NCBI GenBank assembly: GCA_947044365.1
Contig: OX345636.1
Span: 54,105,746-54,169,745 of the forward strand
Origin: Petrosia ficiformis
Lineage: Eukaryota > Porifera > Demospongiae > Haplosclerida > Petrosiidae
Direction of reading: 5' to 3'
DNA length: 64,000 bases
Part shown: positions 1 through 64,000 of the stretch, piece by piece
How the letters are laid out: each line of letters opens with the position of its first letter
How positions within the stretch are numbered: the first letter of the stretch is position 1
The notes under the pieces: generated by a model
What the model was told of the DNA's origin: nothing
The model's database searches: none
What the model saw: only the letters and a program-made list of their open reading frames with translations
Made by a program: the position numbers and the translations under genes

Positions 1-869
1 TATGATCATACTTATACTTACCAACATATGCTTACATGTATATGTACATGTATATGTATGACTCTACTAGTACTGAGGGTCATACATGTAGTGCACATAT
101 GACCATACTTATACTTACCAACATATGCTTACATGTATATGTACATGTATATGTATGACTCTACTAGTACTGAGGGTCATACATGTAGTGCACATATGAC
201 CATACTTATACTTACCAACATATGCTTACATGTATATGTACATGTATATGTATGACTCTACTAGTACTGAGGGTCATACATGTAGTGCACATATGACCAT
301 ACTTATACTTAGCAACATATGCTTACATGTATATGTACATGTATATGTATGACTCTACTAGTACTGAGGGTCATACATGTAGTGCACATATGACCATACT
401 TATACTTAGCAACATATGCTTACATGTATATGTATGACTCTACTAGTACTGAGGGTCGGTCATACATGTAGTGCACATATGACCATACTTATACTTAGTA
501 ACATATGCTTACATGTATATGTACATGTATATGTATGACTCTACTAGTACTGAGGGTCATACATGTAGTGCACATATGACCATACTTATACTTAGCAACA
601 TGTGTGTACATGTATATATGTATGACTCTACTAGTACTGAGAGTCATACATCTATTGCACATACATGTACATGTATGACGACCATACTTATACATGTACT
701 TAGCAACATATGTGTATATGCATATGTACATATATATATGTATGACTCTACTAGTACTGAGGGTCATACATGTTGTGCACATATGACCATACTTATACTT
801 AGCAACATACACATACATGTATATGTACATGTATATGTACATGTATTACTCTACTAGTACTGAGGGTTA
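1..869 (+). repeat. 97-bp satellite, block 1
   Basis: A tandem array of about nine units. Successive copies of the landmark CTCTACTAGTACTGAGGG begin at 62, 159 and 256, a 97-base period. Each unit also holds TACATGTAGTGCACATATGA and a run of ACATGTATATGT palindromes. Later units drift in length. The same unit recurs at 29690-31388 in this orientation and at 33655-34790 inverted. Open frames through it are repeat translations, not genes. Confidence 0.95.
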
Positions 870-1112
870 TACAAAGGGGAAAAGAAGGAATAAGAAGAGA
901 GAAAGAAGATGAGGAAGAGAAAGAAGAATGGGAAGAGAAAGAAAATACATGTAGGTGAAGGAAATGGAAGAAGAAAGAGTTAATGGAAGAAAGGTGGAAA
1001 AGGAAGAGTTAAGGGAGACGAGGAACAGATAAGGAAGAAGAGGAAGTTAGAAGGAACAAATATCAAAAGGAGGAAAAGGAAGTCAAGAAGAACGGGTGGT
1101 TGAAAAGGAGAA
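870..1112 (+). repeat. Polypurine (GA-rich) tract
   Basis: About 240 bases of almost uninterrupted purines (GAAGAAAGAGGAAG type), breaking only at an ACATGTAG. Similar purine tracts lie at 6965-7115 and 7490-7690, and the last has a pyrimidine mirror at 17355-17560 in the right arm. No gene is visible. Confidence 0.8.
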
Positions 1113-1239
1113 GACATTGTGCATCACCTTCTAGGTCTGGCACTACGAGAAGCTGAACGTGATCTACAAACTGTTTCAGGACGTGTAAAATGACGAGGAT
1201 GTGGTTCAGCCACTCCACTATTAAATGTTAAGATGACAC

Positions 1240-1817
1240 CTTGTTCCCATAGAAATGCATACTGAGAAAACATCTTACACAATGACTAATGGATGTAAAA
1301 AGGAACAAATATCACATGTATATATGTACATGTACATGTAGAGGTACATATGTACATGTAATGTTTGAGTACACTATACATGAATTACATGCTACAATGT
1401 ACACATGTATATGTGTATATCATAATAAACATAATAAAGTGAATAGTAAACTGATTACATGTACATTGTTTTGATAATACCATTTTAATGCAAATAACTT
1501 ATCACGTACATGTGTACTTGTACTTGTTTACACACATACACACACCCTAACTATAGCACAAACACACACACACACATGCACCCATACGTGCACTGTAGCA
1601 CATAAATACACATACAACCTGTATACATGTAAACACACATGCATACATCTGTGGCAATACATATTGATTTCATGGATGATGAACACATAATGATCAACAT
1701 ACATACGTACAGTTGTTACCTGGCCTGGCATTGTCTTGCACTGGTTTCTATATAAGCAGTAATCTTCTGTGTAACACTCAATACTTCATTATCATTACTA
1801 ATCTCATTGAAATAGTC
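1240..1817 (-). pseudogene. Dynein-heavy-chain-like exon pair, copy 1
   Basis: Read on the minus strand, an exon at 1817-1720 follows a clean ...TTTTTTTTCGCAG acceptor and encodes DYFNEISNDNEVLSVTQK then ITAYIETSARQCQ. A second acceptor (TTTTCTCAG) at 1262 opens YAFLWEQ. The pattern of a helical segment ending ..QCQ-YxFLWE resembles the tail region of axonemal dynein heavy chains; this is pattern recognition only. The donor of the first exon carries a 5-base duplication (GCCAG) compared with the copies at 8927-9012 and 16441-16526, which would put the two exons out of phase. The second exon either ends at a GTGTCAT donor or reads on to a stop near 1133. It is probably a dead duplicate. Other long helical proteins are not excluded. 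Confidence 0.35.
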
Positions 1818-2924
1818 CTGCGAAAAAAACAAAAAACACAACACATATTGAATACATGTATCATTAACCACATAATATTTCTGACCCCAAGGTGGAGCAA
1901 TTAGAGCCTGCAAGCACATCACATAAGGTGGTGTACACAACTGGAAAGAACAGGTTCAAGTACACCAATGTGCAATGGGAGGTCTTTTGGGCATGTTGAT
2001 CACCTCCTGTAAGGCTTGATTTATATCATGCAAGTTAAGGCATGCTAAGGCATAAGACAAAATGGGGAGTCTTGTGCACACCTAACATTCACTCAAGACC
2101 TAATAAGAGTTACTGACAATACCCAGTATATACATATAATTATGTATGTACACATGCAATGTATGTGTATTGATATTGAAGGAAGACTCACTGTTGCATT
2201 ACTATTACACATGTACATATACATGTACTTATTTATTAAGCTGGAAATATAGGAAAACATATTAAACCTTGGTCAAATGTAGTACAGTACAACACATTGC
2301 TTTCTCACAGATTTGTTTGTATTACACAATTATATGGTTAAAGAAGTTTCATCATCATTCTATGGTTTGGTACATAAAGTGATTGAGTTGGAGAACTGAG
2401 ACTATCAGGAAGAAAGTACATGTAGTTTTAGCCAGCTTGTTTGAAAATACAACTATATCTGTTATTTCATCGCACAAAAAATATCATGGGTTTTAATCAA
2501 TCTTGATATGATATTAGAGTGGGAAAACAAAATATTTCGTTTTTCATGTACAATATCTATACAACAAAATCCACAATATTGAAGTACACACAACATCTTT
2601 CGGTTGGTACTACACTACATATATATATGATACATGTACATACATACAGAAAGACAGATAGACAGACACATACACACATGTATCACTTACACAAATGGCA
2701 ATGGAAACTTTATTATAAGACTCCTAGGTATTTATTTGTAAATCAATGAAAATCTGTTACACCATTCCACGAAACTATGTAGCTATGAATTCCATTCGAC
2801 TGCACTGACCAGCCCATTGGATGGACTTTTGAATTCTGCAGTAAAAAAAAAAAGAAAATTGTGACTATCGCCCACACTCATTAATTCTGCACTGCAAGTG
2901 CATTCATTGATCCGTGACTCATTT

Positions 2925-3115
2925 TGGGAACTGTAATAGTGAGTAGTTTCGGGCATCAAATATATGATGCCCAATCAGCTCACGTTACAAGTAAAATTAT
3001 ATTTTAGAAAATGGAGGTTTTTGATTGTTTGGGCAAAAGCTGTGGACATTTCCCTCTCAAAATAGAATAGAGAGAGGTTGTGAACATGTTTTTGAAAGGG
3101 AATGAAGTGTCAATG
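2925..3115 (+). pseudogene. RecQ-like helicase transposon remnant
   Basis: The segment contains GGGCATCAAATATATGATGCCC followed 60 bases later by a frame beginning MEVFDCLGKSCGHFPLKIE and then a stop. It is clearly related to 52125-52385, where the corresponding frame runs into a Walker A-like helicase motif, so this is a truncated and degraded copy of the same element. The mirrored copy in the other arm lies at 27225-27420. Confidence 0.55.
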
Positions 3116-3931
3116 TATGTAAAGTACAGTAGAAGCTGCAATTCCAGGAACATTTTACAAGCTCAGGAAGATCTCTAGTTCATTCACTGGCTGGCATTAT
3201 TTTAGGTATAGTAGTATAGACACTTTTTAATAGCACTAGCATGCGATTAGAAACAGCCATGCGTAGTTGATGACAAGTTTGGTGGGGGGAAAAAATTCAC
3301 AGTTAAAAGTTGATTTGTGAAATTTCACGTCTATTTTCCCAGCTTAATTATTCTCTATGGTAAATCATTATTAATATAATTAGAAATGATGTACATGTAA
3401 CACTCAGTGAAATAATTTCCAAGTCACTATCAACACTTGAATTAGTACAGTCATGTGATAGTTGACCATTTTTTTCCCAAATTGAAAGGCAAAGAATTTT
3501 GAATACTGCAGAGCAATGTAAGTAAATGGAATTTGACATACATGTGTACATGTACATGTATTTTATGTGTAAGAAATTATACATGAGCAGAAGTTGACTA
3601 TTTTCGCTGTGATCCAAAAATGGTGTATGTATTTATTTTTAATATTTCTGAAACACAAGGTACAACTAAAACAATAAAGGTGGAAATGTCTAATGCATTA
3701 ATCATTAACCATTAACCATATAATCTTTCTTACCAGCAGTTAAGGAACCTTGGAACATGCAAACACATCACATAAGGTGGTGTACACAACTGGAAAGGAC
3801 AGGTTCAAGTACACAATTATGCAATGGGAGGTCTTTTGTACATTTTGACCACCTCTGGTTAGTCCTGCAGAAAAGGCAGGTTGAATCCCTGTGAAATCAA
3901 GGGCAAGGGAGGGTCTTGGGTAAGAGGCAAG

Positions 3932-3939
3932 TATAAATA
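3932..3939 (+). promoter_or_regulatory. Candidate TATA box
   Basis: TATAAATA stands 37 bases before the ATG at 3976 with no obvious intron between them. The same octamer is kept in the mirrored copy on the right arm. The short distance leaves room for only a very short leader, so a core promoter is possible but unproven. Confidence 0.35.
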
Positions 3940-3975
3940 ACTTTGGAACAGTAAAAACATATCACAAAAGAAAAC

Positions 3976-4789
3976 ATGGGAAGTAGTGAGTCAAAGGAAG
4001 AGAACATGAAAGTAGAAGAGCAGAAATTAAAGCAAGAGAAGCTGAGAAAAGAGGAAGAAGAGAAGTCAAGAAAAGAGCAGAAACTGAAAGAACTTGAAAA
4101 AGAAGATACAAAAAAAAGAGAAGACAAAAAGAAGCAACAACAATACCAGGAAGAAAAAAATAGAAGAGAAAAAGAACAAGAGAAAAGGAGGAGAGACTAC
4201 TACCAAAGGAAGGAAGACAGAAGGAGGAGACAGGAATGGAATAGTCTAAAAAGAAAGTTTGATGACGAAAATGAAAAATTGAGGAGAAAGAGACGAGAAC
4301 TTGAAAGAGAGGAGCACGAAATACAAAAGAAGAAAGAGGAAAATCAAAAGATTTTGTCTTTTTATCCACCTCAGGTACCTCATTTTTTTTTGTTCAAACC
4401 ATCTTCCCGCTCCTTATCTTGGTGTTCCTCAAGTACCAGTTAGTCATACTGGAATAGGCTGTTCAAATCATCTTCCTGCTCCTTATCTTGGTGTTCCTCA
4501 AGTACCAGTTAGTCATACTGGAATAGGCTGTTCAAATCATCTTCCTGCTCCTTATCTTGGTGTTCCTCAAGTACCAGTTAGTCATACTGGAATAGGCTGT
4601 TCAAATCATCTTCCTGCTCCTTATCTTGGTGTTCCTCAAGTACCACTTAGCCATACTGCAATAGGCTGTTCAAATCATCTTCCCGCTCCTTATTTTGGTG
4701 TCCCTCAAATACCAGTTAGTCATACTGCAATAGGTGTTAGTCCTACTGCTCCTCCTCCTCCTCAGCATGTGATGTCCAGCAGCTGCTGA
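3976..4789 (+). pseudogene. N-myristoyl-type coiled-coil protein with 23-residue repeats (left copy, frameshifted)
   Basis: The protein begins MGSSESKEEN, which fits the N-myristoylation signal (Gly2, Ser6). About 120 residues of almost continuous Lys/Glu/Arg/Gln-rich coiled coil follow. The tail is built of five copies of a 23-residue unit, GCSNHLPAPYLGVPQVPVSH plus TGI, and ends PPPPQHVMSSSC with a terminal Cys. The coiled coil and the repeats are in different frames here. A run of nine T at 4383-4391 replaces the TC plus six T seen in the right-arm copy, an extra base that sends the first frame to a stop at 4443. The right copy (26338-25495) is open across this site but carries its own lesion. 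The design suggests a membrane-tethered, cytosol-facing rod. I do not recognise a family. Homopolymer sequencing error is an alternative to real decay. Confidence 0.7.
4392..4735 (+). repeat. 69-bp coding tandem repeat
   Basis: Five near-identical 69-base units (TTCAAATCATCTTCCTGCTC and onward) encode the 23-residue repeat. The last unit differs most (TATTTTGGTGTCCCTCAAAT). The length is a multiple of three, so unit gain or loss keeps frame. The right-arm array (25540-25930) has a different number and mix of units. Confidence 0.9.
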
Positions 4790-5215
4790 AAATCATTAAT
4801 AAGAAATATACAATAACATATGTACATACATTGTACATGATTCATTTATAGGCTGTTTTTGTTTTTGTTTTTGTTGCTTATTTCATTTATACTATAAATA
4901 TATTTCATTGTTCAGAATTATTTTTAAAAACACTCTTTAAAATGTGATTTAATAGTTAATTTTTGCAAGTGTGAAGGAGCATTAGGTCACGAACATCTAC
5001 ATCAATTGCTTAATAGTGAGTTAATGTAACCTGATGTATCGGCTATAAACACAGTTATTTTATCTGAATGGAACTTACATAGTAATATCCTAAAATACTT
5101 CAACTCCAATGGAGTAGCATCAGCACCTCCAAAACTATAAAATTAAATGGCAATATTTTGTGTGTCGTTTGGTTTAAATATGACATTAATGACCTCTTTT
5201 AGGTATGGGAGGCAG

Positions 5216-6290
5216 GTTCATTAACGGAACTGTAATCTACATACATTGTATATGCCACCTTTCATTGGACTTAAGTACCATTTTCAAAATCAATAACAAT
5301 TATTATACAAATTGTTTAGTAGATATAAATTGTGTAATTATGTATAATTATATTTGTTTTGACAATGTTCAGCCATCTCTACATAGAGAGTACAACACAA
5401 ATATTTAGAAATTATTTCAGTAATCCTTTTAATATTTTCCTGCAGAAGTATTTCATATCCCAGATTTTGCCCCTACACCCCAATATGGGTAAATTTATGA
5501 AAAAAATCCTATTATCAACAGTATGCAGATTTATAATTGTAGTTCGAGTGCACCACTTCGTGGGATGTAGGTGGGACAAAGTATCCACCTTGACCTATTT
5601 CCAACTTTGTCGATTCACTTGTACATGCAGGTCAGAACATTGTAGACATATCTGTACATGTGCATTACATAGTTGGGATAATAGTCTTTCGTAATAGTAA
5701 GCAAATACTTCATGCTTCACTATAAACAGATTATGATAACATATATATGAAAGCAATCTAACATCCAGATATTTGATACACGTATTTGTAATGGGAGACT
5801 AAAGTATTACAAAATATGTGTCATGTGATAATTGATTACTTTTCACAATTTGCAAAAGCAAGATGTTTGAATACTGCAGAGCATTGTATGTGGATGGAAT
5901 GTGACATACTTTATCTACAAGAGACTACACGAGCAGATTTTCGCTGAGATAAAAAATGGTGCCTAATTCACGCGTATTGATTTCTAGCATAACAATGATA
6001 ACAGCTAACACACAAGGTGCAACAATGAAGGTGGAAATGTATAATACATTAACCATATAACCCCAAGGTGGAGCAATTAAAGAACTTTAGAGCCAGCAAG
6101 CACATCACATGAGGTAACTGGAAAGGACAGGTTCAAGTACATCAATGTGCAATGGGAGGTCTTTTGGCCATGTTGATCACCACCTGTAAGGCTTGATTCA
6201 TTTCATGTAAAGGAAGCAAGTCAAGGCTTAAGACAAAAAGGGGAAGTCTTGTGCACGATCCCTTATTCCAATTATTTGTAGTATATGATC
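5216..6290. other. Spacer with a third copy of an arm segment
   Basis: No gene is seen. The part at 5860-6260 is a diverged copy of 3480-3880: TTTGAATACTGCAGAGCA, then TTTTCGCTG, then the CCCCAAGGTGGAGCAATT block. It is present on the left side only. The first 600 bases are AT-rich and featureless. Confidence 0.6.
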
Positions 6291-6573
6291 TAGTCTAGCG
6301 TAGCCAGATGCCTACTACAAAGGAAGGATCAGGTCAACCCACTGTACTATATAGCATTTGTCAAGAGTTTAGCCAGATGTTTGGCTATTTTAGTGGGCAA
6401 CAAACTGCTAATAATATTCATAATCAAAATAAGTATATTCATAACTATACTTAGCCAGCTGTATGAATTCAATTACCAGTTTGCCAGATACATGACGCTC
6501 TAGACGAATGATAGTACAGTCAGTTGATCAGACCCTTCCTTCGTAGTAGATTGAGTCTGGCTACACAAGACTA
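6291..6573. mobile_element. TIR MITE family A, full copy
   Basis: A non-coding element of about 283 bases with imperfect 40-base inverted ends. The left end reads TAGTCTAGCGTAGCCAGATG then CCTACTACAAAGGAAGG. The right end, reverse complemented, reads TAGTCTTGTGTAGCCAGACT then ..CTACTACGAAGGAAGG. Shorter copies occur at 7125-7275, 9164-9358, 16119-16288 and 17830-17998. The copies that abut the Death-domain exons supply that gene's 3' coding end. Confidence 0.75.
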
Positions 6574-6754
6574 TATATAATCCATATTCTAATCGTATAT
6601 ATACGTTATCAATACCATTCTGTAATGATAAACACATTCTTTAGTACAGTGTCTGATGGATATCTAGCTCATTTAGATCATAATATAGCGATACATTAAA
6701 TGTATATGTACATGTACATGTGTACAACCAGTATTAAGAATCATATCCAAATAC

Positions 6755-7466
6755 CTGAAACACTGCCAGTTCTCCATCAAAATCATCCAATGTTGGATTT
6801 TTTGGTTTCACTCTCTCCTGAACATCCCTCATATGCTGATCTGAGTTTGCATGTAATGGGTATGACACTGTATCGGGCTTGAGGAACTTCCAGTCTGTGA
6901 CTCCTGTCACTGATTCCATACTGTTAGTTTGACTGGTTGAATGAATCTTTGCTGAGTGACCGCTACAAATGAGAAGAGGGAAGATAAGGAAGTAATGGAT
7001 TGATTGAGGAAAAATAATGAAAGAAGTGAAAGAGGGAAAGGAAGAAGAGAAGGAGGAAGTAGAGGAAAAGGAAGAAGGGGAAGAGAAGGAGCAAGTAGAG
7101 GGGAAGAGAAAGAGTAAGTAGAGTTTAGCCAGATTTTTGGCTACATGTATTTTACTGGGCAACCAACCGCAATAATATTCATAATCAAAATAAGTATATT
7201 CATAACTATACTTAGCCAGCTGTATGAATTCAATTACCAGTTTGCCAGATACTTGACACTCTAGACGAATGATAGTATGTATGTATGTATTTATGTGTGT
7301 ACTTACAGTTTCCAATATTCCTCTTGAATTGTCAATCTCAACGATATTTATTTGTATGTTTTGTCTGTCCGCATCCACATGATGACAGTTAGCCCCCTCA
7401 GAATCAAACATACTCAAGAGCTCAACACCTGTGATTTGAACATAAAAGACTTCCCGGAACATCATC
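6755..7466 (-). CDS. Calx-beta-type exons (left arm)
   Basis: Two well-bounded minus-strand exons. The first, at 7466-7307, lies between a GATTCTAG acceptor and an ACT|GTAAGT donor. It encodes the end of a Calx-beta fold: a VFYVQITGVELL strand, SEGANC, IQINIVEIDNSRGILE. It is mirrored at the same 160-base length at 17595-17754, with several substitutions. The second, at 6962-6755, starts after TTTGTAG, encodes GHSAKIHSTSQTNSMESVTG ... DDFDGELAVFQ and ends at GTATTTGG. I do not recognise the second exon and it has no mirror on the right side. Calx-beta repeats are extracellular or Ca2+-binding beta sandwiches found in Na/Ca exchangers and very large adhesion proteins. The transcript context is unknown; this may be part of a broken gene. 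Confidence 0.55.
6965..7115 (+). repeat. Polypurine tract
   Basis: A GA-rich intronic run (GAAGAAGGGGAAGAGAAGGAG type) that marks the outer limit of similarity between the inner arms on the left. A second run, with GATAGGAATAGG units, lies at 7490-7690 and is mirrored at 17355-17560. Confidence 0.75.
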
Positions 7467-7833
7467 CTAGAATCATTTGATAAAAAGAAATGAACAAGAT
7501 GAGAGAAAGAATTGAACAAGAGAGATAGAATTGAGATGAGGATAGGAATAGGAACAAGGATAAGGATAGGAATAGGGATGAGGATAGGGGATGAAAATGA
7601 GAATAGGAATAGAGATGAGGATAAGGGGATAGAGATAAAGACAAAAATGGGAATGAGAATGTGGGATAAGAGACATAAGAATGGGAATCAGTCTAACATG
7701 TAGTATAGTGATGTTGATTGATGCGAAGGTTTGTTCATCTGAAATATTATTTCATAATCTTCAGTAGCTGTTGCTTGTTCATTTAAAGGAAGAGAATCAT
7801 CTGTCATAGTACTGTATGAATGGAGGTAATTTT

Positions 7834-8905
7834 GCAGCTAGGAGGTAATATTGCATCTAGGAGGTAATATTGCATCTAGGAGCATCTAAGAGGTAATATT
7901 GCATGTAGGAGGTAATATTGCATCTAAGAGGTAATATTACAGCTAGGAGGTAATATTGCATCTAGGAGGTAATATTACATCTAGGAGGTAATATTGCATC
8001 TAAGAGGTAATATTGCATCTAGGAGGTAATATTGCATCTAGGAGGTAATATTGCAGCTAGGAGCATCTAAGAGGTAATATTGCATCTAGGAGGTAATATT
8101 GCAGCTAGGAGCATCTAAGAGGTAATATTGCATCTAGGAGGTAATATTGCACCTAGGAGGTAATATTGCAGCTAGGAGCATCTAAGAGGTAATATTGCAT
8201 CTAGGAGGTAATATTGCATCTAAGAGGTAATATTGCATCTAGGAGGTAATATTGCATCTAGGAGGTAATATTGTAGCTAGGAGGTAATATTGCATCTAAG
8301 AGGTAATATTGCATCTAGGAGGTAATATTGCATCTAGGAGGTAATATTGCATCTAGGAGGTAATATTGCATCTAAGAGGTAATATTACAGCTAGGAGGTA
8401 ATATTGCATCTAGGAGGTAATATTGCAGCTAGGAGGTAATATTGCATCTAGGAGGTAATATTGCATCTAAGAGGTAATATTACAGCTAGGAGGTAATATT
8501 GCATCTAGGAGGTAATATTACATCTAGGAGGTAATATTGCATCTAAGAGGTAATATTGCATCTAGGAGGTAATATTGCATCTAGGAGGTAATATTGCAGC
8601 TAGGAGCATCTAAGAGGTAATATTGCATCTAGGAGGTAATATTGCATCTAAGAGGTAATATTGCATCTAGGAGGTAATATTGCATCTAGGAGGTAATATT
8701 GCATCTAGGAGGTAATATTGCAGCTAGGAGCATCTAAGAGGTAATATTGCATCTAGGAGGTAATATTGCATCTAGGAGGTAATATTGCATCTAGGAGGTA
8801 ATATTGCAGCTAGGAGGTAATATTACAGCTAGGAGGTAATATTGCATCTAGGAGGTAATATTGGTAATATTGCATCTAGAAGGAAATATTGCATCTAGGA
8901 GGAAA
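7834..8905 (+). repeat. 19-20 bp minisatellite (left)
   Basis: About 55 units of AGGAGGTAATATTGCATCT with variants (TAAGAGG, GCAGCT, TTACAGC, short AGGAGCATCT forms). Variant units recur in blocks, pointing to multi-unit duplications. It lies between the dynein-like exon and the Calx-beta exon. The inverted counterpart at 16548-17238 has fewer units, so the array changed length after the inversion. Confidence 0.97.
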
Positions 8906-8926
8906 TACATACGTTCAGTTAGTTAC

Positions 8927-9012
8927 CTGGCATTGTCTTGCACTGGTTTCTATGTGAGCAGTAATCTTCTGTACAACACTCAATACTCATTACTAATAAA
9001 AATGAAATAGTC
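8927..9012 (-). pseudogene. Dynein-like exon, copy 2
   Basis: The same exon as 1817-1720, with CTGCAG-type acceptor and CCAG|GTAAC donor kept. An indel after GACTATTTCA disrupts the frame that is open in copy 1. It mirrors 16441-16526 in the right arm. It appears to have been non-functional before the arms duplicated. Confidence 0.45.
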
Positions 9013-9163
9013 CTGCAAAAAAAAAACAACACATATTACAAATATGAATGCATGTATGCAAGTGTACATGTACTATAACACGTACATTGTGTGTAAGTAC
9101 ACATGAAATACATGTATAGACATAAAATACATGTACCAACAATGAGCCAATCAGTATATGATC

Positions 9164-9358
9164 TAGTCTAGCGTAGCCAAATGCCTACTACAAAGGAAGG
9201 ATCAGGTCAGCCCACTGTACTATATAGCGTTCGTCAAGAGTTTAGCCAGATTTTGGCTATTTTAGTGGGCAACAAACCGCTAATAATATTCATAATCAAA
9301 ATAAGTATATTCATAACTATACTTAGCCAGCTGATCAGACCCTTCCTTCGTAGTAGAT
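9164..9358. mobile_element. TIR MITE family A, copy in left arm
   Basis: It runs from TAGTCTAGCGTAGCCAAATG to CCTTCCTTCGTAGTAG and adjoins the Death-domain exon remnant at GATTTGGTTCTGTTTC. It is the mirror of 16119-16288. Confidence 0.75.
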
Positions 9359-9621
9359 TTGGTTCTGTTTCATACCCTGAAGATAATGATGTGTTGCGGG
9401 CTACATCAAGGATAGGTGCAGGGATTTAGTGGCCAACTTGCTTTCAACTTTTGTAAATATAAAACTCTAGAAACAACTTCAGAATTCAGAATTTAGAAAT
9501 TGCTGATTTCAGGGAATTCACGATGTTTCAGGATGTTCTACTATGGATTATTACGGTATCCTCATGCTGAATTTCGAAGGAATAGATTATTACGGTATCC
9601 TCATGGTGCAATTATATGGTC

Positions 9622-10821
9622 ATGGCTTTGTTGAATGTAGAGGAAATTCCACGTCTTCCGTCTTCCTTATCTGTTAAACTCATTAAAGGAGAAAAGTCTA
9701 TCAAGATAGCTCTGTCTGATGTTCATGTGAGGAGTGCATGTTGCTATGTTATCTTATAAATAATATAAATTATTTTATTGTGTTTTAACTTTACTATATA
9801 GCTGCGCTGCAGAAAAGCGTAATATGTAATTATAAATGTAATATAATATGATTATAAAGTTAGAATATTTATTATGGTATGTAGGTAAAACGCTTATCTG
9901 CAATTTTCAAAGTAGAAGCTTCTACACTATTTCTAAAGGAAATTGAAGATGAAACTGCCATTTTCCTGAAGAGGATGGAACTTTCAGTTTTTCTGCCCTT
10001 GTACCTGGGGCATGTTATGAGGTAAATGGTGATGACAATCCAGGTACTAAATCGGTTCCATTCTCATCTTATGGTTCGTATCCCAAACCTGTCGACACTG
10101 CTTGTAGTTTTACAGCATCCAAAAGAAAAGGCAAAGCAACATTTAAAAAGACTATTTCACTTATCAGATTAAATGCACAAGATGGACCTAGCACATCTCG
10201 TTCTGCTACCAATTACAAGCTGGAGTATACTGTAGTTACTAGTGTAGTAGTTACAATTGAGCCAAAGACTGCTAATTTATCTAGTGTTGCTGACCTTGTC
10301 AAACAACAAGTTGGTTTTCCAATTCAACTACTAGACAGTAAATGTTATCCTATTGTAAGCAGTGAAAGCACATCATGTGTTGAATTTTGGAAGTCCAGCA
10401 GAAAAATCCTAGCTGTTTCAAAGGCTGCTTTTCAGAAGCAACAAGATGACACTGCTGGAACTTCAGAAGTAAGCAAGATAATGGAGAAGGTCGATCTTAT
10501 AAATAAAGAATTACAGAAGTGTGCTATGTTTGTTACTCCTCTTGCAAAATGTTTTGAATGGGTTGTTTGTCGTGGAACTGCAAACAAACCAGTCATTATG
10601 TCTTGTTGTTCTAGTTTAATTGGTTGTCTGTCATGTGTTCATGAATGGACTGAACGTAAGAATACATGCCCACGTTGTTCATCACAATGTCAGTCAAAAG
10701 TGATATTGAAAGGATTTGATGATGTGTGTACTTTTCTGAATATCTGGTGTGGTGAAATGCCAAGTGAGACTGTTTGTTTGCAGCCAGAAGATGTAGTAGA
10801 AAGTGACGATGATTTTGTTTG
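9622..10821 (+). pseudogene. Transposon accessory protein with RING/U-box-like zinc finger
   Basis: A first exon starts at the ATG at 9622 (MALLNVEEIPRLPSSLSVK). After an intron of about 190 bases the frame resumes near 9916 (ASTLFLKEIEDETAIF). Near 9968 one base appears to be missing, and the reading continues in another frame, EEDGTFSFSALVPGACYEV, open to the stop at 10819-10821. The last 110 residues hold a Cys-rich module: KCFEWVVC, IMSCCSSLIGCLSCVHEW, NTCPRCSSQC. The spacing and the final CPxC pair fit a RING or U-box-like zinc finger. The tail is acidic (VESDDDFV). It lies in tandem with the transposase on the same strand. Its role in transposition is unknown. The exact splice junction is unresolved. 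Confidence 0.6.
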
Positions 10822-10934
10822 AACCACTATCTCCATCTTATAACTGATTTCAACGTGATTCACTTATTCTATCACAATAATTGCTTTTTTTGATTATTAA
10901 AATATTAACGTATACTGATAATTAGAATTTGAAA

Positions 10935-12142
10935 ATGGAAAATTGTAGGGAAGATGTTGAGCGAATGATTGCTAGGAATTTGTCTTATAATTCCATAAGT
11001 TGTGTTCTTCGACAGAGATTTCCATATATGAGAGGAATTTCAGCTCGATCAGTCAGGAGATTCTGTAGACAACAAGGTATATCCGACCAACGATAAGAGT
11101 TAGTGATGCTACCTTAGACCAAATAATGAACATACACATCCAAGAACTTGGTCACAGTTATGGTCGAAGGACCATGCAAGGTGTTCTTAGATCTGAAGGC
11201 ATTTCTGTAGGTGAGCATCGAGTTGGCAGAAGTCTCAGAAGGTTAGCAGGACCAGCCAATGCTGCTAGACGTCAGGTAGTGAACAGGCTCGTGAACCCTA
11301 TTCCTTACCGTGCAAATTACTTTGGGGAAAAGCTTCATTTAGACCAGAATGAAAAGATCAACATGTTTGGAGTCATACACATAATTGCAGTTGATGGATA
11401 CAGCAGGCAGATTGTTAGAATGGTCACACTTCATAGAAAAAATCCTATAATGATTTATCGGTATGTCTTAAAGCCAGTGTTAGAGTTTTATGGTTTGTGG
11501 GATCAAATACGAGTGGATCATGGAACTGAGTTTGTTTTAACCAATTTTGTCCAGCGTCATTTGTCATCTCAACGTTTGAGACAAACTCGGCCTGCTGTTC
11601 TGCAAACTTCATCTCGTCAAAATCACCGAGCAGAAAGAATGTGGTCAGAAGTAAATCAGAGAATCAATTATCCAGTCAAACGTTTGTTGATACAATTGGA
11701 AGAGGATGGTATCATTAACATGCATGATGAATGTACCAAATTTTTTGTTTCTTGGGTGACAATTGCAGTAGTAACACCTGCTACAAAGGCATTTGTTTCC
11801 TCCTGGAATTTACATAGGATACAAGGACGAGGTGGCGGAATACCATTGGTACTTGCTTCTACAAGAATCTTTACTTCTAGTCTCAGCCATATACCCACAG
11901 TTCAAGAGGCGGTAAATATGTATTTAGGTGAAGGAGGTAATCTTACTCCAGAGAGTGGAATTGGACGTGATCCTTTACAAGACTACCCTCAACTTCAAGT
12001 ATTAAGAGAGTGTGACTTCTTTGAGAGATATAATATGGAACTTGTCTTTCAGAATATTCTTCATTCCAATGGCAACCTATTTTCTGATTGTTTACTATTT
12101 TTCATTAGTATTACTGAAAATATGTATGATATGGTTGGATGA
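10935..12142 (+). pseudogene. IS3-like transposase, DDE integrase core (frameshifted)
   Basis: It starts at the ATG at 10935 with an N-terminal helix-turn-helix (MENCREDVERMIARNLSYN .. RSVRRFCRQQG). The frame stops at 11094, but the continuation IRVSDATLDQIMN is open in the next frame from about 11095, so one base seems lost near 11092. The second part holds an HTH_21-like stretch (GHSYGRRTMQGVLRSEGISV) and an integrase core: Asp in LHLDQNEK, Asp in RVDHGTEF and Glu in NHRAERMWSEVNQ, with 38 residues between the last two. That is a D-D-E catalytic triad. The C-terminal SWNLHRIQGRGGGIP motif is shared with integrase-core proteins annotated in fish and invertebrates. About 390 residues would be full length. 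Confidence 0.85.
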
Positions 12143-12395
12143 CATAATAATTAATTAAATGGAGTTGTAACATTGACTATTATCAATACCCAACTTTAAA
12201 TCAAAAATCTATAATGTTTGTGTATTCTGAAATTTAAAATTAGCAATTTCTAAATTTCTAAATTTCTAAATTCTGAATTTTGAAGTTGTTTCTGAAATCA
12301 GCAATTTCTAATTTCTAAATTCTAAAGTTGTTTCTAGAGTTTTGTATTTACAACAGTTGAAAGCAAGTTGGCCACTAAATCCCTGCACCAGGATA

Positions 12396-12766
12396 CCACC
12401 AGCTGAATTATATTCTAGGTCTTCAATATCGCTGGGAGTGCCTTCGCGATTGTCATCCTTTTGAGTACTTAAAAGCTGTTCAAATAAATTACAATACTTA
12501 TCTCTTATCTGACCTGCATGATTATGATCTCCAATCTTTTCAAAAGCTCCAGCGATAGTCTTCCAGCATGGCTTCTTGTTCTTTTCATAACATATAAATA
12601 GTTCAGCAGCACAGCGATTAGTTCCTTGACAACTGTATTGATTTTCAATCCTTTTCAGATCATCGCGGGCTAAGTTGAGATGAACACCCAGAGAGAACCA
12701 TTGTGGCTCCTTACCAACCTCCTCCGCAAACTCACTGAGTGTTGGAACAGGAGTTAGATCAGACAT
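12396..12766 (-). pseudogene. Death-domain protein, left copy, interrupted by transposon
   Basis: Read from the ATG at 12766 downwards: MSDLTPVPTLSEFAEEVGKE, then a six-helix Death-fold pattern including WFSLGVHLNLARDDLKRIE, KPCWKTIAGAFEKIGDHNHA and GQIRDKY, then YNSAGGIL. The transposon breaks the frame here and reading runs into the transposon end. It differs from the intact mirror copy at 15695 by R to H in LNLARDD and SD to NN in the linker. Death domains recruit signalling partners by homotypic contacts; in sponges this fold often heads NLR proteins. The remaining 3' part of the exon lies at 9408-9359. Confidence 0.85.
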
Positions 12767-13258
12767 AATAGCTACTGTTAGAGCTACATTAAAAATAGAT
12801 TATAATATACAAAAAAGATTATACAATGAGTTTATTCTACCTTTTGGCAGTGTCAGGACTGGCAGGAAGTGCTTTGCATACCCCAACCATTTAAGGCTTA
12901 ACTTAATTAAAATATTAATAATAATTATTATGATATCTTGCAGTGTTAGTAATAACATACATTACTGTATGCTTTTACAAAAATAAAATTGTAATTTATT
13001 GGTTAATAGACTACAGTTGCAAGAAATAGTGGAAAATGTAATTTAATTGGTCAGGCATGTTGTCATGACTACATGGTGACATACATGTACTTGTACTAAT
13101 TGTAATTTCCTCATCATATATTATATGTACAAAGAAGCAGAATAAATATTTTAATTAAATCGTTTTAGGTCATAAACATCTGCATCAATTGCTTTTAGCA
13201 AAATGGTGAGTTAATGTAACCTGATGTTTCAGAGTTATCTTATCTGAAAGGAACTTAC

Positions 13259-13457
13259 AGAATATTATTAGTTGGTGTTTTTAAATCTGGTATAAAACAT
13301 TTTTCAGATACCACACATTGTAATGTTTTAGTGGTAGTTGTGATTACATGGTTACATGTTTTGTTCTTTGAAACACACACGAGGGGCTTAGATGTGTTCA
13401 TTTTTTTAGTATTAGTTGTTTTTACACATTGAAGAGGCAACAATAGCACGTACAATA
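13259..13457 (-). CDS. Cys-containing exon of unknown function, copy 1
   Basis: It is bounded by TTATTGCAG and CT|GTAAGTTCC. It encodes LYVLLLPLQCVKTTNTKK followed by five more Cys spaced through Lys/Thr-rich sequence, ending KTPTNNI. The hydrophobic start and Cys content suggest an extracellular segment. It is an exact mirror of 15004-15202 by eye, with a third decayed copy at 18114-18312. The family is not recognised. It could also be a conserved part of a repeat. Confidence 0.35.
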
Positions 13458-13870
13458 CTGCAATAAACCCCTTAATGGACCCCTCCCTTTTCTGCTATGT
13501 GAAATTCTATTGAGTATAATAAGTACAGTATATAACCTGGTCTGTAATGATTACTAATATGAAACACACTATAAATAGTACATTATATTGTCATCAACAT
13601 TGAGCCAGCCATCAGTATATGATTCATGTAAGTTACTAACAGCATTCTGTAATGATAAATACATTGTTTAGTACAGTGTGTGATGGAAATCTGGCTTATT
13701 TAGATCATGTACAAACTAATATCGATACATTGATTCCTTTAAAATACATACGTATCCATTAGCACATTACTACTAACTTCAAGTGCATCCATTAGTACAC
13801 CTACTTACCTATTCCATTTACTCTTCTTAGAATCACTGCAGAAGTGTCCATGTTTTTTCATTTAAAACCA

Positions 13871-14590
13871 TGGGCGGGGAAAGTTATACCGTTATTAAAA
13901 TTAAAATGAGTATAACCCTATTAATTAAAAGTCCGTTTTTATCCGTAAATTCCTGTACAGTTTTATAAAACAAAATTCGTCACAAATCATCACCAAAAAA
14001 TGAATATAGTTAATATAATGATATTCATTGCAATTTTTACGTCATAATATGAATAATAATAAGAAAAATGGAGGATTTTATGCCGAAAATAGCCGAAATG
14101 GTTGTGCAGATATCTCGACTTTCGGAAATAATTTCGGACCGAAACCCGCAATTACAGTAGTCTTGTACAATGGACTTTTGAACACGGCATAAAAAAATAA
14201 AATTCGTGATTGACGCCCACGCAATTAGTCTTCCAATTGCGTGGGCGTCAATCACGAATTTTATTTTTTTATGCCGTGTTCAAAAGTCCATTGTACAAGA
14301 CTACTGTAATTGCGGGTTTCGGTCCGAAATTATTTCCGAAAGTCGAGATATCTGCACAACCATTTCGGCTATTTTCGGCATAAAATCCTCCATTTTTCTT
14401 ATTATTATTCATATTATGACGTAAAAATTGCAATGAATATCATTATATTAACTATATTCATTTTTTGGTGATGATTTGTGACGAATTTTGTTTTATAAAA
14501 CTGTACAGGAATTTACGGATAAAAACGGACTTTTAATTAATAGGGTTATACTCATTTTAATTTTAATAACGGTATAACTTTCCCCGCCCA
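13871..14590. repeat. Inverted pair of an interspersed repeat at the palindrome axis
   Basis: Each half, from AATTGCGTGGGCGTCAATCA outward to AACTTTCCCCGCCC, is a copy of a dispersed repeat. Partial copies elsewhere match one half only: 19333-19490 (AATTGCGTGGGTGTCA ... CGAGATATCTGCACAACC) and, inverted, 20279-20466 (GGGCGTGGAAAGTTATACC). The two halves meet tip to tip, with AGTCTTCC (14227-14234) between them. Confidence 0.8.
14227..14234. other. Axis of the large palindrome
   Basis: Eight non-palindromic bases, AGTCTTCC, separate GCCCACGCAATT from AATTGCGTGGGC. All mirrored features nearby sum to 28461. Confidence 0.95.
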
Positions 14591-15003
14591 TGGTTTTAAA
14601 TGAAAAAACATGGACACTTCTGCAGTGATTCTAAGAAGAGTAAATGGAATAGGTAAGTAGGTGTACTAATGGATGCACTTGAAGTTAGTAGTAATGTGCT
14701 AATGGATACGTATGTATTTTAAAGGAATCAATGTATCGATATTAGTTTGTACATGATCTAAATAAGCCAGATTTCCATCACACACTGTACTAAACAATGT
14801 ATTTATCATTACAGAATGCTGTTAGTAACTTACATGAATCATATACTGATGGCTGGCTCAATGTTGATGACAATATAATGTACTATTTATAGTGTGTTTC
14901 ATATTAGTAATCATTACAGACCAGGTTATATACTGTACTTATTATACTCAATAGAATTTCACATAGCAGAAAAGGGAGGGGTCCATTAAGGGGTTTATTG
15001 CAG

Positions 15004-15202
15004 TATTGTACGTGCTATTGTTGCCTCTTCAATGTGTAAAAACAACTAATACTAAAAAAATGAACACATCTAAGCCCCTCGTGTGTGTTTCAAAGAACAA
15101 AACATGTAACCATGTAATCACAACTACCACTAAAACATTACAATGTGTGGTATCTGAAAAATGTTTTATACCAGATTTAAAAACACCAACTAATAATATT
15201 CT
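15004..15202 (+). CDS. Cys-containing exon of unknown function, copy 2
   Basis: The same 199-base exon as 13457-13259, with acceptor TTATTGCAG and donor GTAAGTTCC intact. Immediately downstream is a dispersed block (CAGATAAGATAACTCTGAAA .. TTGATGCAGATGTTTATGAC) that also lies beside the other copies and at 4985-5095 and 25205-25325. The block and the exon therefore travel together in part. Confidence 0.35.
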
Positions 15203-15694
15203 GTAAGTTCCTTTCAGATAAGATAACTCTGAAACATCAGGTTACATTAACTCACCATTTTGCTAAAAGCAATTGATGCAGATGTTTATGACCTAAAACG
15301 ATTTAATTAAAATATTTATTCTGCTTCTTTGTACATATAATATATGATGAGGAAATTACAATTAGTACAAGTACATGTATGTCACCATGTAGTCATGACA
15401 ACATGCCTGACCAATTAAATTACATTTTCCACTATTTCTTGCAACTGTAGTCTATTAACCAATAAATTACAATTTTATTTTTGTAAAAGCATACAGTAAT
15501 GTATGTTATTACTAACACTGCAAGATATCATAATAATTATTATTAATATTTTAATTAAGTTAAGCCTTAAATGGTTGGGGTATGCAAAGCACTTCCTGCC
15601 AGTCCTGACACTGCCAAAAGGTAGAATAAACTCATTGTATAATCTTTTTTGTATATTATAATCTATTTTTAATGTAGCTCTAACAGTAGCTATT

Positions 15695-16234
15695 ATGTCT
15701 GATCTAACTCCTGTTCCAACACTCAGTGAGTTTGCGGAGGAGGTTGGTAAGGAGCCACAATGGTTCTCTCTGGGTGTTCATCTCAACTTAGCCCACGATG
15801 ATCTGAAAAGGATTGAAAATCAATACAGTTGTCAAGGAACTAATCGCTGTGCTGCTGAACTATTTATATGTTATGAAAAGAACAAGAAGCCATGCTGGAA
15901 GACTATCGCTGGAGCTTTTGAAAAGATTGGAGATCATAATCATGCAGGTCAGATAAGAGATAAGTATTGTAATTTATTTGAACAGCTTTTAAGTACTCAA
16001 AAGGATGACAATCGCGAAGGCACTCCCAACAATATTGAAGACCTAGAATATAATTCAGCTGGTGGTATCCTTGATGTAGCCCGCAACACATCATTATCTT
16101 CAGGGTATGAAACAGAACCAAATCTACTACAAAGGAAGGGTGTGATCAGCTGGCTAAGTATAGTTATGAATATACTTATTTTGCCCACTAAAATAGCCAA
16201 AAATCTGGCTAAACTCTTGACGAACGCTATATAG
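15695..16234 (+). CDS. Death-domain protein, right copy
   Basis: The 179-residue frame starts MSDLTPVPTLSEFAEEVGKE. Its ATG follows a TTTTTAATGTAG acceptor 17 bases upstream, so the leader is probably spliced. A Death domain fills residues about 8-95, with the conserved Trp in KPCWKTIAGAF and the helix-6 stretch GQIRDKYCNLFEQLL. A polar linker follows. From about residue 142 the frame runs into the family A MITE, so the last 35 or so residues (ending LAKLLTNAI) are transposon-derived, or the exon is normally spliced before them. There is no NACHT domain nearby on this strand. It may be a stand-alone adaptor or a fragment of an NLR. Confidence 0.8.
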   Translation: MSDLTPVPTLSEFAEEVGKEPQWFSLGVHLNLAHDDLKRIENQYSCQGTNRCAAELFICYEKNKKPCWKTIAGAFEKIGDHNHAGQIRDKYCNLFEQLLSTQKDDNREGTPNNIEDLEYNSAGGILDVARNTSLSSGYETEPNLLQRKGVISWLSIVMNILILPTKIAKNLAKLLTNAI

Positions 16235-16288
16235 TACAGTGGGCTGACCTGATCCTTCCTTTGTAGTAGGCATCTGGCTACGCTAGAC
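16119..16288. mobile_element. TIR MITE family A, copy at the 3' end of the Death-domain frame
   Basis: It starts CTACTACAAAGGAAGGG and ends CCTTCCTTTGTAGTAGGCAT then CTGGCTACGCTAGACT. It is the mirror of 9164-9358. It provides an in-frame extension and the stop codon to the Death-domain frame. Confidence 0.75.
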
Positions 16289-16440
16289 TTGATCATATAC
16301 TGATTGGCTCATTGTTGGTACATGTATTTTATGTCTATACATGTATTTCATGTGTACTTACACACAATGTACGTGTTATAGTACATGTACACTTGCATAC
16401 ATGCATTCATATTTGTAATATGTGTTGTTTTTTTTTGCAG

Positions 16441-16526
16441 GACTATTTCATTTTTATTAGTAATGAGTATTGAGTGTTGTACAGAAGATTACTGCTCACA
16501 TAGAAACCAGTGCAAGACAATGCCAG
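16441..16526 (+). pseudogene. Dynein-like exon, copy 3
   Basis: An 86-base exon between TTTTTTTTTGCAG and CCAG|GTAACT. In the frame used by copy 1 it meets a stop after a small indel, as in the left-arm copy. It is mirrored by 8927-9012. Confidence 0.45.
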
Positions 16527-16547
16527 GTAACTAACTGAACGTATGTA

Positions 16548-17238
16548 TTTCCTCCTAGATGCAATATTTCCTTCTAGATGCAATATTACCAATATTACCT
16601 CTTAGATGCAATATTACCTCCTAGATGCAATATTACCTCCTAGATGCAATATTACCTCCTAGATGCAAAATTACCTCCTAGATGCAATATTACCTCCTAG
16701 ATGCAATATTACCTCCTAGATGCAATATTACCTCTTAGATGCAATATTACCTCCTAGCTGCAATATTACCTCCTAGATGCAATATTTCCTCCTAGATGCA
16801 ATATTTCCTTCTAGATGCAATATTACCAATATTACCTCTTAGATGCAATATTACCTCCTAGCTGCAATATTACCTCCTAGATGCAATATTACCTCCTAGA
16901 TGCAATATTACCTCCTAGATGCAATATTACCTCCTAGATGCAATATTACCTCTTAGATGCAATATTACCTCCTAGATGCAATATTACCTCTTAGATGCTC
17001 CTAGCTGCATAATTACCTCCTAGATGCAATATTACCTCCTACATGCAATATTACCTCTTAGATGCAATATTACCTCCTAGATGTAATATTACCTCCTAGA
17101 TGCAATATTACCTCCTAGCTGTAATATTACCTCTTAGATGCAATATTACCTCCTACATGCAATATTACCTCTTAGATGCTCCTAGATGCAATATTACCTC
17201 CTAGATGCAATATTACCTCCTAGCTGCAAAATTACCTC
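16548..17238 (-). repeat. 19-20 bp minisatellite (right)
   Basis: About 35 units of AGATGCAATATTACCTCCT, the reverse complement of the left array, with the same classes of variant units but a different order and number. The array is some 380 bases shorter than its mirror. Confidence 0.97.
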
Positions 17239-17594
17239 TATTCATACAGTACTATGACAGATGATTCTCTTCCTTTAAATGAACAAGCAACAGCTACTGA
17301 AGATTATGAAATAATATTTCAGATGAACAAACCTTCGCATCAATCAACATCACTATACTACATGTTAGACTGATTTCCATTCTTATGTCTCTTATCCCAC
17401 ATTCTCATTCCCATTTTTGTCTTTATCTCTATCCTCTCATCCTCATCTCTATTCCTATTCTCATTTTCATCCCCAATCCTCATCCCTATTCCTATCCTTA
17501 TCCTTGTTCCTATTCCTATCCTCATATCATTTCTACCTCTCTTGTTCATTTCTTTCTCTCATCTTGTTCATTTCTTTTTATCAAATGATTCTAG

Positions 17595-17754
17595 GATGAT
17601 ATTCTGGGAAATCTTTTATGTTCAAATCACAAGTGTTGAGTTCTTGAGTATGTTTGATTCTGAGGGGGCTAACTGTCGTCATGTGGATGCGGACAGACAA
17701 AACATACAAATAAATATCGTTGAGATTGACAATTCAAGAGGAATATTGGAAACT
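17595..17754 (+). CDS. Calx-beta-type exon (right arm)
   Basis: Acceptor GATTCTAG and donor GAAACT|GTAAGT. It encodes IFYVQITSVEFLSMFDSEGA .. QINIVEIDNSRGILET, the last strands of a Calx-beta fold. Against the left copy (7466-7307) it differs at several residues (MIFWEI versus MMFREV; TSVEFL versus TGVELL), so this exon is less conserved between arms than the core. Confidence 0.55.
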
Positions 17755-17829
17755 GTAAGTACACACATAAATACATACATACATACTATCATTCGTCTAG
17801 AGTGTCAAGTATCTGGCAAACTGGTAATT

Positions 17830-17998
17830 GAATTCATACAGCTGGCTAAGTATAGTTATAGTTATAAGTATATATTATTAGCGGTTTGTTGCCCACTAAA
17901 ATAGCCAAATATCTGGCTAAACTGTTGACGAACGCTATATAGTACAGTGGGTTGACTTGATCCTTCCTTTGTAGTAGGCATCTGGCTACGCTAGACTA
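17830..17998. mobile_element. TIR MITE family A, partial copy
   Basis: It contains GCTGGCTAAGTATAGTTATA, CCCACTAAAATAGCC and the right end CCTTCCTTTGTAGTAGGCAT then CTGGCTACGCTAGACTA. It sits at the boundary where arm similarity ends. Confidence 0.65.
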
Positions 17999-18113
17999 GA
18001 TCATACATGTATACTGATGGCTGGCTCACTGTTGGTACATGTATTTTATGTCTATACATGTATTTCATGCTATACATGTATTTCATGCTAGTTCCATTAA
18101 GGGGTTTATTGCA

Positions 18114-18312
18114 ATATTGTACGTGCTATTGTTGCCTCTTCAATGTGTAAAAACAACTAATACTAAAAAAATGAACACATCTAAGCCCCTCGTGTGTGTT
18201 TCAAAGAACAAAACATGTAACCATGTAATCAGACCTACCCTAAAACATTACAATGTGTGGTATCTGAAAAATGTTTTATACCAGACTTAAAAACATCAAC
18301 TAATAATGTTCT
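18114..18312 (+). pseudogene. Cys-containing exon, decayed third copy
   Basis: A direct-orientation copy of 15004-15202. The acceptor has become TTATTGCAA, losing the AG, and ATCACAACTACCACT has become ATCAGACCTACCC, shifting the frame. Its survival beside the inner arm indicates a duplication separate from the inversion. Confidence 0.6.
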
Positions 18313-18734
18313 GTAAGTTCCTTTCAGATAAGATAACTTTATTTATAGCTGAAACATCAGGTTACATTAACTCACCATTTTGCTAAAAGCAATTGATGTA
18401 GATGTTTATGACCTAATGATCCTTTACAAAAACTCACATTTTAAACCCTTTTTAAAATAACAGTAACAATCAACCGTAAATTGACATTGTCCCACCTTGA
18501 CATACTCACAACCTCATGAAAAATAAATTAAAATACCTGCTATTTGAGCATCTTGTATCAAACGTTGGTATCCATGAAGAACAACCATTGGTCTCACTAG
18601 ATAATGAATGATGTTGGATTCATATACAAATTGCTGAATATTGAGCATTTTTGAAATTAAACATTTGTTTCCTAAATGATCATAATCCTGGTTTTCGAAA
18701 TACATGTATAGTAAAACGTGCTTCCTCAAAGTAA

Positions 18735-19290
<556 letters not shown>

Positions 19291-19666
19291 TCAAAGTACA
19301 TGTATCTAGTATGGGTATGATATGTTGCAAGCTAATTGCGTGGGTGTCACTCTCAATTTTTTTTTTTTTTTGCTGAATTCATTGAATAGCCCATCCCACA
19401 AGATTACGATAAATACGAGTTTCGGTCGGAAATAATTTCCGAAAGTCGAGATATCTGCACAACCATTTTGGCTATTTTACATTACATACATACATACGTA
19501 CATACACACATACATGTACATACATACATACTATGATACACACATGCATGCATGCATCCATACATACATACATACATACATACATGCATCCATACATACA
19601 TACATACTTATGTATATACACATGTAGTAGTGTAGTGTTTATATCTCCTCTCTTTTCTCTCAATAG

Positions 19667-22600
19667 CTTGTATTTCTGTTGAGGAAAGTGGTGACCCTCT
19701 TGGATTGTTTGGATCAGTCGATAGAAGAAGCCATATCCGAAGACTTGATAACAAATGATAATAGTAATATTCATCTATCTATCTACATGTATGTTCATTC
19801 ATTTATCTCAGTCTGTTTATCTACATCTATCTATCTATCCATTGTCTGTCTATATACATGTACATGTATGTTCATTCATTTAACTATTTCTTTTCTGTTG
19901 TGATATTGACAGTAATGAGAGACAGAGGTGCATTTGGTACAACTACAGTGTTAGACTCAGATGGTTCTGATGACTTATCAACCATTTTAGTATTTGGTGA
20001 TAAAGAAATTGAAAAGGTATATGTTGTTCCCTATTTCATCACTACCTTTGCCTCTTCTTTCCGCTCCCTCCATTCCTCATTTCTTTACTCACCTCTTTTC
20101 TTTTCAATTGACAATCACAGTAACTGCAGTATTTGACACAAACCCCGAACTAAATGAAACGTATTCAATTAGCCTTGAAGATCCATCAGAGGAGGAAGAG
20201 TCTAGGATGAACATACTATTGGAACTGTATGGCAGTGATGGGTATGTATGTATGTACGTATGTATGTAAGTAATAATGGGCGTGGAAAGTTATACCGTTA
20301 TTAAAATTAAAATGAGTATAACCCTATTAATTAAAAGTACGTTTTTATCCGTAAATTCTTGTATAGTTTTAAAAGAACAATTTCGTCACAAATCATCACA
20401 AAAATAGGAATATAATTAATATAATGAAATTCATTGTGGGACAATGAAATCACTTATGTCATAAATTAGGCTATTTAAATTTTTATGATAGATTGTGTTG
20501 ATACTTATTATAAAATAATATTGTATTGTATCATATGCTGATGGCAGGCTCGCTGTTGGTCCAAGTGGTATTTCTTCAATTATTCTCTAATCGTAATAGT
20601 TATATATATTGACTATCACCTTTCATGTGCATTGTATATAACTATAACTATATATTGATATACATGTATATAGTTATGTATGTATGTATCTTGGTGTTGC
20701 TTCTGCACCCCCACCTCAAAGCCCATGTGGGGTCTGTAGTAAATATAGTTAGCATAACCACAACACCCTACAGGAAACGTAGAAACCCACAACAATGATG
20801 AGAGTGTAGTTGTCAGAACTTTTGCTACCTACAACGCAAGCCCCCATGGACTTTTTAATATTTATGTCCTTATTATAGGGGTGATAATTTTTGGAAGGGT
20901 TTTTTCCCTCCTTCCTGTGGCTGAAGTGTCCATGCCTGCTAAGCACCTTGTTCATTGGAAGGAGTGGTTTAGAACCCAAAGTCACTCAATAATGTATAAC
21001 TCCACCTATGCACAAAATTTTGTAGGAGGAAGGGTCTGTTTTGCTTTGCCCTATTTATATTAGTTGTGCCCTGTTACCATTCCTATTTCTATTCACTGGG
21101 CTATTTAGCATACTACACTCATAAAGGATGCTGTACTTGAGAAGCAAACCCACAATAACCTTACACCCCCTTAGAGTATAAAGGCCCTGCCAACCTGTGC
21201 ACAATTGCCCTGTGCATTCTTAGAGTTTTTGGATGAAACTTTAACAAATTTTTGAGAGGGACATGACCACTTCATGTCCCTGAATTTAACATTTTACAAC
21301 AGTCAAGTATTATTGTGTCGTTAGATAGCTTAGCCATCATTTTATCTTGTATAGGTGTTTGTACTAGCACAGGTAACCCAGCCACTGTTAATTACTAATG
21401 TAAACAATGGTTGAATCAGAATCACATGTTACTGATTGATGTTGACAATCAAATTCAGTAAAAAAAAAGCCTTTTGCAGAACCTTTAGTTCATTACGTAA
21501 CTACTCTCCCTTGTAGGTGAACAGTTTACAGTGATAGTCGCTTAGAGCTCTCAAGTTGCTCCAGCATTAAGTAAGTACATGTACGTGTGTAATAGTAATA
21601 CAAACAATTCCTTCTCTCTTACTTTTTTCCATCATGCACTCCTGATATATATATATATATATATATATATCCACTTTTGTCTGTTTTAAAATTTGTTATA
21701 CAAGTAATCTGTCTTATACAATTGGTCATTCTAGTAGATCATATAAAAATTAATCTCAAAACCAACGAATGGTTTACCCATATTTATGCAAAAATGACTA
21801 AGTGAGGTACAAACTTAAGTTAATTAACCATTGCATTAGCAGCTTCAAAGCTACCATCCACTCATTATAGATAGAACACCTACCTCATTTGGGACATTAT
21901 GGCTCCCTGCACTATATAATAGCACCCACAAGTGTCTATGAATGTAATTAAAAAGCAAACCCACAATACCTCTACCAACCCATGGAGTATAAAGCCCCAG
22001 CTAAAGCTGGATGTTGGTGTAGTTTCTTTTTGAGATCATCCATCAAATTTTTGGGTGGGACTGTAAGACTGTAACTTACAGTCCCTAAATTTAATTATTA
22101 AATACATCAATTATGTGGTGCTTAATACAGGAATTATTTGTCGGGTGGAGGGAGAATAACAAAAGAGTACGTGAATGTGAACTAACTTTGGGGATGGGAT
22201 GTTCCCCCATTGAAATCTAGGCATTATGTCTATAGCTAGAAAACATTACAGGTGTGTAAATCAATCTCGCATTCAAATACCTCAATGATTTAACACAGTA
22301 ATGTGTATATAAATATGTATATTTATATATACGTTACAAACACAATACATATACATGTAATAATTGTAATTATCTATTCTTACATCTATATGGTACACAC
22401 TGTACATTTATAATGATCATATATATAATGATGATCGTTACATGTACATAATATATATGTAATATATATAACATGGCTTCGAGGTGTGTATCAGCAATAT
22501 CAGACCTGAACCCCGAGATAGCAGCCCGAGGCGAAGCCGAGGGCTGCTATCGAGGCGTGAAGGGCTGATATTGCTGATACACACCGAGAAACCATGTTAT

Positions 22601-23373
22601 GTATAATATATTCTATACCTAACATCAACATCAATGTTACCTGATATCTATGGCTCTATGCTCCTTTTTCCATTTGTCTCCATCTTTTTTCAATTTACAA
22701 CTTGACTGCGCATGCTCAGACTGGTGCAATCTATTATGAATATCATTATAGGTCTTATATCAGCCCTGTGGTTTCATATCCACCTGTGGTTGGGTGTATA
22801 TCGCGTATATAACACCTGTCGGTAACTTTGATGTGGGTGTTAGCTATGGTATATATATATATATATATATGTAAGGTTATATATATATATGTAAGGTTAT
22901 ATCACAGCACGAGTGCTAAATCAGATTTATAAAAACTGAGCCCAAGGGTGGAGCCTGAGGGCGAGGTTTTTATAAATCTGATATAGTACGAGTGGCTGTG
23001 ATATAACCAATATATATCACAAAAGACAAAACCTTTGTTGATGTCTGATGTTTCGACGGCGCTATATCTGACCACAGTGCTATATCTTATATATATCCCT
23101 GTGGTTTACTTTGATGTTTCGCCATATCGGGATATATATATATATATAATTATTATTGGTCAGATGTTTGTGATATAAATAATATTATTTCTCATATATA
23201 GCATATGGTCACAGTATCATTGAACTAACTGCAACAGAATTCAATGCAACTGAAGGAGACTCCAATATCATTACTGTAATAAGATCTGCTGGTCAATTTG
23301 AAGAGGTGAGAGTTCATACATATATACGTACATGTACATGCATACATACATAAACACATACTTACATACATAT

Positions 23374-23404
<31 letters not shown>

Positions 23405-24720
23405 CATACATACATATACATACATACATACATACATACATACATACATACATACATGTACATAAATATGTACATAAATATGTACATACATACATATATA
23501 CATATATACATACATACATACATACAGATATACATACATGTACATAAATGTGTACATAAATATGTACATACATACATATATACATACATGCAATGCATAC
23601 ATACATACATGTACATACGTGTATACATGCATACATACATACATATATACATACATACATACATACAGATATACATACATGTACATAAATGTGTACATAA
23701 ATATGTACATACATACATATATACATACATGCAATGCATACATGCAATGCATACATACATACATGTACATACGTGTATACATACATACATACATACATAC
23801 ATACATTTATACATACATGTACATAAATGTGTACATAAATATGTACATACATGTACATGCATATATACATACATGTACATACGTGTATACATACATGTAC
23901 ATACATACATACATACATGCATACATACATACATGCATATATACATACATGTACATAAATGTGTACATACATACATACATACATGCATACATACATACAT
24001 AATATATACATGCATACATACATACATACATACATATATACATACATGTGTACATAAATATGTACATACATGCATATATACATTCATGTACATACATAAA
24101 TACATACATACATACATACAGGTGTCTGACAGTCTGTTACATGGGAGGTCACTTTAGACACAGCTTCTGAATCAGATATCAACTCTCTAAAAGGTACTGA
24201 CAGTGTACCTGCAAGATCAAACTGTTCTGTAATCAGTCTTCAAGTATTTGATGATTCAGCATCTGAGTTTTCTGAACTGTTGAGTATTCGTTTAACATCT
24301 GTAAGTGGAGGAGCAATCTTAAGATCAGTTGGCATGGCAACAGTGAATATACTCCCAAGTGATCCAAATGGACTGTTTGGTTTGTAGATACGTACATTCA
24401 TACATACATACATATGTACATGTACATAAATACATAAATACATAGTTACATGAATACATATGTACATACAAATACAACATAAACATGATTTAAAATAATG
24501 TGGTTTTTAATTGCAGTATTTTCTGAGAGTAGTCAGGAACTCACAATACTGCAACTCGAAACTGGTTCATCCAGTTTTTCTCTACTTGTCCAACGTCAAG
24601 GAGGGATTGTGGGTGTGTCTGAAATCCAGTGGAGCATTACAACGAAGAATGGTATATACATCCTAGGGAGGAGACTAAATTTCATATATATCATCTATTT
24701 ATGTTTATGACCTATTAAAA

Positions 24721-24770
<50 letters not shown>

Positions 24771-25071
24771 TGTATATGCAATACTCATTATTGACAGGTG
24801 ATGACCCCTCTCTCGACATACAACCAACCAGTGATGTCCTAATATTCACAACAGGGGTGGCCTCTCGTAGCTTCACTCTCTCAGTTCTTCCTGATGATAT
24901 ATCAGAAGTTAATGAATCGAGATGTGGTATATAGAATCAAATTTAATATCTTAATTCTCCCGTATCACTAGGTATTTTATGTTACTCTTGACAGTGCCAA
25001 TGGAGGTGCTAATATTGGTGCTAATGGTGCAACAGCTCAGATCATAATACCTGCCAATGATGAACCTTATG
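19667..25071 (+). CDS. Calx-beta repeat protein, partial multi-exon gene
   Basis: Exons with good splice sites lie at 19667-19756, 19913-20016, 20121-20241, 23202-23305, 24132-24379, 24517-24651, 24798-24916 and 24972-25071. Visible units: AVFDTNPELNETYSISLEDP; IELTATEFNATEGDSNIITV joined to VTWEVTLDTASESD .. FDDSASEFSELLSIRLTSVS .. MATVNILPSDPNGLFG; then WSITTKN-GDDPSLDIQPTSD .. FTLSVLPDDISEVNE joined to VFYVTLDSANGGANIGANG .. IIIPANDEPYG. These are three or so Calx-beta domains with the usual D-P-x-G-x-F linkers. Exon phases agree from 23202 through 24798. The joins at 20016/20121 and 24916/24972 do not stay in frame with any GT I can see, so those points may be lesions. Large extracellular Calx-beta proteins act in adhesion. 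The gene is cut off by the right outer arm at 25085. Confidence 0.75.
21133..22090. repeat. Dispersed repeat AAGCAAACCCACAATAACC, two copies
   Basis: Copies at about 21133-21300 and 21945-22090 share AAGCAAACCCACAATA, a GAGTATAAAG block about 25-30 bases on, and a GGGACTG/GTCCC motif near the end. Further copies lie at 31425-31560 and 32645-32770. No ends or target duplications could be fixed. Confidence 0.7.
22471..22596. mobile_element. Foldback element 1 with GC-rich loop
   Basis: GGTGTGTATCAGCAATATCAG (22483-22503) is perfectly complementary to 22565-22585. An inner stem, CGAGATAGCAGCCC, pairs around GAGGCGAAGCCGAGG. ACATGG and CCATGT form the outer ends. The loop is far more GC-rich than the surroundings. 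A degenerate relative starts near 38597 (CATGGCTTCGAGGTGTATCA). Confidence 0.8.
22895..23008. mobile_element. Foldback element 2
   Basis: GGTTATATCACAGC pairs with GCTGTGATATAACC, and ATCAGATTTATAAAAAC with GTTTTTATAAATCTGAT, around the GC-rich core CCCAAGGGTGGAGCCTGAGG. It has the same layout as element 1 but no sequence identity in the stems. Confidence 0.8.
23310..24120. repeat. (TACA)n hypervariable tract
   Basis: About 800 bases of ATAC/TACATACA repeats with embedded higher-order units such as ACATGTACATAAATGTGTAC. It lies inside an intron of the Calx-beta gene. The long frames through it (Tyr/Met/His/Thr) are repeat translations. Confidence 0.97.
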
Positions 25072-25494
25072 GTACTGTGTCACTACCTCCCATACCTAAA
25101 AGAGGTCATTGTTGTCATACTTAAAACGACACACAAAATATTGCCATTTAATTTTATAGTTTTGGAGGTGGTGATGCTACTCCATTGGAGTTGAAGTATT
25201 TTAGGATATTACTATGTAAGTTCCTTTCAGATAAAATAACTGTGTTTATAGCCGATACATCAGGTTACATTAACTCACTATTAAGCAATTGATGTAGATG
25301 TTCGTAACCTAATGCTCCTTCACACTTGCAAAAATTAACTATTAAATCACATTTTAAAGAGTGTAATTCTGAACAATGAAATATATTTACAGTATAAATG
25401 AAATAAGCAACAAAAACAAAAACAAAAACAGCCTATAAATGAATCATGTACAATGTATGTACATATGTTATTGTATATTTCTTATTAATGATTT

Positions 25495-26338
25495 TCAGCA
25501 GCTGCTGGACATCACATGCTGAGGAGGGGGAGGAGCAGTAGGACTAACTGGTATTTGAGGGGCACCAAGATAAGGAGCGGGAAGATTATTTGAACAGCCT
25601 ATTCCAGTATGACTAACTGGTATTTGAGGGGCACCAAGATAAGGAGCGGGAAGATGATTTGAACAGCCTATTGCAGTATGACTAACTGGTACTTGAGGAA
25701 CACCAAGATAAGGAGCGGGAAGATTATTTGAACAGCCTATTCCAGTATGACTAACTGGTATTTGAGGGGCACCAAGATAAGGAGCGGGAAGATGATTTGA
25801 ACAGCCTATTGCAGTATGGCTAAGTGGTACTTGAGGAACACCAAGATAAGATGATTTGAACAGCTTATTCCAGTATGACTAACTGGTACTTGAGGAACAC
25901 CAAGATAAGGAGCGGGAAGATGGTTTGAACAAAAAAGATGAGGTACCTGAGGTGGATAAAAAGTCAAAATCTTTTGATTTTCCTCTTTCTTCTTTTGTAT
26001 TTCGTGCTCCTCTCTTTCAAGTTCTCGTCTCTTTCTCCTCAATTTTCGTCATCAAACTTTCTTTTTAGACTATTCCATTCCTGTCTCCTCCTTCTTTCTT
26101 CCTTCCTTTGGTAGTAGTCTCTCCTCCTTTTCTCTTGTTCTTTTTCTCTTCTATTTTTTTCTTCCTGGTATTGTTGTTGCTTCTTTTTGTCTTCTCTTTT
26201 TTTTGTATCTTCTTTTTCAAGTTCTTTCAGTTTCTGCTCTTTTCTTGACTTCTCTTCTTCCTCTTTTCTCAGCTTCTCTTGCTTTAATTTCTGCTCTTCT
26301 ACTTTCATGTTCTCTTCCTTTGACTCACTACTTCCCAT
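25495..26338 (-). pseudogene. N-myristoyl-type coiled-coil protein, right copy (7-base deletion)
   Basis: The start MGSSESKEENMKVEE and the coiled coil match the left copy almost exactly. After KRKFDDEN, seven bases (GAAAAAT in the left copy) are missing, giving an immediate TGA at about 26041. Beyond the deletion the reading resumes in another frame, RRKRRELEREEHEIQKKK .. PPQVPHLFCSNHLPAPYLG, in the correct frame across the T-run that is shifted on the left. The repeat region has mixed unit types (GAPQIPVSHT and GVPQVPVSHT), and one unit near 25850 is shortened so that the frame fails again. The tail ..MSSSC is kept. Neither arm therefore holds an intact gene. Confidence 0.75.
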
Positions 26339-27224
26339 GTTTTCTTTTGTGATATTTTTTTACTGTTCCAAAGTTATTTATACTTGCCTCTTACCCAAGA
26401 CCCTCCCTTGCCCTTGATTTCACAGGGATTCAACCTGCCTTTTCTGCAGTGAGCCTTGCAGGACTAACCAGAGGTGGTCAAAATGTACAAAAGACCTCCC
26501 ATTGCATAATTGTGTACTTGAACCTGTCCTTTCCAGTTGTGTACACCACCTTATGTGATGTGTTTGCATGTTCCAAGGTTCCTTAACTGCTGGTGAGAAA
26601 GATTATATGGTTAATGGTTAATGATTAATGCATTAGACATTTCCACCTTTATTGTTGTAGTTGTACCTTGTGTTTCAGAAATATTAAAAATAAATACATA
26701 CACCATTTTTGGATCACAGCGAAAATAGTCAACTTCTGCTCATGTGTAATTTCTTACACATAAAATACATGTACAGGTACACATGTATGTCAAATTCCAT
26801 TTACTTACATTGCTCTGCAGTATTCAAAATTCTTTGCCTTTCAATTTGGGAAAAAAATGGTCAACTATCACATGACTGTACTAATTCAAGTGTTGATAGT
26901 GACTTGGAAATTATTTCACTGAGTGTTACATGTACATCATTTCTAATTATATTAATAATGATTTACCATAGAGAATAATTAAGCAGGGAAAAATAGACGT
27001 GAAATTTCACAAATCAACTTTTAACTGTGAATTTTTTCCCCCACCAAACTTGTCATCAACTACGCAAGGGTGTTTCTAATTGCATGCTAGTGCTATTAAA
27101 AAGTGTCTATACTACTATACCTAAAAGAATGCCAGCCAGTGAATGAACTAGAGATCTTCCTGAGCTTGTAAAATGTTCCTGGAATTGCAGCTTCTACTGT
27201 ACTTTACATACATTGACACTTCAT

Positions 27225-27420
27225 TCCCTTTCAAAAACATGTTCACAACCTCTCTCTATTCTATTTTGAGAGGGAAATGTCCACAGCTTTTGCCCAAGCA
27301 ATCAAAAACCTCCATTTTCTAAAATATAATTTTACTTGTATGGACTAACGTGAGCTGATTGGGCATCATATATTTGATGCCCGAAACTACTCAATATTAC
27401 AGTTCCCAAAATGCGTCACG
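27225..27420 (-). pseudogene. RecQ-like helicase transposon remnant, right arm
   Basis: Mirror of 2925-3115, with the same GGGCATCATATATTTGATGC hairpin and the same truncated frame. Confidence 0.5.
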
Positions 27421-28726
27421 AATCAATGAATGCACTTGCAGTGCAGAATTAATGAGTGTGGGCGATAGTCACAATTTTCTTTTTTTTTTACTGCAGAATT
27501 CAAAAGTCCATCCAATGGGCTGGTCAGTGCAGTCGAATGGAATTCATAGCTACATAGTTTCATGGAATGGTGTAACAGATTTTCATTGATTTACAAATAA
27601 ATACCTAGGAGTCTTATAATAAAGTTTCCATTGCCATTTGTGTAAGTGATACATGTGTGTATGTGTCTGTCTATCTGTCTTTCTGTATGTATGTACATGT
27701 ATCATATATATATGTATCTGTAGTACAAACCGAAAGATGTTGTGTGTACTTCAATATTGTGGATTTTGTTGTATAGATATTGTACATGAAAAACGAAATA
27801 TTTTGTTTTCCCACTCTAATAATTATCATATCAAGATTGATTAAAACCCATGATATTTTTTGTGCGATGAAATAACAGATATAGTTGTATTTTCAAACAA
27901 GCTGGCTAAAACTACATGTACTTTCTTCCTGATAGTCTCAGTTCTCCAACTCAATCACTTTATGTACCATACCCTAGAATGATGATGCAACTTCTTTAAC
28001 CATATAATTGTGTAATACAAACAAATCTGTGAGAAAGCAATGTGTTGTACTGTACTACATTTGACCAAGGTTTAATATGCTTTCCTATATTTCCAGCTTA
28101 ATAAATAAGTACATGTACATGTATATGTGTAATAGTAATGCAACAATGAGTCTTCCTTCAATATCAATACACATACATTGCATGTGTACATACATATATG
28201 TATATACTGGGTATTGTCAGTAACTCTTATTAGATCTGGAGTGAATGTTAGGTGTGCACAAGACTTCCCCTTTGTGTGTTATGCCTTGGTATGCCTTAAC
28301 TTGCATGATATAAATCAAGCCTTACAGGAAGTGATCAACATGCCTCCCATTGCACATTGGTGTACTTGAACCTGTTCTTTCCAGTTGTGTACACCACCTT
28401 ATGTGATGTACTTGCAGGCTCTAATTGCTCCACCTTGGGGTCAGAAATATTATATAGTTAATGATTAATGCATTAAACATTTCCATGTGTGTTAGAAACA
28501 TTGGTTATATGATGTGAGAAATAAATACATGTGGTGGAATAGACATGAATTTTGGATGACGGCGAAAAAGGTCCATCTCTACTCATGTATGCCCTCACCA
28601 CCACACCTCCTCCTTCCCCCCCCCCATGATAAAGGGATACATGTGTATCTACATACATCTATCAACTGCCCCAAATCTTCACATACATATACATAACAGA
28701 TTATTGATAGCAATTAATAATTATTA

Positions 28727-29340
28727 CGACCATAATAACATAATTATTATAATTATACTGCATGTAAACATGAATAAATAAATAAATAAACAATGGGGGT
28801 GTAGTGAATGTTATGTAGGACCTATTAGCATACTATATAATATACATACATACATGTACATACATATATATATATATATACATGTACATGTATACGTATA
28901 TATATATATATATTCATCCATTCATTCATTCATTCATTCATTATTTGATTAATCATGTATCTATTTATACATGTACATGTAGGTATATCTGGTAACGTGT
29001 GTATTCATCATCCCTGGCCCTCAATAGGATCATACATACCCAGGTTAGCAAAATGGGTGTGGACAAACCGATTAGCAAAATGGGTGTGGTCAAACTTTAT
29101 TGGTCAAAATGCTAAATCTTAACTTATATATATTATGCTTTGGTGTCATTGTACCACTTGACACAGATAGTCTAGTGGGGTTAAAGACATCTTGGTGGGA
29201 CTGCAACCCTTCCCTCTCTCTACATACATGTATCTGAAAATGCCTATAGAGTCCTGTTTACCAATGCATCAGTAAATACATTTACTTCCAAAAACTAACT
29301 AAATGACCAATAAAATAATTTATTTGATATACAGTATGTG
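28727..29340. repeat. Segmental duplication, copy 1
   Basis: A direct duplicate of 36140-36725. Shared landmarks in order are AATTATACTGCATGTAAA, CAATGGGGGTG, GTTATGTAGGACCT, the TATA/ATTC microsatellites, CATACCCAGGTTAGCAAAAT, GGTGTCATTGTACCACTTGA and AATGCCTATA. Identity is perhaps 90 per cent with microsatellite length changes. No coding content is seen. The stretch 29341-29689 is unique and featureless. Confidence 0.85.
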
Positions 29341-29689
29341 ACTGTCATGTGACTGCTATAAAAAAATGTTTTTTTTTCCCATTGGATCAAGTGATTCTTA
29401 TGTGTTATTTCTACATGAATGAATAGACAAATGGTTGATAACTTAAAGCTTGAGGGTCAGATATGGCATGTGACGCAGCAAGAGCCCATAAACCTCCCAT
29501 TTCACATTAGTGTACTTGTTACTTGCAAAAACCACAAAGTGGTTACACTCAAGCTAGAAATATAGACAAGGACAAACCTGCATACTACAGTACAGTGGCA
29601 TACTTACATAGGAAAATTTACTGAGATTACGGGTTTCTGTCTGAAATAATTTCACGATAAAACTGCATGACCTTTTATGTACATATATA

Positions 29690-31388
29690 TGTATGACTCT
29701 ACTAGTACTGAGGGTCATACATGTAGTGCACATATGACCATACTTATACTTAGCAACATATGTGTACATGTATATGTACATATATATGTATGACTCTACT
29801 AGTACTGAGGGTCATACATGTAGTGTACATATGACCATACTTATACTTACCAACATATGCGTACATGTATATGTACATATATATGTATGACTCTACTAAT
29901 ACTGAGGGTCATACATGTAGTGCACATATGACCATACTTATACTTAGCAACATATGTGTACATGTATATGTACATATATATGTATGACTCTACTAGTACT
30001 GAGGGTCATACATGTAGTGCACATATGACCATACTTATACTTAGCAACATATGTGTACATGTATATGTACATATATATGTATGACTCTACTAGTACTGAG
30101 GGTCATACATGTAGTGCACATATGACCATACTTATACTTAGCAACATATGTGTACATGTATATTACATATATATGTATGACTCTACTAGTACTGAGGGTC
30201 ATACATGTAGTGCACATATGACCATACTTATACTTACCAACATATGCGTACATGTGTACGTACATATATATGTATGACTCTACTAGTACTGAGGGTCATA
30301 CATGTACATGTAGTGCACATATGACCATACTTATACTTACCAACATATGCGTACATGTATATGTACATATATATGTATGACTCTACTAGTACTGAGGGTC
30401 ATACATGTAGTGCACATATGACCATACCTATACTTACCAACATATGCATACATGTATATGTACATATATATGTATGACTCTACTAGTACTGAGGGTCATA
30501 CATGTAATGCACATACAACCATACTTATACTTAGCAACATATGTGTACATGTATAATTATGTACATATACATGTATATGTATGACTCTACTAGTACTGGG
30601 TGTCATACATGTAGTACACATATGACCATACTTATACTTACCAACATATGTGTACTATATGTACATATATATGTATGACTCTACTAGTACTGAGTCATAC
30701 ATGTAGTGCACATATGACCATACATATACTTAGCAACATATGTGTACATGTATATGTACATATATATGTATGACTCTACTAGGGGGGTCATACATGTAGT
30801 GCACATATGACCATACTTATACTTACCAACATATGCTTACATGTATATGTACATATATATGTATGACTCTACTAGTACTGAGGGTCATACATGTAGTGCA
30901 CATATGACCATACTTATACTTAGCAACATATGTGTACATGTATATGTACATATACATGTATATGTATGACTCTACTAGTACTGAGGGTCATACATGTAGT
31001 GCACATATGACCATACTTATACTTACCAACATATGCTTACATGTATATGTACATATATATGTATGACTCTACTAGTACTGGGTGTCATACATGTAGTGCA
31101 CATATGACCATACATATACTTAGCAACATATGTGTACATGTATATGTACATATATATGTATATGTATGACTCTACTAGTACTGAGGGTCATACATGTAGT
31201 GCACATATGACCATACTTATACTTACCAACATATGCTTACATGTATATGTACATATATATGTATGACTCTAGTAGTACTGGGTGTCATACATGTAGTGCA
31301 CATATGACCATACATATACTTAGCAACATATGTGTACATGTATATGTACATATATATGTATGACTCTACTAGTACTGAGTCATACATG
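29690..31388 (+). repeat. 90-97 bp satellite, block 2
   Basis: About 18 units in the same orientation as block 1. Units alternate between TTAGCAACATATGTGTAC and TTACCAACATATGC types, and some have ACTGGGTGTC in place of ACTGAGGGTC. The two types tend to alternate near 30900-31350, indicating a two-unit higher-order repeat. Being in the same orientation as block 1, it is not part of the inverted duplication. Confidence 0.95.
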
Positions 31389-33654
31389 TAGATTCATAGA
31401 GGATGTCCTTAAGTAATTTTTAAAAAAAAAGCAAACCCACAATAACCCTGCACACCCATAGTGTATAAGCAGCAGGTGGAGAGCCAGGAGTGTCTGAATT
31501 CAATTCAAATTTTTGAATGGGACTGAAATTAATGTCCCAAATTAAAGTCGCTAAAGTTAATACATGTACATCACAAGTATAGCTCTTTGTATTTTGCTTT
31601 CTATCAGTGTAAGTACTTATGTAGGAAGTGGTGGTCCTATGTTAGCCTCCCACTTTAGTTAATTTTTTAGCAGGTTCAACAGAATGTCTTCTTTTACGTA
31701 CATTGTACATGTAATTGTATACATTAAAATTTTACTAACTGTTAGCTACTAATGTACATGTAGTATGTGTGTTTTTTACTGCCCATACACATATATGTAC
31801 ATACATACATACATACATACATACATACATACATACGTACAAACATTAATTCAGGGAACAATCTATTAAAGAGACTACTGATGTAGTTTGCTCCTAGAAA
31901 CATCATCATGTGTTAATATTGATATTATTAATAATATTGATCCTGAAGTGGATGGGATAAATACTGACAAATCTATCTATCTGTCTGTCTGTCTATTTGT
32001 CTGTCTGTCTGTCTATTCATGTATTTTTTCTTCTCACAGAGTTTTACAGTTATCATAGTAAATCCATTTGGAGGTGCTAGATTAGGTTAAATGTCACTGT
32101 CACTATAATCATTAATATGAGTGATGATGTGAATGGAGTCTTTACTTTCCCTGCTGATAGTCTTGTGGTATGTACATTACATATGTACATTACATGTGTA
32201 CATGTGTAAATTCATGTATATAATAATTTTATTTGATGCCAATGTAATACTTAATTTCTATTACCTGTGATAATCAGATCTTGCTTTTTTGTATCCAAAT
32301 TGTTACTTGTTTTGTGTTTATTTTATTTTCATTTTTTGGTGTATTTTTTTTCATTCTAGTTTTGAAAGGCTTCTAGAAGTAAGTTTTAGTTTTGGTAGCC
32401 TAATCAATTTTTTATTAGTTTAGTTTTCCAGATTTCATTTTAGTTTGACTTACAATGCTCTATTGTACGCTTGTAAAAGGGGCCTAAAATGTCCATTACT
32501 AACCAATTCACTATGCACTTGCTGATCTGACTATGCTATTGAATACCACACTACAATAGATCTGTACATTGATTGCAAGGCTTTTATATTGTATGGTGTG
32601 TTTGGTTAATGTGTGTTTGCTTCATGCAGGATGTGTTGTTACTTATGAAGCAAAACCCATAATAACCCCACATAGCATAGGGTATAAAAGGCCTGGCTAA
32701 AGCTGGCCACTATCAAGGAGAATCAGATTCATACTCATATTTAGCAAAATTTCCCAAAATTTAATTCTTTAGCACATTATGAAACTTGTGTAAATTGTAA
32801 TAGCTGCAACCAGCTATGGAATTAAGGTGGTGCTTTGGTAATTAGCATATTCACAAGTGCTAGTATAATAGTTAGTAAACTACTGCAATGTACATATGTA
32901 TGTATTATATAGACCTGTAGGACAATGAAATAACCAATGTCTTGGGCACTTTATCTCGATAATAATATGCGATTATTAAGTGTATGGAATTATGATGGTG
33001 CTCTGGTAATTAGCATTATCCTCCATACCTAACACTGCTGGTGCATGCAGTATTAAGTCAGCATGTGCTTCTTACATGTGTTCTAGAATATACAATGTAA
33101 TTAGTCTGAATGTTTACTTCACAGCTGGCATATCACATCAGAGGTACTAATTATATATCTGTTGACTGTGGTGATAATAATGCTCTGCTGTTAACAGCTG
33201 TGGTATGTATCAATAAATTTTTGAAAAACAGTTTTGATGTAACTGATATGGAAAACCATTCCCAGATCACGCCCCACCACCTCTTCTGGCTGTCGTCTAG
33301 CAGGTACGGAGGAGAGTGATGAAGATGAATGTAAGTTGCACAATCTTACACAATAATATATTATTATAATACATACATGTACATGTACATGTGGTAGAGA
33401 TGTCCTGGTTATACTCAGTAGTACATGTAATAACTTATAGCTGTACAATGAGTAATTGAAGGCTGAGAGTCAGTCACAATTATGTATATTGTACATAACA
33501 AATACATGCATAATTATATGTACATAACTGCTATGGTCAAGATTCACATCATTACTAATAGAGTTATGAAGTATTAATTAGGAGATAGTCTTACCCGCAC
33601 TGAAAGGTAAATTCACAGCAGGAGGAACTCCATTTGACTCATTAACTCATGTAA
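31389..33654 (+). pseudogene. Repeat-rich stretch with degenerate Calx-beta exons
   Basis: After a TTCTTCTCACAG acceptor, 32042-32172 reads FTVIIVNPFGGARLG, then a frameshift, then NVTVTIIINMSDDVNGVFTF. That is a Calx-beta segment with a break in the middle. A short exon-like piece at 33125-33202 (LAYHIRGTNYISVDCGDN) has usable splice sites but no recognised family. Two AAGCAAACCCACAATA repeat copies flank these. They may be relics of the Calx-beta gene that ends at 25071. Confidence 0.4.
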
Positions 33655-34790
33655 TACATATACATGTACATATACATGTATGTGTATGTTGCTAAGTATA
33701 AGTATGGTCATATGTGCACTATGTGCACTACATGTATGATCCTCAGTACTAGTAGAGTAATACATATACATGTACATATACATATATGTGTATGTTGCTA
33801 AGTATAAGTATGGTCATATGTGCACTACATGTATGACCCTCAGTACTAGTAGAGTTATACATATACATACATATACATGTATGTGTATGTTGCTAAGTAT
33901 AAGTATGGTCATATGTGCACTACATGTATGACCCTCAGTACTAGTAGAGTTATACATATACATACATATACATGTATGTGTATGTTGCTAAGTATAAGTA
34001 TGGTCATATGTGCACTATGTGCACTACATGTATGATCCTCAGTACTAGTAGAGTAATACATATACATGTACATATACATGTATGTTGCTAAGTATAAGTA
34101 TGGTCATATGTGCACTACATGTATGACCCTCAGTACTAGTAGAGTTATACATATACATACATATACATGTATGTGTATGTTGCTAAGTATAAGTATGGTC
34201 ATATGTGCACTATGTGCACTACATGTATGATCCTCAGTACTAGTAGAGTAATACATATACATGTACATATACATGTATGTTGCTTAGTATATATAAGTAT
34301 GGTCATATGTGCACTACATGTATGACCCTCAGTACTAGTAGAGTCATATATACATATTTATATGTAAATATACATGTAAACATAATTATGTTGCTAATTA
34401 TATGTATGGTCATATGTGCATATACATGTGCATATACATGTACACATGTGTATAAGTATGATCATACATGTACATGTATGTGCAATACAAGTATGACCCT
34501 TAGTACTAGTAGAGTCATACATATATACGTATGCATATACACATATGTTGCTAAGTATAAGTATGGTCATACATGTACATTTCTGTGCACTACATGTATG
34601 ACTCTCAGTACTAGTACATATATACATGTATGTACATATACATGTACATATATGTTGCTAAGTATAAGTATGGTCATATGTACACTACATGTATGATCCT
34701 CAGTACTAGTAGAGTTATACATATATATGTACATATACATGTAAGCATATGTTGGTAAGTACATGTATAATTATGGTCATACCCGAGTGT
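33655..34790 (-). repeat. 90-97 bp satellite, block 3 (inverted)
   Basis: About eleven to twelve units of the same satellite on the opposite strand (CCTCAGTACTAGTAGAGT). Several have a duplicated ATGTGCACT. The last units near 34380-34620 are enlarged and scrambled. Confidence 0.95.
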
Positions 34791-35043
34791 AAATAGAAAC
34801 AGGATCCCGCGAGTTCTATGCAATTTACCGTATATGAGGTATACTGACTATACTAGACACGAAAGAAAAAAGAAACCTTACAGATGATGAAGGCAGTGGT
34901 AGCTTTTCTGATATAGTTGATGCAGCCAGTTGCTTGCGGTTGATTGGAAAGTAGTATATCTCTTATACTGGAGGTACGTAATTACTCTATTTACATAGTG
35001 TCAATCTGTCCAAAATAACAGTGTATTATTGCATTGTGAATTT

Positions 35044-35125
35044 GGGATACACTGTGCTGATGAGACCCAATAGGTCGAAACAATCTGATCAGTGTATGTA
35101 TGTTCTGATTGTCCATGGTTTGCCC
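35044..35125 (+). ncRNA. Type I hammerhead ribozyme, copy 1
   Basis: Core CTGATGA at 35057-35063. Stem II GACC/GGTC (35064-35067, 35073-35076) closes a CAATA loop. GAAA is at 35077-35080. Stem III CAATC (35081-35085) pairs with GATTG (35107-35111). The cleavage site U-C is at 35112-35113. Stem I ACTGTG (35051-35056) pairs with CATGGT (35114-35119) using two G-U pairs, followed by an internal loop and an outer GGG/CCC. All invariant core nucleotides of the family are present. Stem III has a long 21-base loop. Open ends at stem I make it type I, the form usually linked with retroelements in animals. Confidence 0.88.
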
Positions 35126-35165
35126 TGAAAATGTCACATGTACACAAAATCAGTATCTACAAATA

Positions 35166-35847
35166 ATTCCGACATGAGTCCTTAAAGTGCTTGAAAGCAC
35201 TTTCAGCATATTTTTAGCTACAAGCACTGACTAAATTGTGCTTGTGCTTGCATTTAAGCACATTATAGCACAAAGGCTTGAAGTGCTTTATACAATATTA
35301 TAAATTTTTAATCAATACTGGTAATCAGTAAGTGTAAATTGTACAAAGGACCAATTCAGCAGTTCTATTCACACTAATTCAGCTGCCATATCACATTTGG
35401 AAATAATTTCTTTGACAGCTGCTATTTTCACACTTTGAGACTGCTTTTAGGCTAAAATGGCTGAGAAAAAAAAGCTACCTACTGTTTTAATAACCCTCAG
35501 TCTGTGGAAGGCATCTTTTAAGGCCATATGTAAACAGATGAGACCATATCTGGATCTACTAAAGTTTCAACTAACTGAATGAACCACATGGTATATATAC
35601 AGTACTAGTAGTACACTATGTAGACTAGTCTAGTAGCAGTAATTGAGTACTAAAATTTACAAAAATTCACATCAGTTGATTTTATGATATATTTTCTGTC
35701 ACATTGTTTTCTTCATAAACTGTCATCCTCTGAAGCTAGGAGTATATATTTGGTCAAAAAGTGCTTGTGTTTGTGCTTCAAGCCCTTAATTTGAAAGTGC
35801 TTGAAATTGTGCTTCAAGCACTTTACTAAGTGCTTGCCCCATGTCTG
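35166..35847. mobile_element. MITE with 10-bp flanking repeats
   Basis: TCTACAAATA stands at 35156-35165 and again at 35848-35857. The enclosed 682 bases begin near GACATGAGTCCTTAAAGTGC and end GCACTTTACTAAGTGCTTGC then CCCATGTC, giving imperfect inverted ends. The interior has runs of GTGCTTGAAGCAC-like palindromes. It is non-coding. The flank 35858-36139 is unassigned. Confidence 0.55.
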
Positions 35848-36139
35848 TCTACAAATAGATTCAGAAGTTTTTTGTGTATGGGCCCATATAATGTAGTGTG
35901 TTCACCATTGGGAATATACATTAATCAAAGAGGTAATGCTGTCAGTGGCCCAGAGAGAGAAGTGGCAAATATCAACTTCAATACTGTGCTATATGAGCTT
36001 GTATATGCTTGCCTATGTAAATTTCCACTTTACCCAAAGCTTGGTCTGATTGAATAGTCAGTGGTTCTGGTTCAGCTACGGTCATGTTGTTTCCTAGAAA
36101 AAGAGTATCTGTTTTTCTGTGGACTTCATTTAGTCATCA

Positions 36140-36725
36140 TTATTATAAACATAATTATTATAATTATACTGCATGTAAAAACGAATAATAAATAAATAAA
36201 CAATGGGGGTGGAGTGAATGTTATGTAGGACCTGTTAGCATACTATATAATATACATACATATACATACATACATGTACATACATATATATATATATATA
36301 CATGTACATATATATATATATATCCGTTCATTCATCCATACATTCCATTATTTGATTAATCTGGTAACTTGTGTATTCCCCGTCCCTGGCCCTCAATAGG
36401 ACCATACATACCCAGGTTAGCAAAATGCATATGGGTGAGGACAATTGATTAGCAAATTGGGTGTGGTCAAACTTTATTGGTCAAAATTCTAAATCTCAAC
36501 TTACATATACATGTATACTTTGGTGTCATTGTACCACTTGACACGGATAGTTTAGCGGAATTAAAGACATCTTGGTGGAATTGCAACCCTTCCCTCTCTA
36601 CATACATGTACATGTATCTGAAAATGCCTATATAGTCCTGTTTACCAATGCATCATGTAATAATATAAACTAACTAAATGGGCCATAAAATAATTTATTT
36701 GATATACTGCTATAATAAAATTATG
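36140..36725. repeat. Segmental duplication, copy 2
   Basis: A direct copy of 28727-29340, shorter at the TATA/ATTC microsatellites and with TAGCGGAATT in place of TAGTGGGGTT. Confidence 0.85.
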
Positions 36726-38029
36726 ATTGCTTCCCCATGGGTTTGATGTATGTTTATATATATATATATATATATATATAATTATACACATGTATGTTTG
36801 TGGCCACTTACGTGAGGAATGGGTGGGTGTTTGTTAGTTCAAGAAAATTAAACCTTGTGTGTGTGTGAATCTTTAGGAAATAAACAGTTTGATGAAAAGC
36901 TAATTACATGTATCCTATATTAAGTTTATCTGTGTCACATGGAACTGCAATTACACCCTAACTTGAGAATCATTGACTGGTTTGTGCTGACTCAGACAGT
37001 CAGTCATGTGATTATTTATCCCACTATTTGTGGCAAATATGCAAGCTTGCAATCAAAGAGTTGCTTCCTAACCACTTTGAACCCTATTCTAAGTGAACCA
37101 CATAATTATATTCATGAGACATTATTGTTTTTTTAAATGCAGGGCCATCCCTATGAATATAAAACTGCAGCTAATACTAAACTCTTCTTATAGCAGAGAA
37201 ACAGTAAAAAGAATCTTTAGCAAGTTAAGTAATAAGTTATTGAGTTTCAGGCATGAGAAAGTCACTATTTAGAACCTTCTGTGCACTAAGACCTATTCAG
37301 GCTCCAGTTTCAGGTACTTAGAAAGGTAGAGACACTAGTACCACCAGCAATGATGGAATACCTTTTTTCTCAATAATTATATCTTGTTTAGTTTGACTAT
37401 TATGAATTTATTATACATCCAATGGGAATGACTCAGACTAACATAGTTATTTCTCCCCACAGTACGTCAAAAGAATACCAATTGTACTCTACTCAGGATT
37501 ATGTAAACCACAAGTCTAAATTTGTTACAGCTCCTAATACAGGGATTTTATTGCATAAAATCATACTCCCGAGTTATTCATTGGCTAATATCCGATTGAA
37601 AATGGAAATGTGCAAGCAACAATTTAAAGTCGAGTGGACTTGTTTGGCAAATAGGGAGTTCTTACAGTAGTGTGACTTCCTCTTTGCAATAACAATTTTG
37701 ATTATTCTTTTATGAGTGAAACAAAACAGCTGTCTTTTGCAGTTAGTTCACAAAAAAATTATTTTTCTTAATATTTCATTTTTTAAATTTTACAACAAAA
37801 AAAGACAGTGAGAATTTTATCAGAAAGTAAGTAGCACAAAATTTATTTTATATAAAAATTTAAAAGAGAATGAGAATTTAGAAAGTAGCACAAAATTTTA
37901 TATGATAATTTCACAACCAAACAATCATTGAAGTAGCAGAAATTTTACAGCCAAAAAAAACTATCGGAATGGCCCGATTACTTTATGTATTAAAGAAATG
38001 GTGCCCGTTCCACCCGGTTCTATACTTAC
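36726..38029. other. AT-rich stretch without a recognisable gene
   Basis: Short frames at 36939-37136 and 37422-37670 show no domain, no splice signature and no repeat relation that I can see. Low-complexity A/T runs lie between 37680 and 37960. Confidence 0.5.
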
Positions 38030-40031
38030 GTACATCCCAGCCGAGACATTATTACGATTACACTCAAAACTCAAATCAGCTAATACCAGCAGTTTGCTTT
38101 CAAAGCTAGAATGCTGATGCTGCTTCATCTTCTGGTACAACCCATCAATTTTCTGTTGATTTCTACTACTAAATACTAAGCAATGCCTTCCTCCGGCTTC
38201 TGCAATTGCCAAGGCATCTAACCAGTTAACAAGGTTTACTTTGGAGATAGCAGGAGTTGCACCTACATATACACAACAATTATAAGCTACATGCAATTGT
38301 TAGTGGTATTAATGGAGTAAATATATATATACTTTCTTACCTCGCTGTAATGCTGGCTGAATATTAGCCACTGATCGAAAACTGAGTATGTTATGTATAT
38401 CAGCCTCACTGGCAAAAAGAATAACAATGCCAGGACCTTCTGATTCATAATCCGATTCTAATTGTTCCATAGTGAGTTTGGATTTTTTGACTAAAAGAGA
38501 AATAAAATGAATTTCAAACAATGTCTAGGCACAAAGAAATGATTCTTGACTACTAGTGTATTCATTGATTAATATATATATATATAATATATATACCATG
38601 GCTTCGAGGTGTATCAATCATCCTAGCCCCAATATATAATATGTAATATATAAACCATAGCTTTGAAGTGTATTCACCAAATATACACTGATTTGATTTC
38701 TATACACCTAATAGTATCACACAAATTTTGGGGTGGTTGCAGTGTTTTTTAAATGAAAGTCGTCTTCCTGACAATCATGTTCGAATAAGTGACCCCAGTA
38801 CATGTGGTCCTGGAGCACTTGTTTCGTGAACTGCACAGCAAGGGTATCAGAGCAGTGAGGCAGCAATCAGAAATTATTACAGCCACGGAAGAGTCTCTTC
38901 TCTGGGAGAAAAGTGAAATGGGAACCCATTCCCCCTCTGCGTTATTGAATAGTTTGTTTTTTTTATAACGGACTAAATTTTGTTTTACGAGGTGGAGATG
39001 AATTGATGAAAGGCATGGTATTTAAGAATATGCAGGGCTGTACAATTAACATTAACATACAAGGACAGTGACCTTGACTCAGTATCATTTCAAGTTTTAT
39101 GGTATATATAAAGTGGTGAATATATACACCTGTGGGTTGATATACTGAGGATTCTGTAGTTTTTTTGGGGGGGGATTGTTCAGAGTCAGAAATAACAGAT
39201 TAATATTGTCTGGACAACAATTTGACTGGTCATTTTTTAAAATTGGATGTCATTGTAAAGAACTCACCTTAAAATGAGAGAAGTGTTTGACATATACAGC
39301 ATAACGTGAAAACTTTATGCAATTTTTACATATATATATTAATATTGTGATTGTATGGTACTTACAGGTACAAGTTAACATACAGTATATGACTTTAAAA
39401 TGAAACTGTTGTCTATGAAACTGATCGTACTGTTGATTTCCCTTCCATTCAAACAGAGCGTGTGTAAAAGCGTGAGATTGTGTGCATGTCACATTAGTGG
39501 TCAGCAATATGGCAGAAAACTTCGACTACACAGTGCACGAACTGAAGAAATCAACAGTACCATAATTATACTATAATTATATTGCTGCGTTTAATTAATG
39601 TGGGCGTGGTTAACAAACCAAATGGCCAGATTTTAGTTTACTGCTGGATTTTCTCAGAAGAATTCAGATCTAAACAAAGTTGACTTTCCAGAGGGTTAAG
39701 GCTTTGTCCAACTTCGCCTGCAGTAACAGTTGTTTATTCCTTGTGGAAATAGCAAAACGAACGTCTTGACAAAGATGGGCATGACCACAAAAAACGCTCG
39801 AGTATTCTCGGCCTCCTGGGCTTCATAGATGTTAGGAAAGCTTGAATCTTGCCTCGTTAGCATAAAGACTGGTGAGTATGTAGACAAATTCGCATGATGA
39901 TATGATGAGTGGGGCTAACAATTATACTCAATCATAAAGTCCTTGCATGCAGTAATTTGCTCGGTCATTGTCCTGACATGCGCGGAAAATGGCCGATGGC
40001 CGCCTGTTATTTCTGACTCTGATTGTTATAC

Positions 40032-40071
<40 letters not shown>

Positions 40072-40346
40072 GTTTTTTTTTATATACCACCTGCAGTTTT
40101 AATTATGGGTGACATAATCAATCAGTATAATTATGTATATATATATATATATATATATATTATTTTGTTACTAACCAATTGGTTCTTCGATTGGTTCTTT
40201 GATTGGTTCTTCGATTGGTTCATCAGGTTTATCTGTTGCCATTTTCTATAGTAAGAACAGAGAGATAAATACTACACAGAACTAGAAGCAAAGGCAAATC
40301 TACTATAACTATAATATAACCTTAACATTCACAACATCACTAGAAT

Positions 40347-40391
<45 letters not shown>

Positions 40392-41159
40392 GAACATATG
40401 TACATCAATCTACATACACACACAAATATAGAGATTACATACAACATTACATGTATGTGTATACATGTATATTTACCTCTTCTCCAACTATTAATTTTGT
40501 TGAAGGTACAAATATTTTGATTCCAGTCAGTTTTATAACTTTAACATTCACAATACCACTAGAATGAGAGAGAGAGAGAGAGAGAGAGAGGAACATATGT
40601 ACATCAATCTACATACACACACAAATATAGAGATTACATACAACATTACATGTATGTGTATACATGTATATTTACCTCTTCAGCTCTTCTCCAACTATTA
40701 ATTTTGTTGAAGGTACAAATATTTTGATTCCAGTCAGTTTTATAACTTTAACATTCACAATACTACTAGAATGAGAGAGAGAGAGAGAGAGAGAGAGGAA
40801 CATATGTACATCAATCTACATACACACACAAATATAGAGATTACATACAACATTACATGTATGTGTATACATGTATATTTACCTCTTCTCCAACTATTAA
40901 TTTTGTTGAAGGTACAAATATTTTGATTCCAGTCAGTTTTATAACTTTAACATTCACAATACCACTAGAATATAAGAGAGAGAGAGAGGAACATATGTAC
41001 ATCAATCTACATACACACACAAATATAGAGATTACATACAACATTACATGTATGTGTATACATGTATATTTACCTCTTCTCCAACTATTAATTTTGTTGA
41101 AGGTACAAATATTTTGATTCCAGTCAGTTTTATAACTTTAACATTCACAATACCACTAG

Positions 41160-41215
<56 letters not shown>

Positions 41216-41530
41216 AGAGAGATAGTAAAACAGACTATGATATGCATATACAAGAAAATTAGAAAACAAATTAGAAACCAAAAAATAGCTATAAAGTAAC
41301 TATGAGAGGATATACTGTTGTAGAGATACCCACTAACGATAGAGAGAGAGAGAGTGATTATGATACGCATGCATAAGACAATTGGAAAACTGAGGATTCT
41401 ATACAGTAACTATAACACACAAGGAACTAACCAAAGTCTTCAGAGAGACTGCTCAGACTGGTAGTGCTTGAGAGATTCAGAAAGAGACGAGTAATAATAA
41501 CCTTTTCAATAACAACGCATGGTTATTACG
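38030..41530 (-). CDS. Multi-exon gene of unknown function
   Basis: On the minus strand, a probable 5' exon at about 41520-41430 ends TTTG|GTTAGTTCC. Next comes the tandem exon array (41155-40318). An exon at 40245-40176 opens at ATG 40242 as MATDKPDEPIEEPIKEPIEE and ends G|GTTAGTAAC. Further exons at 38490-38341 (VKKSKLTMEQLESDYESEGP .. ALQRG) and 38262-38030 (ATPAISKVNLVNWLDALAIA .. SFECNRNNVSAGMY) join in phase through the split Gly codon at G|GTAAG / TAG|GT. The C-terminal part alternates hydrophobic strands and helices (GIVILFASEAD, GRHCLVFSS, LLVLADLSFEC), as in an alpha/beta signalling fold, but I cannot name it. The 3' end was not found. Whether the array belongs to the same transcript is uncertain. 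Confidence 0.5.
40318..41155 (-). repeat. Tandem array of a duplicated exon with its intron
   Basis: Four complete copies lie at 41155-41074, 40964-40883, 40765-40676 and 40558-40477, plus a stub at 40339-40318, with a period of about 200 bases. Each has a ..TCTAG acceptor, encodes SGIVNVKVIKLTGIKIFVPS then TKLIVGEE, and ends GAAGAG|GTAAATATAC. Introns hold (GAGA)n and ACATGTATACACATACATG. Three copies are 82 bases, not a multiple of three, while the 40765-40676 copy is 90 bases through an extra CTGAAGAG and also starts TAG instead of TGG. Only that copy could be included without shifting frame. Confidence 0.85.
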
Positions 41531-41976
41531 ACGTACACCTCTTTATATGTCAACGTGCAATGGAAGTATCATCATGTGAGTAATTGACCAATGAGATATA
41601 TGTACACAGCTCTATCACACCTTATTTAATTATTATTTAATTAATTAATATTTATTATTATTATTTATTTTTTGGATTTAATTAATAAAATTAATTATAG
41701 ACAATGCTACAGCCTTATATATTATATCTTATACCCATACATGGCCAAGTAGATCACTACATTGAATCTTTATAATTGCACACAATTCGCAATTTTTATA
41801 TTGTCAAAGAATGTCCTATCAGGCACACCACATTGACATATAAAATTGCTGCTGGCCTGAATTTTTAAATGGCTAGTAGGAGTTGCTAGGTGTGAGGGTT
41901 TAAATTAGTATTGACTAATGATATTCACACAGTATCCATCAAATTTCATGCAATCAGATGTGTTATAACTTTGTAA

Positions 41977-42058
41977 GGGCAACTGTGGACAATCTGAATT
42001 ATATGTACACTGATCAGATTGTTTCGACCTATTGGGTCTCATCAGCACAGTGTATCCC
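41977..42058 (-). ncRNA. Type I hammerhead ribozyme, copy 2 (fully paired)
   Basis: On the minus strand: stem I ACTGTG (42051-42046) pairs perfectly with CACAGT (41987-41982). Core CTGATGA is 42045-42039. Stem II GACC/GGTC with loop CAATA is 42038-42026. GAAA is 42025-42022. Stem III CAATCTGA (42021-42014) pairs perfectly over 8 bases with TCAGATTG (41997-41990). The cleavage dinucleotide UC is 41989-41988. An internal loop ATAC is followed by GGG (42058-42056) pairing CCC (41979-41977). The 16-base stem III loop differs from copy 1 while the stems are preserved, a pattern expected of a selected structure. The upstream flank ATTGTGAATTTGGGATAC is shared with copy 1. Confidence 0.93.
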
Positions 42059-42429
42059 AAATTCACAATACATTGTGCAGAATGATGCAAAATGTATGTT
42101 ATAATTATAATAATTATTATGAAAAGTTTCTATGTAGTACCATGTCTAGTACCTCCAAAGGTACTGGTAATAGATACTACTAGAGCTTTCAGAATTGGAC
42201 TGAAAAACTGAAATACTTACTCTATGTTTCAGATGAGTCAGAAGAGATATAACTTTACCATTTCTAGTACAGTCAGCACCTCCAGATTTTAAGTAGAATG
42301 TGCTATAGTAAATGCAGGTAGACAACATACATACAACACATGTATATACATACATAATTATACATATGTGACAGTTATTTTCATTATAATATATATACAA
42401 GAATAATAAAAACATTTTTAATAAAAATG

Positions 42430-42560
42430 GAGAATGATGTAGGGACGTCAAAACCCAAAAAGCATGCAAACAAGGTTGGGAGGTTAACGTAGGACCTAAA
42501 ATTAAACAAACCACTTCCATATAACCCTACATAAGTACTTACACCGCTGTAAAGCAAAAT
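42430..42560. mobile_element. ACATAAGTAC MITE, partial copy
   Basis: It contains CAAAACCCAAAAAGCATGC, CCACTTCCATATAACCCTAC and ATAAGTAC, matching the fuller copy at 50640-50985. Confidence 0.6.
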
Positions 42561-42660
42561 AAAAAGAGCTGTACTTATTTCCATTGTTTTTCTGAATGGT
42601 GGACGATTTGTGAATATTTTATGTAGATTGTTATGAGGCTTGATCATCATTGAAGGTCAG

Positions 42661-43800
42661 ACTTTTGTATAATTACATCCATTATTTATGAATTGATTAT
42701 CATTCTTTTTCACTTACAGCTTTGCCACAAGAAGTAGTGCTAGTCTCTGTGTCAACCATTGGCATTCCAGTGCTTATCATAGTATATAATATTATATTAT
42801 CAGTATATCATGGTTTTAATATTATGCTCATTATTTTAAGAGTGAATTTGCTCACAACTTTATTACTATTCTTATGATTCCAACGTAGCAGCAGTTTCAG
42901 TAAACAGCTTTCATGTTCTGTGGACACAAATGCGCATGAGCAATTAATTCCACGTGGCTAAATTAATGAATACACCTATAAAAATGGCATCCAATTTGAG
43001 ATCAAATCTTCGCCGTCGTTGAGACTGTCTTCTTTCATAGCATCTGAAGATATCATCTTGATACTTGTACACCAGAATTTTACAAAGAATGCAATTGGAA
43101 TGGTGATAGAATCATTGTGATAGTTCGACAAACAAAAAAATGATTTGTCTGGAAAATAATAATAATATGAAGCAGATTTTGCCAGTTTTGCTACTCGGCG
43201 GTTCTCTACCTTAACGACAATCTTTGGCCATCTAGAAGATGTTGGTAGTCATAAAAACACTAGATATGAATAGGTATGTGTGTATTAAAGCTTATCTGTA
43301 TATATTACCCGAGATTTCAGCTCATCACTTGCAATTGAAATGTATGGGCAGCCATTTTTTTTTCGTGCCATCCCTACATAGAGAGTACTACCGTACTCTC
43401 TGATAATTAATTGAATATTCAACTAATTCATTTCTATGCTCAGAAACAAAGGACATTAAATATGAGTTATCAGCTTATTATAGAGATATAAAACTGTAAA
43501 CAACTATAGACTACATGATGAAGTACAATGACTTAATAATAATATAAGAGTCTAATAGTATATGTTGGTAGACACAGGTCTTACATGCATGCATACATAC
43601 ATGCATAGTGCATACATACATTCACTCACTACTTATACATGTATCTGCATACATGGAGCAAAACCACACATTAAAAACAAACATTAATCATACACACACA
43701 CACAAATTCCTGTGGCTACGAGATTAAGTCAACACATGTTGACCTTAAATGTCTAACCTGCACATGCCTGCCTTAATGACCCTGTGTTATTGTTTGACAG
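42661..43800. other. Intergenic, nothing assigned
   Basis: An AT-rich stretch with a small CATACATG microsatellite near 43580-43640. No exon or repeat family that I recognise. Confidence 0.45.
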
Positions 43801-45150
43801 CAGTTTGATGCGCTTGTGGAGAACAGGAGCATTTGAGGAGCTTTATATGCCTGAGGAAGATATTGATGTTGATGTAAGTTTGTATGCATAATTATGCATG
43901 TGTAGTATAATTAAGTTTTCATCTATTATTAATCTATTATTAATTATTATGTTGTCAACAAAAGTGCCAATAATATTTATAATTTAAGTGTTCAAATTTT
44001 ATTTTTCAGCTTACTTAACCTTTATAAAGAAAAAGATCACCATGCCCTCAGCAAGGATGTTGATGTTGCCATTTGGCAAGACTATAGAGCGTATAAGTGT
44101 CTAGATCCAGTTGTGGATGCAACTGACTTTATCGTAATTAATAACCAGCAACATGATGAATTTGATGAGTTCTAGAAAACAGAGATTATGTCATACATCA
44201 GCTACCTCAAAATGAATGAAATTCTACAGCTTTATCTCCAACATAGACCACACCTAGTAGCATCAGTTATAACAAGATATGAACAAACTTACCTTCAGCT
44301 TTCGAGTACACAAGTTGATGAGCTATGCAAATGGGTGTACAAACTGAGGGACCAATTTGTAGCCAAAGGAGCAGAAGTGTTCAAAGCTGAGGTGGAAGAA
44401 GTAAAGCAGGTATATATTATAAAAGTAAAACAAAATAATTAATTTATTTATAGCAATTATGCAATACAGAATGATGAACCTCAAGCCACAGCTTTAACCT
44501 CATTAGAAGATAAGGTTTGTTGACTTGGCAAAAAAAAGTATGAAATATTTATAATTGTTTTAGGTAAACAATGACAAACAAATCTCACCATTATTATCAT
44601 CATCACCTGAGGTATAATTATAATTATGCTCCTATGCTCTTAAAATCATGTACTAAACACCATGTAGGCTCTCAAAAGAACGAAGTGCAAGCTAGTTGGG
44701 AAAGAAACAACATCGACATCAGGTATAGTGTTGTGGCCAAACAATTATATCATCTATAGAAATCTATAATTTCTCTTGAAAGGTGCTAAACGTAAAAGAT
44801 GTGGACAGTGTAATGGGTGCAAACAGAATGATTCTGGAGAATGTCTTTTCTGTAAAGATAAACCTAAATTTGGTGGTGAAGGTAAAAAGAAGCAGTGTTG
44901 TGTATTAAGGAAGTGCCAGGCTTTGGCTAGTTCTACATATCCACTACCATCCCTTAATCATACAATTCCATCCTCGTTCAAGGTTTTAACCCAGGAAACA
45001 CCACCTACATCAAGTTTGTCAGCAATTGGGCGTGCTGTGAATAAAATAAAAGCAGATGGTAATTGTTTTTTCCGTGCAGTATCTTTCCTCATAGGTGGTT
45101 CTGAGCAAACAAATGACCCCACTGCATATTGGCATCAGCTACAACCATAA
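43801..45150 (+). pseudogene. CXXC zinc finger plus truncated OTU-like domain
   Basis: The exon starting at 44783 reads GAKRKRCGQCNGCKQNDSGE .. CLFCKDKPKFGGEGKKKQCC .. LRKC. That is a complete CXXC zinc finger, including the KFGG and KKKQ signatures of CpG-binding proteins such as CFP1, MLL and DNMT1. About 45 residues later, RAVNKIKADGNCFFRAVSFL matches the catalytic Asp/Cys start of an OTU cysteine protease, but the frame ends 20 residues on at 45150 with no catalytic His. Upstream exon-like pieces with splice sites (43801-43875, 44012-44173, 44188-44408, 44661-44717) encode unrecognised sequence, e.g. SLMRLWRTGAFEELYMPEED and LSKDVDVAIWQDYRAYK. OTU and zinc-finger modules both occur in transposons, so this may be a transposon gene relic rather than a host gene. 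Confidence 0.6.
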
Positions 45151-45159
45151 TTTCGGGTT

Positions 45160-45710
45160 TTATATCAAGGAAAATGTCTCAGCCACCCACCAGATATCTA
45201 GGCAGGGCCACTGAACCTACAATTGCATGGGCATTGAGTGGGCTTAAAATTCCCCCTGTGCTCAATATTTAGGGCAAAGGGTGGCCAGAAAACTATCAAC
45301 TTGTTCAGGCATTTTCATGGGCTTATCCTTGACACCAATTACAAATATTTACATTGCTCTGTAATGCTAGGAACACACTCCAAACCACGTAGGGGTCAAA
45401 TCTCACATATATGTGACATCAGTCCTCTGAGGCATAATTAATGAACACACTTCGAACCATGTAGGTGTCAAATGTCACATATATGTGACATCAGAATATA
45501 ATATGTAGTCCATAAGAGTTAGCTTAAAGAATAGTTTTTCACTGTATATAATCAGCAATGATGGTTGTCATATAACACATAACACTAATTCTGTTTTTCT
45601 GGTCTATATATATAAATTTCTTTGGCACTATAACTATAATAACTATTAATAATAATATTTATTATTTTAACAATAATAATGATAGTCCCAAATTGGTATT
45701 GTTAATAAAC
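45160..45710. other. Spacer with a short direct repeat
   Basis: The block GTAGGGGTCAAATCTCACAT then ATATGTGACATCAG (about 45389-45422) is repeated about 70 bases on as GTAGGTGTCAAATGTCACAT ... . CACATATATGTG is palindromic. No gene seen. Confidence 0.5.
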
Positions 45711-45711
45711 G

Positions 45712-48700
45712 ATGTCTATATCATCCATAGGTATGACAAATACATCTATCATACAACAAGACTCACTTGAACATATACATCCAGTATCAGATTATAGAAA
45801 CAAATCCAGGATTGAACAAAAATTAAATATGTCATTTCCAATTTATGTGTATCCCCATGAAATACCTCAACATAGCTCTATACCTATTTCAACAATAGCT
45901 GAATCCACTCCTCTACAATCGTCTTGTAGTGTAGACAGGACTCATATTGTTTCTGCTCCTCATGAGGTAAGGGTATATCAAAACTACCTTAAAGCTCGTT
46001 ACCAGAGAAACCAATTTCCCACATATTTCAAACAACCTTCTCCTTCAATCAAAACATTCATAAATCTAGAGTTAGTACACAAGAAGAGAGAAAATAAACA
46101 AGAAAGAATTCAGTCAATGACAACCAAACTTCATGGAGATGTGACAAAATATAAGAACGACAGAACATCTATTGATATGAAGCAAATTGGTGAAGTAGGT
46201 GAAGATCAAAAACTTCCTCGTAATGTACTTATTGAAGGTGATCCTGGTGTGGGGAAGACTACTTTAGTATGGGAGATGTGTAAAGAATGGGGAGAAGGTA
46301 CACTACTACAACAATGGGATCTTGTAGTACTAGTACAACTTCGTGATAAGAATATTAGAAGTGCTACACATTTGCGTGATTTCTTTAAGTTTTCTCCAGA
46401 TTCACCAGTAAATGAGATTGTTTATCAACACATTCGTGACACATTTGGAGAACGAGTGCTGATAATTTTTGATGGTTATGATGAATTATCAAAATTGCAG
46501 AAGACTGAAACTTCAATATTTAATCAAATACTTGAGAGCACATTACTTCCATCTGCATCAGTAATAGTGACAAGTCGTCCTGTGGCAACTGCAACTCTTC
46601 CTGATGCTTTCAAGGATCACACACAACAACGCATTGAAGTTGTGGGATTTACAAAGAGAGATATTGACAAGTATATTAAATGTAAATTTTCTAACAATTC
46701 AGATTTATTACAAAGTTTCAAAGAGTACATATCATCTCACCAGTTCATCTTGACGCTTATGTATGTTCCTCTTCATTGTGCAATAGTAACTGACTTGTAT
46801 CAGATGTACTGGAGGAAAGGAAAGAAAGATTTTGCACCAAAGACCATCACACAACTCTATACTTGCTTTCTTCATTTGCTACTAGAACGATATCTTGACA
46901 ATAATTCTGTCTACGGACCACAGAGACTTCGTATCGAAATGTTATCCAAGTTGCCACAAGATGTGTATGATGATTTGTTGAAGCTTGCTCAACTGGCTGC
47001 TAAAGGTATTGAAGAGAAAGAGTATGTATTTGATGACCTCACCTATAACACTCTAGGTCTAATGCAGAGTGTTGATGATAATGAATCACATAACTCTATG
47101 TCAACATCATATAGTTTCCTTCATCTAACATTACAGGAGTATCTTGCTGCTCTCTACTGGTCCACACTCCCATCTGAAAATACATCTCATTTGTTCTTAG
47201 AATCATCATTGTTACCAGTATCAACATTTATCAAAAGAAAAGGTGAATTTCACAATGTTCACTTGCCATCATTACTTTTTTATGCTGGTTTAACGAAAGT
47301 TAAAAAAACACCATTAGAAGAAATCCTGTCAAACAATCATTCTTGTACTTACAATTTTCTTAGTTTATTGTTTGAATCACAAAACATAGAATATATTTCA
47401 TCAGTATTAACAGATAGGACTTATGAAATGAAGATAAAATCACACATGGAATCATATGTCACTGGATATGGTATTGCTAACAGTTCTTCTACAGCATTGT
47501 GGGAAATTGATATCAAAGAAACACGATTCATTAAAACACTAATCAATGGTGTTAATCATGCCACAAGTAGTGATGGAGGGAGTATATCTAAATTAAACAT
47601 TAGTGGAGGAGTTTTAAATTCAAAACATGTAATATTATCTCAACTTCAGCGATACATGACAAAGCTCACAGATCTTGATTTGGTTTTGAATGATATTTCT
47701 CGTGATAACATTGAAAAACAGTTTTTTGGATTCTGTCCTGCATTGAAAAACATTTGTATTTACACAAAAAAGAGACTACCATCTCTAAATGTTTTCCCAA
47801 AAATAACTAGTCTTACTCTTAAAGATGCTGTTGTAGATGATGCAGTGAGTACTGGACTAACAAATTCTATAACTCTAAAATCATTGAAGTTTCATAAATG
47901 TAAAATTGTAATTGATAGACAAGATGTATTGACAGAGAATAGTACATTAGGAAGTTTCACTTCTGATATTGCCCAACCATTAGCTGAAGAACTACATTAT
48001 AATACACAAATAGAATCATTAATGCTAAAACTTATCTCAGACTCTAAAGTTTTAAATACATTGATGTTTGGACTAATACAAAACAAGTCATTGTCATCAT
48101 TAGAACTGGCCAGTGTCAAACTGGATGTTGAAGGAGGCAGAACACTAAGAGATGTAATGAGAGAGGATACTACCTTAAGAAAAATGAAAATATCTTTTTC
48201 CATTAATTCTATTGATGTTGCTCAACCATTAGCCGAAGGATTACAGTACAACACAGGACTTCATACACTATCATTACATTACATAGATGCTAGTGGTGTA
48301 ATGAAAATATTGATTGAAGGACTATCATGTAATAATACAGTTCAAACCTTAGTGTTACATTGTATTAGTATGACTATTGAAGACTATCGACTACTGAATA
48401 ATAGTATTCTGAAAAAGAATCAAACATTGAAAAGTATTGTCATCTATATTAGAGGTTATCCTGATCACCTTACTGAAGAATTATCGATGGTTTATCAGTA
48501 AATATTGGATTAAAGAATATTGTCATATACTCTTCTAATCTTTCCTGTGATGATGCTAAGATGTTAGCTGACAGTGTAATGAAGAACATGAATAATATAA
48601 TCAATATAACATTACCTGACAAGTGTTCACAAGATCTGTCAGTATATTCATATCCTAAAAACAGAGTCAAGTACACGAGTGAAGGTATGTAGTTTAGTGT

Positions 48701-49061
48701 AAAGTCATAATAATCAATTACACACATTACATATACACTAATCATCTACTAATCACTACCTATACATACTTGTGTAATACTTAGTCAATATAATGTATGA
48801 TCAGGTGTACATCTCACTGATCTAGTGTACACTACACTAATCATGTACACATAATAGTCACTGATTCATGAACTTCAATCTTGTATCAAATCATTAAACA
48901 GGGTTTTATTTATGGTAATGTTTTGATTTCTCAAGTGACTACATTCACCTCCAATTTGAGTATATATGATCATGGATGATAATTAATTATAATATTGTAG
49001 TATATATACATATATTCCTTCAACAGTTAATGAATATATCCGGTCCTTATGGGAGTCATGA
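45712..49061 (+). CDS. NLR: NACHT NTPase with leucine-rich repeats
   Basis: A 929-residue frame runs from 45712 to 48501. Residues 1-165 are a linker without a recognised fold. NACHT follows: Walker A GDPGVGKTT (176-184), Walker B VLIIFDGYDEL (249-259, with the acidic DxxDE form usual in NACHT) and VIVTSRP (284-290). A winged-helix/superhelical region with SFLHLTLQEYLAALYW comes next, then degenerate LRRs from about 620 (PLAEELHYNTQIESLMLKL, LAEGLQYNTGLHTLSLHYI). The frame stops after LTEELSMVYQ, but DGLSVNIGLKNIVIYSS and onward is open in the next frame from 48486 to a G|GTATGT donor at 48684/48685, as if one base were missing near 48484. A last exon at 49027 adds VNEYIRSLWES and TGA at 49059. 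A CARD or Death domain would be expected at the N terminus; a possible TCCATAG acceptor at 45730 suggests that an upstream exon may supply it. It acts as a cytosolic sensor. Confidence 0.92.
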
Positions 49062-50409
49062 GCTCACGTTCAGTTCTACAGGTATGATAGAATGAACACT
49101 CTCTTTTCATTTTTAATACTAATCATTACACAATTATAGATACACATCACTATTAGCTTATCAGTATAATAACATGATCATAGTATGTATTTATTATTTT
49201 ATTAATTATTATTAATTTATTTTACAAAAGTCTTTAATAATTTCTCCTATACTATTCTCAGTGATCCTTATCTTCTTCAAACTTCCACATGTATAATAAG
49301 GACAAGAACAACGATTGCTCATTGAAGATAGGCAATTATGTATCTTAATAATTATGTGAAACTTGTGTTATCCCGTACACTACTACTACTACTCTCTGAT
49401 ATGACAAGAAGAGATTACGAGAATTTGATTCAATCTTTATTTTTATTGAAGTGAATAAATTATTGTTACTTAATTGTGTAAATAAATGTTTAAATCTCTT
49501 TGGAATTTTCATATCACTATAGCTTATGAGAATGGGAATGTGACTGGGAACTGGTATGAAACATTTACTATTAATTTAGTGGGGTCTGTTTTACTAGACT
49601 GGTTCTTCTTTGCAATATATCGTATAATAGCAATGGGAACACGTTCTTCAAATCCACTTGATGCAGTATACATTGTCACTAGTTTTTGAATCTGTGAATT
49701 AAAATAATAATAACACTAAAAATATCTATCATAATAATGAAAGCCATATAACATCATGATCACCTTTGCACTATATGTGGTACATTTTAAGTGATATCTA
49801 TCATGGTGTTATGGATATCGTTGCAGCCCACTGGGAGGTCACTTTTGCTTCATGTTTCATGTAAGCATATGAAATAATTAGAGTATATATGGTACTGTAC
49901 TATTACGATACCCTGTCTAGCCTATATACTGCCTATAGTGTAGTACCATATGTACTCTAATTATTTGATGCTGGCTTATAGAAGAATGAACAATCAATAT
50001 AGTACAAATCACATATGATATAGGACAGTATGTGTTATCATGGGTGTACACATTCAATGATAATCATACTATATAGGTCTAAAAATATCATTCCGTGTGT
50101 ATATACATGTACATGAACATACACAGAGCTATTCTATAACTATAACATCACAACTTCAGGTTTGTGATTGAATATATACTGTGATTTGAACTTCAAAAAT
50201 ACAAAACCAAACCAGGGTATCTCAGGAAGATTGACATATGAGCTATTCTAAGAGATGTCCACAGAGGTACACCTCCCAACACTCCAACCATAACATTTTA
50301 ATTACAGATGTTGTGTGGTTGCTTCTGGAGGTCTCTGAGATCATTTTTGAGTTTGAACAATTAACACTCACTTGTCTTATTAAGGTGGTATAACTATTAT
50401 ATACATTAC
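49062..50409. other. Intergenic region with a hairpin
   Basis: The frame at 49486-49689 has an acceptor-like CACTATAG near 49523 but no recognisable domain. At 49868-49966 AAATAATTAGAGTATATATG and CATATGTACTCTAATTATTT form a near-perfect stem around a 40-base loop, probably a small MITE. AATAAA signals near 49454 and 49480 could serve the NLR. Confidence 0.5.
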
Positions 50410-50639
50410 CTGTAATAAATTAAGACAGGTATATAGACTTATAATTTCCTCCATATCACGAAAACTCTGTTTCTTCATTTGTAAAAGCTTGCTTGCTTGT
50501 ATCATGGGATGAAGCATAGAGATCACACTACCATCCATTAACTCCTCCTCCATTAATCCATTCTCTCTTACCCATTCCTCTAATATATTCAGATTATACC
50601 TGTATAATATAATATGTACACACATAATTAAACACTTTC

Positions 50640-50985
50640 ATATAACAAACCTACATAAGTATAGCTAGAGTATAACAAAGAAGATGTACTTATGTAAGGA
50701 AGTGGTTTGTATATATACTATTAATTTTATTGACTACTTAAAATAGGAAGTACAAATGAGTATCCAGGAAGAGATACTACTTATAATAACAAGGATAATA
50801 AAAAACATTTCCAATAAAATGAAAGAAGAAGTAGGGATGTCAAAACACAAAAAGCATGCGAAAAAGGTTAGGTGGAACCCAAAATTAAACAAACCACTTC
50901 CATATAATCCTACATAAGTACTTATAAAGCAAAATACAAAGAGCTGTACTTATGTAGGGTTATGTGGAAGTGGTTCTTTTAGTTA
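50640..50985. mobile_element. ACATAAGTAC MITE
   Basis: AACCACTTCCATATAATCC and TACATAAGTAC at about 50897-50931 pair with GTACTTATGTAGGGTTATGT then GGAAGTGGTT at about 50946-50976. A further inverted copy of ACATAAGT lies at 50650-50700. Related copies are at 42430-42560 and a fragment near 31615. It lies in a myosin-relic intron. Confidence 0.65.
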
Positions 50986-50997
50986 ATAAAATATACC

Positions 50998-51135
50998 ATT
51001 CCAGCATCATCACCAGCAGTCGAAAGATTGTTCAGCATAGTGGGTAAAACTTATCGACCTGACACATGTCTCCTATTAAGTGACTCAAGATTTGAACAAT
51101 TGATGTTTAATTGTGATGTTGTTTCTTGTAAATAA
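50998..51135 (+). pseudogene. hAT transposase C-terminal fragment
   Basis: The frame IPASSPAVERLFSIVGKTYR then PDTCLLLSDSRFEQLMFNCD ends in a stop at 51133. This is the hAT dimerisation motif (S-S-P-A-V-E-R-L-F-S .. R .. L .. E-x-L-M-F). Nothing of the catalytic region is left upstream, where a MITE abuts it. Being under 60 codons, it is easily missed. Confidence 0.85.
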
Positions 51136-51770
51136 ATGTTTATTACCAATTGTCCAAAGAAAAGAAAAGGCTTGAGCTTGGACTTAAGCCTTTTAACCAA
51201 GGGCTTGAGCTTAAACTTAAGTCCAATTCAAATTAGATGGGCTGGGCTTGAGTTTGAGCTTGACAAAATTTGAGGGGCTTGAGCTTGTGCTTAAGCTCTT
51301 TTTGTTTACAAGGCTTGACCCAACCCTGGTATCTACATGATGTTACAAGAGATGTATATGTACATGTTGAGATTGTTGATATATGTACATGTACACACAT
51401 GTACATGTGTAGATTGATACATGTACATGTAGATACATTCATGTAGATACATGTAGATAAATGTAGACATATGTAGATAAATGTAGATGCATGTTGATAA
51501 TTTAGTGTTGTTTAGTTTGACAAAAATGATTACTTTTGGTTATAGTTATAGTATGCTTTATTTCTAAAACCTTAAGTTTAGTTATATGTAGTTTAATTAA
51601 CTAAAATGATACTAAGTTTACTAAAAGGGTTTTAGTTTTAGTTAACTAGCCAATTTTCATTTTAGTTATATACATGTAGTTCAGTGTTTTCAATAAGAAA
51701 AAAAGCAGTGGGCCAATCTGGCCCATATCATTGATCATTCTGTGCCAGGATCAAATCAATTGCACCATCA

Positions 51771-51932
51771 CTAATCATAAGCCTCCTTATTAGAAATCAA
51801 TGCATTTAACATAGAGACTGTTGAACCAATAGATGACTGATCTTCTGATGTTTCCATGAAATATTCTTCTGATTCCTTGGATGATATAAATTTAGTTAGG
51901 AGACACTGCTTTTTGCTAGCAGGTTCAGCCAT
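51771..51932 (-). CDS. Small ORF starting after a splice-like site
   Basis: A 53-codon frame (MAEPASKKQCLLTKFISSKE .. NALISNKEAYD, stop) directly follows GTATAG|AAAATGG. The leader TATAGAAAATGGC is also used by the MATDKP exon at 40242. The basic KKQ..LTKFI start resembles the N termini of zinc-finger transposases. Function unknown. It may be a transposon leftover. Confidence 0.3.
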   Translation of the reverse strand: MAEPASKKQCLLTKFISSKESEEYFMETSEDQSSIGSTVSMLNALISNKEAYD

Positions 51933-52073
51933 TTTCTATACAAATAACATGTGTTTATTGTGTTATTGCGCATTAAAAGTTGAAATTCCTTACTAAAATA
52001 GATTTTAGTTTTAGTTATAGTTAACTAAAAGCAACACATACATGTACATGTAGGTTTCTTCAATACATTAATT

Positions 52074-52673
52074 CAATAGTCTGGCAAGACCAGCCGCTTC
52101 TATACTTCGAAATAGAGGGTCTGGGGAACTGTAATACAACATGTATTTCCGGGCATCAATATATGATGCCCCGATCAAATCACGATATACAGTACCATAT
52201 TAAATGTAAAATTACATATTAGAAAAAAATGGACCTCGTCAAGTGCTTGACAAAAGCCTATGAGTATCTCCCTCCCAAAAATAAGCAGAGAGAGGATGTG
52301 GATATTTTTTAAAGGGGAAAGATATGTTTGTGTGTCTTCCAACAGGGTTTGGGAAAAGTACATGCTATGGAATTCTTTCAATTTGATTAATGGTACTGCT
52401 TCCAGGTCAATAGTTTGTTTGTCTGATTAAGCCTGCAGTGTTGGTATTTCTGTGCTCTTTGGATATAGAAGTCCTTTTAAAAAACATCACAATTTATCCA
52501 TCTCACAAAACCTTCCTGTATTTCGGTACAGTCTCTATGCCACATGCCAGGCAACATGATTATTGTTGAATTTGTATGGTTACCCTACATTCCAACGAAA
52601 CTACTTGTTGTATTACAGTTCCCCAGACCCTCCTTTTCAAAGTATAGGAGGGGCTGGGCTTGCCAGACTATTG
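52074..52673 (+). mobile_element. TIR transposon with RecQ-like helicase remnant
   Basis: Inverted ends of about 63 bases: AGTCTGGCAAGACCAGCCGC .. GGGTCTGGGGAACTGTAATA at the left, and its complement at 52606-52673. Inside, ATG at 52230 opens MDLVKCLTKAYEYLPPKNKQ then REDVDIF, a stop, and RGKDMFVCLPTGFGKSTCYG. The PTGFGKST is a helicase Walker A in RecQ-type context. The rest of the helicase is gone, so this is a deletion derivative. Truncated relatives are at 2925-3115 and 27225-27420. Confidence 0.75.
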
Positions 52674-53564
52674 GAATATATTGTCACTGTAATGATGTCT
52701 GGTCTGAATGTGTGGCATCATCCTAGTGACAATATATTCCATGTACTGCAGGAGAAGGTATGTTATATGTAACTGTTTTGTAGAATGAAATGGAGCATAA
52801 AGGTCTTGAAAACAAAAGGCAAACTGTTAATTGTAGAATACCAACTTGATGTTCACACATTGTCATGTGACACTGTGGTTACCACATGCTATATATTGGC
52901 ATTTGATATTTAGCACTATCATTATATAAATAAATAATTATATATATTGAGTATAATACCTTTAATATTTTAAGTTGTCTCTTAGCTCTCCATACACGTA
53001 CACAACATTGTACTCTAACAATACTCCTCTTCCTCCATTCAACTCGTTCTCTTCCTTTCCTTCCTCTCCAAGTCTTCTGAATGACAATACATGATCTCGC
53101 AAGACATACGATATGTGGACTGTATCTTAATAGCAGCTCTGCTCTGACGAATATAATGAGCATGTCTAGTGAAATAGAAACATAAGTGATTATAATTATT
53201 AGTACTTTACGAATTACATTCACTTTTTGTTGGAAAGCTTTGAAGGCAATTTCTCACATTCATCATACCACTAAGTTATTAACACACCTATAAATTATTA
53301 TATATACCTCATTACATTTTTATATAAACCATATTTCTTTAATACTATTGTATCCTATCCCAACCATTGTGTAAAGGAACCTCTAAATACTGTATGTGGT
53401 TGGTATTATGTAGAATACCGAGTGTTTGATGAGTCATTTTATTCTGTGAAGATTTTGGACAACATCCGTCCTTCACTAAATCCTGGTTGTTGGTATAGTC
53501 AATACTTATACTATCTGGTTGATTGGATTAGTGTTTCACCAAAATTTAATAAAGATTTTATTAT

Positions 53565-53665
53565 AAGAATGAAATGAAACTGCACATGATGGTCCAGCCT
53601 TGAGGCCTTCTTCGGATGAGAAGAAGACCTCAAGGCAGAAAAGTCAGGTGCAGTTTCATTTTTAT
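53565..53665. mobile_element. Nested palindromic element
   Basis: Outer arms AATGAAACTGCAC / GTGCAGTTTCATT enclose an inner hairpin GCCTTGAGGCCTTCTTC / GAAGAAGACCTCAAGGC with loop GGATGA. It is inserted in a myosin-relic intron. Confidence 0.7.
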
Positions 53666-53972
53666 TGACACACATGCAATACATTCTTAAAGGAATCAGA
53701 AGGTAGGTGCAATATTGGATTTGTATCAGTTATCAACATAATTATATCTAAGTCATGATATCAGTTTATTGGAATATAGCATCACTACTCAAAATAGAAC
53801 ACTAACATGTTCTCTCATATTCAGTTATATTGGAGAGACCCTGAGCAAGACTATGATCTTCCTTGCATGCTTAAATGTCACTTTGATGGACGGTTACTGT
53901 ATTCTCCTAATCATATGATGCAATTCTTGCTTGGTCATACTCACTCCTATGATGTTTATCATCTACCTGGTA

Positions 53973-54334
53973 GAGCTGGGCAATAGTGACATTTTTAACT
54001 ATCGCGATATTTAATAGATAATTCAATGGACAGTGAATACTATCACAATAGTGAATCTAAAATTTGGATACAGATTCTGAGTACTTTCTACTTGTGACAG
54101 AGTCCGTACACCACTCTTACAGCCCTCCGATAGCCAGCTCTTTCTCAAGACAGAAATATTCCTTACCATCTTCACATTTTGTTCATGTGGTTGTGGGTTT
54201 GTTGAGGCGAGATGATGTCAAATGCACATGCCTGTAACCACATGTCCACTATCACGATAGTAGGTATCACTGTCATGATAGTAACACTGGTGATAATGAT
54301 AGTCACACTATCTCCTCTATCGCCCAGCGCTATT
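53973..54334. mobile_element. hAT-like MITE (GCTGGGCAATA ends)
   Basis: The ends TAGAGCTGGGCAATAGTGAC and CTATCGCCCAGCGCTA are inverted and of the widespread GCTGGGCRATA type. The interior is rich in CACTATC/GATAGTG. A scrap of the same family (GATAGTGATAGTAGCACTAT then CGCCCAGCCCTA) lies at 60778-60809. Confidence 0.7.
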
Positions 54335-55385
54335 ATCTAGTACATTGATATTAACCTTCTTGCTAGCAGTCCTCTAGTGTATCTCTGAATTCCTTTCACT
54401 GCTATACACACTCTCTTATATTGTCTTTGCTGACTCCATCCTCTAATATGAGCTTGCAATATAACACAACTTTTATGAATCTTGTCTGCTCTTAGTTTCT
54501 CAAGATAAGCCACCTATTATCAAATACAAGTAATAAAACAATGCATGATTCATAATCAACATCCCACATGATCACAGTACATCATAACAAGTTAGTAAAA
54601 TAATATTGTTTTGTAAATAAACTATTGATATTTGTGTAGGTGGATAGTTACAGTGTGTAAGCATGTTATCAAGATGTCATTCCAAATACAGTGCATCCTC
54701 AGTTATCTAAACATATTCGTTGATGGTACACTTAAGAAATCTTTGGATAATTGAATTTGTTCAGATAAGTGAAATCAATTAATATTAATTAAATTCAATG
54801 CCAATTATACAATAATCATCACAGTTATTATGAATTTATGATCATGGACAAAATTCCTGTACTTGTCTATTTAATTACCTGTTTATGTACATGTAACCAT
54901 AAGCCTACAAATATCCAGCTTCCACTAAAACTATTCTCTTCCATTTCTGGACTCTACAAGGTTCTGATGCTACATTTATTTTGTAGTTACACAATTGTCA
55001 CATGGCTTTCGTAATTATGAGTAGCCTTTGAAATTTATGTTCCAATAATCTACTAGGTGGCGGGTAATCGAGAATCAGATAACTGAGAATGCACTGTACT
55101 ACTATCACTAGCCAATAGAATAAATTAATAACCGCGAGGAATTTTCAAAAGACTTTTGTTATTAACTTTTCGTTCATGTTTGTTCAATACTGACAAGACT
55201 TCAGTGTAATAGTCTACAGGTACATGTAGCTTGTACTACTCAACACTAATGAAGCCAAACAACATTCCAGTAGCACATACAAAAGACCATCTTGTGCAAT
55301 ATAATTAATAGATATACCATTATACACTCACTTGACCAGCTCGAAAAAATATCTTTCTTTTTCCCAACTGGTATTTATCTGTGTC

Positions 55386-55683
55386 CTGTAGAAGTATAAA
55401 TATATTGTACACATATCACATTATCATCACATGACATATAAACACATAAATACTCATATAAATGTATTAATATTATAATATAAATATCAAATGAAAATCA
55501 AAATGCTAATAACATAACTACACCGCAAGTAATGTTTGAGAAAAAGAAACAATCACATGGTATACATGCTGAAGTCACATGACATGAAGATCACGATGTA
55601 AACATACTTTGATAAATAATGCACTGACACATAAATTTTACATAATTCTTCCGTCTCTCATCCCAAGAGAGAAGGATTACACA
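55386..55683. other. Myosin-relic gap
   Basis: The loop between ..CERYTC and DTDKYQ that class V myosins have here was not found. The stretch is AT-rich without an exon. Confidence 0.4.
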
Positions 55684-57476
55684 TGTATATCTTTCACAAA
55701 ACTCACTATACACACAACGAGATGGAAATCCAGCAGAACTTATACGAATAGTCTCAAGAGCACCACACACACTTAACTGTTCCACTACTCTTTGAGGATT
55801 GAATCTAGATAAATAGACAACATGTATATACATGTATATTATATATTCAATATATTTTGAAGCACAGGCCAAATTGTGTCAACAATTTGCAATGCATCTT
55901 GAGCCTATTAACAAACAGTTAATGCTGTTAGTGACAATATAATCACAAACAACTGCACCATTTGGCCCAAAGAGAGAACTGTGCAGTGATGAATAAGAAG
56001 GTCTTTGAGCCAGTAGCATGCCATATAAGTTTATCAATCAGATGAACATGTTTACATGTTAATCAAATGTATACAACCATTTTTACAGACAAACCAATGA
56101 ATTTTAGTTTATAGGAATACTACTAGCTACCCATATAAAATCCCCAAACAGCAAGTGTTTATAATCAAGTTCTTTCATTCCATGTCTCGTTACATTCCCA
56201 AGTGAAAGTCATGTGACAGATATATAAATGTCGGAGTCATTACTCACTCAAATGGAAGTTTCATGTCATTTGGTTTGATACATCGTATATAATGAGGAGT
56301 GGTTGAGTTAAGAATATTCATTAGTTCAGATAGACTCTCTCAAAACTACAGATACAAAAAAATACATTAAAAAATAAATGAATTTACTCCTTAATGATTA
56401 ACTATTTGTAATAGGAATCAATTTTGATCAATTCAAATCACTCAATCATTAGTGGATAATGCTGTGTTGACTCAAATATTATACATACCTGTGATCCTAC
56501 ACTGATTTTTCCAATAGCAGATTTTGAATTGGGATCTCTTAATAAGTTTGATATGAGCTTGCTTGAATAACTCAACAATAAAAGAATACTGCAGTATTAA
56601 AATTATAATTAACATTAATTGATTCAATACATACATAGTCGTCATATACAATCAGTACACACATGAATACTCAATACTATGCCATACTCAAAATTTGAAT
56701 GGACATTAGTTATATATATATATAATATTATAGTTAATTGAACTCAATTGATTCAATACACATGTACATGCATATATAATCAAGTAATCCAGTACACACG
56801 TGAACAGCAGACAATTTGACCATTATACTTTCATTAACTAAAATAATATTGGGCTTACGGTTTTAGTTTTAGTTAAGTAACGGCACATATAGAAGCCCAT
56901 TATTGGCCAATTTTCATTTTACATAGTTATATTACACATAATTACAGTAGACTAGTACTTTAGTAATAGTTTAGTTAACTAAAAGTCACAATGCCTTGCT
57001 GAAAGGGGTTTTAGTTATAGAGGGGACATGTCCCACTCCTGTACCTCCCTCTTGCCATAGGCCTACAGTGCCTTCCAAATTGAAAAACTGACTTCTAAGG
57101 CCATATAATTATAATATCACAGTGTATGATGTGTTATCCAGTTAGAATATCTTACTTGTGACTTTTGTAATATTTCTAAGTGTTCAGGTATTATAGCATC
57201 CATGTTCTTATGTACAAAATCTTGAGTCTCAAGTCACAGTATTGAATATTAAATGAGGCAGTGGAAGTCCTTGGTTTAGAGAAATGAGATTGTACTGTCT
57301 CTTCCTGATCCTCATTACTGTAATACACCTTTTTTTCATCACGAACTCATCATCACAGTGTTTTATACATCATGTTCACTGTACGAGAGAGAATATACAC
57401 TTTGTCTCTTTTATCTTGCCACGAGTTTTTGTTTATTTTAGCATACTCCTTGTAATTAAATAATTTATGACGTAAC

Positions 57477-57547
57477 GCACGTCACGCACGTCACGTAACG
57501 TAACGTAACGTAACGTAACGTAACGAACGTAACGTAACGTAACGTAA
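57477..57547. repeat. (CGTAA)n microsatellite
   Basis: About 11 repeats of ACGTA/CGTAA, preceded by ACGTCACGCACGTCACG. It is a CpG-dense island in AT-rich DNA. The CpG-richer stretch 57570-57640 (GGCGCCGACTGGCCGATGAG), with a GTGAGT donor near 57668, could be a promoter and leader exon of a plus-strand gene. Confidence 0.6.
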
Positions 57548-57669
57548 AGGACTAATTGTAAATATTAAATTTTGCGATAAGCTGGCGCCGACTGGCCGAT
57601 GAGACTACTACTAATCAGGGCATTACTGGCTTTTTCTCGCTGTTGATCACTTAGGAAGCACATATCAAG

Positions 57670-60600
57670 TGAGTTTTTAAATAATAATAACGTATGAGTG
57701 TATTCAGTGAAACAAGCAAGTGATGAGAATATTCTGCTCAATATAAGTTATATAGTCACTCATTTAATAATTAATTTTCAATAATACAGTTGAGAATTCT
57801 ATAGACTAATTCTATTTTTATTAATGACAACAAGGTATTGGTATAAAATGATTCTAGATTTGATTTGAAAGCCATCAGGGACAGATCTTTTATTTTCCAA
57901 CTCTCAGTCCTGTGTTATTGTGCTAAATTGATTTGACCACGCTGATGATATTCACCACAGTTCAATATTTCTTTCTATTTGACAACATCCTGTTGGGAAC
58001 AGCTTGTTTATGGTTCATCTATTCTGAAAGCTCCACTACAATTTGCATAATATTTAATATTCATTAGCTACATTATGTTGTTTTCTATTTACAATACTGA
58101 TAACTCTATTGAAAGAAACACTCTGCCTCTGCTTCCATACTGTGAACCTGGCTCTATTTTTGAGATAAAGCGCTTCTTTCTTACTTAAACCTAACAGTAC
58201 CTTGAGGCTAAATCAAATGCAAAGTTGCTCCCCTTTTTACAGCAGCTATACCATAAAAAATGACCTATTTAATGTGGATGCTTTTAGGGTCATCACTTCA
58301 TATAAGGATAGTATAGAGCTATATTACACATTAAAAATAGTATAATACTTATACAAACCACAGAATACAATAATTTCATGCTTGAGTAAGAACAAAAACA
58401 TCCTGATATAACCCTAACAATGTCAGTACACCTAACATAATTCTTATACCATATGAGACTATATAAATGTAACAATATAATTTCGTGACTTCTTATATAA
58501 AGATACAACCGCTTTTAGGGAGAGAAATGATCCAACTACCCTCTCAAATATGTGGGCAGCATCATTTAAGTAGTATACTATCAGGGAAATATCCTATACA
58601 CGTAGTAGTAAACAAAACCATTAAAGGAAAGGATATATTCATACAAGACAAAAATATTGAATGGCTTTACAAATGTAAGCACTAGAGTGCTTATTTTGGT
58701 AGGAAATCAACCCAAAGTGCATCGGAGTCCAAAAAATGTCTTGTATGATTATGTGAAATCAATCTTCTTATTAAGGGGACTTAATAACAATGAATTTGTA
58801 GTATCATCACTAGACATGCACATTCTCAAAGGGCATCTAGCAAATTTAATAGTCAATTTTCTTGATATAAAATTTTCAACTAGAAGAATTTGTTTTGCCC
58901 TGTTAGATTTGCTATTTTCTTGACATCACTTGAGTAACACTTCCATTGAACAATAATTAATAGTGTCTAATAAGCTATTACAAATAGTGACACTGGCAAA
59001 CCTAAGGGGACATAATATAAACTACCATTTTGGAACACACAGCACAATTCCTTGCCATTACTACTATCACTGTAAAAATTAAGTGGTTAGTTTAACCCAT
59101 GTTTAATTGCGCAAGTTTCAATGAAATATTAATAATATCCTCCCAAGACTATAATTATAAATCAATTACCGATTTATTTTCTTGCTAGGTAAGGTTTACA
59201 AGTAGCAATCATTTGATATTGATCTATCGTAAAATCCGGTTTTTTAGGCACACCCAGTGAAGAACCACATCAACATTTTACTGCTGCAAAGGTATGTGGG
59301 TGTGTCTTGAAAATGAATTATTAAAGTTATAACTCGTAATAATAATGAAATTATTTATCAATTATTGCTTTCAGTTGACATGATAATTGTGATGATTATA
59401 ACCAATTTCAGTTTTCAGTTGAGTATTCTACAGTCTGACTTGGATTCCAAATATCCCTTTATTTTTTTTCACCAGTCTCTTTCTTCCTTTAATATTATAC
59501 TAGCGAGGTACCTTTAAACCATGTCCAAACCTTCTACTTCCAGTCACTTCTCATGTTATTTCACCGTCATGTTGAAATCGATCTTTGGACGAGATACTAT
59601 TTTTCCTGACTTCACAATAGACACTGCATATACTTGTCATGTTCATTGTCCAGTTCAAGAGAAGTATTCAAAGTTTCTCCTAATAATGGAGTCATATAAA
59701 TATGATGTCCACGAATGACACTTTCCAAAAATAATGCGGCCACGTTTGATAAGCGAGGCCACACCTCTTTGAAAAAACCACGGATTATTATATAGGCGCA
59801 TGCGTTATAATAAGCTCATAGTTTTTCTGATAAGCGCATACGCTTAAAACCTGAGTTTACGCTAGTATGCAAAGTACATGTCATAATAAATAATGATGAC
59901 ATAAAACTATACGATATGAAGCACATGTACTGTATAACTGGTTTTTTTTTCCAGCACATAAACGTTCGTGGTAATAGAAAACTGTTTCATTGTGATGTAT
60001 ATGCACACGATCATGGTTATTAATACATTGTATTACTATTTTTATTATTATGCTTTATTATGACATGTACTTTATATACTGGTATATAGATCAAGATTTA
60101 TGATCAATTGAAACTATAGTAAGTATTACAGAAAAAGCAAATCAGCATTGTATTGAGATTCCTGTTACCAGTTGAAAGTTAAAATAACCTACTTCTTGTT
60201 ACAGTGATACATCGATCTAATAAGCAATTCCACTGAGATGACATCTGATCATACATAGACCCACTGACATTCTGTAACTGGAATATGACAAACCTTCCTA
60301 TAGATGCCCTTTCTCTTGTGACTACTACTGCAAAAGCAAAATAATTAATCAGTCACTACAGTTCCGAAGATTTAACAATTTGTTGGTGTGCACATCATTT
60401 ACTAAGATATGTATTCATTATAATTGAAGCACTATACTTTTAGGCTGCTGTTTACTCATATTTCAAAGATATAGTATAATGTATACTAAATACATCTAAT
60501 TGTATCCGGCTATCAAAATAGCCACAACATCCTCTATGACAATTGACAAACTAAATTGAAATTCATCCTATTCCTTGCAACTGTACTAACCAATAAAACA

Positions 60601-60689
60601 ATTACTTTAACAATTTAATTTTTGCAGTGAAGTAATCTGTACTGTTCATGAGACAGAATGACAGATTTGCCTTATATGTTTTCATAATT
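57670..60689. other. 3 kb without a convincing gene
   Basis: Frames at 58485-58685, 58657-58923 and 59521-59718 have no domain or splice support. The stretch is AT-rich and I see no repeat relation. Confidence 0.45.
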
Positions 60690-60950
60690 GAATGGTATAC
60701 ACATTTGAAGTGAGAATTTTAAACATGATAATTATGTTTGATATTTCTGTATAGGTTTATAATGGCCACACCTCAAGATAGTGATAGTAGCACTATCGCC
60801 CAGCCCTACTGTTCATGATAATTAATTAAACAGAATGACAAATTTGTATTACATGTTTTTATAATTGAATGGTGTAAGAATTTAAACATTATTATTATTT
60901 CAATTCCTAGGTTTTGTGTGTATATAATGGCCACACCTCAAGACACAGTT
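60690..60950 (+). repeat. Tandem duplication over an exon start
   Basis: The block ACAGAATGACAGATTTG ... ATAATGGCCACACCTCAAGA (about 60653-60775) is repeated at about 60831-60945. The first copy is cut by a GATAGTG/CGCCCAGCC MITE scrap directly after ATGGCCACACCTCAAGATAG, so it holds a decoy start codon. Confidence 0.75.
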
Positions 60951-63900
60951 ATAGATAGACGTATTGCCTATCAAGCTATTAAAGAGAACTTTATCAATCT
61001 TACTACAACTTCTATTGAACCAATATGGCTAGCACATCATTTATTTGCTTCAGATGTGATAACATTACAACAAATGAAAGAAACTACTGATGGATGTCTT
61101 CAAATACTGTTAAACTTAGTAAACTATTAACATTAGTACTAGAAGGGGTACAAAGAAATGGACATGTTTATACTTCATTATTAAATATCCTATCTAAAGA
61201 AGGAGATGTATACAGGTGGTTAATAGAAGGAATAAAGAACTCATATGAAAGAATTCTAAAACAATCTACTGATGTACATACTGGAACGCACCAGCATGTT
61301 GAATATAGTGAACCTTTTGAATACAGTACGGCTTCATCATTATCTACTAGCAGTAGCGTTTTCAATCAGAAGAGTACATCTTTTCAAAATACAGGTATAC
61401 ATGTACATGTATATACATGATGTACTATAGTATTTGGCTATTTGCTATACATTAATATAATTATGTATACTGCTTCATCTTTTATCACAATTACAATCCC
61501 ACTATCATAACTGTTGTGTATTCTATATAAACGTCTAGACATTGAAGTTATAATGATTAAGAATAATTGATAAGTACACAATTCTGTATATGTGTAATTT
61601 TACAAAAATGGACTTTTTGCATGAGTAATTTGATGAACGTGTTGAAACATTGGCTCTTTCTCTTTTCTTCTTCAATAAAAGAAATAGACTAGTGAATAAT
61701 TCAATACAGTGCCTCCAACTAGACATTACTCATTTCAGTGTAATATTTAAAATCTTCACTATTTTTTATGAAATTATTCGTATTTTAAAAATTGAAAAGG
61801 AATAAAATAAGCGTCAATTCACTTTGTGGCAAGTACATTGACAACAGTAACACTAACTGTAACACAGTTTACACTACTAGCAGTACACTCACTACTGTAG
61901 GCCTTTGTAGATGCTGAACTACTACTGAAAAACACTTCTGTCAGAGCACATGCACTTTCAGTATTTTTAGTGTAATTTTTCGTATTCCATATTTCATTGC
62001 ATTATTTTCGTATAAATAAGAAAAAATCTGTGTAGTTGAAGGCCGTGCAATGCAATAATGATGTCCCTACCTACCTAAAAAGACCTCAATTTGATCAAAC
62101 ACTTAACTTTAATTATAATTAACTGTGTGAAGACTGATGTCACATTTGGACTCCATTGGACAAGAATCATTCCAAGTAGTCACATTTCGTTTCCATGGTA
62201 ATTCCTTTAAAAAAGGGCAACTCTTCAGTTGCACTTGGGTGCAGTAGAGTATAACAAAAGAAATTTTATGTGACCTTTTCGTCTTTGATCAGAGGTACGA
62301 AGAAGGCTGGAGAGGTGGTAAGTTTTTCTGTACATTTTGGAGGGTAGCTTAAACATTTTTCTTGGAAGAACTGATGTTGTTGGTATAGATGGTTCCACTG
62401 TATAGAGAAACCATTTTGTACTTAGTACAAGTAAGTGTGTTGCAACAGAGTCACATATTTTAAAACAAAAAGTCCTTTTCTGTTGACATAGTATTGTAGT
62501 GTATCTGTAATTGACATACTATTACTACAGATGATTATTAATTAAAATAACTCATGAACGTATTATTTAGATAGGTACTCATTCTCAAATAAACTATGGT
62601 TGATATGTGCTTAAATTTATGAACAGTAGGAATAATTTCATGATACTAATACTATTTTCCAGGTAGTTATAAACCTCATATCACTGTTAGTATGTGCCAC
62701 AGACATGTTTCTATTGCATAAAGATGGTAATGTTGTACCTATACACCACTTATGGTAGATTCAATCTGATACTAGTACTGATACTTAAACTTTAAGTATC
62801 TGCCAAACCAGATACTAATACTATTGCTACCACATACACAAAATTCGATTATTAAGTAATAATTACATGTAATTGATTATAAATACATGTAGCATTCATC
62901 ACATGTTTGAACTAGAAAATGGCCACACTCTCTGGTTACTCTGGTACTTCTAGAAGGAGCCTGTAATGTTGTCAAGCAGTTTGTATTGGTCAACATGTTT
63001 TAGGAGTGCAAAACACAGGGGAGGATCCAGAAAAACTGATAGGGTGGTTCGTATTTGGTGCACAAAGAATCCCGAAAATTTCATATTGCTCATAAATTAT
63101 TATCAGTCTCTTGCTCTTAATTGCTCAAGAGTATATAACAAAGAAAGAGCCATCCTTCAAGTGTGTGTGTTGACAAAGTCTACAACTATCTTAATACTAA
63201 AATTATTAATAATAATTCAGGAATATTATAATTTGCAGCATGGTAATTTATAGAGTGTGGCATGGTTATGCCATCTAGTTTATTTAAGCTAGAGAGAGGG
63301 TTTCATCAAATCATATGAACCACCTCTGGATCTGCCAACTGAATAAGTATCTGGCATCGTTTCTACTTATACCCAATGCCTCCCAATATTTAGTATAGTT
63401 ACCTATACCAGTACTGATGCTGGTATAGGAACAAGCTTAAAAAACATTTGTATTTTTCTTTGCACTTATAATTCTATAGTTATTGTTACTCTGAAATATT
63501 GTGATAATCCTGACTCCATAATATATTTTAGGGTGTGTGTTTGATGACTCCATTCAAAGTCATGAACTTGACAATCCTATCATATCTCATCCTAAAAGAC
63601 AAAGAACTAATCAACATGGAGTATCATCATCTCTTAATTCACTCACAACAACTATACACCAAACTACCTTTCCTTACAACATACACGATGAAGGAATATC
63701 AACAGGTGTTAGTGTATTAACTACAGAAACTACCACAAATAATAACATTGCTTTTTTAGCCATACAAGAGAATTTTTATAGTCTTACCTCAACACCATTC
63801 AATCCTGTTTGGTTAGGAGAACGTTTATTTGTGAACAATATTATATCATCTGAACAGAAGATAGATGCTGCTAATGACAGTATAGAAAGTTCCTATAGAA

Positions 63901-63999
63901 ATTACAAGCTATTCACAATTATACTCACAGCTATACAGACAAATGAACATGTATATACATCATTACTAAACATCTTATCAGAGGGAAGAGTATATCAAC
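60911..63999 (+). CDS. Tandem-CARD protein, 5' part of an NLR-type gene (runs off window)
   Basis: Exon 1 (60911-61394, ATG 60927) encodes MATPQDTVIDRRIAYQAIKE .. LAHHLFASDVITLQQMKE, then, after a one-base shift near 61093, SSNTVKLSKLLTLVLEGVQR .. YTSLLNILSKEGDVYRWLIE. This is a CARD-like six-helix pattern. Exon 2 (from 63532) joins in phase through ACA-G|GG and, after a Ser/Thr-rich linker, encodes a second, diverged CARD: NIAFLAIQENFYSLTSTPFN .. VWLGERLFVNNIISSEQK .. HVYTSLLNILSEGRVYQ, cut by the window end. The shared E/K-N-F, W-L-x-x-x-L-F and YTSLLNILS landmarks show that the two are duplicates. By analogy with NOD2 a NACHT domain may follow; that is inference. The shift in exon 1 would prevent CARD1 translation unless it is a sequencing error. 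Confidence 0.78.
63012..63345. mobile_element. MITE with GGAGGATCCAG ends
   Basis: ACAGGGGAGGATCCAGAAAA and, inverted, CCACCTCTGGATCTGCC bound about 330 non-coding bases inside the intron of the tandem-CARD gene. The CAGGGGNGGATCCAG end type is common among animal MITEs. Confidence 0.55.
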
Positions 64000-64000
64000 A

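Follow-up and report, generated by a model that had tools for sequence, protein, structure and literature searches.

What carries the hammerhead ribozyme at 41977-42058 on the minus strand of the window, the whole 64,000-nucleotide stretch of the Petrosia ficiformis genome analysed here? According to the available parts of PMC7229834 and PMC6431247, animal hammerheads are mostly tied to RNA-based elements, namely retrozymes, Penelope-like elements and Terminons. PMC7229834 assigns most type I forms to small tandem retrozymes, and minimal ones to Penelope-like elements and to Terminons; the occurrence of hammerheads in Terminons is also recorded by PMC6431247. A conserved, covarying hammerhead that sits symmetrically in a DNA element would need another explanation, and would raise the question of what use a self-cutting RNA is to a DNA transposon.

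Read on the minus strand, the 5' half of 41977-42058 is GGG-AUAC-ACUGUG-CUGAUGA-GACC-CAAUA-GGUC-GAAA-CAAUCUGA-loop, and the 3' half, after the loop, is UCAGAUUG-UC-CACAGU-UG-CCC. This reading bears out the original prediction of an intact type I hammerhead with stems I, II and III paired in full (6 of 6, 4 of 4 and 8 of 8), an exact core, UC at the cleavage site (C17 is 41988, after which cleavage is predicted) and an outer GGG/CCC helix beyond an internal loop. Stems, coordinates and cleavage position are all correct, and the observation of a real hammerhead is confirmed. The copy, assigned below to class A (stem I ACTGTG/CACAGT), has the defining exact CUGAUGA and GAAA core, three helices and open helix I. 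Its minimum-energy fold is the hammerhead structure (-23.8 kcal/mol, z -2.4), and 4 of 200 shuffled sequences folded equally well or better. A contact between loop I and loop II is plausible from the sequence, the AUAC side of the internal loop being nearly invariant among copies.

The type I assignment rests on this core and these helices and not on an Rfam gathering threshold. In the Rfam search that had been proposed as a check, family matches were indeed found but below threshold, with none at gathering score across the whole window. Within 41000-43000 the matches are Hammerhead_HH9 (RF02275; 29.5 bits against a gathering score of 52, E 8.3e-5) and RAGATH-1-hammerhead (RF03152; 34.6 bits against 56.3, E 0.0018), two families with the same core and helices as the window ribozyme; the HH9 alignment also spans the helix I internal loop and loop II. 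Hammerhead_1 (RF00163) gave 11 matches in the whole genome at E <= 0.001, all short of the 34-bit cut-off (best 33.4 bits) and none of them a window copy; it had no match in any of 14 control genomes. A model built from the present ribozyme family (R1) scores 41977-42058 (-) at 115.8 bits, by construction, and a second window copy at 35044-35124 (+) at 101.3 bits.

The original prediction had treated the ribozyme as standing alone, with no carrier to be recognised. That part does not stand, as the genome (191 Mb in 29 contigs searched) contains a family of many copies, copies that face each other in pairs, and elements with inverted repeats and a hAT exon; the earlier interpretation as a whole is partly supported. 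The exact 25-nt core has 220 copies (97 forward, 123 reverse) and a core pattern with stem II left free has 233 matches (101 and 132), with no match for the reversed control of either pattern. Stem-loop II is unchanged in 93 of the first 100 places listed for the stem-II-free pattern, all of which lie on contig C1 between 0.77 and 32.7 Mb; the first 100 places were likewise listed for the exact core. The exact core has no match in IMG/VR or GTDB contigs, both of which may omit the source genome and those near it.

Fetched loci, chosen by the exact core, yielded 54 distinct copies in two classes: class A (stem I ACTGTG, n = 38, including a chimeric window copy at 35057) and class B (ACCATG, n = 16). 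Likeness between the classes is mostly confined to about -30 to +80 around the core. For 37 class A copies, the mean identity between pairs is 0.979 for the outer helix together with the 5' strand of stem I, 0.940 and 0.993 for the two strands of stem III, and 0.992 for the cleavage site with the 3' strand of stem I. Loop III, at 0.833, and the flanks, at 0.680 and 0.486, vary more. The corresponding values for 14 class B copies are 0.944, 0.948 and 0.848, and 0.932, against 0.728 in loop III and 0.449 and 0.459 in the flanks. Core identity is 1.000 because loci were picked by the core. In a covariation analysis of 22 ribozyme sequences out of 34 distinct ones, hammerhead pairing is kept in 98.0% of cells versus 95.4% in shuffles, a value matched by none of 500 shuffles. 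Two pairs of stem I are changed on both sides, in 15 cells, and stem I covaries between class A and class B. Two of the five covariation measures give no support: 101 of 500 shuffles reach the observed count of pairs with changes on both sides, and 112 reach that of further pair types. The outer helix occurs as GGG/CCC, GAG/CTC and CGG/CCG, and so is compensated in two ways; one row breaks it, and the partner ribozymes at two loci (L088 and L089) have an unmatched stem I. The near-invariant ribozyme parts, diverged flanks and compensatory changes indicate, at the level of sequence comparison, that the hammerhead is under selection.

Some copies have their own local history. Six class A copies at C1:0.77-1.58 Mb (L039-L042, L045 and L046) share one strand, at spacings of 0.1-0.6 Mb, and are 89-97% alike across long flanks in the comparisons run, forming a separate dispersed subfamily. 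Four ribozyme copies at C2:5.36-5.42 Mb (L009-L012) are 100% alike over 121 bp and spaced 17.2-17.7 kb apart, probably as a tandem segmental duplication that took in the ribozyme.

Among the 100 listed places, 25 neighbours lie within 20 kb of each other, where 6.1 in any orientation are expected for random uniform places (maximum 15 in 2000 trials). Of these, 22 are convergent (+ then -), 0.57-15.7 kb apart, and one each is ++, -- and -+. Thus, the ribozymes typically face each other and read towards one another, into the stretch that separates them. The window holds such a pair (cores 35057 + and 42045-42022 -). Its second member, at 35044-35124 (+), had been overlooked; it is in the class B position with a chimeric stem I, pairing ACTGTG of class A with CATGGT of class B, two of the pairs being G-U. 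The minimum-energy fold of this copy is not the hammerhead, so it is possibly weak. The two ribozymes lie in an inverted-repeat block, 35030-35134 (+) being 89% identical to 41968-42072 (-) over 106 bp (42072-41968).

The window holds two head-to-head arms of a giant family member. In the right arm, the block 25083-28480 (+) is an inverted repeat (95%) of its mirror block 1845-5215 (-) in the left arm, and the repeated unit reaches left through 26500-33600 toward a palindrome centre near 14230. The ribozymes of the left arm lie outside the window, at C1:54091157 (+, class A) and C1:54096327 (-, class B). Between the right-arm ribozymes, 35135-40300 has at least three near-full copies elsewhere, at 95-97% identity. 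The repeated unit also includes a tandem array (97 bp) on the outward side of class B (33651-34782, +) and, on the inward side of class A, a tandem array whose unit of roughly 199 bp has GA runs (40367-41187); in other copies the repeated unit extends at least 3.5 kb outward of class A. At C1:27361336-27387911 (+), one arm is present with its blocks in order and cores at 27378605 (+) and 27383979 (-); other placeable arms have a single orientation among the matches listed. The outward flank of class A in the window carries a separate nested repeat of about 1.0 kb with many copies elsewhere (42397-43405). Position 43776, with its TTAA, was considered as the element terminus and rejected: other copies run past it, so it marks where the window copy is cut, and a probable host exon comes next, at about 43799.

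Mirror-image ORFs at 12308-12799 (-) and 15662-16234 (+) flank the palindrome centre and have weak Death-domain matches (0.0011-0.0013, below cut-off). The region 9415-12307 contains two ORFs, one with an integrase core (11069-12142; PF24764, 1.2e-19) and one that is RING-like (9953-10822), and has near-full copies on contigs C8 and C1. The integrase was rejected as the carrier's enzyme: the region is missing from the mirror arm, and is therefore taken as a nested insertion. One of the near-full copies, at C1:24659050, has a ribozyme core at a distance of about 8 kb (C1:24668215), and a link between the two is possible.

An internal gene appears to lie between the facing ribozymes of the window, with a probable exon at 38341-38490 (-) and a probable last exon, stop included, at 37961-38262 (-), their limits being drawn from splice consensus. 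Both are on the strand of the class A ribozyme, which is thus upstream of and in sense with the gene; ORFs lie on the class A strand also in a smaller family member at C1:5122-5133 kb. C1:29355217-29355922 encodes the peptides of the two exons (38490-38341 and 38262-37961) at 74% and 84% identity, respectively; in C1:28864010-28865894 the reading frame is disrupted. Neither exon has a Pfam match above cut-off, and a protein search with the internal exon returned three matches, none with a function.

The smaller family member (C1:~5122441-5133352) has class A ribozymes at both ends and similarity that fades on both sides. Its inverted repeats are made of pieces of 90-98% identity and one of 77%, with length differences between the sides of about 1.0 and 1.7 kb. 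The outer part encodes a peptide that matches the C-terminal dimerisation domain of hAT transposases (Dimer_Tnp_hAT, PF05699; 8.3e-7, 29.2 bits, cut-off 21.4). This exon is present in 15 fetched loci, and a search of the whole genome at E <= 0.001 gives 72 matches; the weakest of these probably come from unrelated hAT genes. Of 28 exon places on C1 below 32.75 Mb, 22 have a listed core within 10 kb (random places: 5.3%), and in all 22 the exon is outward of the ribozyme and on the opposite strand; the remaining six have no listed ribozyme within 10 kb. As some copies were counted as two pieces, the 22 places correspond to 18 element ends, at which the nearest ribozyme is class A in 11 (read or matched), class B in one (C1:2184455, at a distance of 8.6-9.7 kb) and of unread class in six. 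The right arm of the window ends before reaching the exon.

The exon may be what remains of the element's own transposase. Many copies contain stops; beyond this last exon neither a catalytic domain nor a complete transposase was found, and ORFs between the ends of the smaller member have no significant Pfam match. A palindrome, ATACATGTAT, beside both of its ends fits either an 8-bp target duplication or a further inverted repeat. As neither a complete transposase nor an unambiguous target duplication was found, the relation to hAT is probable but not proven. Small pairs examined for ends on C13, C2 and C1 have no clean end, their shared sequence extending outward piecewise. On the outward side of a class A ribozyme, at roughly 320 bp, the smaller member also contains an insert of about 1 kb with a reverse transcriptase-like peptide (L054:1001-1177 (-), C1:5126920-5127096). 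The peptide resembles the YxDD motif of reverse transcriptases and has no Pfam match.

We consider it an evenly balanced proposition that the window ribozyme is a selected, probably self-cleaving type I hammerhead in the inverted ends of a DNA-transposon-like, hAT-related element family. With hAT transposons (PF05699) the family shares the C-terminal dimerisation exon, inverted ends and possibly an 8-bp duplication; it differs in its very long inverted repeats, its giant size and the remaining transposase, which was not found. The W-elements of Schistosoma, in the available part of PMC8490949, are likewise repetitive DNA with hammerheads of shown function, and one piece is DNA-transposon-like; however, they are described there as satellite or SINE-like, with no complete transposase ORF reported and the transposon match not tied to the ribozyme. 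Among the titles and abstract openings listed, in a search with most subscription journals outside its scope, none reports a hammerhead carried by a hAT element or by any other DNA transposon with inverted repeats. Within that literature, the ribozyme is of a known kind and the carrier and facing arrangement appear to be new.

A more specific and distinctly tentative proposal is that this class II (cut-and-paste) family uses matched, inward-reading hammerheads in its inverted ends to cut transcripts entering on either strand, thereby blocking silencing duplexes and setting the 5' ends of internal-gene RNA. With both ribozymes oriented inward, RNA transcribed into the element from either side would encounter one of them in sense and only afterwards the antisense of its partner, and would be cut at the first. 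The cut would strip the 5' leader and leave a 5'-OH RNA running into the element, starting with CACAGU (class A) or CAUGGU (class B). Cleavage would part the complementary ends of read-through RNA, which then could not snap back into one duplex, and would fix the 5' end of the internal-gene RNA. Self-cleavage, the resulting RNAs and the benefit to the element are all predictions from sequence, and the read-through idea is directly checkable from RNA ends.

A rather unlikely alternative is that the carrier is not itself a transposon, and that host segmental duplications, palindromic and rich in immune genes, have spread an old ribozyme locus with the hAT exon as a relic. The large units (at least 27 kb), their Death-domain ORFs and varying extent, the tandem-like spacing of L009-L012 at 17-18 kb, and the 3601-bp, 100% identical copy of 42100-45700 at C1:53996326-53999926, which takes in host flank, are in keeping with such an origin. 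However, copies are scattered across many contigs, facing pairs 0.57-15.7 kb apart recur in differing surroundings, and the C1:5122-5133 kb member has inverted ends.

That the carrier is a Penelope-like or Terminon retroelement, with its reverse transcriptase lost or outside the scan, appears improbable. The peptide beside a class A ribozyme in L054, which resembles a reverse transcriptase motif and has no Pfam match, would suit it, but the opposite end of the C1:5122-5133 kb member lacks the insert. No reverse transcriptase, Penelope-like or other retroelement enzyme was found among the ORFs scanned, a subset taken from parts of members. As far as the available parts of PMC7229834 and PMC6431247 go, these elements are known carriers of type I hammerheads and have them in repeats of large mobile elements, as here; however, they combine reverse transcriptase with minimal ribozymes (PMC7229834), whereas the window family combines a hAT exon with a full ribozyme whose stem III is long (8 bp), and its pairs are facing, not head-to-tail.

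It is quite improbable that the ribozymes are inactive relics: the coding parts have decayed and stem I is damaged or chimeric in some copies, but the functional positions are near invariant against diverging flanks and carry compensatory changes. Least probable is insertion of a retrozyme-like small circular-RNA element into these repeats. In the available part of PMC7229834, metazoan non-LTR retrozymes are the main home of canonical type I hammerheads in animals; they share with the family that canonical ribozyme, a low G+C content and many genomic copies, and the block shared around the family's core (-27 to +78) is small and modular. Retrozymes, however, consist of units of 150-450 bp repeated directly in tandem (PMC7229834), whereas no such units were found in flanks of about 1.5 kb per side or among the 100 listed places, the sole double match in those flanks is an inverted pair (L047), and close neighbours are convergent, in facing pairs 0.57-15.7 kb apart.

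Returning to the window, the copy at C1:53996326-53999926 (L098), identical to 42100-45700, includes the probable host exon and carries a ribozyme core, and its inward sequence, beyond window position 41965, differs from that of the window. Further outward, an ORF at 44770-45150 (+) encodes a CXXC zinc finger (2.3e-12) and, after it, a weak likeness to otubain that stays below cut-off (0.0033). It is followed by a 930-aa NACHT-LRR ORF at 45709-48501 (+; PF05729, 3.8e-23), which has 1422 relatives at E <= 1e-20.
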